NCBI GenBank assembly: GCA_020199835.1
Contig: JAIVJV010000001.1
Span: 248,001-312,000 of the forward strand
Direction: 5' to 3'
From: Acidobacteriota bacterium
Lineage (GTDB): Bacteria > Acidobacteriota > Blastocatellia > Pyrinomonadales > Pyrinomonadaceae
Length of the DNA stretch: 64,000 nt
Made by a program: the position numbers and the translations under genes. A model generated the notes under the pieces. The model did not search any database, was not told the origin of the DNA, and was given only the letters and a program-made list of their open reading frames with translations. Position 1 is the stretch's first letter, and every line of letters begins with the position of its first letter. Below, in pieces: positions 1-64,000 of this stretch.

Positions 1-1791
1 TGACACGTCAACCACTCGCCCGCCGCCGCTGTAATAACCGATGTACATCGTGTCATTCTCAACCCACATGTTGTGAGCGCCGCCTTCAGGCACCGGATAT
101 TCCGCGACTTTCCGCGGATAATTGATGTCTGAAACGTCAATCACGTGAACAATCCCGCGCACGGGAACACGCGTCGGCGACTTGATGTCGAAGATGGCCG
201 GGAATACTTCGTCGCCGACGAAGACGTAGTTCTTATAGCGATAGACCGAGTGCGTACCCGCGAGCCAGCCGTTGCCGTAAAGTTCGTTGTGATTGAAACG
301 AAACTGGCTGACGAGTTTCGGGTTCTTCGGGCTGCCGCCTTTAATTCCCGCGCCGACGTCGAGAATCACGAGACCATCATGCCAGTACGCGAGATAAGCC
401 AAACCATCCTTAACCTGTAGGTCGTGAAGGTAACGCCCTACGACTTGATCGCCTTCCTTGGTCTGAATCTTACCCACCATCGAATGCTCGGTTTGCCAAC
501 GCGCAACCTCTTTAGGGTTCTTCACGTCAGCAAAATCGATCACACGCATCGAGCCGGTCGCGTCGTCAGTCAGGTAAACATAATGACCGTCGACGAAAGC
601 GCTGTGAACTCCGCCGCTGACGGTGGCTGTGTATTCCGAGATCGGTTTCGGGTGAGCGGGATCGGAAGCGTCATAAAACGCGATTCCGTTTTTCCGGTTA
701 GACGCGCTTTCGCGTGAGATCACGAGAATCTTGCCGTCGGCGGTCGTCGAGATGTCGTTGATCAGGCGCGCATCGACTGTGATCGTGTCGGTAAGCTTCG
801 GATTTTTCGGATCGGAGATGTCGTAGACGAAAAATCGATCCGCGATCGTCGAGTAGTACGCGTAGTTGCCGATGATCCACTGTTCGGCGCCCTGAAATTC
901 CTTGAACGGCACACGGCCCACGATCTCGACCTCTCGTTCGAGATTCCGTGGTGAAACGACGATCGACGCACTCGATGACAGATTTCCACTCGTCGCTGTG
1001 ACGATGTACGTGCCTGGCCGTTCGGCGACAAACGCGCCACTGCCATCGACGAAAGCGCCGCTGCCACTTACGGACCAGCGTGTCGCCACGTCGTTCGTCG
1101 GATCGCCTTTCGCACTGAAACGAACCACGTCGCCGGTGCGTGCCGATTTCGCGCCGGCGCTCACCAGCAAACTGCGCAGGTTACTCTTCACGACGTTGAT
1201 GGTCGTGATGCTGGTTGCCGTTCCCGACGTCGCAGTGATCGTTGCTTTACCTGGTCCAACCGCAGTGATCACACCACCTGCGTCAACCAGCGCGACTTGC
1301 GGATTGTCAGACGTCCAGTTGATCGGCACGCCGGTGCGTGGATCGCCGCTGCCCACACGAGTAACTGCGTCGAGCGTGAAACTGCTGCCGACCGCGAGCG
1401 GAGCTTTGATCGGCGTGATATCGATCGTCTTGACCCCCGGCGCTTTCACCATAAACGTCGTGAAGCCCGGCTTGCCGCCGACGATCGCACCGACGGTGAC
1501 TTGACCGATACCAAACAGCTTCACGTTTCCGTTGTCGTCAGCGGCTGCGATATCGAATGGACCAGCGAAGTAAGCCGAGGGTTGTTCCTTGAGCACCGTG
1601 CCCGTGGCGTCTGTGGCCACAGCAGTTACCTTTACAGTCTGTCCGACTTCGGCTTCCTTGACCGGCACAGTGATCTGAACATTACTAACGACCGGCGTCG
1701 CGGGCGCTGGATTCGGACCTTGAGCCACAACGGCAGTCGCCAGCAGGGCCACGGTAACGACAGTAAGGAAGAATCTAGTAAATGCGAACAT
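1..1791 (-). CDS. LVIVD-repeat secreted protein with Ig-like domains (C-terminus cut by window edge)
   Basis: The frame is open from an ATG at 1791 to the left edge (597 codons seen, no stop), so the C-terminus is missing. A GGAGG lies 5 bases before the ATG. The N-terminus is a signal peptide (hydrophobic run, then AVVAQG). Residues about 35-280 look like bacterial Ig-like domains, including a Big_2-type stretch (VPINWTSDNPQVALVDAGG). From about 285 on, repeated units of the form 'YVYLTDDATGSMRVIDFADVKNP' type, spaced by DISDPKNPK, DASDPAHPK and DVSDINYPR, match LVIVD repeats, which build a beta-propeller. The protein is probably exported and envelope-associated; its ligand is unknown. It is 15 bases downstream of the TlpA-like gene and may share its transcript. 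Confidence 0.8.
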   Translation of the reverse strand, partial: MFAFTRFFLTVVTVALLATAVVAQGPNPAPATPVVSNVQITVPVKEAEVGQTVKVTAVATDATGTVLKEQPSAYFAGPFDIAAADDNGNVKLFGIGQVTVGAIVGGKPGFTTFMVKAPGVKTIDITPIKAPLAVGSSFTLDAVTRVGSGDPRTGVPINWTSDNPQVALVDAGGVITAVGPGKATITATSGTATSITTINVVKSNLRSLLVSAGAKSARTGDVVRFSAKGDPTNDVATRWSVSGSGAFVDGSGAFVAERPGTYIVTATSGNLSSSASIVVSPRNLEREVEIVGRVPFKEFQGAEQWIIGNYAYYSTIADRFFVYDISDPKNPKLTDTITVDARLINDISTTADGKILVISRESASNRKNGIAFYDASDPAHPKPISEYTATVSGGVHSAFVDGHYVYLTDDATGSMRVIDFADVKNPKEVARWQTEHSMVGKIQTKEGDQVVGRYLHDLQVKDGLAYLAYWHDGLVILDVGAGIKGGSPKNPKLVSQFRFNHNELYGNGWLAGTHSVYRYKNYVFVGDEVFPAIFDIKSPTRVPVRGIVHVIDVSDINYPRKVAEYPVPEGGAHNMWVENDTMYIGYYSGGGRVVDVS

Positions 1792-1806
1792 AAAAACCTC
1801 CGCGAC

Positions 1807-2427
1807 CTAATCGCGTATCAGTGCCTGTTCAATGGCCGTTTTAAGCCGGTTGCCACTCTGTCCGGATGAAAAGCCGTTCCAGTGACTAACAATGCGGCCG
1901 TTGGTATCGATGACGACTGTTTGGGGAATTGAGTTTCTTCCGTTCATCAGCACGCGCGCGAGCTCGCGATCGGCCCAACCGAGTCGAAAACCAAAATTAA
2001 CGTCACGTAGAAATCGTCGCACGCGGTCGCTGTCGGAGCGTGGATCTTCGGTGGTCAACCCGATGAAGACGACGTCGCGGTCGATGTAAGCCTTGCGCAC
2101 GGCTTCATACTCCGGCACTTCGCGGCGGCATGGTCCACACCACGACGCCCAAAGGTTGATCACCACCACCTTGCCCTGAAAATCCGCTAGGCGAAAGTTT
2201 TCACTACCGATTGCTTTGATCGTGCGTTCCCACGCGCTCTCGGGCAGAGACAAAAGTTCGGTCAATGGCCGCGGGCGCGATTTGATTTCGGGTTCGGGAT
2301 TGATTGGTGGCTGAATCGGCGCCGGTGGCGTGGTGGCAGCCGGAGTCGTAATTCGTCTTCCGGATTGAGCTGTGACGTTCAATGCCGAAACGATAGCGAG
2401 GAGGAGGAGCAGGGGAAATCGTCTCAT
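1807..2427 (-). CDS. TlpA/ResA-like periplasmic thioredoxin
   Basis: 206 residues. Residues 1-20 form a signal peptide ending near VTAQ, followed by a Pro-rich linker (about 28-55) and a thioredoxin fold. The redox motif WASWCGPC lies at 93-100 and the cis-proline loop SIPQTVVID near 165. The family (TlpA, ResA, CcmG) reduces disulfides or apocytochromes outside the cytoplasm, or acts in general thiol exchange. It is distinct from the CcmG encoded in the ccm operon of this window, so a different client is likely. It is followed at once by the LVIVD-repeat gene. The thioredoxin call is firm; the client is unknown. Confidence 0.88.
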   Translation of the reverse strand: MRRFPLLLLLAIVSALNVTAQSGRRITTPAATTPPAPIQPPINPEPEIKSRPRPLTELLSLPESAWERTIKAIGSENFRLADFQGKVVVINLWASWCGPCRREVPEYEAVRKAYIDRDVVFIGLTTEDPRSDSDRVRRFLRDVNFGFRLGWADRELARVLMNGRNSIPQTVVIDTNGRIVSHWNGFSSGQSGNRLKTAIEQALIRD

Positions 2428-2474
2428 AATGGGTTGAGAGCATAACCGATCTGCGGGGAGTTTTAGTAATCGAT

Positions 2475-3380
2475 TTAACGATATCCGGCGGCGTCAGCGG
2501 GCTTGCCCTTGTCCTGGACCTCGACCATGTATCGCCATGCGTCGGGTTGTGAACCGTCGAGATCCGTGAAGCCGTAAACTTTCGCTAGCTGACCACTGGA
2601 AAGCGACTGGCCGTTCCAGCGCGCGACCTCCGGGTCTGCTGCGAGATGGGCCACGGCGCGACCCACGTAACGCGGTGTTTCGGTGATGATGAAATGCGGT
2701 TGTACTTGCGTCGCGTCGCGCCAGTTTTCTTCGGTAACGCCGTAGTGGTCGAGCATCTGTTCGGAACGCAACCAGCCCGGACTTAACGCGAGTGCGGTGC
2801 ACTTGTGTGATTTCAGTTCCTGGGCCAACGACCAGGCCATGCGAATCACGGAAGTTTTAGCAATGTCGTAAAACAGCGAAACGCGGTAATGATCGTTGTT
2901 GTATTCGGCGGTGCCGTCGGTGACCTCAACAACGAGACCGACCTGGTTCTTGATCATCAGCGGCAGGGCGTAATGGCTCGTGATGAGGTGGGTGTCGATC
3001 GCACCGCGAAGCATTCGCAGGCCGTTTTCGAGTGAGTATTCCCACACGGGAACGTTCCATTCAATAAACCGATCGCCGCCCCAGATGTCGTTAACGAGAA
3101 TGTCGAGCCGGCCGTGTTCGCGTTCGATTTGTGTGGTGAGCTTTTGGACCTGAGCGGGATCGAGATGATCGACTTGCACTGGAATCGCGCGTCCACCTTC
3201 ACGTTCGATCAACTCTGCCGTCTCGTCGATCGTCTCCGGCCGGTTCATGTCGGACGGCTGTTGGGTGGTGGAGCGGCCGGTGCAATAGACGATCGCGCCG
3301 GCAACGCCGAGTTCGATCGCGATTCCGCGGCCCGCTCCACGCGTCGCCCCTGTAACTAAAGCGACTCTGTCTTTCAGCAT
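2475..3380 (-). CDS. Short-chain dehydrogenase/reductase, DHRS1-like
   Basis: 301 residues. The N-terminal nucleotide-binding motif TGATRGAGRG (10-19) and the YxxxK active-site motif YDIAK (171-175) identify a classical SDR. NDIWGGD at 98-103 and the length resemble DHRS1-type members. The usual catalytic Ser region reads VEVTDG (151-156), with a threonine where serine is common, so catalysis may be conservative but atypical. It is cytosolic, NAD(P)-dependent and of unknown substrate. It ends 47 bases before the TlpA-like gene starts and begins 1 base after the TldE stop, so it likely belongs to the tldD-tldE transcript. Confidence 0.85.
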   Translation of the reverse strand: MLKDRVALVTGATRGAGRGIAIELGVAGAIVYCTGRSTTQQPSDMNRPETIDETAELIEREGGRAIPVQVDHLDPAQVQKLTTQIEREHGRLDILVNDIWGGDRFIEWNVPVWEYSLENGLRMLRGAIDTHLITSHYALPLMIKNQVGLVVEVTDGTAEYNNDHYRVSLFYDIAKTSVIRMAWSLAQELKSHKCTALALSPGWLRSEQMLDHYGVTEENWRDATQVQPHFIITETPRYVGRAVAHLAADPEVARWNGQSLSSGQLAKVYGFTDLDGSQPDAWRYMVEVQDKGKPADAAGYR

Positions 3381-3381
3381 G

Positions 3382-4731
3382 CTAAACAGCTTCGGATTGT
3401 GAGCTGAAGTGAAACTTCTTGACCTTCAACGCGGGCAGGAGCGAGGCGTTGCCGCCCTGGCCTTCGGAGCTGCCGACGCGTTCGGGTTTGCCGATCATGT
3501 CGACGTTGCCGGGCGCGAGTAGCTCGATGAGACTCTGGTTGAAACGGAAGTTCTTGACCGGATACTGAATCTTTCCTTTTTCGACATACCAGATGCCGTC
3601 GCGCGTGAGGCCGGTTTGTAACGCGACTCGCGGATCAACGCCGCGAATGTACCAGAAACGCCCGAGCAACAAGCCGCGATCCATCGATTTGATCATGTCT
3701 TCGAGCGCTACCGGCGGTTGCGAGCTTTCGAGGATGTTGTTGACTGGACCAGGCGTCGGCTCCTTGCCTTTCTGCTTGGCCCAAAAGCGCGAGTAGACGA
3801 GGTTTTCCAACACGCCGTTGCGCACCAGATGAATCTTCTGCGCCGGCAATCCACCCTGTGCCGCGCGCGAGGCCGGCAAATCCGGATGCCATGGATCGCT
3901 GTAGACTTTGATGCGTTCGTCGAAGATCTTTTGGCCCAGCTTTGTCTTGCCCCCAGGGGCTGAAAAGGGGCTGCGACCTTCTTCCGCATTGCGCGCGTCG
4001 AAGGTGAAAGCAAAGAACGACAGCAGATCGGCAACGGCTTGCGGTTCGAGTATCGCGGGATAATCGCCCGCTTCGAGTACGCGCGGATTACGCGCATCGA
4101 GTGCTTTGCGAATCGCTTCGTGGGCAACGCGTGCAGTGTCGAGTTTCGCCACATCGAAATGGTTTCGTAGAAAGTAACCGGAACTTGTTCCGTCAGGCGT
4201 TCGCGCCGTTGTGGACAGACTTACCAGACTTGATCGCTCGTAAAAGAAATTGCCGTTCCTGGTTGCTGAGGCACTCGCGGTGCCGCGTGCCTGATGAAAA
4301 CCGGCCCCGACAACTTTCGCCTTCTCACACGCGGTGATCACGTCGTTGATGGTTTTCGCACGCGACGTGACCGAGATGTTCGAAGTCGCTTCGGCATAAC
4401 CGTTGACGGGCTTGTAGGTTTGTTGCGGCAAGGTTGGCATGTATTCGCGATCGACAGGCGAGATACGCGCGAGTTGTTCCGCGAGCGCAACTGTCGCTTT
4501 TAGCGACTCGTCATCAATCTCATTCGTCGAAGCCGCGCCACGCTTCTTGTCGATCCAAACCGTAACGCCAACACTAACGTTTTCACGCGCGCCACTCGTC
4601 GTGTACGCATTCGCCGCGAACCGCAGATGACCATAGTTTTCGCTAGTCACACCAACCGAAGCGTCATCGGCTTTCACGTAGTTCAACAACTTGTCGCAGA
4701 TTGTGCGTGCGTCTTTTTCCGTGAGTAGCAT
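3382..4731 (-). CDS. tldE: TldE/PmbA-like subunit of TldD/TldE metalloprotease
   Basis: 449 residues, with PmbA_TldD domains across the length (N-terminal fold about 10-140, C-terminal about 215-440). In known complexes TldE lacks the zinc site and pairs with the catalytic TldD; consistently, no HExxxH is seen here, while the next gene upstream has it. TldD/TldE degrades unfolded peptides and matures modified peptides such as microcin B17 in other bacteria. No precursor-peptide gene is evident next to it. It lies 24 bases downstream of tldD, so the pair is probably co-expressed. Confidence 0.87.
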   Translation of the reverse strand: MLLTEKDARTICDKLLNYVKADDASVGVTSENYGHLRFAANAYTTSGARENVSVGVTVWIDKKRGAASTNEIDDESLKATVALAEQLARISPVDREYMPTLPQQTYKPVNGYAEATSNISVTSRAKTINDVITACEKAKVVGAGFHQARGTASASATRNGNFFYERSSLVSLSTTARTPDGTSSGYFLRNHFDVAKLDTARVAHEAIRKALDARNPRVLEAGDYPAILEPQAVADLLSFFAFTFDARNAEEGRSPFSAPGGKTKLGQKIFDERIKVYSDPWHPDLPASRAAQGGLPAQKIHLVRNGVLENLVYSRFWAKQKGKEPTPGPVNNILESSQPPVALEDMIKSMDRGLLLGRFWYIRGVDPRVALQTGLTRDGIWYVEKGKIQYPVKNFRFNQSLIELLAPGNVDMIGKPERVGSSEGQGGNASLLPALKVKKFHFSSQSEAV

Positions 4732-4755
4732 TTACGATCTCCTCGTTGCGATTCG

Positions 4756-6339
4756 TTACGACGTGCGTCCGGTGTTGAGTACGTTGGTCTGGCGGAAGCG
4801 CGCCGGCGGGCACCCGTGACTGACAGCGTTCGATTGTCCAGGCTCGCCTTTGCCATCGCCAAAACTGCCGCCGAGTTCGTAAGTAGCCTCACCACCAAGC
4901 GCGTCTAACGAGTTCCAGAAATCTGTCGTGCGCGATTGATAAGCAACGTCACGCAACATCTCGCCGCGCTTGCCGTTCTTGATTTCCCAGAAGACCTGGC
5001 CGCCAAACTGGAAGTTGTAACGCTGCTGATCGATCGAGTAGCTGCCGTCGCCGTAGATCAGAATGCCTTTCTCAACGCCCGCGATCAGATCGTCGAGCGA
5101 CGTGTTGCTGGATGCGGGTTGCAGCGAAACGTTTGGCATGCGCGGAAACGAGATGCTGCCCCAACTGTCTGCGTGATTGCAGCCGTACGATTTCTTCTGG
5201 CCCGTCATCGCGGCCAGATCGCGTGTCGTTTGCCAGTCAATGAAGACGCCGTCCTTGATCAGGTGCCAGCGTTGTCCGGGCACGCCTTCGTCGTCGTAAC
5301 CGACGGTAGCGAGACCCGCGGGTTGCGTTCGATCCGCGATGAAGTTGACGAGCTTCGAGCCAAACTGAAGCTTGCCGGTCTTCTCGGGCGTGATGAAACT
5401 AGTGCCCGCGTAGTTCGCTTCCATCCACAGCGCGCGATCGAGTTCCGTCGGGTGGCCCACTGACTCGTGGATCGTTAACCACAGATGCGACGGATGCAGC
5501 ACAAGATCGTATTTGCCAGGCTCGACCGGCTTCGCCTTGAGTTTCATCACCGCTTCTTCGCCCGCCTGTTGCGCCTCGCGTTTCCAGTCGTGCTTTTCGA
5601 TGTATTCATAACCCATGCCTTGTGGACCATTGAGCGAGCTGCGTGTTTGAAAGTCGCCGGTTGAGCGATTGACGGCGGTGACGGTGAAGCTCGGGTTGGC
5701 GCGAACGATGTACTGCTCGATCCGTGAGCCGTCGGTTGACGCGTAAAACTTCTGCTCGTTGACGAAGCCCATCGATGAACTGACGAAGCTCACACCTTGC
5801 GTCTTCATCGCCGACTGGTTCAGCGCGAGGAGGAACTGGATCTTGTCATCGATTGAAACTTCAAACGGATCTTTCTGGAACGCGTTCTTCCACGAGGTGA
5901 CCACTTTTTCGACAGGAACGAGCGAGATGCGTTTACGTTGATAAACTGAGTTTGCGCGCGCGATCCCGACGGCTTGTTGCGTGATGCGTCGCACGTTTTC
6001 CGGAGTGACGTCGCGGCTGGACGCAAAACCCCACGTTCCTTTGTAAAGCACGCGCACGCCGAAGCCGAAGTTCTGGCTCCGCGAAACGTTTTGCACCTGC
6101 TGTTCACGTGTGGAGATCGACTCGATGCGGTAGCGATTGATGCGAATATCAGCGTAAGTGACGCCGAGTTTGCGGGCGGTGCTGAGCGCTACGTCGGCGA
6201 GCGCATCCTTGTCCACGCCGTTGGCGGCAGCTTCTTCCGCTGCGACGACTTTGCTCACCCAATCCGGCAGAGTTGAGATTGATAGCGCCCCGGCGGCAAC
6301 CCCGGCCGTCTTCAAAAAATCGCGACGAGAGGTGGTCAT
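4756..6339 (-). CDS. tldD: TldD metalloprotease with Tat signal
   Basis: 527 residues. The first 25 residues carry a twin-arginine signal (TSRRDFLKTAGVAAGAL), so this TldD is probably exported folded, unlike cytosolic E. coli TldD. The zinc motif HESVGH lies at 291-296. The C-terminal segment with GGSFGDGKGE and a late Cys-containing tail (VSHGCPPARF) is typical of the family. The partner TldE downstream shows no Tat signal, so either it is co-exported by hitch-hiking or the pair differs from the classic model. The start is fixed by the RR motif right after the ATG. Confidence 0.9.
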   Translation of the reverse strand: MTTSRRDFLKTAGVAAGALSISTLPDWVSKVVAAEEAAANGVDKDALADVALSTARKLGVTYADIRINRYRIESISTREQQVQNVSRSQNFGFGVRVLYKGTWGFASSRDVTPENVRRITQQAVGIARANSVYQRKRISLVPVEKVVTSWKNAFQKDPFEVSIDDKIQFLLALNQSAMKTQGVSFVSSSMGFVNEQKFYASTDGSRIEQYIVRANPSFTVTAVNRSTGDFQTRSSLNGPQGMGYEYIEKHDWKREAQQAGEEAVMKLKAKPVEPGKYDLVLHPSHLWLTIHESVGHPTELDRALWMEANYAGTSFITPEKTGKLQFGSKLVNFIADRTQPAGLATVGYDDEGVPGQRWHLIKDGVFIDWQTTRDLAAMTGQKKSYGCNHADSWGSISFPRMPNVSLQPASSNTSLDDLIAGVEKGILIYGDGSYSIDQQRYNFQFGGQVFWEIKNGKRGEMLRDVAYQSRTTDFWNSLDALGGEATYELGGSFGDGKGEPGQSNAVSHGCPPARFRQTNVLNTGRTS

Positions 6340-6421
6340 GTTCGAGCCTCGTTTGGGAAGGGAATTGAAATGCGAGGATGATTTAAAGGCCTAAGCACCG
6401 CGAAGTCAACCACTGAATGTA

Positions 6422-6634
6422 TTACAAGTCCTTTGGTTGAAGACCCGTGTGTTTCGCAATGCGCGCGAGCATCTTCGGACCGATCTCATCTTTGTCGTGG
6501 AAAGCGAACACGACGTCAGGATAGCCCGATCGTGATAGGACCTTGTGAGAACCGGTTTCCCGTTTGATATGCCCGCCATTTCGCAACAGCGCGGCGAGGA
6601 CGCGCTTTGCTTTAGCTGAGGACCATTGGCTCAA
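6422..6634 (-). CDS. hicA: HicA mRNA interferase toxin
   Basis: 70 residues with the double-stranded RNA-binding-like HicA fold. The catalytic histidine is H30 in RETGSHKVL. HicA toxins cleave mRNA and are neutralised by HicB. The start overlaps the hicB stop by 4 bases (ATGA), so translation is coupled. The antitoxin gene comes first here, the reverse of the E. coli hicAB order but common elsewhere. Confidence 0.88.
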   Translation of the reverse strand: MSQWSSAKAKRVLAALLRNGGHIKRETGSHKVLSRSGYPDVVFAFHDKDEIGPKMLARIAKHTGLQPKDL

Positions 6635-6846
6635 GCAGCCGCGAAGGAGATGCTCACAAAGTCTGGCTTGCCCTCGCCATGTTCGAGACGATCTGCGAGC
6701 ACGCGTAACGCCAAGGCCTGAGCTTTCGCGATAGCCTCGTCAGAATCGGCACCATAGGCGAGCACACCAGGCAGCTCCAACACTTCCGCAAGCCAACGAC
6801 CATCATCCTCGCGCTCGTATTCAACTGTGAAGGTCATCGTTACCAC
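6631..6846 (-). CDS. hicB: HicB antitoxin, short form
   Basis: 71 residues from a GTG at 6846, or 68 from the ATG at 6837, which has a better-placed purine-rich AAGGTGG upstream. The sequence FTVEYEREDDGRWLAEVLELPG followed by YGADSDEAIAKAQALALRVL is the HicB degraded RNase H fold. No C-terminal helix-turn-helix or ribbon-helix-helix is present, so autorepression would need another factor or does not occur. It is translationally coupled to hicA. Confidence 0.87.
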   Translation of the reverse strand: MVTMTFTVEYEREDDGRWLAEVLELPGVLAYGADSDEAIAKAQALALRVLADRLEHGEGKPDFVSISFAAA

Positions 6847-6986
6847 CTTGCTCGAATAGTAGCATAGTCGCGAAAGTTAACCCGAGGTGTGGACCTCAAC
6901 ACCGCGATATCTCTGCTGGCCGCTTCACTACTTCCAGCACACATAACGGAACCTACGCAGCTGTCGTGGCAAGTGACAGCAAGGCG

Positions 6987-7400
6987 TTACTCCTTCGCTC
7001 TCTTGCACCGCGGAAACGGAAACACGAGTTCGAGATCCTGGTGATCGCGATTCAGCTCGACGTTGATCTTGTTCGTTACAACATTCTTCCGCGCTTTGTC
7101 TTTACTCTGATACGCGTAGAACAACCAGCGCTGGCCCACCCCGTATTGGGGATCGCAGGAGGTGCCGTAGCTGCGAAAGAGCATTTCCGGTGACTTGACG
7201 CCTTTGAACGCCTCGTCAACCTGAACGTAGGCAGTCTGGCCAGTGATGTATTCCCGGCCGCTCTCATCTTTGGCGACTTTATTCTCAACCCGCAGTACGG
7301 TTCCCACGAGCACGGCTTCCGCTGCTTCAAAAGACATGCAAGTCGTCGGCGTGCCGCCGCAACTGCACGCGAAAGCAGAGTCGGGACTGAAGAGAAACAT
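6987..7400 (-). CDS. Secreted NTR/TIMP-like protein with damaged start region
   Basis: From the ATG at 7400 the product is 137 residues and begins only a few residues before the Cys motif ACSCGGTPTTC, which is typical of mature TIMP/netrin-like (NTR) secreted bacterial proteins. Reading further upstream in the same frame gives a perfect signal peptide (LILAAAALAMFLFSPDSAFA). This is preceded by ATG-TAA at 7433-7428: an ATG with a good AAGGAT ribosome site, then an immediate stop where AAA (Lys) would be expected. The gene therefore looks inactivated by one base change at codon 2, or the base is a sequencing error. Initiation at 7400 would leave a very short signal. Function is unknown; the body appears intact. 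Confidence 0.6.
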   Translation of the reverse strand: MFLFSPDSAFACSCGGTPTTCMSFEAAEAVLVGTVLRVENKVAKDESGREYITGQTAYVQVDEAFKGVKSPEMLFRSYGTSCDPQYGVGQRWLFYAYQSKDKARKNVVTNKINVELNRDHQDLELVFPFPRCKRAKE

Positions 7401-7445
7401 TGCCAGCGCCGCGGCTGCGAGGATGAGTTACATCGGAAATATCCT

Positions 7446-7592
7446 TCAGTGTTGCCGTTCAACTGACTGCAAGATGTTCGCCACTTCATCGTGGTTCTTC
7501 TTTCGTGCCCACGCGAGTGGTGTGGACCACGAAGCGCCGGACTTCTCCGGATCGGCGCCGCACTCTAGCAGGAGCTTGACCATCTCAACATC
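7446..7592 (-). pseudogene. Out-of-frame 3' remnant of the ankyrin-repeat gene
   Basis: Reading one frame over from the ankyrin gene, this stretch encodes a plausible last ankyrin repeat (VEMVKLLLECGADPEKSG, then STPLAWARKKNHDEVANIL) ending in TGA at 7448-7446. It continues the upstream frame if two extra bases near 7591-7594 are removed, and it stops 12 bases before the ATG of the NTR/TIMP-like gene, as an operon neighbour should. Confidence 0.65.
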
Positions 7593-8431
7593 TCCCCAAC
7601 GTGCGCGGCATATCCCAGCGGCGTCGAGCGATACTCATCATCGATACGATCAACATCCGCTCCATGCTCGATCAGCAAACGCGCTTTCGCAAGGTCGCCG
7701 GTGTAGGCCATATCGTGCAGTAACGTGAACCCGCGCCAGTTCATGTGATTCGGGTTCATACTTCGTTCGAGGAGAAACCTCGCTGTCACGTAGTTTTTGA
7801 AATAGTAGCGTGCGCCCCACTTAGAGATGTCAGGACAACGCGCGCCATGCGCCATCAAAATTTCGAGCATCTGATGGTCGCCGTCCTTCGCGGGCATCGC
7901 GAGGATTCCTTCACCCCAGAACGCTGTCTCATCAAGCGCGAGTTCCGGCCGCTCCCTCAGCATCGCCTCGACTTCGTCATGCTGCTGATCGTTTACGAGT
8001 TGCTGAAATCGCGTTTGTGTCTCGTCTTTCTCGAAATCGATCGCGCCAGTGTCGCCCCACTCGCGCGTCAACTCGGGAGTAGCGAGCGCCTGTTGTAGAA
8101 GCTGCTTGATGTCAACAAACTCGCGGTCGTCCGCGACGGTGATCAGCGAATCGAGGAACGGGTGTGTTCTGTAGGACCGATCGAGAGCGCCGCGCTCGAT
8201 GAAAAATCTGACGAGTTCGATGTGACCTTCACGAACAGCCAGATGCAACGGTGAAGTGTAGTCGTACTGGCATGTGAGCAATCGAGGATTGTGATCGGCA
8301 AGCTCGACGACTCGATCCAGCTCGCCGGCGTAGGACGCGCTGAGCATCTCCAAAACTTCAGTAGTGGTTCCGACGCCTCCGTCGTGAAGCTTGATCGGAT
8401 GCGTCTCTTTCATCTCGGGCGGCTGAATCAT
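7565..8431 (-). CDS. Ankyrin-repeat protein, C-terminally truncated by frameshift
   Basis: 288 residues as read. Ankyrin-type repeats are visible at about 58-85 (TSPLHLAVREGHIELVRFFIERG) and 235-285 (FTLLHDMAYTGDLAKARLLIEHG, then STPLGYAAHVGE), with degenerate units between. Within the last repeat the frame breaks and the protein ends in MLRWSSSC. The missing half-repeat is encoded in another frame at 7446-7592, so a 2-base insertion near 7591-7594 is likely. Ankyrin repeats mediate protein contacts; the partner is unknown. The gene starts 3 bases after the epimerase stop. Confidence 0.75.
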   Translation of the reverse strand: MIQPPEMKETHPIKLHDGGVGTTTEVLEMLSASYAGELDRVVELADHNPRLLTCQYDYTSPLHLAVREGHIELVRFFIERGALDRSYRTHPFLDSLITVADDREFVDIKQLLQQALATPELTREWGDTGAIDFEKDETQTRFQQLVNDQQHDEVEAMLRERPELALDETAFWGEGILAMPAKDGDHQMLEILMAHGARCPDISKWGARYYFKNYVTARFLLERSMNPNHMNWRGFTLLHDMAYTGDLAKARLLIEHGADVDRIDDEYRSTPLGYAAHVGEMLRWSSSC

Positions 8432-8434
8432 GGT

Positions 8435-9469
8435 TCAAGGTTGACTCGAATGATGCCACTTACGAAGTAACGCCTGTTCGCGTTCAATATCGATACCGGC
8501 CTTTAAGACGTTACCCGCTAATTCCGTTCTGGCCCACGTCAATGTGTCGCCGATCGTGTCGCTGAGCGGGCGAATCCGTAAACCGGCCGCGAGAGCCTTG
8601 TCGACGTTGATAAACATGAAACCGGCCAACTCGGGCGCGTCTTCTTCCGGTAACCAGAGCGGCATCTCGCTCCATGCCGCAACCTCCTCCCGGCGCAGAA
8701 ACTCTTCAGACACCCAGGTGAAGACCGCATTGCTCTCACTGCTCAACTTGCACTGGTCCAGCACATCCTGCATCGTCACGCGATCCGGTGACGCATTAGC
8801 GTTATAAACGCCGACTTCCCCACGTTCCGCCATCGCAACGATCCATGCCCCCAGATCACGCGCGTCGATGAACTGCACGGGCCGCTCGGGACGGCCCGGC
8901 GCCAGCACCTCGCCGCCTTGAGCCACACGCACAACCCAGTAAGTGAAACGATCCGTGTAATCGTGTGGTCCAACGATCAATCCAGGTCGAACGATCAGAA
9001 CCCGGTTCGGCATGGTCTGTTCCGCCGCCTGCTCGCAAAGAGCTTTCAAGCCGCCGTACAACTCGCCATAGGATGGTTGACCCGACGTGTCGATCTTGTT
9101 TGCTCGCTCTAAGTGCTCGCTCGTTAACTGCGCAAGGGGCGCCGTCTCAGCAACACCGCGCACACGGACATCTGCATACGACGACTGCGAGGAGATAAAA
9201 ATGTAACGGTCTACTGCGTCGCGCAGAACTTCCGCTGCCGCTGTAACAGCGCGCGGCACGTAACCACACGTGTCAACGACCGCGTCCCAACGCCGATCGC
9301 GAAGTTTTGCGAGGTCCGTGTAGCGATCGCCGACGATTGTTTCAACGTTACGCGCAACAGGCGCATGCGTTCCGCGATTGAACAGCGTCACTTCATGATT
9401 ACGCGCCAGGGCGGCCTCAACCAGATGCTGGCCTACAAATCGTGTCCCACCGATAATCAGCAGCTTCAT
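8435..9469 (-). CDS. NAD-dependent epimerase/dehydratase (extended SDR)
   Basis: 344 residues. The Rossmann motif GGTRFVG (7-13) starts the protein and YGGLK (138-142) supplies the YxxxK catalytic pair. The GGTRFVG start and the NRGTHAP segment place it among atypical extended SDRs related to nucleotide-sugar epimerases and plastid CSP41-type proteins. The substrate is not predictable from sequence. It lies between the SMI1-family gene and the ankyrin gene with short gaps, in the same orientation as the upstream glycoside hydrolases. Confidence 0.82.
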   Translation of the reverse strand: MKLLIIGGTRFVGQHLVEAALARNHEVTLFNRGTHAPVARNVETIVGDRYTDLAKLRDRRWDAVVDTCGYVPRAVTAAAEVLRDAVDRYIFISSQSSYADVRVRGVAETAPLAQLTSEHLERANKIDTSGQPSYGELYGGLKALCEQAAEQTMPNRVLIVRPGLIVGPHDYTDRFTYWVVRVAQGGEVLAPGRPERPVQFIDARDLGAWIVAMAERGEVGVYNANASPDRVTMQDVLDQCKLSSESNAVFTWVSEEFLRREEVAAWSEMPLWLPEEDAPELAGFMFINVDKALAAGLRIRPLSDTIGDTLTWARTELAGNVLKAGIDIEREQALLRKWHHSSQP

Positions 9470-9501
9470 CTCTTTTTATGGCTCAACGCGGGGAGTAAAC
9501 A

Positions 9502-9933
9502 TCAATCGTCATCGAGTTTGGTTCCCATCGCGTCAGCGAAAGCGAGAAAATTGTCGGCAATCTTGATCGCAAACTCTGGTTCGAGCGGGTTATACGGCAC
9601 CATTACAATGGGCCATGGCTGCGTGCCTCTCATGTCGAACGCGAACATCTCGCCTCCACCGTTGCCGCCAAAACCAAAAAAGCCCGGGAGTTCCTCCTCC
9701 AGGTCCAAATCACGGTTGGCCTCCACAACTTCCTCAGCCGGCCAGATCTGAAACCATCCGGGCTCGACACCGAGATGCCCGTCGCCGCCGTTACTAAACC
9801 TGAGAAACGCGAGATAGTCCTGCGGCAATTCCAGGCCGGATTGCTCAACGAGAGCTTGTATCGCACTCTCATCTGCCGGCGGAACGCTGTCCCAATGCGC
9901 CTTGCGTTGCTTGAGTCGTCTGATTACCGACAT
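9502..9933 (-). CDS. SMI1/KNR4 family protein
   Basis: 143 residues from ATG 9933, chosen because GGAGG sits 6 bases upstream; longer in-frame extensions read Arg-rich non-coding sequence. The core ESAIQALVEQSGLELPQDY, FLRFSNGGDG and the acidic run match the SMI1/KNR4 (SUKH) fold. Such proteins are often immunity proteins for contact-dependent or polymorphic toxins, but no toxin gene is adjacent, and single housekeeping-like members are common. It overlaps the 3' end of the glycoamylase-like gene by about 65 bases. Confidence 0.8.
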   Translation of the reverse strand: MSVIRRLKQRKAHWDSVPPADESAIQALVEQSGLELPQDYLAFLRFSNGGDGHLGVEPGWFQIWPAEEVVEANRDLDLEEELPGFFGFGGNGGGEMFAFDMRGTQPWPIVMVPYNPLEPEFAIKIADNFLAFADAMGTKLDDD

Positions 9934-11245
9934 AGTTGACCTCCGAGCGGCTCCTCGTACTCGCTTTTCTGTAACGCACCAGGCCGATGCGGTCAAGCGT
10001 GCGGGGGAACTCGGGGTTGCGCATGAACCAGCGCCAGACAGAGCCGGTGCGCATGTTCTCGGCGCTCAAAAGAATAATTCCAACGTTGATTCCGATCACG
10101 TCCGTATCCGTCCATCCGGTCTTCGGATTGAATGCGTCGACGAACCCGTATCGACCGTAAACCCGTGTTCCCCAACGCTCGTGCATCGTTCGCAACGCAA
10201 CGCTCGCGAGCTCAGGCGTGAACATTAGAGAGCCGCCCGGCGCGGAAGGAACAATCGTCCCGTCAATGTCCGGATCGCGTGGTGGACCACCCCACGCGAG
10301 ATAACCCTTCGCACTGTCCGACGCAGTAATACCCCACACGTTTGGTCCATACGCGGGAAAGTCGTGCACAAGGTTCATGCAGAAAGCTCGGTGCGCCAAA
10401 GTCGCGGCCACGGAGTTTTGAAAATAGTCGATCCGGTCACCACGACTCTCGCGCCGGTTGCGAAAGTCAATCCACGCATGTGAGTACTGGTGCATGAACA
10501 ACGGCACACCAATCGTCGTGAAGTAACTGTGCCCCTCGTAACGGTAACGATCACGCCATAATGCATACCACGAAGCAGCAGGAATCGGATGCGTCGGCGA
10601 CGCAATTGCGAGCAGGTAAAGAATCGTGTTCTCGCTGTACGTATCCCAACGCGCTTTCAAAAACCCACTCTCGGGTTTCCAGCCGTGCGACAAAAGCAAC
10701 GGATGGCCGTTGAGCATCCAGCGAAAATCAACACGCTGATAGATCCGCATCGCAAGGCGCACGATCTCCGCATCACTCGCAAAGCATTGCCGCACGGTCA
10801 ACACGCCCGCGAGCAGCAATGCGGTGTCGATCGAAGAGATCTCACTGTTCCAGCGACGGTCGCCCGTCTTTGCGTCGAGCCAGTGATAGAACCAGCCGCG
10901 TTGCTGAAACGCGCGCGCATCGAAAAAGCGCAACGTGGTACGCGTGCGTTCGATCGCTTCGCGCCGCGAGATCCAGTTGCGGTCGGCGGCGATACACAGC
11001 GACGTCAGACCAAACCCCGTCGCGGCAATACTCGCTACGTCGCGGTGACTTTCCGGCAGCGGTGAGCGGTCTATCCGTGCACGATCCGGTACTAATCCTG
11101 AGTTTGGATCGGCTTGTTCCCAGAAGTAACGGAAGGAGCGTTGCTGGAGGTCGTTGATGAAAGCGTCGGTTGCGCGGGCCGAAGCGCTGAGGGGGACAAA
11201 AATTAAAACAACGATAAAAAAGTAGATCCTACGGGTACGGGATAC
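9869..11245 (-). CDS. Glycoamylase-like glucanase (PF10091/GH144-type), start codon unclear
   Basis: Coding sequence runs well upstream of the first ordinary start codon in frame (TTG at 10933). The upstream part encodes a signal peptide (FFIVVLIFVPLSASARA) and the conserved N-terminus with RYFWEQADPNSGLVPDRA and ASIAATGFGLTSLCIAA, hallmarks of the Glycoamylase-like domain. No ATG, GTG or TTG precedes this; a GTA at 11245 occupies the best position. The downstream core includes DSAKGYLAWGGPP and VWRWFMRNPEF. Family members include endo-beta-1,2-glucanases (GH144). With a GH3 enzyme and a TonB receptor directly upstream, degradation of imported glucan fragments is likely. The last 30 residues look like read-through beyond the domain. 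Confidence 0.72.
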   Translation of the reverse strand, partial: VSRTRRIYFFIVVLIFVPLSASARATDAFINDLQQRSFRYFWEQADPNSGLVPDRARIDRSPLPESHRDVASIAATGFGLTSLCIAADRNWISRREAIERTRTTLRFFDARAFQQRGWFYHWLDAKTGDRRWNSEISSIDTALLLAGVLTVRQCFASDAEIVRLAMRIYQRVDFRWMLNGHPLLLSHGWKPESGFLKARWDTYSENTILYLLAIASPTHPIPAASWYALWRDRYRYEGHSYFTTIGVPLFMHQYSHAWIDFRNRRESRGDRIDYFQNSVAATLAHRAFCMNLVHDFPAYGPNVWGITASDSAKGYLAWGGPPRDPDIDGTIVPSAPGGSLMFTPELASVALRTMHERWGTRVYGRYGFVDAFNPKTGWTDTDVIGINVGIILLSAENMRTGSVWRWFMRNPEFPRTLDRIGLVRYRKASTRSRSEVNYVGNQTTQATQGALGQRSAGR

Positions 11246-11283
11246 CTCGCGCGATGAAGTTACAGATCGACGGCGGATAAGAG

Positions 11284-13500
11284 CTACCTCTCAACGACTT
11301 CAAACTTCGCTTCAATCACGTCGCGTGAGTTTGATCCAACCATCACGCGAAACTCGCCCGGTTCCACCACGAAACGCAGGTCGCGATTCCAAAATGCCAG
11401 ATGGTCACCCGTCAACGTAAACTCCACCCGGCGCTTCTCACCCGGTTGCAGCGTCACGCGCTGAAAACCTTTCAACTCTTTCACCGGCCGCGTCATCGAC
11501 GCCACCACGTCGCGAACGTAAAGTTGGACCACTTCATCGCCCGCACGTGTACCGGCATTCTCAACCTCAACACTCACCGTCAACCGATCAGCACTGCGTA
11601 TTCGCGGCGCACTCAATTGCAGATTGCTCAGCTTAAATGTCGTGTAGCTCAACCCGTAGCCAAAAGGGAAGAGCGGCGTCCACGGCACATCGTAATACTT
11701 CGACGTGTAGCGATTCTCAGGTTCGGGCGGCCGGCCCGTGTTCATGTGGTTGTAGTAGATCGGCACCTGGCCCACACTGCGCGGAAACGTCACCGGCAAC
11801 TTGCCACCCGGATTCACGTCGCCAAACAGAACATCGGCGACCGCATTACCCGATTGGCTGCCACCCATCCACGACTCGAGGATCGCGGGCACGTTATCAA
11901 CGATCCAACCGATCGCGAGCGGCCGTCCATTAACCAAAACAACCACAGTCGGCTTTCCCGTCGCCTGAACTGCTTTGACGAGATCCAGCTGCCGCCCCGG
12001 TAAATCCAGAGTGCTTCGTGAAGCCGCTTCGCCAACCATCTCGTGCGTCTCACCAACAAACACAACCGCCACATCCGACTGTTTCGCTACCGCGACCGCT
12101 TGCTCAAAACCCGCGGTCGAATCGCCGGTGACGTCGCTGCCTTTCGCATAAAGCACCATTGTTTGTGGGCTAACCTTGGCCTTAAGGCCAGCGAGCGGCG
12201 TGATCGTGTTTTCTTCACGTCCGTCACCGGCCCACCAGCCGAGCGGCGCGCGTCGATCGTCAGCGAGCGGACCAATCACCGCGATCGACTTCACGTTGTT
12301 AGGTAACGGCAACACATTGCGGTCGTTTTTCAACAACACCATCGATCGCGCGGCGATCTCACGCGCCAGACTCAAACTCGCAGGCCGTAGCAACGACTGC
12401 GGCTCGCTTGCTTCGTCCGTGTAAGGACGATCGAAGAGTCCGAGACGAAACTTGATCCGGAGAATCCGTCGTACGGCCTCGTCGATCGTCGCCAAAGAAA
12501 TTTTGCGTTGCTCGAGCAGTTTTGGACCGAACTGGTTGTAACTGCGACTCACCATTTCCATGTCAACGCCCGCATTCAACGCCGCTGCCGCAGCCTGCTC
12601 TTCATTCGCCGCTACGCCGTGATTGATGAGTTCACGCACCGACGTGTAGTCACTAACCACAAACCCATCAAACTTCCACTCGTCGCGTAACACCTTCGTC
12701 AACACGAACGCATTCGACGTAGCCGGAACGCCATTGATGGCATTGAACGAACTCATCAACGTTCCGACACCTGCATCAATCGCCGCTTTGAACGGCGGGA
12801 AGTAGATCTCACGCAACGTGTTTTCGGAAACTTCGGTAGTGTTGTAGTCGCGCCCGCCTTCAGCTGCACCATACGCAACCCAGTGTTTCGCACAAGCGAG
12901 CACCTTGTCCGGCGCACTGTAATCCGCCCCTTGAAAACCGCGCACGCGAGCCGCGCCAAATGCAGCGCCGAGAAACGGATCTTCACCCGCGCCTTCGGTG
13001 ATTCGTCCCCAACGCGGATCGCGCGCGATGTCGAGCATGGGCGCAAACGTCCAGCGGAGTCCGGCGTTGTTTGCTTCCTGCGCAGCCACGGCGGCGGAAC
13101 GCTCCGCTAAAGTCGGATCCCAACTGGCAGCCTCGCCGACGGGTATCGGAAAAATCGTTCGATAGCCGTGAATCACGTCAAAGCCAAACAGCAGCGGTAT
13201 CTTCAAACGCGATTCGTTAACCGCGACGCGCTGAAGTTCATTCGTCTTCTGCGCGCCGCGAACGTTCAACGTCGATCCCAGCAGTCCCTTGCGAGCCAGC
13301 TCCACGTGTTCCGGACGATAGTTTCCATTCGCTTCGCCGTCGAGCTGTTGCAGTTGGCCCAACTTCTCCGCGAGCGTCATCTGCGCAAGCAACGCGTTGA
13401 CCTGCTGTTCGACGTCTCTCGGTCGCTGCGAACGAGCCGGGGCGATCGCCGCCAGCAAAACGCAGACGACAGTCAGGAAGACTAAACTGATCCGTTTCAT
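11284..13500 (-). CDS. bglX: GH3 beta-glucosidase (BglX-like), exported
   Basis: 738 residues. Signal peptide 1-24 (VVCVLLAAIAPARSQ). The GH3 N-terminal barrel contains KHWVAYGAAEGGRDYN (205-220) and the nucleophile aspartate D284 in FVVSDYTSV. The C-terminal sandwich (about 385-600) and a fibronectin-III-like tail (about 640-730) are in BglX order. It hydrolyses terminal beta-linked glucose from oligosaccharides in the periplasm. It begins 6 bases after the TonB receptor stop and is followed by the glycoamylase-like gene, which suggests one glucan-processing operon. Confidence 0.93.
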   Translation of the reverse strand: MKRISLVFLTVVCVLLAAIAPARSQRPRDVEQQVNALLAQMTLAEKLGQLQQLDGEANGNYRPEHVELARKGLLGSTLNVRGAQKTNELQRVAVNESRLKIPLLFGFDVIHGYRTIFPIPVGEAASWDPTLAERSAAVAAQEANNAGLRWTFAPMLDIARDPRWGRITEGAGEDPFLGAAFGAARVRGFQGADYSAPDKVLACAKHWVAYGAAEGGRDYNTTEVSENTLREIYFPPFKAAIDAGVGTLMSSFNAINGVPATSNAFVLTKVLRDEWKFDGFVVSDYTSVRELINHGVAANEEQAAAAALNAGVDMEMVSRSYNQFGPKLLEQRKISLATIDEAVRRILRIKFRLGLFDRPYTDEASEPQSLLRPASLSLAREIAARSMVLLKNDRNVLPLPNNVKSIAVIGPLADDRRAPLGWWAGDGREENTITPLAGLKAKVSPQTMVLYAKGSDVTGDSTAGFEQAVAVAKQSDVAVVFVGETHEMVGEAASRSTLDLPGRQLDLVKAVQATGKPTVVVLVNGRPLAIGWIVDNVPAILESWMGGSQSGNAVADVLFGDVNPGGKLPVTFPRSVGQVPIYYNHMNTGRPPEPENRYTSKYYDVPWTPLFPFGYGLSYTTFKLSNLQLSAPRIRSADRLTVSVEVENAGTRAGDEVVQLYVRDVVASMTRPVKELKGFQRVTLQPGEKRRVEFTLTGDHLAFWNRDLRFVVEPGEFRVMVGSNSRDVIEAKFEVVER

Positions 13501-13506
13501 TGGTGA

Positions 13507-16500
13507 TTAAAAGTTGAACCGCGCCTGAAACTCGATGACCCTTCCCGCCAGCGCACCCTGAGCCCGACCGAAATCGGGACTATCGATGTTCGGCGCGAAG
13601 AACCCGAATGGTCTCAGGTTCAAGTTGTTAAAGATGTTGAAGAAATTCGCTTTCAGTTCGAGAAAGCTTGCCTCACCCACAAACGCCGGCATGCCGATCC
13701 GTTTCCCAAGACTCATGTCGACCGAAAAATATCTTGGACCACGAAACGAGTTGCGGCCAATGCCCGGCAACAACGTGCCCTGCGGATTATTCGGATCAAA
13801 GAAGGCAAGCCCGCCGCCCGGGAAATTTCCACCCGGACGAATGAACGCCTCGTTGTCGGTATCTTCCAGGGCGCCGCCAAAATATCGCGTCGGACGCGAC
13901 GGGCAGATGAAGTCCTGCGTTCCCGGCGCGCGTACGCACTGACCCGTATGCGGCGTCCACGGAAAACCAGTGTGGGCCGAAAGTATACCGTCGATCTGCC
14001 AGCCGCCGAACGCCTTGCCGACGAAGTCGCGGCGGTTGCGGAGAAACGGCAGGTCCCACAAACCGGAGATCGAGAGATTGTGTCGCACGTCGTAGTCAGA
14101 TGGACCACGTTCCTGTCTCAGGTCCTGCGGGAACGTCTGGTTTGTCACCGCGCCGGGTCCTTCGTTCGACAGCGTGTCGATGCTCTTGGCCCAGCGATAC
14201 AGCACGTCAAACTGAAAACCGCGCGAGAAGCGGCGCGTGAGCCGCGCGTTCATCGCGTTGTAGTTTGCGTTCACGTCGGGTGTCGGAATGAACACTGCGA
14301 ACGCGAAGAAGTTGGGCGGGATCACGGGTTGGACAAAACGTTGATTCACGAGCCGGATCAGTTTGTGACTCGAGCTGCCCTGGTAGCCGAGCACAGCAGT
14401 CATGTCGAAGGGCAACGCGTATTGCGTTTCGAACGAGTAGGAGTAAACGTACGGAGTGCGCGTGTCAGACCGCGCGCCCCAGATCTCAACGGTGCGGTTT
14501 CGCGGTGCGCCCGTTGCCGGGTCGATGCCGACCGCGAGCGCGGGATTCGCGGGAAAGCTAAAGGGCGAGCTACTCGTGCCGAGTGTGTAGAGAATCTGAC
14601 CGTTGGCAAAAGGCTCCCCGGCAGTACCGCAGCAAATCGCATAGCGCGCAAAGAACGGTGGATTGCCACGAGTATTGGCGAAGAGTACTTCCGGAATGCG
14701 GTTGTAGCTGATGCCGAAGCCGCCGCGAACCACAAGCTTGTCGCGAAAGCGTCCGGGACTCCACGCGAATCCTAAACGCGGCGCGAAGTTGTTTCGATCG
14801 GGTTCGTAGAGTTGATCCGTCGGTTCAACACGGGCGCCGGCAAGACCGCCGCCTGGTCCAAATACGAAATTCGCAACTCGGCCGTCTTCTTCTTTAAGCA
14901 CTTCGAAATACTCGTAACGAAGACCGAGGTTCAACGTCAGGTTTGGTCGCGCTTTCCAATCGTCCTGGAAGAACAGACCATAACCGCCCGACCGGAAGTG
15001 TCGCTGCGCGTCCGCGACGCCGCCGGTGCGTGGATCGGCATTGAGTTGATAGAAGAGCGGCGCATCGTTCGCGAAGTTGAAGAGACCGCCAAACGTGTAA
15101 AGCGGACGCGAGGCGCCGTTGAGGTTGTTGTCGTTACGTTCCTTGCGCAACTCACCGCCGAACTTAAAACCGTGATTGCCGTGCACCTTGCTGACGATGT
15201 CGCGGAACTCGAACGTCTTTTCCGAAAAAATACCCGGCGTGGTTTCCGACTGAGGCGCGCCAAAGCGGATGCGGCTGCCGTCGCGGAAGACGTTCTCGAT
15301 CTCGACTCGGGGAATGCCGAAGTTCGTTTCTCGCGACGACTCCACTTCGTTGAACTTGAACTGCGTGAAATTAAAGCGCGCCTCATTCAACAACGTCGGT
15401 GACAAAGTTTTGTTGTAGAGAACCGTAAAAGCCGTGTTGCGCGGCGCGCTGGTGATGTCGCCTTGCGGCCGTGCGCCAGAACCCGTGTCGCTGCCGACAA
15501 AAAAGTTCCGCGTCATATATGTACTCACGGCAAACTGATCGTTCGAGCCGGGAGTGAAATCGAAACGTGCGTTGTACTGGTTCGGCCGGTTGATACGCGG
15601 CGCGGCGATCGTGACCTTTTGCACGTCGGGAATACCGTCGAGCCCACCACCTTCGATATTCGGTGCATATTGGCCCAGGCCCAGCGTGAGTGAGCCAAGG
15701 TCCAGGCCACCAGGAACCACTGCACAGGGACGACCCGGGATTACATCAGCGCAGGTGGATGTCACAACGGAACTGACGCGCGGCAGCACGCCGTTGCTGC
15801 TGAGTATCCCCGCAGTCACACCACCGGGCCGAAGGCTGAGCACCTGTTGCCGGAATTGCGCGGTCTCGATGTATTGCACACTTGGAATACTTGTAGTCTC
15901 GCGCAAACCTTCATACGAGAAGAAAAAGAACGCGCGATCCCTGCCGCTGTAAACTGCTGGTCCACCTTCACCAAAGCGTGGCAAATAAAGTGGTCCACCA
16001 ATGCTGCCGCCGAATTGCCGAAAGTGACGTTCGACGCGCTCGGTCACGCCGCGTCCAAAATCGTTCGGATACTTGTTGAAAGCATTGAACTTGGGATTGT
16101 CGTACTTGATAAAGGCGCTGCCGTGAAAATCATTTGTGCCGTTCTGCGAAACGACTTTGACCTGCGCGCCCGAGTTGCGGCCGTCTTCCGCCGAGTAACT
16201 GGTGGACGAGATCTGAATCTCCTTCACCGACTCCTGGTTCGGCGTGATCACCGCCGCGCCGCCGTGCGTCAGACTATTAACACTCACGCCATCGATCTGG
16301 TAATTGTTCGCGGAGATGCGTTGGCCGTTCGCACTGATTTGCGGTTGATTCTCCGGTTGGAAGATCGAGTTGTTGGAAGCGCCTGGACCGGTGTCGGAGC
16401 CGGCGTTTGGCAGACCGACGGAATTGCCATTCGCACTGCGTCCTGCATCGCCAAAGATGCCGGGTGTTAGCCGCGCAAGCTCATACGGATCGCGTCCCAT

Positions 16501-16956
16501 TTGCGGCAGACGTTTCACTTCGGCTTGCGTGAGCGCCTTCGCAACGTTTGCGTTCTCGGTTTCGAGCTGCGTCACAGCTTCGTCTGTAATCGTCACTACC
16601 GCTGTGATCTCACCTGTTTCGAGAATGACGTCCACGCCTTGAACGGTCTCGGCCGCAACCGTCAGATTTTGTGAAAGGCTTTTTTTGTAGCCCTGCTTCT
16701 CGACGGTCAGTTCATACCTTCCCGGCCCCAGCCCGAGGATGCGATAAAACCCCTCATCGCTGCTGGTCACTTCCTGGAGTTTTCCCGTTTCGAGATCTTT
16801 GAGCGTGACTTTTGCCTCGGGCACGAGTGCGCCACTGGAATCAGAGATCGTTCCCTGAATGCCTGCGCGGAACTGAGCCTGCGCTGTGATCATGGCTGAA
16901 AAAATGAAAAGCCCACACACAAGCACGCGGGCGAAACTGACGCTGGTTCGCGACAT
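13507..16956 (-). CDS. Oar-like TonB-dependent receptor with carboxypeptidase-regulatory domain
   Basis: 1149 residues. Signal peptide 1-27, then a carboxypeptidase-regulatory-like domain (GIQGTISDSSGALVPEAKV and GFYRILGLGPGRYELTV, about 30-110), a TonB plug (about 145-260, including NNYQIDGVSVNSL) and a long outer-membrane beta-barrel ending in aromatic FQARFNF. This architecture is abundant in Acidobacteriota and serves uptake of large or polymeric substrates. No SusD-like partner is present. GGAGG lies 8 bases before the ATG. The immediate downstream GH3 and glycoamylase-like genes point to a glucan or its oligomers as substrate; that is inference. Confidence 0.9.
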   Translation of the reverse strand: MSRTSVSFARVLVCGLFIFSAMITAQAQFRAGIQGTISDSSGALVPEAKVTLKDLETGKLQEVTSSDEGFYRILGLGPGRYELTVEKQGYKKSLSQNLTVAAETVQGVDVILETGEITAVVTITDEAVTQLETENANVAKALTQAEVKRLPQMGRDPYELARLTPGIFGDAGRSANGNSVGLPNAGSDTGPGASNNSIFQPENQPQISANGQRISANNYQIDGVSVNSLTHGGAAVITPNQESVKEIQISSTSYSAEDGRNSGAQVKVVSQNGTNDFHGSAFIKYDNPKFNAFNKYPNDFGRGVTERVERHFRQFGGSIGGPLYLPRFGEGGPAVYSGRDRAFFFFSYEGLRETTSIPSVQYIETAQFRQQVLSLRPGGVTAGILSSNGVLPRVSSVVTSTCADVIPGRPCAVVPGGLDLGSLTLGLGQYAPNIEGGGLDGIPDVQKVTIAAPRINRPNQYNARFDFTPGSNDQFAVSTYMTRNFFVGSDTGSGARPQGDITSAPRNTAFTVLYNKTLSPTLLNEARFNFTQFKFNEVESSRETNFGIPRVEIENVFRDGSRIRFGAPQSETTPGIFSEKTFEFRDIVSKVHGNHGFKFGGELRKERNDNNLNGASRPLYTFGGLFNFANDAPLFYQLNADPRTGGVADAQRHFRSGGYGLFFQDDWKARPNLTLNLGLRYEYFEVLKEEDGRVANFVFGPGGGLAGARVEPTDQLYEPDRNNFAPRLGFAWSPGRFRDKLVVRGGFGISYNRIPEVLFANTRGNPPFFARYAICCGTAGEPFANGQILYTLGTSSSPFSFPANPALAVGIDPATGAPRNRTVEIWGARSDTRTPYVYSYSFETQYALPFDMTAVLGYQGSSSHKLIRLVNQRFVQPVIPPNFFAFAVFIPTPDVNANYNAMNARLTRRFSRGFQFDVLYRWAKSIDTLSNEGPGAVTNQTFPQDLRQERGPSDYDVRHNLSISGLWDLPFLRNRRDFVGKAFGGWQIDGILSAHTGFPWTPHTGQCVRAPGTQDFICPSRPTRYFGGALEDTDNEAFIRPGGNFPGGGLAFFDPNNPQGTLLPGIGRNSFRGPRYFSVDMSLGKRIGMPAFVGEASFLELKANFFNIFNNLNLRPFGFFAPNIDSPDFGRAQGALAGRVIEFQARFNF

Positions 16957-17132
16957 GGCAAGAACCTCCGTTGTTCATTGACCTGTTACCTGTTTTCTGC
17001 AGAGAGTGTTGGGGAGACACTAAACGGGCTGCACACCCTCGCGTACACTACAACTGTGCGTGACTTTTTTTATGTGCACCTTCACACATATGAGTGTTCT
17101 TTTTGTGACCGAGAGTTAAGATTGAGCGGTCC
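16957..17132. promoter_or_regulatory. Divergent intergenic region between TonB receptor and PPTase genes
   Basis: This 176-base gap must hold the promoter for the leftward TonB receptor operon and one for the rightward phosphopantetheinyl transferase gene. A strong ribosome site (GGAGG) precedes the receptor ATG. I could not assign -35/-10 boxes or an operator with confidence. Confidence 0.4.
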
Positions 17133-17873
17133 ATGTGGTTAGATGCGCCCTCATCGTTGTCGTTATCGAGTGGTGAAGTACACGTGTGGCGCGTTTCGTT
17201 GGAGCAGCCGCTGGAGGTACAGCAAGGTTTCTTGCGCACGCTGGATGCTGACGAACAAACACGCGCCAGCCGATTTCACTTCAAGAAACATCGGCGCCGG
17301 TTCATCGCCGGCCGTGGGGTTCTGCGGTCACTGCTTGGCCGTTACCTTGAGGTGAAACCGGAAGAGGTGCGTTTCGCTTACGGACCATACGGCAAGCCCG
17401 CGCTGGACGCGGCGCATCATGCCGGCGCGCTGCGGTTCAACGCTTCACATTCTCACGAGCTTGCGGTCTATGCGTTCGCGCAGGACCACGACGTGGGTAT
17501 CGACGTCGAATACATCAAGGAGGATTTCGCGACGCAGGACATTGCGGAGCGGTTTTTTTCAAAGTACGAGGTTCAGGTTTTGACGGCGTTGCCGCGTGAA
17601 GAACAAGCAGCGGGATTTTTTCGGTGCTGGACGCGGAAGGAGGCTTACATCAAAGCGATCGGGAGTGGACTGTCGCACCCGCTGGATCAGTTTGACGTGA
17701 CGCTCGCGCCAAATGAACCGGCGGCGCTGCTCCGCGATCATCGCGACCCGGAGGTAGCGACACGCTACGCGATGTTCAATCTGGACCTGCCTGCTGGTTA
17801 CGTCGGTGCGCTGGCCGTTGCGGGTAGTGGAGATAGATTAGTTCAATTTGTGGCCGAACAGCCGTTCGCCTGA
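17133..17873 (+). CDS. 4'-phosphopantetheinyl transferase (Sfp type)
   Basis: 246 residues. Motifs GIDVE (122-126) and WTRKEAYIKAIG (166-177) give the Mg2+-binding Asp/Glu and catalytic Glu/Lys of the Sfp/HetI group. KPAL and RFNASHSHELAVYAF also fit. It transfers 4'-phosphopantetheine from CoA to a carrier-protein serine, activating acyl or peptidyl carrier proteins. Size matches Sfp-type rather than short AcpS-type enzymes. No NRPS, PKS or ACP gene is nearby, so the client is unknown. Its 3' end overlaps the convergent PQQ-propeller gene by 36 bases. Confidence 0.92.
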   Translation: MWLDAPSSLSLSSGEVHVWRVSLEQPLEVQQGFLRTLDADEQTRASRFHFKKHRRRFIAGRGVLRSLLGRYLEVKPEEVRFAYGPYGKPALDAAHHAGALRFNASHSHELAVYAFAQDHDVGIDVEYIKEDFATQDIAERFFSKYEVQVLTALPREEQAAGFFRCWTRKEAYIKAIGSGLSHPLDQFDVTLAPNEPAALLRDHRDPEVATRYAMFNLDLPAGYVGALAVAGSGDRLVQFVAEQPFA

Positions 17874-19574
17874 GGCGGTGAACATCACCCCGAGCGCCTC
17901 GTCGGCGAAAAACCTCTCGTCCAGATCCGAAAGCCGGACTTCACGTTCCGTCCGTCCGTTCTCGATATTGACTCCAGCGAGACCATTCCCATCGCGCGTC
18001 TTCAGATCCGTGTAGAAGTACATCCATTGCCCGCGCAACGTGGCCAGGCGTTCGCGATGCCACAGAAAACGCGAGAGTCGATCGAGTTGCCGCGACGGAT
18101 CAACCCGATCGAGTATTCCAAACCGTTTGAGTTGAGAGTCGCGGCTACTACGGCGACGCGAGGCTGTCGCCAACGTCTGCAAGTTTGAGATCGACGAACG
18201 CGCGGTCAATCCCGACCAGCTCAAACCCGAAACCACACGCGCGATCTGCACACCGCGAAACGCGGTCATCGCAGTGCCCCCGTAACGAAAATAGAGTGAC
18301 GCAGCACGCGCAGCGATCGCCCCAACCGTGCGGAAGATCCCGCGTCCCGGCGGCGTGTGCCGCGCGCGCCAGAGTTGCCGTCCACTCACCGGATCGAACG
18401 CCGCGATCTCTGACTGTCCACCGATTACCACATCGCCACGTTCGTTCAACAGTCCAAACGAAGCGCGTTCGATCTTGTGCGACACGCGCGCGGTACGTTT
18501 GCCGGTTTGCGCATCAACGAAGATCAGATCGTCGCGATCGGCGACAGCGAGTACGTTTGGACCAGGCACGAGCAGATTCGTGATGCCTTTGTCAGCGCCC
18601 TTGTAACGCCACAGCAGTTTTCCCGAACGCGCATCGATCGCGCTTAGACCGTACGAGCCGCGTTCGACAGTGTCGCCGTCTTTGAGACGCGTAAACTGCC
18701 CGCCGGTACGCACGTAAAGAACGTCACCAATCAGCAGCATTTCCGGTGTGAGTCCGAGATCCTTTGCTTCCCATTCCGTGTCGCCGGATTCGCGCGAGAT
18801 TGCTCGCACGCGGCCGTGACCCGAGACATAGATAAAACGGTTGTCAAAGATCGGTTCGGCTTCCGTAAGCGCGAGTCCGTCTTCATTGACGCGGTACTTC
18901 TCGCGCAAGCGAGCCTTGCCGGTCCGAGCGTCAAACGAAGTTACACCTTCGTAGAAGAGATACAGGCGGCCATCGATAAACGCGGGCGGATAATAATTGT
19001 CGAGGGTGTAATCGACCTCTTTATCCGAGTCTTCGAACCAGCGCGACGGCATCAATTCGACTTCGCTGGCTTCGTAATCCCAAAGCTGGTTGCCGGAAGC
19101 GAGGTCAAGTACATGAACCAGCGGCCGGCGCTTAAAACCATCGCGCGCGCGGTTCTTCGCGTCTTTCGCGAGCACCACTGCGAGGAGGTTTGCGGAAGTG
19201 TCCACAGCCATGTGCATCACCCCGCCCTTGATCTTGTCGCTGCGCCAGATTGGATTACCGGTTACCAGGTCCACTGCTTCGATACGGGCTTTGTCACTTT
19301 TCTGAAGACTGATGAGCAGCAGATCCGTGCCCGGAACCGGCGCGATGTCGGTTTCGTCAAGGGAAACGTCTTTGCGCCGCCAGACTTCTTCACCGGTTGA
19401 GCTGTCGAGCGCGTAGAGTGATTTCTCGGTGCCCACCACGAGAATGCCCAGGTCGGTCGGTTGATAAAAGCGAACGTCTTTGTCGAGTTTTGCCGTCCAC
19501 GATTGCGCGAGCGCGACGGCGGCAAAGCAAAGTAGAAGCAACGGCGAAAGCAGAAAAACACGGTACGACTTCAT
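17838..19574 (-). CDS. Exported PQQ-type beta-propeller protein
   Basis: 578 residues with signal peptide 1-23 (LLLLCFAAVALAQ). Repeated blade signatures such as YALDSSTGEEVWRR, LDLASGNQLWDYE, ISRESGDTEWEAK, IDARSGKLLWRYK and FDPVSGRQLWRAR show at least six PQQ_2/YVTN-like blades. No PQQ-dehydrogenase catalytic region is recognisable, so it is more likely a binding or scaffold propeller. A basic, Ser/Arg-rich insertion (about 455-500) interrupts the last blades. It starts only about 75 bases from the divergent secreted PPC-like gene. Confidence 0.8.
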   Translation of the reverse strand: MKSYRVFLLSPLLLLCFAAVALAQSWTAKLDKDVRFYQPTDLGILVVGTEKSLYALDSSTGEEVWRRKDVSLDETDIAPVPGTDLLLISLQKSDKARIEAVDLVTGNPIWRSDKIKGGVMHMAVDTSANLLAVVLAKDAKNRARDGFKRRPLVHVLDLASGNQLWDYEASEVELMPSRWFEDSDKEVDYTLDNYYPPAFIDGRLYLFYEGVTSFDARTGKARLREKYRVNEDGLALTEAEPIFDNRFIYVSGHGRVRAISRESGDTEWEAKDLGLTPEMLLIGDVLYVRTGGQFTRLKDGDTVERGSYGLSAIDARSGKLLWRYKGADKGITNLLVPGPNVLAVADRDDLIFVDAQTGKRTARVSHKIERASFGLLNERGDVVIGGQSEIAAFDPVSGRQLWRARHTPPGRGIFRTVGAIAARAASLYFRYGGTAMTAFRGVQIARVVSGLSWSGLTARSSISNLQTLATASRRRSSRDSQLKRFGILDRVDPSRQLDRLSRFLWHRERLATLRGQWMYFYTDLKTRDGNGLAGVNIENGRTEREVRLSDLDERFFADEALGVMFTASGERLFGHKLN

Positions 19575-19648
19575 GCGACTAGGATAACCCAGATCTGATA
19601 TCCTTTGCCGTGCAAATGAGTTGTTTCCGAAGTTCGAACAGTAACGTG

Positions 19649-20602
19649 ATGCGTGCGTGTATTTTGCTGGCCGTGATGTTTTTAACGGCCGCGCCGTTGT
19701 GTGCTCAATCGCTCGACGCGAGCACGCCTGCGCCGGTGCGAAGCAACACGGTCACCGGAAGCATTGCCGCACGCGATGTCGGCGATGCTCGCTTGACGAA
19801 TCATTATTACGCGTTCACCGGCACGCCCGGCGATCTGCTGATCACGGTGCAAAGCCAAAACCTTAACGGCGACATCGACGTGTTTACCGCGGGCACGTTG
19901 CGCCCGTTGCTAAAGCTCACTCTGTACGCCGAAATCTCAACGCCGACGACGAGGAGTATTTATCTACGCCGCCGCGAGGATCTTGTTTTGCGTATTGAAG
20001 CGCGCAGTCCAAACGATAACGAAGGAACGTATCGACTGTTCTTTGGCGGTTCGTTTGAACCCATCATCGGCGGGCCTGACATCGCCGAGAACGAAACGCC
20101 CGAAGTTCCCAAAACGGAACCGACGACAACCGATCCCAGGGTGAAACGTGTGACGTCCGCAGGCGCAAGAATCCCGGAACCGGAGCGGCCGGTGACGGAA
20201 GTTGCCGCGACGCCGTCGCCCGAACCCACGCCCGAGGTGACGCGCGAAGCCCGGCCGGTCGAGTCGCCGAAACCGGAAGAAGCGAAGCCGGCGGAAACAG
20301 AGAACGTCTCACCACCGAGGCGCAACCCGCGACGGCCAACGCCACGCAGATCCACGCCGAGATCAACCGAGACTGCCCGGACAGTCGAAACACCCAAGCC
20401 TGAAGAACCCAAGCCCGAGCCGGAGCCGGAAACTGGACCACGACTTGTTATCGAAACCACAGATGGAACACTGATTAACAGACCGATGAGTGGAATCAGA
20501 CGAGTGACTGTGGAAAATGGTCAGGTAGTGGTGTTTGGCAGAGACGGCAAGATCAGTCGGTTTTTACTGGCTGACGTTGTGAGGATGTCGATCGCGCCGT
20601 AA
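19649..20602 (+). CDS. Secreted protein with PPC-like domain and Pro/Glu-rich linker, function unknown
   Basis: 317 residues from ATG 19649, chosen because it opens a clean signal peptide (MRACILLAVMFLTAAPLCAQ); a GTG at 19610 and an ATG at 19616 are alternatives. About 20-145 resembles a bacterial pre-peptidase C-terminal (PPC) beta-sandwich (YYAFTGTPGDLLITVQSQ, DIDVFTAGTLRPLL). About 160-265 is a low-complexity Pro/Glu/Thr/Arg linker. The last 50 residues form a compact domain (LVIETTDGTLINRP, then VTVENGQVVVFGRDG). No catalytic motif is seen; an extracellular binding or scaffold role is possible. Confidence 0.72.
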   Translation: MRACILLAVMFLTAAPLCAQSLDASTPAPVRSNTVTGSIAARDVGDARLTNHYYAFTGTPGDLLITVQSQNLNGDIDVFTAGTLRPLLKLTLYAEISTPTTRSIYLRRREDLVLRIEARSPNDNEGTYRLFFGGSFEPIIGGPDIAENETPEVPKTEPTTTDPRVKRVTSAGARIPEPERPVTEVAATPSPEPTPEVTREARPVESPKPEEAKPAETENVSPPRRNPRRPTPRRSTPRSTETARTVETPKPEEPKPEPEPETGPRLVIETTDGTLINRPMSGIRRVTVENGQVVVFGRDGKISRFLLADVVRMSIAP

Positions 20603-20622
20603 ATCTGTGTAATTCGTGGTTA
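20602..20622. repeat. Short dispersed repeat copy (ctgtgtaattcgtggtt)
   Basis: The sequence aatctgtgtaattcgtggtt fills the gap between two convergent genes and resembles the repeat arms at 43577-43651 and 34963-34994. Confidence 0.5.
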
Positions 20623-21210
20623 CTTCTTCAAACCCGCTAACTTCTGTTTAAAGTTCGGTAGGTCCTGGCTACTCGGATAAGCCTTTTCGAGTTGCGCGAT
20701 CGCGTCCTCCGCGGCTTTCGCATCGCCCTTCTGCAACGTTGCCGCAGCGAGTCCAGCCAGCACACGCTCATCATCGGGCTTCATCTTCAACGCCGCGCGA
20801 TACCACTTTTCGGCCTGGTCGTAGTGACCGGCGTCGAGATTCACCAATCCAAGCACCGCGACAGTTTCGTAGTCACTCGGCTTGAGTGTATTCGCTTTCA
20901 ATAGATACTCGATCGCCTGGTCGTAGCGTTGAATCTGGTAGTAAAGCTCCGCGGCCTTGATCTGCGCGTCGAAATTCTTGGGTTCGTTGCGAGCTTTTTC
21001 GATTTGCGCAGTGACTTGTTCGCGCATCGCCGCCGGATCCATGCCACTTTGCGCGGAGCCGACCGGCGGATGATCGCCAGGCAGATTTTGCGAAGCAACG
21101 GCAGTTTGCGTTTGCGCCGCTTTCTGGCTCATCGAGCTGGCAAACATAAAGCCGACGATGAAGCCGAGTAATATTCCGATGATTGCGAAGAGTATGTTTT
21201 CTCTGTTCAT
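20620..21210 (-). CDS. TPR protein at the end of the ccm operon
   Basis: 196 residues. An N-terminal membrane anchor (ILFAIIGILLGFIVGFMFA) is followed by an Ala/Gln-rich linker and tetratricopeptide repeats (about 85-185, such as YDQAIEYLLKANTLKPSDYETVAVLGL and HYDQAEKWYRAALKMKPDDERVLAGL). The start overlaps the ccmI stop (TAATG). CcmI itself has a TPR domain that binds apocytochrome c, so this extra TPR protein may help deliver apocytochromes; that is inference from position. Confidence 0.8.
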   Translation of the reverse strand: MNRENILFAIIGILLGFIVGFMFASSMSQKAAQTQTAVASQNLPGDHPPVGSAQSGMDPAAMREQVTAQIEKARNEPKNFDAQIKAAELYYQIQRYDQAIEYLLKANTLKPSDYETVAVLGLVNLDAGHYDQAEKWYRAALKMKPDDERVLAGLAAATLQKGDAKAAEDAIAQLEKAYPSSQDLPNFKQKLAGLKK

Positions 21211-22115
21211 TATCTTGGTTGCGAGCCGCCGGCCATTCTTTCCTTCGCTTCGTTGATGCGCGCCGTAATTATTTGCGCAGCCTCGGGGTTTGCCGGCATC
21301 CGCTTCAACACGCGTTCCCAGTAATCAATCGCTTTCTGATAGTTCTTCGAGTCGTACGCCGCACTGCCCGCGAGTCCGAGCGCCTTCAGGTTGTTTGGAT
21401 CGACTCTCAACGCGCGCTCGATCAACTCCATCGGCTTGCCTTCGAGCTTGCGGCCCGCGGCCATCGCGCTGACCATCGCGTACTCGGCCCACAGGTCCGC
21501 GTTGTCAGGAGTCAATTCAGTAGCTTTGGCATACGCGCCCGTTGCTTCGCCGAATCGTTCCATGGAACTGTACGAGCGTGCGAGCATGGTCCAACCCTGC
21601 GCGTCTGAAGGATTCGACTGGAGCCGTTTCGCAAGCGCGGCGACGTTTGCTTCGATCTGCGCCTGTGAGCGTTCCGCGGGAGCGCCGGCCGGACCCGCAG
21701 GAATAGTTGTGACCATGCCCCCTGTTCCGGCAGCCGTCGTAATGGCGTCAGGAGTACCGACCCGCAAATAAAAGATTACTGCGACGAGCGCCAACCCGAT
21801 CCCGACCATGTACGCGTGCTTGCGCGCGCCCACGGTGAGCGCGACGGGTTTCTTTGTCGCTACTTCTGCAGTTGTATCATCGAGTAAACGCCGCTCGATG
21901 TCGTCAACATCCTGCGCGTACTGTTCCTGGCTCACGATTCCGTTGCGCAGATCGGCTTCAAGCTCGGCGAGTTGGTCGCGATAGATCGCGATGTTTGCAT
22001 TTCGTCTCGCGTTCTCGTCCTTCGACTTTGACGCTTCCGCTCGCAGCGCGGGCGGCAAGACGTACATGAGCGCGACAATGAGCATCGCCATGCAGATCAA
22101 CCAGAAGACAATCAC
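21210..22115 (-). CDS. ccmI: CcmI, apocytochrome c chaperone of System I
   Basis: 301 residues from a GTG that overlaps the ccmH stop (GTGA). The N-terminal membrane segment (IVFWLICMAMLIVALMYVL), the RRNANIAIYRDQLAELEADL segment and a second membrane helix near 110 are the CcmI signature. A periplasmic TPR domain follows (about 155-290, with ARSYSSMERFGEATGAYAKA). CcmI holds the C-terminal helix of apocytochrome c and passes it to CcmF/CcmH for heme ligation. Confidence 0.9.
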   Translation of the reverse strand: MIVFWLICMAMLIVALMYVLPPALRAEASKSKDENARRNANIAIYRDQLAELEADLRNGIVSQEQYAQDVDDIERRLLDDTTAEVATKKPVALTVGARKHAYMVGIGLALVAVIFYLRVGTPDAITTAAGTGGMVTTIPAGPAGAPAERSQAQIEANVAALAKRLQSNPSDAQGWTMLARSYSSMERFGEATGAYAKATELTPDNADLWAEYAMVSAMAAGRKLEGKPMELIERALRVDPNNLKALGLAGSAAYDSKNYQKAIDYWERVLKRMPANPEAAQIITARINEAKERMAGGSQPR

Positions 22116-22678
22116 GCCGTCTCCTTTCCGGAACCGGAACGCAGCAACTCTTCAGCGCGGCGCCGCTCTTCTGAACTGAGTGGTTGTTCGGCGATCTGAT
22201 CGCGGCGTTGTTTGATGTAATAAAAGAGCAGCGCCAGCCCGGCGAGCAACAGCACGAATGGACCAAACCAGAGCAGGTAAGTGGTTGGCGTGACTTGCGG
22301 TCGATACAAGATGAACTGGCCGTAACGTTCGGTTAGAAACGCGATGATCTCCTGGTCACTCTTTCCGGCTTTCATCTGCTGGCGAATCTCATCGCGCAGA
22401 TCTTCGGCGAGGTCGGCGCGTGATTCCGCGAGCGTCTCGTTCTGGCAGACGAGGCACCGCAGCTCCTGCGAAAGTTTATTGAGCCGTTCCTCGAGCGCGG
22501 CATCGCCTTTCACAGGCTCCGGCCGTCGCACTTGTGCAACCGCAAAAGGAGCGCTCAGCCAAAGCAATAACAGCAACGGCAAAACCTGGGACCGCGGGCG
22601 TCTCGCCCGCTTGGTCCGCCTCGGGCGCTGTCGTACCAGGCGGGCGAGACGCCCGCGGTCCCAGCATAGGCGGATCAT
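22112..22678 (-). CDS. ccmH: CcmH, thiol-reducing subunit of cytochrome c heme lyase
   Basis: 188 residues from ATG 22678, fixed by its ATGA overlap with the ccmG stop. The redox motif RCLVCQN lies at 74-80 and YGQFILYRP near 123; a C-terminal membrane helix follows (LLWFGPFVLLLAGLALLF), matching single-domain CcmH/CcmL. It reduces apocytochrome CxxCH cysteines before heme attachment. The n-region of the signal peptide is unusually long and Arg-rich (residues 5-31) because a palindromic repeat lies within the codons; the hydrophobic core PLLLLLWLSAPFAVAQ follows intact. Confidence 0.88.
   Translation of the reverse strand: MIRLCWDRGRLARLVRQRPRRTKRARRPRSQVLPLLLLLWLSAPFAVAQVRRPEPVKGDAALEERLNKLSQELRCLVCQNETLAESRADLAEDLRDEIRQQMKAGKSDQEIIAFLTERYGQFILYRPQVTPTTYLLWFGPFVLLLAGLALLFYYIKQRRDQIAEQPLSSEERRRAEELLRSGSGKETA
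22586..22664. repeat. REP-like palindromic element inside ccmH
   Basis: Two 30-base arms, 22586-22615 and 22635-22664, are inverted copies with one mismatch, separated by 19 bases. The arm core is gggaccgcgggcgtctcgcc. The element could fold into a long hairpin in DNA or mRNA. It is read in frame and encodes residues 5-31 of CcmH. Confidence 0.9.
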
Positions 22679-23214
22679 CTCGAGGCTCCCTCGCGATTGA
22701 GTTGCTGCACGAGCGGCATAAACTTGTCCTTCCAAACGTTGCGCGTAACCGGGCCGACGTGTTTGTGACGAATGACGCCGCTCTGATCGATAAGGTAAGT
22801 CTCAGGAGCGCCGTAAACGCCATAATCGATCGCAACGCGGCCGTCGAGATCCACCGCATTCACAACGTAAGGATCACCGAGATCGTTTAACCACGCGAGC
22901 GCATCTTCTCGTTTGTCTTTCCAGTTCAACCCGTAAATCGGCACTGCGCCGGCTTTTGCGTACTCGAGCAACAGCGGATGCTCATCGCGACAACTCACGC
23001 ACCACGACGCCCACACGTTCAGCACCCAAACCTTGCCGCGCATGTCTTCGGCGGAAAAGGTTTTGCTGGGATCGTTGAGTTGCGGCAGACGAAACGTCGG
23101 CGCGGCCTTGTTAATCAACGGCGACGGCACTTCGCGCGGATCGCGGCCGAGGCCGATCGCGAGAAACACAACCAACACGATGAATAAGCCTAAAGGTACC
23201 AGGTAACGCAACAT
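22675..23214 (-). CDS. ccmG: CcmG/DsbE thioredoxin of cytochrome c maturation
   Basis: 179 residues. A membrane anchor (LVPLGLFIVLVVFLAIGLG) is followed by a thioredoxin domain with WCVSC (71-75) and the cis-Pro region GAPETYLID near 140. The PREVPSPLINKAAPTFRLP segment is the DsbE signature. It supplies reductant to CcmH or to apocytochrome c. It lies 11 bases after ccmF and overlaps ccmH. Confidence 0.93.
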   Translation of the reverse strand: MLRYLVPLGLFIVLVVFLAIGLGRDPREVPSPLINKAAPTFRLPQLNDPSKTFSAEDMRGKVWVLNVWASWCVSCRDEHPLLLEYAKAGAVPIYGLNWKDKREDALAWLNDLGDPYVVNAVDLDGRVAIDYGVYGAPETYLIDQSGVIRHKHVGPVTRNVWKDKFMPLVQQLNREGASR

Positions 23215-23225
23215 CTTTTATAAGC

Positions 23226-25244
23226 CTACACGGATCCAGTGCGCGCGGTAACGGTGGCAGGAACTTCCGTAGTCTTCTTAACCGCCTCGCGTGCTTCACG
23301 TTCTTTTCTCGCCGCCAGCGCGTAGCGCCGATCGCTTACGGCGAGACCACCGCCGAGCGCCATCAACAGTGCGCCGCCCCAGATCCAGCCGACAAACGGC
23401 TTGTAATAAACGCGCACGCTCCACGCGCCGGAACCGACGGGTTCGCCAAGCGACACGTAGAGATCGCGAAACAGTCCGCTATCGATCGCCGTCTCGGTCA
23501 TCACGTTGCCGCTCGCCGTGTAATTCCGTTTCTCCGGATACATTCGCTCCTTCTCGACACCGTTGCGACTCACGATCACCTCGGCGCGCGCGCCAACGTA
23601 GTTTGGTCCCGTGATGTCAGTGACGCCGTTGAATTGAAACTGGTAACCGCCCGCTGAAGTCGTGTCGCCGATTTGCATCCGCACATCTTGTTCAGACTGG
23701 TAACCCGTCACCATCGTTACGCCCACGACGAACACCGCGACACCAACGTGCGCCAGGTGCATGCCGTAGTAACTGCGACTCTGCGTGCGCAGCTTTTGCA
23801 ATGTGGTCAACTGGCCTGAAGTGACGCGCACGCGTTCCCAGATATTCACCACGACTGTGGCCGCGATCCAGATCGCGAGCAGCAGTCCGAGACTAACCAG
23901 CCACTTCCAACCGCCGAGCACAAACGGCAGCACGATCGCGCTCAGCACGCTGACGCCAAATGCCCAACGCAAACGTTTCGCGATCTCCGGCAGGCTCGCT
24001 TTTTTCCAACGCGCAACCGGTCCAACGCCCATCAAAAACAGCGCCGGGGCCATCAGCGGCACGAAGACGAGATTGAAGTAAGGTGGACCCACGGAGAGTT
24101 TGCCCATGCCGAGCGCATCGATGATCAATGGATAGAGCGTGCCGAGCAGCACTGAGCCCGCGGCGACAGTCAACAGCACGTTGTTCGAAAGCAGCAGCGA
24201 CTCGCGCGAAACGACGTCAAACTTGCTTCCGAGTCCGACCTGTTTCGCACGCCACGCGTAGAGCAGCAACGAACCCCCGATCACAAACACGAGAAATGCG
24301 AGAATGAAAACGCCGCGTTTGGGATCGGTCGCAAACGCGTGTACCGAAGTGAGCACACCCGAGCGAACCAGAAACGTTCCGAGGAGGCTCAACGAAAACG
24401 CCGCGATTGCGAGTAGCACGGTCCAACTCTTGAATCCACCGCGTTTTTCCGTGACTGCGAGTGAATGGATCAACGCAGTGCCCACCAGCCATGGCATGAA
24501 CGAAGCATTCTCGACCGGGTCCCAAAACCACCAGCCGCCCCAGCCGAGTTCGTAGTAAGCCCACCAACTTCCGAGTGCGATGCCGCAGGTCAAAAACATC
24601 CACGCCACTGTGGTCCATGGACGCGACCAGCGCGCCCACGTGGCATCGAGTCGGCCGCCAATCAACGCAGCAATCGCAAACGCAAACGCCACTGAGAAAC
24701 CGACGTAGCCCATGTAAAGCAGGGGCGGATGGGCAATCATCGCCGGATCTTGTAGCAGGGGATTGAGATCGCGCCCGTCAGGCGGAACAGGAAAGATGCG
24801 CGCAAACGGATTCGACGTCAGCAGCATGAACAGCAGAAACCCGACGCTCACAATTCCCATCACGCTCATCACGCGCGACACCATCACTTCCGGCAAATGC
24901 CGGCTGAACAAAGAAACAGCGACGGTCCACAACGCGAGCATCAGCGTCCACAAAAGCAACGAGCCCTCGTGCGAGCCCCACGTTGCCGCGAGCCGGTAGT
25001 GCAACGGCAGTCGCGAGTTGGAATTTGTAGCGACGTTGAGAACAGAGAAATCGTTCGTGATGAACGAGTAACCCAGGCAGCAAAACGCGATGACGACGAA
25101 GATAAACTGCGCCTGTCCCGCCGGCACCGCGAGCGCGATCCACGTGTGATTACCGCGTGAAGCGCCGATGAGCGGCAATGTAGCCTGAGTTAACGCAAGC
25201 AGGAGTGCGATAACGAGCGCGAACTGACCAATTTCGGGAATCAT
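23226..25244 (-). CDS. ccmF: CcmF, heme lyase core subunit
   Basis: 672 residues, about 15 membrane segments. The tryptophan-rich heme-handling motif WGGWWFWDPVENASFMPWL lies near 235 and conserved histidines occur in SWGSHEGSLLLW near 90. CcmF receives heme from holo-CcmE and, with CcmH and CcmI, attaches it to CxxCH apocytochromes. Length is normal for the family. It directly abuts ccmE. The octaheme protein in this window is a likely client. Confidence 0.95.
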   Translation of the reverse strand: MIPEIGQFALVIALLLALTQATLPLIGASRGNHTWIALAVPAGQAQFIFVVIAFCCLGYSFITNDFSVLNVATNSNSRLPLHYRLAATWGSHEGSLLLWTLMLALWTVAVSLFSRHLPEVMVSRVMSVMGIVSVGFLLFMLLTSNPFARIFPVPPDGRDLNPLLQDPAMIAHPPLLYMGYVGFSVAFAFAIAALIGGRLDATWARWSRPWTTVAWMFLTCGIALGSWWAYYELGWGGWWFWDPVENASFMPWLVGTALIHSLAVTEKRGGFKSWTVLLAIAAFSLSLLGTFLVRSGVLTSVHAFATDPKRGVFILAFLVFVIGGSLLLYAWRAKQVGLGSKFDVVSRESLLLSNNVLLTVAAGSVLLGTLYPLIIDALGMGKLSVGPPYFNLVFVPLMAPALFLMGVGPVARWKKASLPEIAKRLRWAFGVSVLSAIVLPFVLGGWKWLVSLGLLLAIWIAATVVVNIWERVRVTSGQLTTLQKLRTQSRSYYGMHLAHVGVAVFVVGVTMVTGYQSEQDVRMQIGDTTSAGGYQFQFNGVTDITGPNYVGARAEVIVSRNGVEKERMYPEKRNYTASGNVMTETAIDSGLFRDLYVSLGEPVGSGAWSVRVYYKPFVGWIWGGALLMALGGGLAVSDRRYALAARKEREAREAVKKTTEVPATVTARTGSV

Positions 25245-25703
25245 TTAATTAGCAACAACTGACTTTGCGGCTTCTTTGGCGTGCTTCGCTTTATCTATTG
25301 CTTCGCCGGCTTCCGGCGGCATGTAGTTTTCATCGTGTTTAGCGAGCACCTGCTCGGCCTGGAACACGCCATCGGGACCGATCTTGCCCTGGGCCACGCA
25401 GCCGCGTCCTTCTTTAAAGAGGTCAGGGAGAATGCCTTTATATACTACCGGAATACTCGCGGCAGTGTCGGTGACGGTGAAGCGTACAGTCAAACCGTCG
25501 CCATCGCGTTGGAGCGTGCCGTCCTCAACGAGACCGCCGATGCGAAACGTGCGATCGACCGGCGCTTCTTTGGCAGCGACTTGAGTAGGACTAAAAAAGA
25601 AGACAAGGTTCTGACGAAAAGCACTCGCAACCAGAAAGGCCGCGAGGCTCAGCCCACCCAGTCCGACGAGAATGATTCCAATCCGTTTATGACGTCGTTT
25701 CAT
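25245..25703 (-). CDS. ccmE: CcmE, periplasmic heme chaperone
   Basis: 152 residues. A membrane anchor (10-28) precedes the OB-fold. The heme-binding HxxxY motif is H123-Y127 in [11 protein letters not shown]. It carries covalently bound heme from CcmC to CcmF. The start overlaps the ccmD 3' end by 17 bases. Confidence 0.95.
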
Positions 25704-25902
25704 TAGTACTTCCTCTCAGGACCGTCGTGCGCACAGCGGCCGGGCGGTCGTCATCAGCTACAGCTCTCCGCGCCTCGTTCGCTAACGCTTTCTTGCGGTG
25801 GCGCAGGCTCAGGACTTCCCAGACGATCGCCACGAGCGCGAACAGGTATGATCCCCAAACGTAGAAACCATATCCTCCCATCGATAGATCTGGCCAGTTC
25901 AT
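25687..25902 (-). CDS. ccmD: CcmD, small heme exporter subunit
   Basis: 71 residues from the ATG at 25902, which overlaps the ccmC stop (TAATG). The motif [20 protein letters not shown] followed by a basic stretch (RHRKK) is CcmD. It helps release holo-CcmE from CcmC. The C-terminal tail is slightly long for the family. Confidence 0.88.
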
Positions 25903-26627
25903 TACGCGTTCACCTCTGCCAGCCGGGAAGCGTTTTGCTCCCTCTCCAAAATAATGCAACGCAGGCGCACGAGCACGATCGCAACCGAGTAGAGCCAGCA
26001 CGCGGCCAGCATAATCAGCAGCGCAGTCAGCATCGGCGCGGCGATGCTTGGTTTGCCGAGGAGGCGAATCGTTGCGCCCTGGTGCAGTGTATTCCACCAC
26101 TGCACGGAGAAATAAATGATCGGAACGTTGATTACGCCAACGATGGCGAGCACGGCGCCCGCGCGATCCGCACGGCGTGGGTCGTCGATCGCCGCTTGCA
26201 ACGCGATGAAGCCGGCATACAGGAACAGCAGGATCAGCGTTGACGTCATTCGCGCGTCCCACGCCCACCACGTGCCCCACGTTGGTTTACCCCAAAACGC
26301 GCCGGTGACGAGCGAGAGCAACGTAAACATCGCGCCCGTGACAGCGATCGCTGAAGCCATCATCGACGAGAGACGCGCGTTGAACGCCCAACCGATGCCG
26401 GCGTAGATTGCCATTAGCACGTAGAGAAACATTCCCATCCACGCAGCCGGAACGTGAATAAACATGATGCGATAGGCGTCGCCTTGCTGGAAATCAGTCG
26501 GCGCAACGAAGAAGCCGACGTAAAGACCAACAGCAAACAGCAGCGCCGCCGGTATCGCAAACCACGGAATCATCTTGCCGGCGACCGGATAGAACATCGC
26601 GGGTGAAGCGTATTTGTAGAGTTTCAT
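25902..26627 (-). CDS. ccmC: CcmC, heme-handling membrane protein
   Basis: 241 residues from ATG 26627, 5 bases after the ccmB stop; an upstream in-frame start at 26672 would overlap ccmB. Six membrane helices with the WWD motif WGTWWAWDARMTS and HVPAAWMGM (a heme-ligand His) identify CcmC. It loads heme onto CcmE. Confidence 0.93.
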   Translation of the reverse strand: MKLYKYASPAMFYPVAGKMIPWFAIPAALLFAVGLYVGFFVAPTDFQQGDAYRIMFIHVPAAWMGMFLYVLMAIYAGIGWAFNARLSSMMASAIAVTGAMFTLLSLVTGAFWGKPTWGTWWAWDARMTSTLILLFLYAGFIALQAAIDDPRRADRAGAVLAIVGVINVPIIYFSVQWWNTLHQGATIRLLGKPSIAAPMLTALLIMLAACWLYSVAIVLVRLRCIILEREQNASRLAEVNA

Positions 26628-26632
26628 TTTGG

Positions 26633-27316
26633 TTATTCCAAAGAGATGCGTAACGCTGCGGACGCCGCCCACGGAGCGAACAACAACGACACAACCGCAA
26701 ATGCGCCGAGCAAGTAAAGATTCGGCGCGGGAGTAACTCCTATAATCGTTGCCTCAACTGCCCCCGCTCCAAAGATCAACGCCGGGACGTAAAGCGGCAG
26801 GATTAATATCGAGATTAAAACGCCGCCCCCACGCAGTCCCAACGTTAGTCCCGCTCCAACCGAACCAATCAAACTCAATATCGGCGTGCCAAGCAGAAGA
26901 CTCACAAACAACACCCACAACGTTTGTTTGCTCAAATCAAATTGCACACCAACGAGAGGCGCAATCAGCACCAGCGGCAACTCCGCAATGATCCAGTGCG
27001 CCAGAACTTTTCCGAGCACTACCAGAAACAGCGGTTGCGGCGTGAGCAACAACTGCTCGAGCGTGCCGTCCTGGTAATCGTTGGCAAACAACCTTCCCAG
27101 CGAAAGCATCGAGGCCAGCAACGCCGCGACCCAAACCACACCCGGCGCAATCGAACGCAACAACTGCGTCTCCGGCCCGATGCCGAGGGGAAACAGACTC
27201 ACGACGATCACAAAGAAGAAGACCGTCGATAAAATATCCGAACGCCGGCGCCAGGCCAGTATCAGATCGCGCCAAACGATCCAGCGCAACATCGATAAGC
27301 TCGAAGGTGCGTTCAC
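26633..27316 (-). CDS. ccmB: CcmB, ABC permease of cytochrome c maturation
   Basis: 227 residues with six membrane helices. The segment FANDYQDGTLEQLLLTPQPL is the CcmB signature. It forms the CcmAB transporter that drives release of heme-loaded CcmE. Its start overlaps the ccmA stop by 4 bases (GTGA-like overlap), so translation is coupled. Confidence 0.93.
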   Translation of the reverse strand: MNAPSSLSMLRWIVWRDLILAWRRRSDILSTVFFFVIVVSLFPLGIGPETQLLRSIAPGVVWVAALLASMLSLGRLFANDYQDGTLEQLLLTPQPLFLVVLGKVLAHWIIAELPLVLIAPLVGVQFDLSKQTLWVLFVSLLLGTPILSLIGSVGAGLTLGLRGGGVLISILILPLYVPALIFGAGAVEATIIGVTPAPNLYLLGAFAVVSLLFAPWAASAALRISLE

Positions 27317-27930
27317 GTGGTGAGTTCGAGTCGTTTGGTCACACCTGCCGACAACTCCAGTTCCTGATGCGTCGCGACAATGGCGATGCCGCCGCGGTTC
27401 AGGTGTTCTTCAATCAAAGATCTAACAAGTCCGACCGCGCGCTTGTCCAGCGAGGTCAGCACCTCGTCCAACAACCAAAGACGCGTGTTAGAAACCAGCA
27501 ATCGCGCCAACGCGACACGTCTACGTTGTCCTTCCGACAAGAACCGGGCCGGAAGTCGTTCGCGTCCGGCGAGTCCCATCGTTTGCAGTGCGCCGGAAGC
27601 GTTTTCGGTATCGACTTCAACGCCATTCACCGCATTCGCAATGGTTAGATTCTCAAGCGCGCTCAGTTCGTCTTTGACGCCGGGGCGATGGCCGAGGTAA
27701 GTGACGGCCGTGAAATAATCCTCACCGAGCGAGCGAATATTCGCACCTTCCCAACGTATCTCGCCTTCTGCCGGCTCCAGCAGCCGACATAAGATTCGAA
27801 GCAAACTGGTCTTGCCGCTGCCGTTCGGTCCGGTGAGTTGTACGTAGGTTCCCGGCGATAACGAAAGATCGAGACCGCGGAAAAGCCTGCGATCACCGCG
27901 CACGCATCCGAGTTTGCTGATCTCTAATAT
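27313..27930 (-). CDS. ccmA: CcmA, ABC ATPase of cytochrome c maturation; start codon non-canonical or GTG 27903
   Basis: The ABC motifs are Walker A GPNGSGKTS, signature LSEGQRRRVALARLL, Walker B LWLLDEV and the H-loop VATHQ. The first canonical start in frame is GTG 27903, but conserved family sequence (LEISKLGC) is encoded upstream of it. At the place where the family initiator is expected there is an ATA (27930-27928), preceded by GGAGG 11 bases upstream. So either ATA is used, or translation begins at GTG and loses the first strand, or the base is wrong. This is the first gene of the ccm operon. Confidence 0.88.
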   Translation of the reverse strand: MLEISKLGCVRGDRRLFRGLDLSLSPGTYVQLTGPNGSGKTSLLRILCRLLEPAEGEIRWEGANIRSLGEDYFTAVTYLGHRPGVKDELSALENLTIANAVNGVEVDTENASGALQTMGLAGRERLPARFLSEGQRRRVALARLLVSNTRLWLLDEVLTSLDKRAVGLVRSLIEEHLNRGGIAIVATHQELELSAGVTKRLELTT

Positions 27931-28243
27931 GTGCCGCTTATCCTCCGCGCCCGTATTGTAGTCTAATTTTTGGCGCGGGGCTGCACGGGCTCGCCGACTC
28001 GATGCAACGCGCTCGGAAACAGAGAGTGATGCAGAGTGTCGAGGGCGCTCTGCTTACAAACAAGTAATTCTAATGTAACGTTGCTTTTACTTCGGGAGTG
28101 GCCGCACTCTAGTCGCATTTCCAAGTCATGTCAACACATTTGTGCCGCACTAAACGCGCAGGAACGACCGTTTGCACAGTCGGAGCTTTTCCGCTAAAAG
28201 AGTCGCCGAGAGTTAAAGCGAGAATTGGGCGAGCCGAGTTGGA
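27931..28243. other. Divergent intergenic region between ccm and Mg-chelatase operons
   Basis: These 313 bases separate the leftward ccm operon from the rightward chelatase operon and must hold both promoters. I see no open frame, RNA gene or riboswitch consensus. The stretch before the chelatase start (28100-28243) is lower in GC than the neighbours. No clear Shine-Dalgarno precedes the ATG at 28244. Confidence 0.4.
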
Positions 28244-30190
28244 ATGACCTATCCGTTCACAGCCATCGTCGGCCAGGAAGAGATGAAACTGGCCTTGATA
28301 CTAAACCTCGTCGACCATTTGATCGGCGGCGTTTTGATCATGGGGCACCGGGGAACGGGGAAATCAACGGCCGTTCGCGCGCTCGCAGCGTTACTGCCGC
28401 CCATCGAGGTCGTCGCCGACTGTCCTTTTAATTGCGATCCCGCTAATCCGTGTTCCAACTGTCTTGCAAACGACGAACGCTCGTCGCGATCTGTGCCGGT
28501 TCCCGTCGTCGAACTGCCTTTAGGTGCGACCGAGGATCGCGTCTGCGGCACGATCGACATCGAACGCGCGCTTACTTCGGGTCGAAAGGTTTTCGATCCA
28601 GGTTTGCTGGCGCGCGCGAATCGCGGGTTCCTTTATATCGACGAAGTCAACTTGCTTGAAGATCACCTGGTGGATCTGTTGCTCGACGTCGCCGCAACCG
28701 GACGAAACAGAGTCGAACGCGAAGGCATCTCGGTCGAACATCCGGCGAGTTTTGTTTTGATTGGTTCGGGAAATCCGGAAGAAGGCGATCTGCGACCGCA
28801 GTTACTCGATCGGTTTGGACTGCACACGGAAGTCGTTACCGAGAACTATTTGAAAAATCGCGTGGACATCGTCGAGCGCCGTGACGCGTACGATCACCAT
28901 CGCAACGCGTTCTGCGAATCGTTTGCGCCTGAGCAGCAGCAGCTCGCGAAACGGATCGCGCGGGCGCGGACGAATTTGCGAAAGGTAAGTGTTTCGCGTG
29001 CCGTTCTGGAAAAGATCGCGCAGCTTTGTGCCGACTTGAAGGTAGACGGGCATCGTGGCGAACTCACGATCATGCGCGCGGCGCGAGCCCTCGCGGCGTT
29101 CGAAGGACGGCGTTCCGTTAACGATGATGACGTGAGACGCGTTGCGGCGATGTCGCTGCGGCATCGCTTGCGGCGTGACGCGCTCGATGAGACTGCGACG
29201 AGCGAACAGATTGGTGAAGCGGTGGATGAAGTGCTTCCACGTTCAGGAACGCCCAAGAGTGACGATCAAGAGGCCACGGATAACAGAGATCCGGTCATGA
29301 ATCCGCCTAATCCCGCTCCTTCTCGCTCGCGCAACGGAGGTGCTCCGAACAAAAAGGAAGGACCTTCACCACCAGCCGTCGATACGAAAAAGCGCGAGTC
29401 GCGTCTTGAAGAACAGTTGCAGCCAAAGGATCGTACGCGCAAGTCGAAGACGAAAACGCGCCGTTCGGCCGGCGCGAAGGCGGCCATGCAACAGTTGCGC
29501 GGCCGCTACACGCGTTCCGTCATGTTCAAGAAAGAGGGCGCGCGAATCGCTGTAGATGCGACATTGCGGGCGATGGCTCAGGCGCACACTCCGTTGACGC
29601 GGGTCACTTCCGACGCGCTGCGTTACAAATTACTCAAAGACAAACAGGGCACACTCTTCATATTCGCGATCGACGCCTCGGGCAGCATGGCCGCGAATCG
29701 CATCGCGCGCGCGAAGAGCACGATTCTCAAACTGCTGCGCAAGTCGTACGTGAATCGCGACAGCGTGGCCATCGTTTCGTTTCACGGCATGAGCGCGAAC
29801 CTCGACTTGCCGCCGTCGCGAAGCATCCTGCGTGCACGCCGAGTGCTCGACTCGTTACGCATGGGCGGCAGCACGCCGCTCGGCGCAGGACTGGTCACGA
29901 CGATCAATCTGATCAAGCTCGTCGGCGATAAGTTTGGTGAGACGGTCGTGTTACTGTTTACCGACGGCCGTTCGAACGTTCCGCTTCGCCGCGACGGTGT
30001 CAACGTGCGCGCGCTGCGCCATCTGAAGATCGACGGCGAACTGCGCGAGCTTCATGCGGCGCTGAAGAAGACACAGGCGCGCGTGATCGTCGTCGATACG
30101 CAGAAAGAGTTTGAGTCGAGCGAAGAGAGCCGGCGGCTTGCTCAGATACTCCAGGCGCAGTTTCTAAAACTCGCGCCGTCAGTCCCTTAA
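28244..30190 (+). CDS. bchID: Fused Mg-chelatase I/D subunit (AAA+ plus VWA)
   Basis: 648 residues. The N-terminal third is a BchI/ChlI-type AAA+ ATPase: Walker A GHRGTGKST (34-42), a four-Cys segment CPFNCDPANPCSNC (60-73), Walker B LYIDEVNLLEDHLVDLLLD (130-148) and SGNPEEGDLRPQLLDRFGL. A hydrophilic linker (about 315-430) leads to a von Willebrand A domain with MIDAS motif DASGSMA (477-483) and FTDGRSN. Classic ChlD carries its own inactive AAA+ domain; here one active AAA+ serves both roles. I/D complexes power Mg2+ insertion into protoporphyrin IX by the H subunit. Similar fused proteins work with CobN in some bacteria, but the downstream H genes favour Mg-chelatase. Confidence 0.88.
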   Translation: MTYPFTAIVGQEEMKLALILNLVDHLIGGVLIMGHRGTGKSTAVRALAALLPPIEVVADCPFNCDPANPCSNCLANDERSSRSVPVPVVELPLGATEDRVCGTIDIERALTSGRKVFDPGLLARANRGFLYIDEVNLLEDHLVDLLLDVAATGRNRVEREGISVEHPASFVLIGSGNPEEGDLRPQLLDRFGLHTEVVTENYLKNRVDIVERRDAYDHHRNAFCESFAPEQQQLAKRIARARTNLRKVSVSRAVLEKIAQLCADLKVDGHRGELTIMRAARALAAFEGRRSVNDDDVRRVAAMSLRHRLRRDALDETATSEQIGEAVDEVLPRSGTPKSDDQEATDNRDPVMNPPNPAPSRSRNGGAPNKKEGPSPPAVDTKKRESRLEEQLQPKDRTRKSKTKTRRSAGAKAAMQQLRGRYTRSVMFKKEGARIAVDATLRAMAQAHTPLTRVTSDALRYKLLKDKQGTLFIFAIDASGSMAANRIARAKSTILKLLRKSYVNRDSVAIVSFHGMSANLDLPPSRSILRARRVLDSLRMGGSTPLGAGLVTTINLIKLVGDKFGETVVLLFTDGRSNVPLRRDGVNVRALRHLKIDGELRELHAALKKTQARVIVVDTQKEFESSEESRRLAQILQAQFLKLAPSVP

Positions 30191-30193
30191 TTC

Positions 30194-31828
30194 GTGTCAG
30201 AAATCGATTCGAAACAACGCGATGAGAAAGTATTTGAGCTGTACGAGCAGCTGCTGGAGATTGAGCAGCGGCTTATACCGACGGGTCTGCACCTTTTCGG
30301 ACGGCCCTCGTCGGCGGGCGAGCAGATCGATCTGTTCAAGATGATCGCGTCGTTTGACCGTCCGGAACATGGTATTCGCGCGTTGCCGCAAGAACTGGTC
30401 GAGGACGCTGTCCGAGAGTTTTTGGAACACGGATCAGACGCAGCAACCCGTTTGCTGGAAGGGCAGGGATTAAAACCCGAATCAACGCGGCCGGTGTTTG
30501 CGTTGCTTGAAAGTGTTTCCGCAAAGCTACAAACCAACACTGAGATCGACGCATTGATTCGTGCCATCCGTGGTGAGTTTATCGAGCCCGGCCCCGGCGC
30601 TGACATCATTCAGAATCCCGACGTTCTGCCCACCGGACGAAACACACACGCGATCAATCCTTACTCTGTTCCGTCGGCCGTTGCCTTCGCGCGCGGCGAA
30701 GTAGTCGCGACGAGTCTGCTCGAACGTTATCGCAACGAGCACGGTCGTTTTCCCGAAGCAATGGCGCTCGTGTTGTGGGGACTCGACAATATCAAGACGC
30801 AGGGCGAAGGCGTGGCGCAGGCGTTGTGGCTACTCGGCGTGCAGCCGGTGCGCGACGCTTTAAATAGGAGCACGAGTGTCGCCGCAATTCCGTTGGCCGA
30901 ACTGGGCCGTCCGCGGATCGACGTGGTGATGACAGTGTCAGGCATCTTCCGCGATCTGTTTAGTCCCACCGTGCAGTTGCTCGATAAAGCCGTGCGCCTC
31001 GTGGCCCAACTGGACGAGCCGTTGGAACAGAACTACGTGCGCAAGCACGTGCACGAACAGATCGCGCAAGAGCGCTGTGAGCTCGACGATGCCGCGGTGC
31101 GTGTCTTTTCCAATGCCCCCGGCAACTACGGGACGAACGTCAATTTCATGGTGATGGACTCGTCGTGGGAACGCGAAGAGACGCTCGGCGATCTCTTCGT
31201 CACGCGCAAGTGTTTCGCTTACGGCCGCGACTCGCGCGGACGCGCCATCGACGGCAGGGAAGCGCGCGTTGCGATGGACCGCGCGTTGTCGCGTGTCGAA
31301 GCCACTTACCAGAACATCGACACGTTTGAGATTGGGCTGACGGACGTGGACCACTACTTCGAATATCTCGGCGGCGTGTCGAAAGCGGTGGAGAAACGGG
31401 CGCGTGCGCGGCCGGCGATCTACCTTTCAGATAGTCTTTCACGCGAAGTGAAGATCCGAACGCTCGAGGAGTCGGTGCGTCTTGAGACGCGCACGAAGAC
31501 GCTGAATCCCAAGTGGTACGAGGGAATGCTGAAGCACGGGTTCAGGGGCGTGGCGGAGATCGAGAACCACGTGTCGAATACGTTCGGCTGGAGCGCGACC
31601 GCGGATGCGGTTGATGACTGGATTTACGCGGAAGTCGCGAATACGTTTCTGTTTGACGAAACGATGCTGGAGCGTTTGCGCGAGTTGAATCCCCATTCGG
31701 CGCACGCCCTCGTGCAGCGTCTGTTGGAGGCGAATGGCCGGGGTTATTGGGACGCGGATTCGACGGCACTGGAGAAATTGCGCGACATCAGCCGCAGTCT
31801 CGAGGATCAACTGGAAGGCGTCGCATGA
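30194..31828 (+). CDS. bchH: Mg-chelatase H subunit, C-terminal half (split, encoded first)
   Basis: 544 residues from GTG 30194, 3 bases after the bchID stop. It begins at the position equivalent to the middle of BchH/ChlH (LYEQLLEIEQRLIPTGLHLFG, residues 17-36) and runs to the family C-terminus. Signature stretches are NPDVLPTGRNTHAINP (141-156), RIDVVMTVSGIFRDLF (241-256) and FSNAPGNYGTNVNF (305-318) with SSWEREETLGDLFVTRK after it. No N-terminal H domain precedes it; that half lies in the next gene. Each piece ends in a linker region of the family, so both may fold and associate into one H subunit. A frameshift cannot explain the reversed order. Confidence 0.9.
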   Translation: MSEIDSKQRDEKVFELYEQLLEIEQRLIPTGLHLFGRPSSAGEQIDLFKMIASFDRPEHGIRALPQELVEDAVREFLEHGSDAATRLLEGQGLKPESTRPVFALLESVSAKLQTNTEIDALIRAIRGEFIEPGPGADIIQNPDVLPTGRNTHAINPYSVPSAVAFARGEVVATSLLERYRNEHGRFPEAMALVLWGLDNIKTQGEGVAQALWLLGVQPVRDALNRSTSVAAIPLAELGRPRIDVVMTVSGIFRDLFSPTVQLLDKAVRLVAQLDEPLEQNYVRKHVHEQIAQERCELDDAAVRVFSNAPGNYGTNVNFMVMDSSWEREETLGDLFVTRKCFAYGRDSRGRAIDGREARVAMDRALSRVEATYQNIDTFEIGLTDVDHYFEYLGGVSKAVEKRARARPAIYLSDSLSREVKIRTLEESVRLETRTKTLNPKWYEGMLKHGFRGVAEIENHVSNTFGWSATADAVDDWIYAEVANTFLFDETMLERLRELNPHSAHALVQRLLEANGRGYWDADSTALEKLRDISRSLEDQLEGVA

Positions 31829-33846
31829 ACATCACGGTGCTTTATGTTGGATCGAGTTTGCTGGCGCCGCTGAAGAATGCGGAGCAAGAGATCAATCGCG
31901 TCTACGATTTGAACCTGCGCGTGGCGGCTTACAATTTTGGTTCGCCGCTGAGTGATGGCGAGTGGGCCGAGGTTGAGCGTGATTTGGCCCAAGCGAACGT
32001 TGTGTTCGTGATTCATGTGATGGACGGCGAGAACGCGTCGCGCTTGATACAGTCGCTTAAGACTCACAAACATGATGCGGTTGTAGTGATCAACTGCATG
32101 CCGGAGTTGATGCGCCACACGCGCATGGGCCGGTTGGATATCGGGTCGGTGAGCCGTTGGGTACCTAAATTCAAAGCCGATAAAAAAAGAAAAGCCAATC
32201 ACGGGCATTACCTGAAGCTCGTTAACCGGCTTCCCAAAGTTCTCAAGTTTGTTCCGACGGCCGGCGCGTTCACCGACGCGAAACACTATCTGCAGCTCTT
32301 CTGTTACTTCCTTCAGCCGACGCCCTCAAACATTCAGTCGATGCTGCTTTACTCGCTGAAGCATTACGTTCGCGACGCGCGTCTCAAGCGCGTGAAGGTT
32401 TTAGAGGTGCAGCAGGTCCCGACCGTGGCGATTTATCATCCCGACGCGCCGGAGCTTTTCGAAACCTTCGAGGCCTATGAAGAGTGGTGCGCCGCGAAAA
32501 AGCAACTCGCGCTCGATCGAGACTCAACACTCGGCCTGTTGCTGATGCGACCGCAAGTCGTCAGCAAAACCACGAAACACTACGACGTTCTGATCCGCTC
32601 GATCGAGGCCGAAGGCCTCTCCGTCATTCCGGCGATCGCCACCCTGATGGACAATCGCGAAGCCGTCTCAAAGTTCTTCGTCGACAACGGCAAGTCGCGC
32701 GTCAGCCAGATCGTGTCGCTCACGGGCTTCAGTTTCGTCGGCGGCCCGGCGATGAACGACAGCGCCGCCGCGTCACAATTTCTGCGCGACCTTAATCTTC
32801 CGTATCGCTCGGCAGTCAGTCTCGACACCCAAACGATCGAAGCGTGGTCCGACTCCGCGACCGGTCTCAATCCCATCCAGGCCGGAATGCAGATCGCGAT
32901 TCCCGAGATCGACGGCGCCACCGAACCGTTTATCTACGGCGGCATTCCCGGCCGCGGCCAGGAACCGGTTGCGCTTGAAGATCGCTGCACGCGGCTCGCG
33001 CGACGATTGAAGCGTTGGCACAACCTGCAAACAGCGCCACGCGAACAAATCAAGCTCGCGATCGTGCTGTTCTGTTTTCCGCCGAGCAAAGGAAACATCG
33101 GCACGGCCGCGGATCTCGACGTGTTTCCCGGCGTCTGGGATTTGTTGAAGCGACTCAAAGAAGAAGGTTACCGAGTCGACGTTCCCGAAAACGCTGAGGT
33201 TTTGAGAGAACAACTATTAGGCGGTAACTCAGAACAGTTTGGATCGACAGCCAACCTCGCTTACCGGATGAGCCCTGATGAATATCGGCGCCTTTGTCCG
33301 TACGTCAGGGAGGTGGAGGGGGATTGGGGCGCAGTGCCCAGTAAGATACCAATCCAAGGCATATCACTGGCCAATATCTTCATCGGCGTCCAACCGACTT
33401 TCGGTTACGAAGGCGACCCGATGCGGATGATAATGGCGCGCAGCGGCTCGCCGCATCACGGCTTCATGGCGTTCTACACGTATCTGTCGAAGGTGTTTAG
33501 CGCCGACGGCGTGATTCACTTCGGCACGCACGGTTCCCTCGAATTCATGCCGGGCAAACAGATCGGGCTCTCGAGCGAGTGCTGGCCGGATCGACTGATC
33601 GGCGAATTACCCAACTTTTACGTCTACAGCGTTAACAATCCTTCGGAGGGATCGATCGCGAAACGCCGGTCATACGCCGAACTGGTCTCTTACCTCACGC
33701 CGCCGATCGAAAATGCGGGTTTATACAAAGAGCTCGCCGGTTTACGGGATCTCGTGCAGGCATACCGTCAATCAAACAGTGAAACCGAACGAGCGCGCCT
33801 CTACGCATCTATCGAAGAAGTCAGCTCCGAACTCCACCTGAATTGA
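31825..33846 (+). CDS. bchH: Mg-chelatase H subunit, N-terminal half (split, encoded second)
   Basis: 673 residues from ATG 31825, which overlaps the stop of the C-terminal-half gene (ATGA), giving tight coupling. Residues 1-155 are the BchH N-terminal domain (DUF3479) with its hallmark RHTRMGRLDIG (97-107). Then come the first part of the CobN/Mg-chelatase domain: GGIPGRGQEPVALED (372-386), GVQPTFGYEGDPMR (521-534), HFGTHGSLEFMPGKQ (565-579) and NNPSEGSIAKRRSYA (604-618). It ends at 673 (SSELHLN), just where the other half starts by homology. Together the two halves give about 1217 residues, the normal BchH length. DUF3479 argues against CobN. Confidence 0.9.
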   Translation: MNITVLYVGSSLLAPLKNAEQEINRVYDLNLRVAAYNFGSPLSDGEWAEVERDLAQANVVFVIHVMDGENASRLIQSLKTHKHDAVVVINCMPELMRHTRMGRLDIGSVSRWVPKFKADKKRKANHGHYLKLVNRLPKVLKFVPTAGAFTDAKHYLQLFCYFLQPTPSNIQSMLLYSLKHYVRDARLKRVKVLEVQQVPTVAIYHPDAPELFETFEAYEEWCAAKKQLALDRDSTLGLLLMRPQVVSKTTKHYDVLIRSIEAEGLSVIPAIATLMDNREAVSKFFVDNGKSRVSQIVSLTGFSFVGGPAMNDSAAASQFLRDLNLPYRSAVSLDTQTIEAWSDSATGLNPIQAGMQIAIPEIDGATEPFIYGGIPGRGQEPVALEDRCTRLARRLKRWHNLQTAPREQIKLAIVLFCFPPSKGNIGTAADLDVFPGVWDLLKRLKEEGYRVDVPENAEVLREQLLGGNSEQFGSTANLAYRMSPDEYRRLCPYVREVEGDWGAVPSKIPIQGISLANIFIGVQPTFGYEGDPMRMIMARSGSPHHGFMAFYTYLSKVFSADGVIHFGTHGSLEFMPGKQIGLSSECWPDRLIGELPNFYVYSVNNPSEGSIAKRRSYAELVSYLTPPIENAGLYKELAGLRDLVQAYRQSNSETERARLYASIEEVSSELHLN

Positions 33847-34078
33847 TCAGCGTTTCAAAGCTGCCAACGTCTACGCGATGCCGGAAGGCTTCGGTGCCGT
33901 CGATCGTCACTACGGGAATGTCGTACTTATATTTTCTGAGCAGCTCCGGATCACATTCGATATTGATCTCTTCGAGCGTGAAGCCGTCATCGCATCCGGC
34001 GGTCATGATCGCGAGCTTCGCTTCGTCGCAGAGGTGACACCCGGGTCGTGAATAAACAATTACATGAGGTTTAGCCAA
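33821..34078 (-). CDS. Glutaredoxin-like protein
   Basis: 85 residues from TTG 34078 (GGAG 8 bases upstream). It is a small thioredoxin-fold protein with YSRPGCHLCDEAK (CxxC at 14-17) and the cis-Pro loop DIPVVTIDG, of the glutaredoxin/DUF836 type. Redox role is general; the partner is unknown. It is convergent with, and overlaps by 26 bases, the N-terminal-half bchH gene. Confidence 0.85.
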   Translation of the reverse strand: MAKPHVIVYSRPGCHLCDEAKLAIMTAGCDDGFTLEEINIECDPELLRKYKYDIPVVTIDGTEAFRHRVDVGSFETLINSGGVRS

Positions 34079-34361
34079 CTAACAACTCCGTTCGGTTGAG
34101 ATACGACGTTCCGAAATGCCCGTAATACCTCTTGCCAGCTAATCGCGAAACAGGTTATAAAGAGCACGCCGACCACATTATATTGTTTTGATAGGGCGCG
34201 GCGCTCTTCATGTTTCAGCAAATAATTTGCTTTTCTGCGCAGAGAGTGATCCCTGTCGACGGGGACTTGTATACTCGGCTCTCTGCTAGGAAAGTCGAAG
34301 TGTATCCACGGAAGTTCGCAAACGCCCAAGCAATAAGGAATGAAGTGACGGAGGTTTCGAC
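34079..34361. promoter_or_regulatory. Intergenic region upstream of the cytochrome bc operon
   Basis: 283 bases. It probably contains the promoter of the rightward Rieske-cytochrome b operon. A TATACT at 34270-34275 resembles a -10 box, but no convincing -35 box lies 17 bases upstream. GGAGG at 34350 region precedes the TTG start of the Rieske gene. No RNA gene is seen. Confidence 0.35.
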
Positions 34362-34964
34362 TTGGATAGTCAAGCCGATCAAATATCCGCCCGACCAGGA
34401 GCACTGAACGCGCCCTCCAAGGTGAGCGCCGCTGCTCCGGCTAAACCGGTGGAGACGGTCGAGACAACTTCTGATCCGCCAGTGAACAAGATGCGCCGCC
34501 GCATCGTGTGGGCGACTGTCGCCGGTTCGCTGATCACTTTCTTTCTGATGTTCGTGCGGTTCTTCCTGCCGCGTTCAATCCTTGAGCCATCCAGCGTCTT
34601 TCGTATCGGCCCGCCGGGCGACTACGCGCTGGGTGTCGATACGAAGTGGCAGCAACAGTATCGCGTCTGGGTGACGCGGACTTCGGACCGACTGTTTGTG
34701 ATTTACGCGCGCTGCACGCATCTCGGCTGCACTCCCGACTGGAAAGCCAGCGAAAACAAGTTTAAGTGTCCCTGTCACGGCAGCGGCTACGACAGCGAGG
34801 GAATCGCGTTTGAAGGTCCCGCGCCGCGGCCGATGGACCGGGCGAAGGTAACGCTCGATGCTGAAGGACAGATCGTGGTCGACGTGGGGACGCTTTTCGA
34901 GTGGCCCAAGGGCGGAACAAACGAGTTTGAAGATGAAGAGGGCGGCGCTTATATCAGGGTGTGA
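34362..34964 (+). CDS. petC: Rieske iron-sulfur protein of quinol:cytochrome c reductase
   Basis: 200 residues from TTG 34362, supported by GGAGG 9 bases upstream. An N-terminal extension (1-44) precedes one membrane helix (about 46-68). The [2Fe-2S] ligands lie in CTHLGC (118-123) and CPCHGSGYD (136-144). It accepts electrons from quinol at the outer face and passes them to cytochrome c. It is followed by cytochrome b in two genes. Confidence 0.93.
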   Translation: MDSQADQISARPGALNAPSKVSAAAPAKPVETVETTSDPPVNKMRRRIVWATVAGSLITFFLMFVRFFLPRSILEPSSVFRIGPPGDYALGVDTKWQQQYRVWVTRTSDRLFVIYARCTHLGCTPDWKASENKFKCPCHGSGYDSEGIAFEGPAPRPMDRAKVTLDAEGQIVVDVGTLFEWPKGGTNEFEDEEGGAYIRV

Positions 34965-34994
34965 GCCACGGATTTATATAGATGGACACTGATC
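34963..34994. repeat. Short dispersed repeat copy overlapping the petB start
   Basis: The sequence gagccacggatttatatag followed by atggacactgatcc resembles the repeat arms at 43577-43651. It contains the ATG of petB and encodes its first residues, so a repeat seems to have supplied the start codon. Confidence 0.45.
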
Positions 34995-35911
34995 CCAAAG
35001 ATTCAAAAGAAACGAAGCAACTCACGACGGGTGAAGAGGACCGAAAGAGTCTCGTAACGCGTGTCAAAGAGGGCACGAGTGCACTCAAAGACCGTGCGGT
35101 AGACGAAGCGAAGGAGTACAAGGATCCGCAGGAGACGCAACTTTGGAAATCGATCTTTCGCGTCTCGCACGATCGCTCGGATCCGCGTAACCGTTCGCTT
35201 GCGATTCTCTCGAACGTCTTTCTGCACCTGCATCCGGCCAAGATTAATCGGGACGCCGTGCGCTACCCGTTCACGTGGGGAATGGGCGGCATCACGTTCT
35301 ATCTGTTTATCGTGCTGACCTTTACCGGTGTATTGTTGATGTTCTACTACCACCCGACGAAGGCTGACGCATTTCGCGACATTCTGTATCTCGAGCACGA
35401 CGTGCCGTTTGGGAAGTTGTTGCGCAACATGCATCGCTGGGCGGCGCACCTGATGGTGATCACGACCTGGCTGCACATGTTTCGCGTGGTGTTGACGGGT
35501 TCGTACAAGCGCCCGCGCGAGTTTAACTGGTGTGTCGGCGTGGTATTGCTGGTGTTGACGCTGCTGCTTTCGTTCACCGGTTACCTGTTGCCGGATGACC
35601 AGCTCGGTTTCTGGGCGGTGACCGTCGGCACGAACATGGCGCGCGCGACGCCAATGCTTGGTAGTGAAGGGCCTTTCGGTCCGCAACTCGGGTTGACTGC
35701 TTACAACGACGTGCGGTTTGGGTTATTGGGCGGCTCGATCGTCGATTCCAACGCGCTCTTGCGGTCATATATCTGGCACTGCATCGGCATTCCGCTGGTC
35801 GCGTCGATATTCATGGCGGTGCATTTCTGGCGCATTCGCAAGGACGGCGGCATTTCCGGGCCTGCGCCGATCGTGCTTGAGTCCGAGATGAAAGCCGTCA
35901 AGAAAAAGTGA
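34982..35911 (+). CDS. petB: Cytochrome b (b6-type N-terminal subunit)
   Basis: 309 residues with a charged 60-residue N-terminal extension, then four membrane helices. Heme ligands are H151 and H165 in helix B (spacing 14) and H266 and H281 in helix D (spacing 15). The extra residue in helix D is the b6f-type spacing, unlike mitochondrial-type cytochrome b. The subunit ends after helix D; the rest is the next gene. It forms the quinol-oxidising core. The first residues lie in a short dispersed repeat, so the true start could be further in. Confidence 0.92.
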   Translation: MDTDPKDSKETKQLTTGEEDRKSLVTRVKEGTSALKDRAVDEAKEYKDPQETQLWKSIFRVSHDRSDPRNRSLAILSNVFLHLHPAKINRDAVRYPFTWGMGGITFYLFIVLTFTGVLLMFYYHPTKADAFRDILYLEHDVPFGKLLRNMHRWAAHLMVITTWLHMFRVVLTGSYKRPREFNWCVGVVLLVLTLLLSFTGYLLPDDQLGFWAVTVGTNMARATPMLGSEGPFGPQLGLTAYNDVRFGLLGGSIVDSNALLRSYIWHCIGIPLVASIFMAVHFWRIRKDGGISGPAPIVLESEMKAVKKK

Positions 35912-37038
35912 TGAGAAGATTCGTTAACAAGTGGACCATCCTGGGTGTTTGTTTGGTGATCGTTGCGCTCTGGGCGATCAACGTCCAGGATTGGCATCAG
36001 CTTTGGGTGATCTCTTCGACGCCCGATAACATTCCGATCGTCGCGATGCTTGCCCTGGTGCCTTTCTTCACCTGGATGGGCATCAGGCAAGCAGTCGCCA
36101 ACGATCGGCTGATTGAGCAGCTCGAAGCGGATCCCAAGCTCTCCAAAACGCACCATCGCAAAGTTGAACCGTGGCGACCAGGTTGGGCACGGGAAATTCA
36201 CGTCTGGCCCTATCTTGTCCGTATTGAATTTCTGGCCACCGTGATTGTTACGGTGGTTCTTTTTATTTGGTCCATCACGCTCAACGCGCCGCTCGAAGAG
36301 CCTGCTAATCCGAACCTGACGATGAACCCGTCGAAAGCGCCGTGGTACTTCCTCGGATTGCAGGAGATGCTTGTCTACTTCGATCCGTGGATCGCGGGCG
36401 TCGTGATGCCGTCGCTCATCATGGTCGGCCTGATGGCGTTTCCGTACGTGGACTCAAACCCGCTCGGCAACGGTTATTACACGCTGCGGCAACGCCGTTT
36501 TGCGCTCTGGATGTTTGGCGCGGGTTTTGTGCAATGGATCGTTTTGATCGTGATCGGCACGTTCATTCGTGGACCGGGCTGGATCTGGTTCTGGCCGGGA
36601 CAAACCTGGGATCACAACGCCGTGGTGTTCGATAAAAACATCGATCTCCACGACATGGTTATCGCCAGCAGCATGGGCAGCACGTTGGGTCTTGGATTTC
36701 TCGGTAACGAGCCGTACTACGGCATCTACAAATTTATTTTTGGCTTGATTGTGGTCACCGGCTTTTTCATCGTCGGCGCGCTTTTCTTCCACTGGCTCAT
36801 GACGGTCGACTTCAAAAAGATGCGGATGCCGCGCTCGTTGCGTCCGCGCGAGCTTCACAGCGCTCTTTTTCCGAAGAGCGAGTTTGAACAAAAGATTCTT
36901 CAGCGGACGAGTCTGTTGCAGTACCTGACGTTCCAGTTTTTTGCCGTAAGCGTGCTGCTCGCGCTGCCGGTGAAGCTGGTTTTACGACTAGCGTTCACCA
37001 TCAAGTATGTGTGGGTGACTCCGTGGTTTAACATTTGA
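35908..37038 (+). CDS. petD: Cytochrome b C-terminal subunit (subunit-IV-like, extended)
   Basis: 376 residues from GTG 35908, or ATG 35911, overlapping the petB stop. It contains KAPWYFLGLQEMLVYFDPW, the equivalent of the PEWY quinol-site region with APWY replacing PEWY, and later helices. It is longer than plant subunit IV (160 residues), with an extra N-terminal membrane helix and a long C-terminal part with 3 more helices. Together with petB it completes the b subunit. Confidence 0.88.
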   Translation: MMRRFVNKWTILGVCLVIVALWAINVQDWHQLWVISSTPDNIPIVAMLALVPFFTWMGIRQAVANDRLIEQLEADPKLSKTHHRKVEPWRPGWAREIHVWPYLVRIEFLATVIVTVVLFIWSITLNAPLEEPANPNLTMNPSKAPWYFLGLQEMLVYFDPWIAGVVMPSLIMVGLMAFPYVDSNPLGNGYYTLRQRRFALWMFGAGFVQWIVLIVIGTFIRGPGWIWFWPGQTWDHNAVVFDKNIDLHDMVIASSMGSTLGLGFLGNEPYYGIYKFIFGLIVVTGFFIVGALFFHWLMTVDFKKMRMPRSLRPRELHSALFPKSEFEQKILQRTSLLQYLTFQFFAVSVLLALPVKLVLRLAFTIKYVWVTPWFNI

Positions 37039-37077
37039 GAAATGCTCAATATTTGAGTATGCGGAGGGAAGATCACA

Positions 37078-40000
37078 GTGGCTGATTCTCCAGCACCAGG
37101 CGAATCATTAGTCAAAAGAGAAGCCGAGGCGCCGGCAAACGATCCAATCGTTAGCCGTTCGACCAGCGGCTGGATGCTCGTTTGCGCGTTGCTGCTGACG
37201 ATTTCCATAGCCTGGGCGCTTTGGGATGAAGCGTTCGGACAGCGGCCGTGGAAGGGAATGCAGCGCGAGTTTGTCGCTCGCTACACGCGCTATCTCGACA
37301 GCATCAAGGCGAACGCCGGCAGGTCAGAAGCGGAGATCAAGGAGAGTCCGGAGTATCTGCAACTCGACGCCGAATACAAGGCGGCCGAAGAGCTGGTGAT
37401 GCCGGAGGTAAAACAGATCGACACCGAAGTCGCGCGCGTGCAGAAGAAACTGGATGCAGTCACCGATCCGTTTCAAAACCAGCGCGGTCGCCTGACCGTT
37501 ATCAATTACTACGTCGAAACTTCGACCGGTTCGGCGCAGGAACGCTATCGCCGCGAAGCGGAAGAGAAGAAGCAGGAAACGATCGAAGTCGCCATGCCTG
37601 CCGACAACGGTCACGCCGCAGGCACGCAACAATTCAATTACGCACAGCTCGAAAAACTTTACGACGAACTGCGCGAACAGAAAGCACAGAACCTCGGACG
37701 CAAAGCGGAACTCCTTAAAGCGCCGTCAGAACTCAGAAAGAAACGCGACGACTATTTAAAGAACCAGTTAATCGGCTTAGGCCCGGCAGCTATCGAGGGC
37801 TTGAAAGCCAAGATGGCGAACTACGACTATTCGATCCTCGGCCATCAGATCAGCGTCAACGCTTACAACATCGTCGATCGGTGCGAAGTCTGTCACGCAG
37901 GCATCAGAGAACCGTTGGAACTCACGCCGGCAAGCCTCGCACCGGACAAACCGGGCGGCGAGCCTGACAGGTTGGCGCGCGCGTTCGTAAGCCATCCGAA
38001 ACGAGAGATTCTCGCGGTCCACAGTCCGGAAAAATTCGGTTGCGCGAGTTGTCACTGGGGCAATGGCCGCGCTACGACAAACGAGACCAAGGGTCACGGA
38101 CGCCATCGCTTCTGGCTCTGGCCCATGTTCGAGAAGGAGAACACGGAAGCCGGCTGCCAGCAGTGTCACGCGCGCGATCGTGTGACTGACGGTGCGGACA
38201 CGTTGAACCTCGGCCGTGATCTTTTCGCCGAGCGCGGTTGCGTGGGTTGTCACCGCTACGAAGGTTTTGATCGCGAAACAGACGCGCTGGGCGCGGCGCG
38301 CCAGCAAATCGGCCAGCTTGTAGATCAGATTACGGGCAACGAGAAGCAGATCCGCGCCAATGAGCAGACGGGCGGGGATCCGAATACAACCGAGGAGCAA
38401 GTGAAACGACTGCTTGCTCAGAGTGAGAGCCTGCGCGTTACGAACAGTCTCCTGGAAGCGCGGATCGATCAGTTGAACCTGCAAACGAAATACTTGATGC
38501 AGGATCAAAAGAAGGTTGGGCCAAATTTGAAAGACGTGCGCGTGAAGTTGCGCAAGGAGTGGGTGCCTTACTGGCTGGAGAACCCGCAGGGTTTCCGCCC
38601 CGGCACGAAGATGCCGACGTTCTGGCGTTTCGCAGCGCCGCTGGACGACAGCCACGGAAAGTTGCGCGACAAGGATGCGCCACAGCAGATCCAGGCCATC
38701 GCTGCGTATCTCTGGCAGGATAGCTTCGACCTGAAACTGCCGGAGCAACAGCGCGGCGACGCCGGTAAGGGCAAACAGCTCTTCGAGACGCGCGGCTGTC
38801 TCGCCTGTCACTCGACTGGTGAAGGCGACAGCAAGATGGGCGGCAGCTTTGCCGCGAACTTGCAACGCGTCGGCGAGAAATCCAACTTCGACTACATCGT
38901 GCGCTGGATTCACAATCCGCGCGAACGCGTCGCTCCTTATTGTCCGAAAGAAAAGCGCGACCTGACACACGAAGATTACGCGAAGAAGAACCTGCCGTTT
39001 GTTTTTGACACTGAACTCCACTCAACTTGCCCGAACGATGGCGCGGAGTTGCAAGTGCAGAACATGACGGTCATGCCTAACTTCCGTCTGTCGGAACAGG
39101 ATTCGCGCGACATCGCGACTTACTTGTTCTCGCTTTCGTCGCAGCAAAATTACGCCGCGGCTCCGTACATGGACGACCCTAATATCAAGGAGAAAGGCCG
39201 GCTGTTAATCAAGCAGTATGGCTGCGCGGGTTGTCACGAGATTCGCGGCTTCGAAGAGGAGCAGCGTATCGGCAAGGAACTCACGGTTGAAGGCGCGACC
39301 CCGATCGAGCGTCTCGACTTCGCGCTCCAAACGCACCACGCGCAGGAAGGCGAGGATCCGCTTAAGCTTCGGCCCGAGGCTGAACATAAGCCCTGGTACA
39401 ACCACAAGGGTTTCTTCGAGCGCAAAATCGCGCAGCCTTCGATCTATGACGAGGGCAAAGAGAAAGATCCGAAGGACAAGCTGCGTATGCCGCAGCCGTA
39501 TCTCACGCCTGAATGGCGCGTCGCTCTGACGACGTTCCTGCTCGGCAGTGTCGGGACAGAAGGTTCGAACGTGCCCGGTTCGCTCTTCTTCAATCCGCAG
39601 GACCAGCGACGGCAGGACATTCAAAACGGTTGGTGGGTAATCAAGAAATACAACTGTCAGGGTTGTCACCAGCTCGAGGTCGGACAGCGTTCCGCGGTGC
39701 AGGAGCTGCCGTTCTATCAGACACCGGAAGGCAAGGATCTCTTGCCGCCGCGTTTGACGAGCGAAGGCGCCCGTGTGGATCCGGCATGGCTGTTGAAGTT
39801 CCTGCACGATCCGTCGTTGAGCGGCGAGAAGACGCCGGAGCAACAGCGGCAGATGAGCGCCCTGATAGGATCGCCGGCCGCGCACGCACAGCCTTCGCCC
39901 GTGCCCCGAGCGAATGCGAGCGCCAGTCCTGGTGCAAGTCCGGGCGCGAGTCCGAGCGCGAATCAGGCGGCGAAGTTGCCGCCGCAGCCGGGACTTGATC

Positions 40001-40659
40001 GCAATGGCGTGCGACCGTACTTGCAGTTCCGCATGCCTACGTTCAACTTCTCGCCGAACGAGTTGCAAGTGCTCGTGCGGTTCTTCATGGCGATGTCGGG
40101 TCAGCAGGATCCTTACATCAGGGAACCGATGAAGCCCCTGACGGACCAGGAGAAGATCACGGCGCGGCAGATGTTCACGTCGGGAACGCCGTGTTTGAAG
40201 TGTCATATCACGGGCGATCCAACCCACGACGCGACGGCGATTGCGCCGAATTTCCTGTTGGCGAGTGAACGCCTGAAGCCCGAATGGACGTTCCGCTGGC
40301 TGCTCGATCCGGCGCGCATTAGTCCCGGAACTGCAATGCCAACCGGACTGTTTCGCAAGGAAGGCGAGCGTTGGGTGGTGAATCTACCCAACCCGCCGGC
40401 GAGTGCGAGCGCTTATCACGATGATCACGCGCGGCTGCTGGTGCGCTACATGTTCCTGCTGAATCCGGATGAGCAGCGGCAACTGCTGGCGGCAGAAAGA
40501 AGCGGACCTATGCCTGTGGCAACCGGAGGGGCAAGGCCTGCGATGCAGAATCACGCGCGGTCAAGACGGCGAAGAACGGGTTTTCATCATCGGCGGAAGC
40601 CGGTACGCGCCGCTGTCGGACGTAGCGCCGCGCGTGCGCTACTAACCGGCTACAGATAG
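37078..40659 (+). CDS. Membrane-anchored octaheme cytochrome c of the bc complex
   Basis: 1193 residues from GTG 37078. An N-terminal helix (GWMLVCALLLTISIAWALW) is followed by a charged coiled-coil region (about 70-255) and eight CxxCH motifs: CEVCH, CASCH, CQQCH, CVGCH, CLACH, CAGCH, CQGCH and CLKCH. A Ser/Pro/Ala-rich linker (SASPGASPGASPSAN) separates hemes 7 and 8. It directly follows petD, so it likely takes the place of cytochrome c1 or f and feeds the oxidase downstream. The last 35 residues are Arg-rich, while another frame there reads more protein-like (EERVFIIGGSRYAPLSDVAP, stop at 40643), so the 3' end may be frameshifted. Confidence 0.88.
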   Translation: MADSPAPGESLVKREAEAPANDPIVSRSTSGWMLVCALLLTISIAWALWDEAFGQRPWKGMQREFVARYTRYLDSIKANAGRSEAEIKESPEYLQLDAEYKAAEELVMPEVKQIDTEVARVQKKLDAVTDPFQNQRGRLTVINYYVETSTGSAQERYRREAEEKKQETIEVAMPADNGHAAGTQQFNYAQLEKLYDELREQKAQNLGRKAELLKAPSELRKKRDDYLKNQLIGLGPAAIEGLKAKMANYDYSILGHQISVNAYNIVDRCEVCHAGIREPLELTPASLAPDKPGGEPDRLARAFVSHPKREILAVHSPEKFGCASCHWGNGRATTNETKGHGRHRFWLWPMFEKENTEAGCQQCHARDRVTDGADTLNLGRDLFAERGCVGCHRYEGFDRETDALGAARQQIGQLVDQITGNEKQIRANEQTGGDPNTTEEQVKRLLAQSESLRVTNSLLEARIDQLNLQTKYLMQDQKKVGPNLKDVRVKLRKEWVPYWLENPQGFRPGTKMPTFWRFAAPLDDSHGKLRDKDAPQQIQAIAAYLWQDSFDLKLPEQQRGDAGKGKQLFETRGCLACHSTGEGDSKMGGSFAANLQRVGEKSNFDYIVRWIHNPRERVAPYCPKEKRDLTHEDYAKKNLPFVFDTELHSTCPNDGAELQVQNMTVMPNFRLSEQDSRDIATYLFSLSSQQNYAAAPYMDDPNIKEKGRLLIKQYGCAGCHEIRGFEEEQRIGKELTVEGATPIERLDFALQTHHAQEGEDPLKLRPEAEHKPWYNHKGFFERKIAQPSIYDEGKEKDPKDKLRMPQPYLTPEWRVALTTFLLGSVGTEGSNVPGSLFFNPQDQRRQDIQNGWWVIKKYNCQGCHQLEVGQRSAVQELPFYQTPEGKDLLPPRLTSEGARVDPAWLLKFLHDPSLSGEKTPEQQRQMSALIGSPAAHAQPSPVPRANASASPGASPGASPSANQAAKLPPQPGLDRNGVRPYLQFRMPTFNFSPNELQVLVRFFMAMSGQQDPYIREPMKPLTDQEKITARQMFTSGTPCLKCHITGDPTHDATAIAPNFLLASERLKPEWTFRWLLDPARISPGTAMPTGLFRKEGERWVVNLPNPPASASAYHDDHARLLVRYMFLLNPDEQRQLLAAERSGPMPVATGGARPAMQNHARSRRRRTGFHHRRKPVRAAVGRSAARALLTGYR

Positions 40660-40763
40660 CGGACACAGATAAAGCGAATTTGCGGGCAAATGCGCGTTCC
40701 GCGTTCGCACGGCTTCCGTGCTAAAGTTATCGCGCAAGTATCTTAGTTTGGAGGAATTTCTCA

Positions 40764-41633
40764 ATGAATAAGCAGACAAAAGTCTGGCTTGTGATCTCGA
40801 TTGCTCTGTCGGTTGTGCTGGCTGCTGCCTGCGGTGGCGGTGCGACCAACACAACAAATGCGCCGGCCAATACTGAATCAGCGGGCGCTACTGCATACAG
40901 CGGATCGACCGGCTCTGTCACCGGCGTGATCAGCTTCAACGGCGCAGCGCCGGCGTCAAGGAAGATCGACACGTCCGCCGATCCGGCGTGCGGCCAGAAG
41001 AGTCCGAACCTGACAGCGGATGACATCGTCGTGAAAGACGGCAAACTTGCAAACACCTTCGTCTACGTAAAAGAAGGAACTGTCGAAGGTGGCAAAAAGA
41101 TTACTGACTATGCCTGGTCGACGCCGACCACGGCTGTGAACCTCGACCAGAACGGTTGTCAGTACAAGCCGCACGTGCTGGGCGTGCAAGTGAACCAAAA
41201 GCTCAGCGTTACAAACAGCGACCCGACGCAGCACAACGTTCACCCGACTCCGAAACTGAACCCGGAATGGAACCAGACGCAAGCTAACGGCGCGCCGCCG
41301 ATCGAAAAGACTTTCGCGCGTCCCGAAGTCTTGATTCCGGTGAAATGCAACCAACATCCGTGGATGAAAGCGTACGTCGGTGTTATGCGGCATCCGTTCT
41401 TCGCGGTGAGTGGTGAAGACGGCACCTTTGAAATCAAAGGTCTGCCGCCGGGCAACTACACCGTTGTCGCATGGAAAGAAGGCGGCGCAAACGGCACCGA
41501 AAAGAATATGCAGGTAACGGTGCCGGCGAACGGCAGTGCCAAGGCTGACTTCGCGTTTGGCGAAGGCGCGACCACGTCGCTGAACCCGTCGTTGAAGATG
41601 ATGCCGGCGCTCGAAATCCCGCTGCGGCATTAA
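40764..41633 (+). CDS. Lipoprotein with cupredoxin-like copper site
   Basis: 289 residues. The lipobox VVLAAAC anchors Cys22-23 region; GGAGG precedes the ATG. Residues about 50-215 form a beta-sandwich with QHNVHP and VKCNQHPWMKAY, giving a His/Cys/His/Met set as in blue or purple copper proteins. A carboxypeptidase-regulatory-like domain follows (DGTFEIKGLPPGNYTVVAW). It lies between the bc complex and the oxidase genes, so it may shuttle electrons to the oxidase or handle copper. Binding is inferred from residues only. Confidence 0.75.
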   Translation: MNKQTKVWLVISIALSVVLAAACGGGATNTTNAPANTESAGATAYSGSTGSVTGVISFNGAAPASRKIDTSADPACGQKSPNLTADDIVVKDGKLANTFVYVKEGTVEGGKKITDYAWSTPTTAVNLDQNGCQYKPHVLGVQVNQKLSVTNSDPTQHNVHPTPKLNPEWNQTQANGAPPIEKTFARPEVLIPVKCNQHPWMKAYVGVMRHPFFAVSGEDGTFEIKGLPPGNYTVVAWKEGGANGTEKNMQVTVPANGSAKADFAFGEGATTSLNPSLKMMPALEIPLRH

Positions 41634-41646
41634 TTGGGTCTGCACT

Positions 41647-41693
41647 CTGTGCTTCTTTGTGGCGACGCTTTGGTCGACACGGGGAAGCACAGA
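41647..41693 (+). terminator. Hairpin between the lipoprotein and ctaA genes
   Basis: Arms ctgtgcttc (41647-41655) and gaagcacag (41684-41692) pair perfectly across a 28-base loop. There is no following T-run, so it may be an attenuator or a processing site rather than a strong intrinsic terminator. Confidence 0.35.
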
Positions 41694-41710
41694 AGGCAGG
41701 TTGATTGTTC

Positions 41711-42634
41711 ATGAACAAGGGTCTTAATCGATTCGCAATTCTCGTCGCTTGCGCGACGTTTTTCTTGATCATTGCCGGAGCGCTCGTGACCAGCAACGAT
41801 GCTGGACTCGCGACGGAAGACTGGCCGCTTTCAAATGGTCAGTTCTTCCCCGAGATGGTCGGTAACCTGTTTTGGGAACACGGGCACCGCATGGTTGCGA
41901 CGACAGTCGGCATGCTGACGATCGCGTTGCTGATCTACATTCTCGCGAAAGAGAAAAGACAGTGGGTCAGGCGCTTGGGCGTCGTTGCACTCCTCGCCGT
42001 GATCGCGCAGGGACTGCTCGGCGGACTGACAGTGAAATGGATGCTGCCGCTTCCGGTTTCTACCGCTCATGCGACGCTCGCGCAACTGTTCTTTTGCATT
42101 ACTGTCAGCATTGCTGTGTTCACGTCGCGAAGCTGGATGGAAGCCCGGCCGTTACCGGAAGACAAGGGAACTCTGCCGCTGCGTTATTTGTGCACGACAG
42201 CGCTCGTGACGATCTTTCTGCAATTAATTATCGGCGCGACGCTGCGCCATTCGGCAACCTGGGACCAGCACCTGCCGACCGAGTTAATCCTGGCGCACAT
42301 CGGCGGCGCGCTCGCGGTGACCGTGGCCCTCGGAAGCACAGCGATGAACGTGTTGTTGCGTTACAAGGGACATAGTTTTTTAACTCGGCCTGCGAGGCTC
42401 GCACTCGTGCTCCTCGTCGTGCAGTTACTTCTTGGTGTGGCCGCGTACCTGACTCGCCTGGCGTCGCCCAACGATCCGCAACCCTTGAATCCAATGATCA
42501 GCATCACGGTCGCGCACGTCGCGTGTGGCGCGCTCGTGTTTGTCACGACGATCGTGCTGACGTTACGCACCTACAGAGTTTTGCCGGCCACGGGCGCCGC
42601 GATGGACTTAGCGGCGAGGCCCCAGGAGTCATAG
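41711..42634 (+). CDS. ctaA: Heme A synthase (CtaA/COX15)
   Basis: 307 residues from ATG 41711; a TTG at 41705 is an alternative. Eight membrane helices with heme-ligand motifs FWEHGHRMVAT (near 55-65), VSTAHATLAQ, LRHSAT and VAHVACG. It oxidises the heme O methyl group to make heme A for the aa3 oxidase encoded downstream. It is followed 7 bases later by ctaB. Confidence 0.92.
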   Translation: MNKGLNRFAILVACATFFLIIAGALVTSNDAGLATEDWPLSNGQFFPEMVGNLFWEHGHRMVATTVGMLTIALLIYILAKEKRQWVRRLGVVALLAVIAQGLLGGLTVKWMLPLPVSTAHATLAQLFFCITVSIAVFTSRSWMEARPLPEDKGTLPLRYLCTTALVTIFLQLIIGATLRHSATWDQHLPTELILAHIGGALAVTVALGSTAMNVLLRYKGHSFLTRPARLALVLLVVQLLLGVAAYLTRLASPNDPQPLNPMISITVAHVACGALVFVTTIVLTLRTYRVLPATGAAMDLAARPQES

Positions 42635-42641
42635 GTTCTTA

Positions 42642-43574
42642 ATGGAAGAGTTTGCCATCGATTTACGAACGCCGGCGGTCGACGTCATGGATGACGTGAT
42701 CGATCGGCCACGGCTCTCCCTGCGTGAACGCGTCAGTGCGTACACCGAACTGACGAAACCGCGGATCACGTTTCTGATCGTGCTGACGTCGGCGGCGGGT
42801 TTTGCGCTCGGTTCGCCTGGACCAGTCGATTACGTTGCGCTCGTCAGCGCGCTGTTCGGCATCGGTCTGTTGTCGTCAGGAATCGCCACGCTCAACCAGT
42901 ACGCCGAACGTGAGCTCGACGGCTTGATGCGACGCACGGCGAATCGTCCGTTGCCTGCCGGAAGACTCGCGCCGTGGGAAGCACTCGCTTTCGGTTCAGC
43001 GTTGACGATTCTCGCGGAAGCCTATCTGCTCGTGTTCGTGAATCCGTTGAGCGCGCTGCTTGGCTTGACGGTAATCGCCGGTTATCTCTTCGCTTACACG
43101 CCACTGAAAACACGGACGTCGCTCTCAACACTGGTGGGAGCTTTTCCCGGCGCAGTGCCGCCGCTGATTGGCTGGGCCGCCGCGCGCGGCACGATCAGTC
43201 TGGAAGGTTGGGTGCTGTTTGCGATCCTGTTTCTCTGGCAATTCCCGCACTTCCTGGCGATCGCTTGGATGTATCGCGAGGATTACAGTCGCGCGGGAAT
43301 CTTGATGTTGCCGGTCGTTGAACCAAACGGCCGCGTCACGGCACAGCAGATCGTGGTCTACACGCTGATGCTGCTGCCGGTTAGCTTGCTGCCCGTCGCT
43401 CTCGGCATGGCGGGCAGGGTTTATCTGTATGGCGCCATAGTGCTCGGGCTGCTTTTTCTCTACAGCAGTCTACGCGCTGCATTCTCAATGTCGCGGCAGC
43501 AAGCGCGCCGCTTACTTTTGGCGTCAGTTCTCTATTTGCCACTCCTGTTTATTTTGATGGTTTTGAATAGGTAG
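42642..43574 (+). CDS. ctaB: Heme O synthase, protoheme IX farnesyltransferase
   Basis: 310 residues, UbiA-type polyprenyltransferase with nine helices. The signatures are ELTKPRITFLIVLT near 32-45, the Asp-rich substrate site NQYAERELDGLMRRTANRPL (NxxxDxxxD-like) and YTPLKTRTSLSTLVG. It adds the farnesyl group to heme B, the first step to heme A. Confidence 0.95.
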   Translation: MEEFAIDLRTPAVDVMDDVIDRPRLSLRERVSAYTELTKPRITFLIVLTSAAGFALGSPGPVDYVALVSALFGIGLLSSGIATLNQYAERELDGLMRRTANRPLPAGRLAPWEALAFGSALTILAEAYLLVFVNPLSALLGLTVIAGYLFAYTPLKTRTSLSTLVGAFPGAVPPLIGWAAARGTISLEGWVLFAILFLWQFPHFLAIAWMYREDYSRAGILMLPVVEPNGRVTAQQIVVYTLMLLPVSLLPVALGMAGRVYLYGAIVLGLLFLYSSLRAAFSMSRQQARRLLLASVLYLPLLFILMVLNR

Positions 43575-43576
43575 TC

Positions 43577-43651
43577 GAGCCACGGAGTAACACGAATAAC
43601 ACAGACCAGAAACTGCCTGCCAGTGTAGGTCCGTGTAATCCGTGGCGACTC
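43577..43651. repeat. Imperfect inverted pair of short dispersed repeats
   Basis: Left arm 43577-43606 starts gagccacggagtaacacg; right arm 43629-43651 is gtccgtgtaatccgtggcg. They are near-inverted copies that could fold into a hairpin between ctaB and coxB, upstream of the coxB ribosome site. Related single copies occur at 20602 and 34963. Confidence 0.6.
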
Positions 43652-43675
43652 ATACACCAAAAGGAGATGTAACCG

Positions 43676-44524
43676 ATGGGACGAGTTCTTGCGGTTATTA
43701 TCTGGATAATAACTCTGCTGTCAGTGCTCCTTTTCTTCAATAAGAAATGGTGGCTGCCAGAGGCGATCTCCGACCACGCGCCCGCTCTTGACCGGCAATT
43801 CCTGATCACCATCCTGGTTGTCGGGATTTCTTTCGCCGCGGCGCAGATTGCTCTCGGCTATGCGGTCTGGAAGTTTCGCGACACGGGGAAAGCCGGCGAC
43901 CGCGCGGTCTATACGCACGGCAGTAACCGGCTCGAGGTGTTGTGGACCGTGATCACCGCGTTTGTCTTCATCGCGCTCGGTGTGATGGGACAGAGCGTTT
44001 GGGCGGCGTTGCGATTACATGATGCGCCTCCCGGCTCCTACACGGTGGAAGTCGTGGCCCAGCAGTTTCAGTGGAACTTCCACTACGCGGGCGCGGACGG
44101 CAAGTTTGGACGCACCGACCCGAGTCTGATCGACGACGGTTCGCTGAACTTCATCGGTCTCGATGCGGAAGACGCCGCTTCCCGCGACGACGCAGTGACT
44201 GCGGCGCTTGCTATTCCGGTAAATCGTCCCGTTGAGCTGCGCTTACGTTCAAAGGACGTGATTCATAACTTCTGGGTGCCGCAGTTGCGCTTCAAACAGG
44301 ATCTCGTTCCGGGCATGGAGATCAAGGTCAACTTTACGGCAAACAAGGTCGGCAAGTACGAGCTCGCATGCGCCGAGTTGTGCGGCCAGCTTCACTTCAA
44401 GATGAAGAGCTACATGCTGGTGTTGCCGGAAGACGAACTTACTGCGCTTCAGGCATTACCGCAGGAACAGTTTCAGGCGCGTATGGGCGAGCTCCTGAAT
44501 AAGTATCAGTTGCCGCAATACTAA
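43676..44524 (+). CDS. coxB: Cytochrome c oxidase subunit II
   Basis: 282 residues. Two N-terminal membrane helices and a periplasmic CuA domain. CuA ligands are visible in VIHNFWVPQL (His) and CAELCGQLHFKM (Cys, Glu, Cys, His, Met). No C-terminal heme c motif is present. An AAAGGAG ribosome site precedes the ATG. It accepts electrons from cytochrome c or the copper lipoprotein. Confidence 0.95.
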   Translation: MGRVLAVIIWIITLLSVLLFFNKKWWLPEAISDHAPALDRQFLITILVVGISFAAAQIALGYAVWKFRDTGKAGDRAVYTHGSNRLEVLWTVITAFVFIALGVMGQSVWAALRLHDAPPGSYTVEVVAQQFQWNFHYAGADGKFGRTDPSLIDDGSLNFIGLDAEDAASRDDAVTAALAIPVNRPVELRLRSKDVIHNFWVPQLRFKQDLVPGMEIKVNFTANKVGKYELACAELCGQLHFKMKSYMLVLPEDELTALQALPQEQFQARMGELLNKYQLPQY

Positions 44525-44541
44525 CGACGAGGAGACCAGAG

Positions 44542-46422
44542 ATGTCAGAGACTCACGAGGGCGTGCACCGTCATCCAGCTCCCACGGGCTTCATCCGCAA
44601 GTACATCTTCAGCATTGATCACAAAGTGATCGGCATCCAGTACATCATGCTGGCGCTGGCGGCGGTCGTGGTCGGCATGTTGATGTCGCTGTTGATGCGC
44701 TTGCAGTTGTCGTGGCCGGGAACGGATTGGCCCATTCTCGGAACGCTTTTTCCAACGGGCGCGCCGAATGGCGTCATGAATCCCGAGTTTTATCTCTCGC
44801 TGGTGACGATGCACGGCACCATCATGGTGTTCTTCGTGCTCACCACCGCGCCGCAGGGCGGCTTCGGCAACTATTTCCTGCCGATTCAGATCGGCGCCGA
44901 GGACATGGCGTTCCCCTATCTCAATATGCTCTCGTTCTGGGTAACGCTCGTCGGCTTCATCGTGATCCTGATGGCGATCTTCGTCGAAGGTAATCAGGGG
45001 ATTGGCGAGTGGTTTGCCACTCTTGGGCCATCATTCGCGGGCGGCAGCGGCACTGTTGGACCAATCGGCGGCTGGACGGGTTACGCGCCTTTAAGCGCGC
45101 TCGGAAAAATTGCCGGTCCCGGCCAGGGCGGCGGTATGAATCTTTGGATCATCAGTATCGCCATCTTCTGCGTCGGTTCATTGCTTGGCGCGCTGAATTT
45201 CATCACGACGCTGCTCAACATGCGCACGAAAGGCATGACGCTGATGCGCATGCCGTTGACCTGCTGGGCCTGGTTCACTACCGCGGTGCTCGCGCTGTTG
45301 TCATTTCCGGTGTTACTCGGCGGCGGTATCCTGCTCCTGCTCGATCGCGTCGCGAATACCAGCTTCTTCATTCCGGGCGGTCTTTACGTTAGCGGTCTGC
45401 TTTCGGGCAGCAATCCAAACTTCCCGCTCCACACCGGCGGCTCCCCGATCCTGTGGCAGCACTTGTTCTGGTTTTTCGGCCATCCCGAGGTCTACATCGC
45501 GATCCTGCCGGGTATGGGCGCGACGTCGCACATCCTCGCGACGTTTGCCCGCAAGCCCGTATTCGGTTATCGGGCGATGGTCTTCGCGATCTTCGCGATC
45601 GGCCTGCTCGGGTTCTTTGTTTGGGGCCATCACATGTTCATCAGCGGTATGAGCCCCTACTCGGCGATTGCGTTTTCAGTGTTGACGCTTTCGATCGGCG
45701 TGCCGTCAGCGGTGAAGACGTTCAACTGGCTCGGTACGCTGTGGGGCGGGCGCATCCGGTTCACCACCGCGATGTTGTTTGCCCTCGGTTTCGTTTCGCT
45801 TTTTGTGGCAGGAGGTATTACCGGCTTGATTCTAGGGCAGAGTTCGCTCGACCTGCCGATGCACGATACCTACATCGTAACGGCACACTTCCATCTCGTC
45901 ATGGGTGTGGCCTCAATCTTCGGCATGTTTGCGGCGACGTACTTCTGGTTCCCAAAGATGTTCGGCCGGTTCATGAGTGAAAGCCTGGGACGCATTCACT
46001 TCTGGATCACCTTCGCCGGCGTCTACGCGATCTTCATGCCGATGCACGTGATGGGTTTGATGGGTATGCCGCGGCGGTTTTCGCAGTTCACGGAGTACAA
46101 CTTTCTTGTCAATTCATCGGGACTCGTGAAGCTCGTAACCGTTGCCGCCATCATCACGATCGCGGTGCAGTTTGTCTTCTACTTCAACGTTTTCTGGAGC
46201 ATGTTCAAGGGCGAACGAGCCGGCGAGAACCCGTGGGAAGCAACCACGCTCGAGTGGAACACGCCTTCGCCGCCGCCGCACGATAACTTCGCCGGTGTGC
46301 TGCCGGTCGTTCATCACGGTCCGTACGAATTTGCAGTGCCGGGTGCGCCCAGAGATTACGTAATGCAGACTGACGTTGACGTCGAGGTGCCAAGCGGTAA
46401 TGGCCACAATGGTAAGCACTAG
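44542..46422 (+). CDS. coxA: Cytochrome c oxidase subunit I
   Basis: 626 residues, twelve core helices. The heme a3/CuB region has HPEVYIAILPGMG (His-Tyr pair of the K-channel type), GHHMFISGM, and HDTYIVTAHFHLVMG for the heme ligands. The HPEVY and the helix-VI Tyr indicate an A-type oxidase. A roughly 50-residue hydrophilic C-terminal tail follows the last helix. GAGGAG lies before the ATG. Confidence 0.96.
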   Translation: MSETHEGVHRHPAPTGFIRKYIFSIDHKVIGIQYIMLALAAVVVGMLMSLLMRLQLSWPGTDWPILGTLFPTGAPNGVMNPEFYLSLVTMHGTIMVFFVLTTAPQGGFGNYFLPIQIGAEDMAFPYLNMLSFWVTLVGFIVILMAIFVEGNQGIGEWFATLGPSFAGGSGTVGPIGGWTGYAPLSALGKIAGPGQGGGMNLWIISIAIFCVGSLLGALNFITTLLNMRTKGMTLMRMPLTCWAWFTTAVLALLSFPVLLGGGILLLLDRVANTSFFIPGGLYVSGLLSGSNPNFPLHTGGSPILWQHLFWFFGHPEVYIAILPGMGATSHILATFARKPVFGYRAMVFAIFAIGLLGFFVWGHHMFISGMSPYSAIAFSVLTLSIGVPSAVKTFNWLGTLWGGRIRFTTAMLFALGFVSLFVAGGITGLILGQSSLDLPMHDTYIVTAHFHLVMGVASIFGMFAATYFWFPKMFGRFMSESLGRIHFWITFAGVYAIFMPMHVMGLMGMPRRFSQFTEYNFLVNSSGLVKLVTVAAIITIAVQFVFYFNVFWSMFKGERAGENPWEATTLEWNTPSPPPHDNFAGVLPVVHHGPYEFAVPGAPRDYVMQTDVDVEVPSGNGHNGKH

Positions 46423-47071
46423 ACCAGTAAGATCAACGGGCGCGGGTACCGGTCCGAAGGTACCCGGACCAAACGGTAACGGTTCGAAACGCCACGACGG
46501 GTTTCCCGATCCGGACGCAAACTGGAATCGGTATCGCATCGGAATGTGGGTTGGCCTCGCGTCCGTGGCGATGATGTTTACGTCGCTGAGCAGCGCCTAC
46601 ATCGTTCGTTCGGCATCGTCAAATGACTGGGCAGCGTTGCCGATGCCCGGCATTTTACTGGCAAGCACGGCGTTGATTCTCGGCAGCAGCGCGACACTTG
46701 AAGTAGCTCGCCGCAAACTGAAAGCGGCATTGAGTGTGCCATACACAAAATGGTTATTCGTGACGGTCATGCTCGGGCTCGGGTTCCTGGCGGCGCAGAT
46801 CTTTGCCTGGCGGCAACTCGCGGGAAGGGGAATCTACGTCGCGAGCAATCCGCACAGTTCTTTCTTCTACCTGCTGACGGGCGCGCACGCGGTTCACCTC
46901 GTCGGCGGATTGTTAGGTTTGACTTTTTTGTGGCTGCGTTCGCGCCGGCACGTGATCGATAAGACACTGATCGCCAGGCGCAAGGCAGCAACAGATGCAG
47001 TTTCGATCTACTGGCATTTCATGGACGCACTTTGGATCTACCTATTCCTACTCCTATTCCTTTGGAGGTGA
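46400..47071 (+). CDS. coxC: Cytochrome c oxidase subunit III-like protein 1
   Basis: 223 residues from ATG 46400, overlapping the coxA 3' end; ATG 46409 is possible. After a Gly/Pro-rich N-terminus (about 10-45) there are five membrane helices with YIVRSAS and SFFYLLTGAHAVHLVGGLLGL plus AVSIYWHFMDALWIYLFLLL, the subunit III signatures. It is one of two tandem subunit III homologues. Confidence 0.87.
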   Translation: MATMVSTRPVRSTGAGTGPKVPGPNGNGSKRHDGFPDPDANWNRYRIGMWVGLASVAMMFTSLSSAYIVRSASSNDWAALPMPGILLASTALILGSSATLEVARRKLKAALSVPYTKWLFVTVMLGLGFLAAQIFAWRQLAGRGIYVASNPHSSFFYLLTGAHAVHLVGGLLGLTFLWLRSRRHVIDKTLIARRKAATDAVSIYWHFMDALWIYLFLLLFLWR

Positions 47072-47074
47072 CAG

Positions 47075-47761
47075 GTGAGCACTGAGGCACGTGTGGGAAC
47101 TTTTCCGGCAGTGGATTGGGAGGGCGGAGCCTTCCCTTATCGCGTGGGCCATCGCAAGTTGGGAATGTGGCTGTTCATCATTTCCGACTCGCTGACGTTC
47201 TCGGCGCTGCTCATTGGCTACAGCTATCTGCGCGCGTCAAACGTCTGGCCGACGCCGTTTCCGTTCTATCCGAGCATCGTCTTCTCGTCGGTGATGACGT
47301 TCTGCCTGTTGTCGTCGAGCTTGACGATGGTGTTTGGCGTGTCGGCATCGAGCAAAGGCGAGAAGGCCAAGGCGCGGAAATGGATCCTCGCCACAATCAT
47401 CTTCGGCGTGGCCTTTATCGTGCTCCACTTGATTGAGTGGCAACACCTGATGCACGAAGGCCTGGGACCGTTCTACTTGCCCGAACACTGGGTGCAGGCA
47501 TTCTCGGAGAACGGCGTACCACCTTCGCCGCTTTTTGGCGCGACCTTCTTTGCGATCACTGGTTTGCACATGTTTCACGTCGCCACCGGCGCGATCTATC
47601 TCCTCGTAGTCGCGTTGCGAATCAACAAACTGAACCACGAAGACGTGGAGATCAGTGGCTTGTACTGGCACTTCGTCGACCTCGTTTGGATGTTCGTCTT
47701 CCCGCTGATCTACATCATGTCAGTGGATATCGGTGGACGCCTGGCCGCGGTGGCCCACTAA
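47075..47761 (+). CDS. Cytochrome c oxidase subunit III-like protein 2
   Basis: 228 residues from GTG 47075. Five membrane helices with KLGMWLFIISDSLTFSALL, ATFFAITGLHMFHVATGAIY and ISGLYWHFVDLVWMFVFPL. This copy carries the WLFxxSD start of canonical subunit III, whereas copy 1 is more diverged. They may form a heterodimeric-like subunit III or serve assembly. Confidence 0.88.
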   Translation: MSTEARVGTFPAVDWEGGAFPYRVGHRKLGMWLFIISDSLTFSALLIGYSYLRASNVWPTPFPFYPSIVFSSVMTFCLLSSSLTMVFGVSASSKGEKAKARKWILATIIFGVAFIVLHLIEWQHLMHEGLGPFYLPEHWVQAFSENGVPPSPLFGATFFAITGLHMFHVATGAIYLLVVALRINKLNHEDVEISGLYWHFVDLVWMFVFPLIYIMSVDIGGRLAAVAH

Positions 47762-47783
47762 ACCCGACTGGAGGAATGCTGCA

Positions 47784-48149
47784 ATGAGCGATCATGGAGC
47801 ACACGTAGACGAGCATTTTTCAGGCTCAAACAAGCTGTTCATCTCGATCTGGGTTTGGCTGTTGATTCTGACGCTGCTCGAAATCTTTCTGGCTTACCGG
47901 CCGATGGACCTTTTTTTCATGTTGACGATCCTTCTCGGGCTGTCGCTGATTAAGGCGGCGCTGATCATGGCGTACTTCATGCACTTGAAATTTGAACGGC
48001 TAAGCCTGATTCTTACACTGATACCGGCGCTCGTCGTCTGTATCCTCTTGTTGTTTGTATTTTTCCCTGATAGTTTCCGATCGCTCGGTTTGCGCTACCA
48101 GTACAAGGAAGCGCCGGCCCTGGCGCCGGCTCCCGTGGAGGACCATTGA
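47784..48149 (+). CDS. Cytochrome c oxidase subunit IV (prokaryotic type)
   Basis: 121 residues from ATG 47784, preceded by GGAGG. Three membrane helices (IWVWLLILTLLEIFLAY, FMLTILLGLSLIKAALIMAYFM, LILTLIPALVVCILLLFVF) with YFMHLKFE are the COX4_pro signature. It supports oxidase assembly or stability. Confidence 0.88.
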   Translation: MSDHGAHVDEHFSGSNKLFISIWVWLLILTLLEIFLAYRPMDLFFMLTILLGLSLIKAALIMAYFMHLKFERLSLILTLIPALVVCILLLFVFFPDSFRSLGLRYQYKEAPALAPAPVEDH

Positions 48150-48397
48150 TGCGTTGGCGCGGTTGGCACTCAGTTTTGCCCTCAGTTTTGATTGCCATGT
48201 TGGTAACGGCAGTAGTGTTCCTGCTTGCCGTGCCCGCTGACGCTCAATGCTCGATGTGCCGGGCCGCGCTGAATGGTTCAAACAACGCGCGGTTTATTCG
48301 CAACCTTAATCTGGGCGTGCTGGTGCTGCTGGTGCCGCCGGTCACCATCTTCTGTTCGATCTTTCTGGTGTTGAGGCGCTATCGCGGAAATGGCTGA
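48149..48397 (+). CDS. Small membrane protein with CSMC motif, unknown function
   Basis: 82 residues from ATG 48149, overlapping the subunit IV stop (TGATG). A signal-like helix (LIAMLVTAVVFLLAVPADA) is followed by AQCSMCRAALNGS and one more helix (LGVLVLLVPPVTIFCSIFLVL). The CxxC after the export signal could bind metal or form a disulfide; an oxidase-assembly link is inferred from operon position. Confidence 0.72.
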   Translation: MRWRGWHSVLPSVLIAMLVTAVVFLLAVPADAQCSMCRAALNGSNNARFIRNLNLGVLVLLVPPVTIFCSIFLVLRRYRGNG

Positions 48398-48605
48398 AGA
48401 CAACCCTCTGGCCATTGATGTTGAGAAGAACACCACGCGCGGTCGTGTCTGTCCGCGTTGCGGAGGAAAGATCATCCCTTCAAATCGGGCCGTATACCAG
48501 TCAGGCGCGGATCCGGCCGGGTCGTTTCCGATGTGGCAGTGCGAGCGCTGCGGTTACGAAGAGGTGGCCGAACGTAAAAAGCCGGCCGGCAAAGCCAAGC
48601 ATTGA
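48390..48605 (+). CDS. Small zinc-ribbon protein
   Basis: 71 residues, overlapping the upstream gene by 8 bases. Two CxxC pairs (CPRCGG at 21-26 and CERCGYEE at 51-58) make a zinc ribbon. The basic C-terminus (RKKPAGKAKH) is noteworthy. Function is unknown. Confidence 0.75.
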   Translation: MAEDNPLAIDVEKNTTRGRVCPRCGGKIIPSNRAVYQSGADPAGSFPMWQCERCGYEEVAERKKPAGKAKH

Positions 48606-48626
48606 GAGGATACTCAAACAGCTAAA

Positions 48627-49025
48627 GTGCAAACAGCAACTCTGACTCCGATGCGTAAAGAACTCGGACTTTTGAACTTGATTTGCATTCTGGTGGCCGT
48701 GGCCTTTCTGGCGCTGGCTGTTATCAGCGTGCTCGGGTCCGGTGACTTCCTGACCATCGACAACCTGTTTATCATCACGGTCAGTCTCGTCATGGCGCTG
48801 GTGTTTGCCGTCAACCCGCTGCTCTATCTCAAATCGGAAGGGAAGTTGCCGCTGCCGTTCGTGAAACGTTCGCCGGCGCAGCAGGAACTGTCGGGAGCGC
48901 AGCGCAGTTCGGCTCAACTACCCGCCAGCACGCCCCCGATGCTCGATGCGAGGGGCCGCGCCGTCCCACCAGACGTCAAGGCCATGATGAACCGGATGAA
49001 ACAACCCGAAGCCAAGGACGCGTAA
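48627..49025 (+). CDS. Small membrane protein, unknown function
   Basis: 132 residues from GTG 48627. Two helices (LNLICILVAVAFLALAVISVL, LFIITVSLVMALVFAVN) and a hydrophilic C-terminal tail (about 75-132). No family recognised; it lies in the oxidase operon and may be an accessory. Confidence 0.68.
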   Translation: MQTATLTPMRKELGLLNLICILVAVAFLALAVISVLGSGDFLTIDNLFIITVSLVMALVFAVNPLLYLKSEGKLPLPFVKRSPAQQELSGAQRSSAQLPASTPPMLDARGRAVPPDVKAMMNRMKQPEAKDA

Positions 49026-49035
49026 TATTCTGTCT

Positions 49036-49467
49036 GTGGCTGATTACATCTCTTATTTACCGCATCTCAACGCCTGTCTTAACGGCACCAGCGCCGTCCT
49101 GTTATTCACCGGCTACACGTTCATCAGATCGCGAAACGTAATCGCGCATCGCGCTTGTCAGATCGCGGCGCTCGTAATTTCGCTGCTGTTTCTCGCCTCG
49201 TATCTCACGTATCACTACAACCACGGCGCCACGCGTTTTCAAGGCACTGGTTTAGTGCGCCCGATCTACTTCACGATCCTGACCACTCACACGATCCTCG
49301 CTATGGTTATTGTGCCGCTCGTAATTCTGACTTTCTATCGCGCGTTTCGTGGCGACTTCCTGCGCCACCGGCGCATCGCCCGTATCACGTTGCCGCTGTG
49401 GCTGTACGTTTCGGTCACGGGCGTGATCATTTACCTCATGCTCTACCAGATTTATCCGCATGGGTGA
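49036..49467 (+). CDS. DUF420 membrane protein, oxidase-associated
   Basis: 143 residues from GTG 49036 with four helices. PHLNACLNGTSAVLLFTGY, the YHYNHGATRF segment and LPLWLYVSVTGVIIYLML match DUF420, common in cytochrome oxidase operons. It may aid oxidase assembly. Its 3' end overlaps the next gene by 8 bases. Confidence 0.86.
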   Translation: MADYISYLPHLNACLNGTSAVLLFTGYTFIRSRNVIAHRACQIAALVISLLFLASYLTYHYNHGATRFQGTGLVRPIYFTILTTHTILAMVIVPLVILTFYRAFRGDFLRHRRIARITLPLWLYVSVTGVIIYLMLYQIYPHG

Positions 49468-50332
49468 AAACGGAAACCATCCCGGGATCAGACCGGTCGA
49501 GGTGCGCAAGCGTACGCCCGGTTCTGGTCCGATTCTGATCCTTGCCGCGCTGTTCGTCGTCGCAACGTTCCTCGCGTGGTACTTCAGCTGGTTTGGCCGC
49601 GAGCTGTCAGACGCCGACATATCGAAATACCTTTCAGATGTGAAGAACCCGCGTCACGTGCAACACGCCCTCCTCCAGATTCAACAGCGGATTGAACGCG
49701 GCGATACGGGATCGAAGAACTGGTACCCGCAATTGATCGCGCTGAGTAGCAGTCCGGAAACGGAGTTTCGTCTGACAGTTGCGTGGTTGATGGGCTTTGA
49801 CAACAACGCGCCCCAGTTTCACGAAGCGCTGTTGAAGTTGTTGAACGATTCAGAGCCGCTTGTCCGGCGCAATGCGGCGTTGGCGCTTCTGCGGTTTAAC
49901 GATACGAGCGGGCATCAGGAACTCGTGGCGATTCTCGCAACGTATGCTGTCACAGCTCCCGCGAGCGGAGTGGTTGCCAGCAGTTTGCAGGAGGGCGCGA
50001 CTGTCGCGCGTTCGGCGTTACTGGCGCGTATTCAACAGCCGGATGGAACAGTCGTTCAGGTGCGATCACCTTTGCCTGGACGCATTCACAAGGTTTTGAA
50101 AGCTAACGGCGCGCAAGTGGCCCAGGGCGAGCAAGTGTTGAGTCTCATTTCAGACGAGAACAGCATTTGGGAGGCGCTCAGAGGATTGGCGCTGGTTGGA
50201 TCTTATGAGGACGTTCCGGTAATCAACACCTACGTGAACTCAAACGACGTCTCTGAGAAAATTCGCGAGCAGGCGAAGAGCACCGTTAACGCTATCGAAA
50301 CCAGGACCAGGGAGTTACGCTATAAAAAGTAG
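49460..50332 (+). CDS. Membrane-anchored HEAT-repeat protein with inserted biotinyl/lipoyl-like domain
   Basis: 290 residues. One helix (ILILAALFVVATFLAWYFSW) is followed by HEAT-like repeats (about 55-160 and 235-285: LLKLLNDSEPLVRRNAALALLRF). Between them (about 165-235) lies a beta-barrel like a biotinyl-lipoyl or HlyD-type barrel-sandwich hybrid: VTAPASGVVASSLQEGATVA and SPLPGRIHKVLKANGAQVAQG, without the EAMKM lysine motif. It ends the oxidase operon, convergent with the ferredoxin gene. Function is unknown. Confidence 0.72.
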   Translation: MGENGNHPGIRPVEVRKRTPGSGPILILAALFVVATFLAWYFSWFGRELSDADISKYLSDVKNPRHVQHALLQIQQRIERGDTGSKNWYPQLIALSSSPETEFRLTVAWLMGFDNNAPQFHEALLKLLNDSEPLVRRNAALALLRFNDTSGHQELVAILATYAVTAPASGVVASSLQEGATVARSALLARIQQPDGTVVQVRSPLPGRIHKVLKANGAQVAQGEQVLSLISDENSIWEALRGLALVGSYEDVPVINTYVNSNDVSEKIREQAKSTVNAIETRTRELRYKK

Positions 50333-50336
50333 AGAT

Positions 50337-50759
50337 TTACGCCGGTGGTGCGGGGGGCGCATCGGGCAGCGTGATTCCGTGCAGCGCTTCCCAGTCGTCG
50401 GTAGGCACCATCTCGATTGCGTCCCAGGGACAACCATCGAGAAACGCGCCATCCGGACCTTTGCTGGTACACTTCTGACACCCAATGCAGAGGTAAGGAT
50501 CGACTTCGATTCTTCCAAACGGCGGATGGTCCTCATCCGGCACCCAGAACATACAGGCTTCGATCGGGCAGTACTCGATGCATGCCGGTGAGCCGGAACA
50601 GCCGGTGCAGCAGTCGGTCGTGATCGCCAGGATGCGTGGCCGCTTCTTGCGTTGCGCCTTGCCGTCACCCTCGGACATCGGCCAATGCTTGTCTACGATG
50701 TCGTACATCCGCTTTGAACCCTCGGTCGCTGTAGTGGAATCTCCGTTCGACTCTAACAT
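50337..50759 (-). CDS. 2[4Fe-4S] ferredoxin-type protein
   Basis: 140 residues. Cluster motifs: CCTGCSGSPACIEYCP near 51-66 and CIGCQKCTSKGPDGAFLDGCPW near 92-113, the second with a 10-residue insert before its last Cys. A 45-residue N-terminal extension precedes the domain. It is a cytosolic electron carrier or a subunit of an oxidoreductase; no partner is adjacent. Confidence 0.85.
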   Translation of the reverse strand: MLESNGDSTTATEGSKRMYDIVDKHWPMSEGDGKAQRKKRPRILAITTDCCTGCSGSPACIEYCPIEACMFWVPDEDHPPFGRIEVDPYLCIGCQKCTSKGPDGAFLDGCPWDAIEMVPTDDWEALHGITLPDAPPAPPA

Positions 50760-50864
50760 AGCTTTGCGGATTTCCTCAACGATTTGTGTCGATGTAGCTA
50801 GCAGCTTGCCGCTGGACCGTCTCTCGCATAGAACTACTTCATAACTAACCGGAGGGAGCCAACG

Positions 50865-51638
50865 ATGGAAGCAATTTCAGGTGTATTTGAATCACGCAAA
50901 GACGCGGAACAGGCAGTTGACGACTTAAGAAAAGCAGGCATACCGGATAACAGAATCGGTTTAGTAACTCCCGGTACAAATAGCGAAGAACAATTAGAAG
51001 CTGGTATACCAGTCACGGATACGGAACAGCCAGGCATGGGCAAAGCGATGGGTGCGGCGGTAGGTGGCGCGATGGGCGCTGCCGGCGGCGCGACCTTGGG
51101 ACTCGCAGCCGCATCGCTCGCAGTCCCGGGTGTTGGTCCATTGCTGGCCTTCGGCATGGTCGGCGCCGCGTTACTTGGCGTTGTCGGCGCAACAGCCGGC
51201 GCCGCAGTGGGAGACCAAGTCGAAGAACAGTTGGGTGAGGGCGTGCCTCACGAAGACATCTATCTCTTCGAAGACGCGTTGCGTCACGGCCGCTCGGTGA
51301 TCATCGCTTACACGCAAACCGATGACGAGACTGAGAAGGCGGAAGAGGTACTGATGGGCTCCGGCGCGATGGACCTCGACGAGCTGCGCGAGAACTGGTG
51401 GAACGAACTACGCGACGGCGAGCGCGCGCATTATCAGGACTTCGATCGTGACGAAGAAAGTTACCGCCGCGGGTACGAGGCAGCGTTACATCCGCAGCGA
51501 CGCGGCAAGGCGTACACGGACGTCGAACGAGACCTCAAAACCGCGTATGGCGATACTGAGCTTGACAGCGCCTTCCGCGCAGGTTATGAACGCGGGCTAG
51601 CTCATCACCGTAAGGTCGCGGAAACTCGTAACAGTTGA
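50865..51638 (+). CDS. GSP17M-type general stress protein with glycine-zipper
   Basis: 257 residues. Residues 1-50 (SGVFESRKDAEQAVDDLRKAGI) resemble the GSP17M/DUF1269 ferredoxin-like fold. A glycine-zipper helical hairpin (GKAMGAAVGGAMGAAGGATLG, then GVVGATAGAAVGDQVEEQ) spans about 62-125, and the C-terminus is acidic with Tyr/Arg-rich repeats. GGAG precedes the ATG. Likely stress or membrane-associated; function unverified. Confidence 0.78.
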   Translation: MEAISGVFESRKDAEQAVDDLRKAGIPDNRIGLVTPGTNSEEQLEAGIPVTDTEQPGMGKAMGAAVGGAMGAAGGATLGLAAASLAVPGVGPLLAFGMVGAALLGVVGATAGAAVGDQVEEQLGEGVPHEDIYLFEDALRHGRSVIIAYTQTDDETEKAEEVLMGSGAMDLDELRENWWNELRDGERAHYQDFDRDEESYRRGYEAALHPQRRGKAYTDVERDLKTAYGDTELDSAFRAGYERGLAHHRKVAETRNS

Positions 51639-51649
51639 GGGATTTCCTT

Positions 51650-51802
51650 TTGAACGCTGCCGTCCTGATCGCCATTCTGGGCGGCAGCGCAATCATCACC
51701 GGCTGGTTCACACGAACCATGTACATTCGGTGTTCCACTTGCGCCACTCTGAACGCGCGCCGTCGCCAGGAGTGCCGCTCCTGCAACCAGACACTTCGTT
51801 GA
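51650..51802 (+). CDS. Very small membrane-anchored zinc-ribbon protein
   Basis: 50 residues from TTG 51650; GAGGG lies about 10 bases upstream. One helix (AAVLIAILGGSAIITGWF) leads to two CxxC pairs in RCSTCATLNARRRQECRSC, a probable zinc ribbon. No homologue is recognised; coding is supported by the compact Cys pattern and the gap size between neighbours. Confidence 0.5.
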   Translation: MNAAVLIAILGGSAIITGWFTRTMYIRCSTCATLNARRRQECRSCNQTLR

Positions 51803-51830
51803 TTGGATTTTCTATCCGCGTAATCACCCT

Positions 51831-53552
51831 ATGACCACTGACCAGCAAACCCCTGCGGAAAAAACTAACTACCGCCAAACACCGACTTACTCCGACACGA
51901 TCGCCTTTGCCAAACAACTTGTCGAGGCTTCACCAGCAATCGAGTACCGCGGCTTCGGCTACAGCGGCCAAGGCCGTGAACTCCCTCTGGTCATTGCGTC
52001 GGAAACGCAAACTTTCACGCCCGACGCCGCGCACGAGCAGGGAAAAGCGGTGGTGCTGATTCAAGCGTGCATTCACTCCGGTGAACCGGACGGCAAAGAC
52101 GCTGGTTTCGCTCTCCTGCGCGACATCGCCATCACGCAAACAGCCGCCGGTATCCTTACCAATGTTGTTCTACTTTTCATCCCGATCTACAACACCGACG
52201 GTCACGAACGCTCCACGCCTTACAACCGCATAAACCAGAACGGTCCGGAGTCAATGGGCTGGCGCACGACGAGCACGTACCAGAACCTCAACCGCGACTA
52301 CATGAAAGCCGACACGCCCGAAACGCGCGCTTGGCTGCGTTTGTGGAACGAGTGGAGCCCGGATCTGTTTATCGATTGTCACGTCACGGACGGCGCCGAC
52401 TATCGTTGCAACATCACTTATCACCACGAACATCACGCGGGCGTGGACCATGCTGTGCTCGAGTGGGAACAGGATGTGTTTGATGACAAAGTGGCGCGGG
52501 CTACGGCGGCCGCGGGCAACGTGATCTCGTGGTATCTCGAGTTTATCGACAATCGCGATCTAACCCTCGGCACCCGCGACTTCAACGGTTCGCCGCGTTT
52601 CTCAACCGGCTACGTCCCGCTCCGTAATCGTCCCGGCATTCTGATCGAGACACACATGATCAAGGACTACCGTTCGCGCGTGATCGGAACTTATGACTTC
52701 CTTCGCGCTGCGCTAACGGAGGTCAACAACGCTCCGGATGAACTAATTCGCATCGGCCGCGAAGCTGATGAGCGGACCGTCGAGGCAGCGCGCGTTTACA
52801 ATCCGTCAAATCTTTACCCGCTGAACTTCGAACTCACAGACGAATCTACGCCCTTCGAACTCAAGGCATTCGAATATGTGACGGAAGAGAGTGACGTCTC
52901 GGGCGACCTGCGCGTGATCTATGGCCGCGAGCCGTTGGACCTGACGATCCCGATGTACGATAAATTTCGCGTGACGGCTGCGGTGGCGCCGCCGCTGCAT
53001 TACATTATTCCGGCGCAGTGGTGGGAACCCATAGACATACTGAAGGAACACGGGGTGCGCCACAAAACGCTGGCGACGTGGACGTCGATCGAAGTCGAGA
53101 GTTATCGCTTCGTAAACGTCACCTGGCCGTCTGGTCCATTCGAAGGCCGGCACATGCCGCGGCTCGACGTTGAGCGCGTTACTGAAGTGAGACAATTTCC
53201 CCCGGGCTCAATGGTGGTACCGGTGGCTCAGCCGCTCGGAAAACTCATCTTGAATCTGTTGGAACCCGAAGCGCCTGACTCGTTCGCCAAGTGGGGCTTC
53301 TTCAATGCGATCTTTGAAGAGAAGGAGTACGCGGAACACTACGTACTTGAGACGCTGGCGCGCGAGCTGATGGAGAAAGATCCGGAGCTCAAGCGGGAGT
53401 TTGAATCGCTGGTCGCCACCGACGCTGACTTTGCGGCGAGTCCCTCAGCACGCTTGAGGTTCTTTTACAAACGTTCGCCCTACTGGGATCCACAAATGAA
53501 TCTTTATCCAGTAGGGCGAATCATAAGGGTGCTTGATTTACCACTAATCTGA
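51831..53552 (+). CDS. M14-family zinc carboxypeptidase
   Basis: 573 residues. No clear signal peptide. The zinc ligands fit HSGEPDGKDAG (HxxE, near 82-85) and the His in DCHVTDGADY (near 185). ETHMIKDYRSR near 280 could supply the catalytic Glu. The C-terminal half (about 330-570) is a separate beta-rich domain. The family cleaves C-terminal residues or modified peptides. Confidence 0.85.
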   Translation: MTTDQQTPAEKTNYRQTPTYSDTIAFAKQLVEASPAIEYRGFGYSGQGRELPLVIASETQTFTPDAAHEQGKAVVLIQACIHSGEPDGKDAGFALLRDIAITQTAAGILTNVVLLFIPIYNTDGHERSTPYNRINQNGPESMGWRTTSTYQNLNRDYMKADTPETRAWLRLWNEWSPDLFIDCHVTDGADYRCNITYHHEHHAGVDHAVLEWEQDVFDDKVARATAAAGNVISWYLEFIDNRDLTLGTRDFNGSPRFSTGYVPLRNRPGILIETHMIKDYRSRVIGTYDFLRAALTEVNNAPDELIRIGREADERTVEAARVYNPSNLYPLNFELTDESTPFELKAFEYVTEESDVSGDLRVIYGREPLDLTIPMYDKFRVTAAVAPPLHYIIPAQWWEPIDILKEHGVRHKTLATWTSIEVESYRFVNVTWPSGPFEGRHMPRLDVERVTEVRQFPPGSMVVPVAQPLGKLILNLLEPEAPDSFAKWGFFNAIFEEKEYAEHYVLETLARELMEKDPELKREFESLVATDADFAASPSARLRFFYKRSPYWDPQMNLYPVGRIIRVLDLPLI

Positions 53553-53571
53553 TAATAGACGCCCAACTTGA

Positions 53572-53724
53572 CTAAACGACCGTTCGGCGTCCACCGATGA
53601 TGTTGATAAGCAGCACGACCAGCGCTAACACTAGCAACAGATGAATAAACCCACCAATCGTGTAGCTACTGACCACGCCGAGCAACCACAACACCAACAA
53701 TATTACAAAAATCGTCCACAGCAT
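53572..53724 (-). CDS. Lmo0937-family small membrane protein
   Basis: 50 residues from ATG 53724 with a strong GGAGGAG upstream. Two helices (LWTIFVILLVLWLLGVV and FIHLLLVLALVVLLINII) with SSYTIGG between are the lmo0937 family signature. Function is unknown; such proteins are common in stress-linked loci. Confidence 0.83.
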   Translation of the reverse strand: MLWTIFVILLVLWLLGVVSSYTIGGFIHLLLVLALVVLLINIIGGRRTVV

Positions 53725-54132
53725 TTCGTTCTCCTCCTTTTGTCAACCACGCCCAAATTTCGTTGGTACAAAAGCAATCGCGGTTGAGAATTGCAACGTC
53801 CATGCCGTTTCAAATTGCCTGCATTCTGGGGGATTTTTGGCTTTGTGCGTACGGAAATATGTCACGGCATAAACTGCGCTGCTCGTTTTTAATCTTCTGC
53901 TGGACTATATGGTCGTTTTTATCTTCTGCTGGACTAAACGTGATGTTGGCTGTTAAAGTGACGCTTGCGCGCGCAACGTCGGCGAGCGCATCGGAGTTTA
54001 CGAGCATCTCAGTTCGTTCGTTCAGGTCCTTCCATTGAAGTTCCGACGTTCTCCTGACCCGATTCTTTGCTGCTTTGAATGAATTCACGAGGTCATCCCG
54101 TGTAAGTCGGGAGCCCGTTTTTGGAGGTCTTT
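53725..54132. other. Intergenic region upstream of ftsH with a short tandem repeat
   Basis: About 400 bases, AT-richer than neighbours, without a convincing gene. It must contain the ftsH promoter and that of the divergent lmo0937-like gene. Two copies of a 24-25-base unit (tcgtttttaatcttctgctg and variant) lie at 53883-53907 and 53913-53936, 30 bases apart. Confidence 0.5.
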
Positions 54133-55923
54133 ATGCCCACCCCCACGCCCCGGGTATCTGTTCGTACGCGCCGTGTGGCTTTAGCTTGTCTTGCAGTCGT
54201 CACCTTCTCCCTTGTCATTGCCGCTTCAATCGTTTCATACCAGCGCCGGCAACCGCAGGTGCAACGCATTAATTATTCGCAACTCTATTCGCTCGCCGAA
54301 GCGGGCGGCGCCGCTGCTCTTCAAATTGAAGGCGAGACGATGACGGTTACGCGGGCTGACGGTTCGCTCGTCGAAGCGACTGTCACCGGTCAGTCACCGC
54401 AGAACGACGTCATTCAACTCTTCCGGAAAAACAACGTACCAATTGAGTTTCGGCCGTTGCAGCCCGGAGTGCTCGTGAGTGTTATGAATTGGGGACTGCC
54501 GATTTTGACACTCGGTCTGATTGCCCTCGTCGCGTGGCGCATCTACGCGAGTCTCAGTGGCCGCGGCTCGTTTGAGTTGACCGATCACAACGGTCAGCAA
54601 ACAGTCGGCTTCAACGATGTGGCCGGTGTTGACGAAGCGAAGGGCGAGCTCACGGAAACGATTGAGTTTCTGCGTAGTCCGGCAAAATTTAGCCGTCTTG
54701 GTGGACGCGTTCCGCGCGGCATTTTGCTTTACGGTCCGCCGGGAACTGGCAAGACGTTGCTCGCGCGCGCGGCTGCGAAAGAAGCGGGCGTTGCGTTTCT
54801 CGCGGCGTCAGGTTCGAGTTTCCAAGAAAAGTTTGCCGGATTGGGCGCGGCGCGAGTGCGGCACCTGTTTGCGAAGGGAAGAAAGCTCTCGCCCTGCATC
54901 ATATTTATTGACGAGATCGACGCGCTTGGACGGCAACGTGGGCGTGGCGGCGATTCTGCTTCGGCCGATCAGGATCAGACGCTGAATCAGTTGCTCGTCG
55001 AGATGGATGGATTCGATCAGTCGAGTGCGGTGGTTGTCATCGCTTCCACCAATCGGCCGGACATTCTGGATAAAGCGTTGACGCGCCCTGGGCGTTTCGA
55101 TAGGGAAATAGCAGTCGATTTGGCTGACGTTAACGGACGCGAAGCGATTCTTAACGTGCATGCACGTAACCTCAAACTCGAAGAAGGTCTCGATCTGCAG
55201 TGGATCGCACGTGGCACGCCGGGTTTTTCGGGTGCTGAGCTCGCGAACCTGATGAACGAAGCCGCGATTGCGGCAACGCGCGACGATGCGTCCGCGGTTG
55301 GTCGAAAGCACATCGAGATTGCTCGCGACCGGATCTTGATGGGCGCTGAACGCCAGGGCTTCATGATGGACGAGGACGAGCGTTATGCGACGGCGGTTCA
55401 CGAAGCAGGTCACGTCGCGGTCGGATTAGCCGTGGAGAATGGCGACCCGATTCACAAGGTCTCGATTCTGCCGCGTGGGCGTGCGCTTGGCGTGACGCAG
55501 TCGTTGCCGGAACGCGATCGGTTCATGAAGAAGCGTGAGTATCTCGAAGATCAGATTGCGCTGTTGCTCGGTGGACGCGCCGCGGAGCAGATCCTGCTCT
55601 CGACGATGACGGCCGGCGCCTCGAACGATATCGAGCGGGCGGTGGAGATCGCGCGGAAGATGGTTAGCGAGTTTGGCATGAGCCGTTTGGGACCGATTCA
55701 TCTCGGTCAGTCGGATCAACCGATCAGCCAGAACCTGCTGGATCGGATCGAAGAAGCCACCAATGAGTTGATCAACGCGCAATTGACGCGTGCGTGCGCC
55801 GTCGTGACTGCGGAGAAGGAGTCGATCGGCAGGCTCGTGGAGCTGTTGATGGAACGCGACACGTTGGACGCGGACGAGATTGCGAGTTGCTTCAGCAACA
55901 GCCCATACGTTCGCGCCGCGTAG
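54133..55923 (+). CDS. ftsH: FtsH-like membrane AAA+ zinc metalloprotease
   Basis: 596 residues from ATG 54133, with GGAGG 5 bases before; an upstream TTG overlaps that ribosome site. Two membrane helices (about 20-40 and 118-138) flank a small extracytoplasmic domain. Walker A GPPGTGKT, Walker B IIFIDEIDALG, SRH TNRPDILDKALTRPGRFDR, zinc HEAGH and the third ligand Asp in GASNDIERA are intact. The pore loop reads FAGLGA rather than FVGVGA, and similarity in the N-terminal third is low, so this is a diverged FtsH paralogue, perhaps with special clients. Confidence 0.92.
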   Translation: MPTPTPRVSVRTRRVALACLAVVTFSLVIAASIVSYQRRQPQVQRINYSQLYSLAEAGGAAALQIEGETMTVTRADGSLVEATVTGQSPQNDVIQLFRKNNVPIEFRPLQPGVLVSVMNWGLPILTLGLIALVAWRIYASLSGRGSFELTDHNGQQTVGFNDVAGVDEAKGELTETIEFLRSPAKFSRLGGRVPRGILLYGPPGTGKTLLARAAAKEAGVAFLAASGSSFQEKFAGLGAARVRHLFAKGRKLSPCIIFIDEIDALGRQRGRGGDSASADQDQTLNQLLVEMDGFDQSSAVVVIASTNRPDILDKALTRPGRFDREIAVDLADVNGREAILNVHARNLKLEEGLDLQWIARGTPGFSGAELANLMNEAAIAATRDDASAVGRKHIEIARDRILMGAERQGFMMDEDERYATAVHEAGHVAVGLAVENGDPIHKVSILPRGRALGVTQSLPERDRFMKKREYLEDQIALLLGGRAAEQILLSTMTAGASNDIERAVEIARKMVSEFGMSRLGPIHLGQSDQPISQNLLDRIEEATNELINAQLTRACAVVTAEKESIGRLVELLMERDTLDADEIASCFSNSPYVRAA

Positions 55924-55931
55924 AGAATGTT

Positions 55932-56858
55932 TTAGTGAGCCAACGCATCCGGGTGTTCGGAGATTTCTCGAACCGCCCGGCTGCGTCTTTGGCTCGTCAC
56001 TAACGCCACGCCCGCAAAAATCAGCAGCGTCGCGATGCTCGTACGGTAATTCCACCGCTCACCCAGAAACCACGGCGCAAAACCAAACGCAATCAGCGGC
56101 TGTAGGTAGATATAAATCGCCACCGTTCCCGGCGAGACCTGCATCAGCGCCCACGCATTCAGGTAGTAAGCTCCCACGGTCGGCAACAAAATAATTACCC
56201 CGATCAGCAACCACACCGTCCAGCTAATCACCGCGACATTCTCGTTTCCAAACGAATAAAGACCGAGCGGCGCGATCATCACTGCGCTCACGAGAAAGAT
56301 CCACGTGATCACGTTCAACGCGCCGTAACGTTCGAGCAATCGCTTCGAGATCACGATATAGAACGCGTACAACAGCGCATTACTGAGCAGCAGCAGGTTT
56401 CCCAGCGTTGTGTCGGCCGTCAGTTGCGCCCGCAATGGATTGATGAGATAGACGACACCGGCGCCCGCGAGCACCACGCCGAGAGCACGCTTCAACGACC
56501 AGTTGTCATATCCGAAAAGAATGCTGAAGAACAGCGTGATTACAGGAATGGTCGTCGTCAGCAATGCCGCGTTGATTACGGTCGTGAGCGACAACGCTTT
56601 GACGAAGAGAAGCTGATTGCCGACAACGCCGCAGAACGCGCAAAGAACGAGGAGCGCAAAATCCGAGCGCCGCATTTTGAGCAGCGGTTTGAGTTGCCGT
56701 TGTAAGAGGGCGAAAGCAATGGCAGCGCCGACGAGACGGCAGGTCACGAGACTCGTAACCGAGATCGATCGCAACACGATCTTCCCGAGAATGGGCCACG
56801 CGCCGAAGAGGATCTGAACCGCAATCAGAGCGAGGTGAGGTCGAAACTTGTCGCTCAT
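55932..56858 (-). CDS. EamA/DMT-family transporter
   Basis: 308 residues with ten predicted helices in two EamA repeats (about 10-140 and 150-290). FGAWPILGKIVLR and the paired segment GVVLAGAGVVYLINPL fit drug/metabolite exporters. The substrate is unknown. The start overlaps the E2 stop (ATGA), so it may be co-transcribed with pdh genes. Confidence 0.87.
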   Translation of the reverse strand: MSDKFRPHLALIAVQILFGAWPILGKIVLRSISVTSLVTCRLVGAAIAFALLQRQLKPLLKMRRSDFALLVLCAFCGVVGNQLLFVKALSLTTVINAALLTTTIPVITLFFSILFGYDNWSLKRALGVVLAGAGVVYLINPLRAQLTADTTLGNLLLLSNALLYAFYIVISKRLLERYGALNVITWIFLVSAVMIAPLGLYSFGNENVAVISWTVWLLIGVIILLPTVGAYYLNAWALMQVSPGTVAIYIYLQPLIAFGFAPWFLGERWNYRTSIATLLIFAGVALVTSQRRSRAVREISEHPDALAH

Positions 56859-58183
56859 ACCACGAGGTAGAGCGGGTTTTCGAGGATCTTCTTAAAGGTC
56901 TGGAGAAACTTCGCGCCGGTCGCGCCGTCAATCACGCGATGATCGCACGACATCGTGACGCGCATCATCTGGCGCACGACGATTTCGTTATCCCGAACGA
57001 CGGGTTTCGACGTCATCGCGCCCACAGCGAGAATTGCGCCTTCGGGCGGGTTGATCACTGCCGTGAACTCGTCAATGCCGAACATTCCAAGATTGCTGAT
57101 CGAGAAAGTCGCGCCCGTGTACTCTTCAGGCTTTAGTTTCTTCGAGCGCGCACGTTCGGCAAGTTCTCGCACTTCCGCAGCTATCTGGCTCAGCGACTTC
57201 TGATTAGCCGCACGCACAACGGGCGTGATCAATCCGTCTTCAATCGCCACCGCCACGCCGATATCCGCGTGTTCGTAATAACGGACAAAGCGGTCCTGGA
57301 ATGACGCGTTCACCTCGGGATGCTGAATCAAAGCCGCGGCGGTGACCTTGATGATGATGTCGTTGACGCTGATCTTCAGATCGGGGTCGAGTGCGTTGAT
57401 GCCCTTGCGCATTTCCGCTGCTCGATCCATCTCGATGTCGGTCGTGAGAAAGAAATGCGGCACCGGGCCGAGCGAGGTAACGAGGCGTTTGGCGATCGTC
57501 TGGCGAATTTGGGAAGCCGGCTCGTCGCGATATGCAGAAGCTCCGAATGCCGGCGCCGATTGACCCGGCTCGACTGGCCGCGGATATCGCTGCGGCGCTG
57601 CGGGCGCGGGTTTGGGTGCGCTCATCGCTGCTTCGATGTCTTTTTTGACAATGCGCCCGCCTGGTCCACTGCCCTGGATCGAACGCAGATCGAGGCCGGA
57701 CTCTGCTGCCATTCGCGCCGCGAGTGGCGAAACGATGACGCGGCCCGTTGACGGTGCGGCGGCAGCCTGGCGGCCGTTGCCGACAGTTCCAGCGCCGGCA
57801 GCAGCAGCTTGTGCTTGTTGGGGCGGGGCTGGTTGTTGAGCTGGAGCCGGTGGCGGCTCTTCTTTTTCAGGCGCCGCCGGTGGTTCTTCTTTCTTGGCGG
57901 TCGCGGCAGCAGGCGCTTCGGAGAGCAGGGAAGCGATGTCTTCGTTTGGTTCGCCGATGACGGCGATCAATTGGCCGAGCGGCGCCGACTCTCCCTCACC
58001 GATAAGGATCTTGCGCAGCACGCCATTCGCGAGCGCCTGCATTTCCATCGTTGCCTTGTCAGTGTCGATTTCAGCGAGCGGCTCGCCCATCGCGACCTTG
58101 TCGCCTTCTTTTTTCAGCCAGCGCGCGATCTGTCCCTCTTCCATTGTGGGAGAGAGCTTCGGCATGATTACCTTGGTTGCCAT
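56855..58183 (-). CDS. pdhC: Pyruvate dehydrogenase E2 (dihydrolipoamide acetyltransferase)
   Basis: 442 residues from ATG 58183 (AAGGA upstream). Lipoyl domain 1-80 with lipoylated Lys43 in EIDTDKATMEM; a Pro/Ala/Gln-rich linker (about 105-155); the E3-binding domain (VSPLAARMAAESGLDL, then GRIVKKDIEAAM); a second linker; and the acyltransferase domain ending in CDHRVIDGATG (HxxxDG catalytic). It transfers acetyl groups to CoA. The third gene of the operon; no E3 gene is nearby. Confidence 0.95.
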   Translation of the reverse strand: MATKVIMPKLSPTMEEGQIARWLKKEGDKVAMGEPLAEIDTDKATMEMQALANGVLRKILIGEGESAPLGQLIAVIGEPNEDIASLLSEAPAAATAKKEEPPAAPEKEEPPPAPAQQPAPPQQAQAAAAGAGTVGNGRQAAAAPSTGRVIVSPLAARMAAESGLDLRSIQGSGPGGRIVKKDIEAAMSAPKPAPAAPQRYPRPVEPGQSAPAFGASAYRDEPASQIRQTIAKRLVTSLGPVPHFFLTTDIEMDRAAEMRKGINALDPDLKISVNDIIIKVTAAALIQHPEVNASFQDRFVRYYEHADIGVAVAIEDGLITPVVRAANQKSLSQIAAEVRELAERARSKKLKPEEYTGATFSISNLGMFGIDEFTAVINPPEGAILAVGAMTSKPVVRDNEIVVRQMMRVTMSCDHRVIDGATGAKFLQTFKKILENPLYLVV

Positions 58184-58205
58184 CGGTTCCTTAGTGTTTG
58201 AGTTG

Positions 58206-59189
58206 CTAATCGAGATACGCGACTTCACGCACCGCAGCCACGATTTTTTCCACGTCAGGTACAGCAAGATTCTCGAGGTTCTTCGCGTACGGCATGGGCA
58301 CGTCAGCACCGGAGACGCGTTTGACCGGCGCGTCGAGATAATCAAACGCACGCTCCATGATCTGCGTGCTGATCTCTGCGTTTACGCCGCAGATCGGATG
58401 CGACTCTTCCGCCAGCACTACGCGGTTTGTTTTCTTCACCGATTCGACGATCGTGTCGATGTCGAGCGGCCTGATCGTTCGGGGATCGATCACCTCACAC
58501 GAAACACCTTGCTGCTCGAGCTGTTCGGCAGCCTTCAACGCCACTGGCACCATTAACGAACGCGCCACGATCGTGACGTCCGTGCCTTCGCGCTTGATGT
58601 CGGCAACACCGAGCGGAATGGTGAAATCGGGATCCTCGGGCACCTCGCCTTTGTTGCCGTACATTCTTTCCTGCTCGATGAAGATGACCGGATCGTCGTC
58701 TCTGATCGCCGACTTCAACAAGCCCTTTGCATCCGCGGGCGTGGAAGGCATGACGACTTTCAAACCCGGAAAGTATGCATACCACGATTCCATCGCTTGC
58801 GAGTGCTGCGACGAAACCTGAAACGCGGAACCGCCCGGCCCACGAAACACAATCGGGATTTTGAACTGTCCGCCCGACATGTAGAGCATCTTCGCCGCTG
58901 AATTAATGATCTGATCCGTGGCGAGAATGGAGAAGTTGAAGGTCATGAACTCAACGATCGGCCGGAGACCAACCATCGCCGCGCCGACGCCGAGTCCGGC
59001 AAAACCCAACTCGGTGATTGGCGTGTCGATGACTCGCTTTGGTCCAAACTCGTTCAGCAAACCTTTAGTGACTTTGTAAGCTCCGTCGTACGCGGCGACT
59101 TCCTCGCCCATGATAAAAACGGATTCGTCGCGGGCTATCTCTTCCCGGATCGCCTGATTAAGCGCTTCGCGTATGGTGATTGTCGGCAT
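58206..59189 (-). CDS. pdhB: Pyruvate dehydrogenase E1 beta
   Basis: 327 residues, transketolase pyrimidine-binding and C-terminal domains. FIMGEEVAAYDGAYKVTKGL, RVIDTPITELGFAGLGVGAA and EFMTFNF mark the active-site Glu region. It pairs with PdhA to decarboxylate pyruvate on ThDP. It ends 22 bases before pdhC. Confidence 0.95.
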   Translation of the reverse strand: MPTITIREALNQAIREEIARDESVFIMGEEVAAYDGAYKVTKGLLNEFGPKRVIDTPITELGFAGLGVGAAMVGLRPIVEFMTFNFSILATDQIINSAAKMLYMSGGQFKIPIVFRGPGGSAFQVSSQHSQAMESWYAYFPGLKVVMPSTPADAKGLLKSAIRDDDPVIFIEQERMYGNKGEVPEDPDFTIPLGVADIKREGTDVTIVARSLMVPVALKAAEQLEQQGVSCEVIDPRTIRPLDIDTIVESVKKTNRVVLAEESHPICGVNAEISTQIMERAFDYLDAPVKRVSGADVPMPYAKNLENLAVPDVEKIVAAVREVAYLD

Positions 59190-59197
59190 TGATTCGA

Positions 59198-60352
59198 TTA
59201 GCGGTCTCTGTTCCGGGACGGATCGATCGGATTGGCGTAAACCTCTGTGTAGAGTTCAGCCGCGTCCGGCAGTGGACTCTCGTCGGCGAAACGCAACGCG
59301 TCCTCAACCTCTTCGTGGATCTGTTTGTCGATCTCTTCGAGAGCTTTTTCGTCCACAATCTTTTCTTCGAGCAGACTTGCAGAGAAGAGTTTGATCGGAT
59401 CGCGTTCCTGGTACTTTTCGATCTCGGCGCGTGTGCGGTAGTTACCGGGATCGGACATGGAATGGCCCATAAAACGGTAGGTGCGAACTTCGAGCAGCGT
59501 CGGCAGCGACTCTTTGCGGGCGCGTTGTACGGCGCGCATCGTCGCTTCGCGCACGGCCAGTACGTCCATGCCGTCAACGAACTCCGACGCCATCTCGTAG
59601 GCGCAACCTTTCTGTGCGATGTCGCGCAGAGACATTGCTCGCGCGAGCGAAGTGCCCATGCCGTACTGGTTGTTTTCACAGATGTAAATGCAGGGAAGTT
59701 TCCAGAGTTGGGCCATGTTCAGCGATTCGTGAAACGCGCCCTGGTTCACCGCGGCTTCGCCGAAGAAACAGAGCGTCACTTCGCCGGAGTTGCGATACAT
59801 CGACGCGAATGCGGCGCCGGTAGCAAGCGGTATCTGGCCGCCGACGATGGCGTGGCCGCCGAGAAAGCCGAGATCTTTGTCAAACATGTGCATCGAGCCG
59901 CCTTTGCCTTTCGAGCAGCCCGTTGCCTTGCCAAACAACTCGGCCATGATCGCACGCGCCGACATTCCCTTCGCGAGTGCATGACCATGTTCGCGATAAC
60001 TCGCGAAAACAAAATCTTCTTTGTTGATCGCGGAGATCGCGCCGACTGCGACCGCTTCCTGGCCGATGTAAAGATGGCAGAAGCCGCCGATCTTGCCGGC
60101 GACGTAAACTTCGGCGGATTTTTCTTCAAAGCGACGAATCAACAGCATCTGCCGGTAGAGACCGATGAGTTGTTCTTTGTTGAGCCCGGTGAAACGGTCT
60201 TTCTGGCGCTCTTTGACCTCGTCACGTTCGCGCGCGAGTTGTTTCTTGTCGACGTCGGCTGGCGCGTCCTGGGCTGGCGCGTCAATGACGCTGGTAGAGC
60301 TTTGCTCTTCGGCGCCGGCGCGGGAGGGTGGTGCTGCAGTTTGTTTGCTCAT
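59198..60352 (-). CDS. pdhA: Pyruvate dehydrogenase E1 alpha
   Basis: 384 residues from ATG 60352, with a 50-residue Ala/Asp-rich N-terminal extension. GGSMHMFDKDLGFLGGHAIVG and the ThDP motif CFFGEAAVNQGAFHESLN (GE..N..N), then IYICENNQYGMGT, are the E1alpha signature; the loop Ser in GHSMSDPGNYR is intact. It starts the operon and catalyses pyruvate decarboxylation with PdhB. Confidence 0.95.
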   Translation of the reverse strand: MSKQTAAPPSRAGAEEQSSTSVIDAPAQDAPADVDKKQLARERDEVKERQKDRFTGLNKEQLIGLYRQMLLIRRFEEKSAEVYVAGKIGGFCHLYIGQEAVAVGAISAINKEDFVFASYREHGHALAKGMSARAIMAELFGKATGCSKGKGGSMHMFDKDLGFLGGHAIVGGQIPLATGAAFASMYRNSGEVTLCFFGEAAVNQGAFHESLNMAQLWKLPCIYICENNQYGMGTSLARAMSLRDIAQKGCAYEMASEFVDGMDVLAVREATMRAVQRARKESLPTLLEVRTYRFMGHSMSDPGNYRTRAEIEKYQERDPIKLFSASLLEEKIVDEKALEEIDKQIHEEVEDALRFADESPLPDAAELYTEVYANPIDPSRNRDR

Positions 60353-60405
60353 GGGTTGTAGAAAGCTCGGATTATAGTCACAAAACGCACTAAGACACAA
60401 AAAGC

Positions 60406-60440
60406 AACTCTGAAGAAGTTTTACGAACTCCTTCAGAGTT
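60406..60440 (-). terminator. Rho-independent terminator of the HD-GYP/GGDEF gene
   Basis: Arms aactctgaag (60406-60415) and cttcagagtt (60431-60440) pair perfectly over a 15-base loop. Read leftward, the stem is followed by GC and five T's (60403-60399), a classic intrinsic terminator. Confidence 0.85.
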
Positions 60441-60518
60441 CCGTATGTGGTCGTCTTGCTGTTCCCACGGTATAAACCTGGGCTGAAACTGGAGAACGCC
60501 GTCGGCGTACTTTTCCTG

Positions 60519-62468
60519 CTAAGTCATCATGTCAATGGAGCTGACGCCGGCGCCGGCGACGGTCAGAACCGTTTTGCGTCCGTGCTTGTCGCGCTGCATT
60601 CTGCGCGCGGCCGCCGTTAACAGTTCCTCACTCGTCTCTCCGTCTTCGGGAAAACATCCCACACCTAAACTCACGCCCAGCCCGATCAACGTGCCCGTGC
60701 GGACGGAAAACAGTTGCTCCTCGACCGCATTGCGAATGCGATCAGCGATCGACTCGGCCATCTTGCCGGAGGCCATCGGCATGATCGCCACAAACTCATC
60801 GCCCGCATAACGCGTCAGGATATCCATCTGCCGCAACTCGCTCCGTACCACGCCCGCAACACTCGCGAGCAATCGATCGCCAGTCGAGTGACCATACTTG
60901 TCGTTGATGATCTTGAAATCGTCGATGTCCATGCAGATCACCGACAGCGACTCACGATTCATTCGCTGACACTCGGCAATACGCTGTTCCAGCATCATGT
61001 AGAACCCACGCGCGTTAGGCAGCTCCGTCAACGGATCCACGAGCGCGCTCTCGCGCGTCTTCTCATACGTCAAGGCGTTATTTAACGCGCTCGACGCGTG
61101 CTGGCAAACCGATTCAAGCAATCGCACGTGTTCCGTCGAGTACGACGTGCGGCTCTGCGAGTAAAGCGCGATCGCTCCAAACGCGCCGTCTTCACGCAGC
61201 AACGGCGAAACAAGCACGCCGCGAAACAGCTTCACGATCTCATCGGCGACACCGACCATATCCAACTCCGGCGACGCGTTGCACATCGACCGGCCGTTCG
61301 CGATTACCCAACCCGTTATGCCATCTCCGACCGTGATACGCCGGCTTGAAAAGAGTTCGGCTTCCTCACCAACCGCATGCGCCGCAACTGCTTTCCCCGA
61401 TCGTTCGTCGACCAGAAAAATCACGCAGCTATCGAACGGGACAATTGCCTTCAACTTGTTCGCGACGAGCGTGACAGTGTCGTTCAAGTTAAGCGACGAA
61501 CCGATCGTCTGCGCGATCTCGTGCAGCGCAAAGACTTCTCGCTGCGCTTCCGAAATCGACCGGAAACCACTCGACTCGATCGGCGTCCCGAGAATGTCAG
61601 ACGCAAGCCCCGCGTCAGGCTTCGTACTCGTTTCCATATCAAGAATCGGCGCTGAAGCAACCTGCTCCTGAATGTCTTCCGCGTCGATGAGCCGATCAAA
61701 CTCTATGACGTGTTCGGTAAACTTCTGGACCACCTTCGGATCGAACGCCGAGCCGACCATATTTTTCAGCAACGCGATCGAGTCCTCTCGTTTCATGCCC
61801 TTCCGATAAGGACGGTCGCAACGCGTCGCGTCATAGAAATCAACCACGGAAATGATTCGCGCGATGAGCGGAATCTGTTCTCCTTTGAGTCCTTTCGGAT
61901 AACCGCTGCCATCCCACTTTTCGTGGTGATAGCGAACAATGTCTTCAACCGGATAAGGGAAGTTGACACGCTTGAGAATGTCGCCACCCACAGTCGGGTG
62001 AATCTTCATCTTGGCAAACTCCGCTTCCGTCAGTTTTCCCGGTTTGTTGAGGATGTACTCCGGCACCGCGAGCTTGCCGATATCGTGCAGCAGCGCTCCC
62101 GCATGAAGCGCGCGCAAGTCGGATTCAGAGACGTCGAACAGCTTGCCCATCTGCGTCGCGTAGATCTGCGTGCGACGCACGTGGCCGTGTGTTGTTTGAT
62201 CCTTTGCATCGATCGCGATTGCCAGCGACTCGATTGTGTTCATGTGGATCTGCGCCATCTCTTCCGCGTGGCGACGGCGCTCGGCCTCAGCCGCGCTCAA
62301 CTCCGCCAGCCTTTTTTCGTTGAAGCGATGGAAGAGATAAACCAGGGTGGAGAGCAGCAACGTGAGCACCACGAGCGCAATGCCCGTGTTGAGGAGGAGA
62401 AGTACGAGGCTGACCACCGCGATTGCGGCAGCAAATACAGCGAGGCCCGTCGAGGTCGTCTTCAGCAT
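60519..62468 (-). CDS. Membrane HD-GYP / GAF / GGDEF c-di-GMP signalling protein
   Basis: 649 residues from ATG 62468; a TTG at 62516 is possible. Two membrane helices (about 8-50), a short coiled coil, then an HD-GYP domain (LLHDIGKLAVPEYILNKPG and HHEKWDGSGYPKGL, catalytic His/Asp present), a GAF domain (about 310-450) and a GGDEF domain (AGDEFVAIMP, with an active-type AGDEF). It may both hydrolyse and make cyclic-di-GMP. It is followed by a clear terminator. Confidence 0.9.
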   Translation of the reverse strand: MLKTTSTGLAVFAAAIAVVSLVLLLLNTGIALVVLTLLLSTLVYLFHRFNEKRLAELSAAEAERRRHAEEMAQIHMNTIESLAIAIDAKDQTTHGHVRRTQIYATQMGKLFDVSESDLRALHAGALLHDIGKLAVPEYILNKPGKLTEAEFAKMKIHPTVGGDILKRVNFPYPVEDIVRYHHEKWDGSGYPKGLKGEQIPLIARIISVVDFYDATRCDRPYRKGMKREDSIALLKNMVGSAFDPKVVQKFTEHVIEFDRLIDAEDIQEQVASAPILDMETSTKPDAGLASDILGTPIESSGFRSISEAQREVFALHEIAQTIGSSLNLNDTVTLVANKLKAIVPFDSCVIFLVDERSGKAVAAHAVGEEAELFSSRRITVGDGITGWVIANGRSMCNASPELDMVGVADEIVKLFRGVLVSPLLREDGAFGAIALYSQSRTSYSTEHVRLLESVCQHASSALNNALTYEKTRESALVDPLTELPNARGFYMMLEQRIAECQRMNRESLSVICMDIDDFKIINDKYGHSTGDRLLASVAGVVRSELRQMDILTRYAGDEFVAIMPMASGKMAESIADRIRNAVEEQLFSVRTGTLIGLGVSLGVGCFPEDGETSEELLTAAARRMQRDKHGRKTVLTVAGAGVSSIDMMT

Positions 62469-62581
62469 GGCGTGATTAGGCAAGGACTGACTTGCCTTAA
62501 GCTGGGAAAGTGCCAAACAGTGTTGGCATGCGTATAACTATAGAGGTTTGTACGAGATGCGTCAACTTTGTGCCGCGGTCG

Positions 62582-64000
<1,419 letters not shown>

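Follow-up and report, generated by a model that had tools for sequence, protein, structure and literature searches.

A probable BchH-type chelatase with its H subunit encoded as two genes, C-terminal half first, in non-phototrophic Acidobacteriota

The chelatase H subunits that were found with a solved structure or a described role are all single chains, and they act in chlorophyll, B12 or haem-iron metabolism. Among them are ChlH/BchH (Synechocystis structures 4zhj and 6ysg; TIGR02025, PRK12493), CobN, which works with CobS/CobT or ChlI/D, and the haem dechelatase HmuS (9d26, 9p4s). HmuS, of the same superfamily, works without ATP; its cavity lies between domains III, V and VI, where two histidines hold the metal, one in HFG(T/A)HG and the other in LSLDHxxEFMGG (PMC12583661). 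On the side of the motor, a frameshifted chlD is known in which the single gene serves the roles of both I and D (PMC9227772).

The locus described here lies in a stretch of 64,000 nucleotides (the window) from the genome of a bacterium of the Blastocatellia. It resembles ChlH/BchH in family, in its DUF3479 head, in its motifs with the equivalents of E625 and E660, in the fold of each half, and in having I and D alongside; it differs in that H consists of two chains with the genes in the order C then N, in a host without BchM and BchL and within a respiratory cluster. With CobN it shares the superfamily (PF02514) and the class I mechanism, but it has DUF3479, no CobN-type motifs, and a host without CbiC. 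It is like HmuS in the superfamily fold and in a cavity-facing pair of histidines in corresponding motifs. HmuS, however, consists of a single chain, anchored in the membrane, that carries a methionine-rich insertion and lacks a motor, whereas most carriers of the split H have the I-D motor, and by inspection neither that insertion, nor the membrane anchors, nor an hmu operon (features taken from PMC12583661) was seen here. As in the frameshifted chlD, a single gene supplies the motor with both its AAA+ and its VWA part (PMC9227772), although the I-D gene is a single uninterrupted frame and family f2 and locus L025 have I and D as separate genes. Taken as a whole, the locus is best explained, with good though not full confidence, as encoding a class I (AAA+-driven) BchH-type tetrapyrrole metal chelatase with H made as two separately encoded chains and working by the mechanism proposed below. 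Its features are collected in Table 1.

Table 1. Features of the split chelatase locus and its surroundings (positions in the window)
Feature	Position	Strand	Remarks
Cytochrome c maturation genes ccm A, B, C, E, F, H, divergent	22112..27903	-	CcmF and ABC matches
Fused AAA+ motor gene (I-D), BchI-type AAA+ (aa 1-332) and D-type VWA/MIDAS	28244..30190	+	648 aa
H-C chain gene, C-terminal half of BchH/ChlH-type H subunit	30194..31828	+	544 aa, GTG start
His387 of H-C in DHYFEYLGG, predicted second face of metal site	31352..31354	+	HmuS His1209 counterpart
Shine-Dalgarno-like site GGAAGG for H-N gene	31813..31818	+	read from sequence
H-N chain gene, N-terminal half of H subunit with DUF3479	31825..33846	+	673 aa, ATG start
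His569 of H-N in HFGTHGS	33529..33531	+	HmuS His538 counterpart
Glu573 of H-N, Synechocystis ChlH E625	33541..33543	+	invariant 41/41
Glu608 of H-N (NNPSE), Synechocystis ChlH E660, proposed catalytic glutamate	33646..33648	+	invariant 41/41
Glutaredoxin-like (DUF836) gene directly after chelatase	33821..34078	-	PF05768
Rieske, cytochrome b (two genes) and large multihaem c-type cytochrome: quinol-cytochrome c reductase operon	34362..40659	+	PF00355, PF00033, PF00034

The initial annotation had described two genes of these coordinates and lengths, joined by an ATGA overlap, and a reading of the sequence agrees with it. H-C starts 3 nt past the stop of the I-D gene, and the GGAAGG site lies within the end of the H-C gene, 6 nt upstream of the ATG of H-N. 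In Pfam, H-C matches positions 551-1088 of PF02514 (CobN-Mg_chel, 1090 positions; E 6.6e-179) and H-N positions 3-538 (E 1.8e-153), so that the two ORFs jointly cover 3-1088, with DUF3479 in H-N only. In place of the single polypeptide of about 1200-1400 aa of BchH/ChlH there are thus two ORFs, and these two pieces are the only PF02514 matches in the source genome. Against the PDB chain of Synechocystis ChlH, H-C aligns with residues 756-1350 and H-N with residues 52-721. The earlier claims that the C-terminal half is encoded first and the DUF3479-bearing N-terminal half second, and that together they make up one H subunit, are therefore borne out. So is the placing of the break in a linker: it falls between ChlH chain residues about 738 and 756, a stretch that is variable in the unsplit heliobacterial and cyanobacterial proteins, and the same linker carries the break everywhere the split H was found. 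The best NCBIfam matches of both chains are BchH/PRK12493, well over CobN; singly the chains score under the full-length cut-offs, as expected of halves. When each half was folded alone, AF2 gave a pLDDT of 81 for H-C and 80.7 for H-N, with ChlH first in Foldseek for both, and the C-terminal domain matched 5ewu with a TM of 0.94.

The residues of the presumed active site are divided between the chains. H569, E573 and E608 of H-N are invariant across 41/41 sequences, and H387 of H-C is near-invariant, in a motif of BchH type and not of CobN type. Indeed HFGTHG, NNPSE and DHYFEYLGG carry the BchH-type signature at all positions checked, and the CobN-type signature at none. E573 and E608 were equated with the essential ChlH glutamates E625 and E660 using a 20-residue tag offset deduced from printed alignments; ChlH variants at these two positions, E625K (6ytj), E660D (6yt0) and E660W (6ytn), have been solved. 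From the sequence, the active site would be built from both chains, with H569, E573 and E608 contributed by H-N and H387 by H-C. Because one histidine of the pair is in each chain, both chains would have to meet to form the site.

To the source genome were added its relatives, giving a sample of 59 genomes. PF02514 was found in 33 of them; the three Chloracidobacterium genomes each have two full-length proteins, and in the remaining 30 there are only halves. Wherever a non-phototrophic Blastocatellia genome examined had the gene, it was split. Both halves lie on one contig and strand in 27 genomes (25 including the source genome, plus G125 and G401), always with C before N and never with N before C. 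The arrangement spans three families, includes contigs of 300-500 kb, and recurs in independently assembled genomes, which excludes chance and misassembly. A permutation or mis-join in assembly, allowed for in the initial annotation and favoured by nothing beyond the oddness of the order, is therefore refuted by these genomes and can be given practically no weight, and the swapped order is taken as real. Among the split loci, the 37 that were read all have intact ORFs, in keeping with the clean starts and stops remarked on before. The junction between the halves varies: some overlap at ATGA, some are a few to about 100 nt apart, some 300-720 nt, and in G032 a gene of 454 aa (L146 8583-9947), caspase-like by eye, stands between them. 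G043 (100% complete) and G051 carry the halves on separate contigs, and neither half has its partner within the long flanking sequence. Since they are unlinked in two genomes and separated by a gene in another, the halves are independent genes. A frameshifted single gene was also considered; as had been argued, it cannot give a reversed order, and the unlinked halves of G043 and G051 likewise exclude it. Both halves are under strong purifying selection (dN/dS 0.08-0.11), and their distances correlate with r 0.89, for which shared phylogeny is partly responsible. In G029 (L150 6462-8625) the N-half is broken into two frames in the assembly, by sequencing error or decay.

The I-D protein scores 505 bits on TIGR02030 (BchI), above the curated cut-off of 467, contains a VWA domain, and is the sole BchI-type match in the source genome. 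Such a match is present in 23/26 non-phototrophic H carriers at least 80% complete versus 0/24 non-carriers, a comparison of related species for which the Fisher p is only indicative. BchI matches are missing from four H carriers. For G047 the gene may be concealed by the end of a contig, while G004 and G012, 97-98% complete, lack the match in their whole genomes. The latter two belong with G401 to a sub-clade (L018, L026, L027, L030) that has both H halves with catalytic residues intact and no I-D at the locus. Therefore, H persists without this motor in one sub-lineage. The linker of the I-D gene contains a G AAA AAG run; it was read for programmed frameshifting, and no sign of use was found.

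The Blastocatellia that carry the split genes are soil bacteria. Among the 59 genomes, BchM and BchL are over the cut-off only in the Chloracidobacterium genomes G045, G049 and G053, and so do not accompany the split H in any carrier. CbiC is absent from 59/59 genomes, control genomes being positive, and from the genomes of six further acidobacterial carriers, some of which may duplicate the 59. By these markers, therefore, the enzyme has no chlorophyll pathway and no corrin pathway in which to act. In the 56 non-phototroph genomes, HemH is found in 25/30 carriers of the split H, including the source genome, versus 16/26 non-carriers (Fisher p 0.08). Two nearly complete genomes, G009 and G038, have the split chelatase and no HemH match. 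Replacement of HemH, an attractive idea for these two, was rejected for the carriers' tendency to have it. A link to the coproporphyrin pathway was sought through HemQ, which most genomes of family f1 have whether or not they carry the chelatase, which none of f2 and f4 has, and which was not found in the source genome at its 83% completeness; there is no pattern of presence with the chelatase, and the link was dropped.

In the window, the Rieske/cytochrome b operon is followed by genes for haem A and haem O synthase and oxidase. The ccm genes upstream are conserved in several relatives, the glutaredoxin-like gene is kept in most f1 loci, and the Rieske/cytochrome b genes adjoin many f1 loci, that of f4 (L137) and L025, but not those of f2. 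An all-against-all comparison of flanks found no conserved neighbours other than bc, ccm and common housekeeping genes. The synteny of ccm, I-D, H-C, H-N and Rieske/cytochrome b is the best clue to a respiratory or haem-handling role. Within the operon, window positions 37078-40659 encode a multihaem c-type cytochrome of 1193 aa.

In a tree of BchH and CobN, built without sequences of green sulfur bacteria and Chloroflexus, the split sequences form one clade inside BchH (support 100/100), apart from CobN at 100/100. Chloracidobacterium BchH groups with purple-bacterial BchH and not with the split clade. The next relative is L031 (97/94), a Chloroflexota MAG whose genome was the one covered by the search in that phylum. 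There (7941-11554) BchH is split at the same linker, in the normal order N-C with a TGATG overlap, next to a CbiG-methylase fusion; the split, in a single MAG, may be a sequencing frameshift. The same genome has a full-length PF02514 gene beside CbiC, and the split gene is therefore a second chelatase in it. A split in normal order fits fission first and reordering later, so the history is most likely fission in a BchH-like ancestor with subsequent separation and reordering in Blastocatellia. The tandem duplication with loss of outer halves proposed initially is unproven, and, considering G043, G051, G032 and L031, fission followed by rearrangement is at least as likely.

Several other functions for the split H have to be weighed. 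The most serious is that it is an enzyme of the haem side, a ferrochelatase or a reverse dechelatase like HmuS, which feeds cytochrome maturation. Its conserved site between ccm and the bc-type operon, the haem A/O synthase genes downstream, the ATP-independent action of HmuS in the same superfamily (PMC12583661), the sub-lineage that keeps H without the motor, and the two nearly complete carriers without HemH would all suit such an enzyme. Nevertheless, most carriers have the motor, the active-site motifs are those of BchH without the HmuS insertion and anchors, and HemH is present in most carriers while the genomes without it are mostly non-carriers. We regard the haem-side function as rather unlikely. 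A cobaltochelatase for vitamin B12 with a BchH-like subunit is far less probable. The I-D protein does score 655 bits on TIGR02442 (putative cobaltochelatase), but under the cut-off of 779; the L031 pair lies by a CbiG-methylase fusion in a genome with CbiC, but that genome's own full-length PF02514 gene is the one beside CbiC. On the BchH-type residues, the tree and the missing CbiC, this function was rejected for the split H.

Still less credit can be given to a decaying, non-functional relic of lost phototrophy. The phototrophic Chloracidobacterium belongs to the same class Blastocatellia, no pathway partner was found, and G029 has its broken N-half; on the other hand, the dN/dS of about 0.1, the invariant catalytic residues and the joint retention of the motor and both halves speak against decay, as does the position of Chloracidobacterium BchH in the tree; on the tree and the dN/dS, a relic of Chloracidobacterium phototrophy was rejected. 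Against the reading as a two-chain chelatase with its motor stand the lack of any downstream Mg-porphyrin enzyme among those sought, the four carriers without BchI, the broken N-half of G029, and the f2 chelatase lying away from the bc operon. The bipartite BchH-type chelatase is, judged from sequence, real, conserved and probably functional. Of the working split chelatase of the initial annotation, named there after magnesium, the working split H is supported; magnesium and the product are presumptions, the chlorophyll and corrin markers being absent.

From the intact and conserved genes, the shared break, the conserved active site, the co-occurrence of the motor, the synteny and the missing chlorophyll and corrin markers, we infer the following mechanism. 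H-C and H-N would be products of the same operon as the I-D motor and would assemble non-covalently, each chain supplying part of the substrate cavity between the domains. I-D would hydrolyse ATP and thereby drive a divalent metal into a porphyrin, the leading guess being that Mg2+ enters protoporphyrin IX or coproporphyrin. The product would probably be used by these non-phototrophs in respiration or in the handling of haem, and not for chlorophyll. The C-N order, most likely left by fission of a BchH-like gene and rearrangement, would be harmless and mechanically trivial, because the chains are separate products.

Here selection keeps a BchH-type chelatase as two chains, tied to cytochrome genes, in organisms where signs of making chlorophyll or corrins are lacking. 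More tentatively, as a possibility that we hold to be less than even, the enzyme of these Acidobacteriota makes a metalloporphyrin, possibly a Mg-porphyrin, for respiration or haem trafficking, and represents a deep BchH clade underived from the known chlorophyll pathways. If so, Mg-porphyrin chemistry exists, and perhaps existed, outside chlorophyll synthesis. The clade also brings an orphan BchH lineage to the question of how chlorophyll biosynthesis arose. As a tool, a two-chain H would allow the halves, between which the active site is divided, to be purified, mutated and recombined separately, and so to ask how the motor opens and closes the cavity. Consistent with the earlier statement that no such case is described, the literature searched, with subscription papers largely outside it, describes no split BchH, ChlH or CobN and no chelatase in these bacteria; the novelty is thus provisional.

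Outside Blastocatellia, the PF02514 genes of Acidobacteriota, as sampled, are single-chain, and those read are CobN-like or more distant. The second chelatase of Chloracidobacterium (L134 8985-12896, L174 6917-10837) is CobN-like and full-length, in a genome where CbiC was not found. A full-length acidobacterial class I chelatase in G245 (L163 6316-11121) has an HmuS-type motif, LSLDHVYEFMGG, and is possibly a haem dechelatase outside Bacteroidota.
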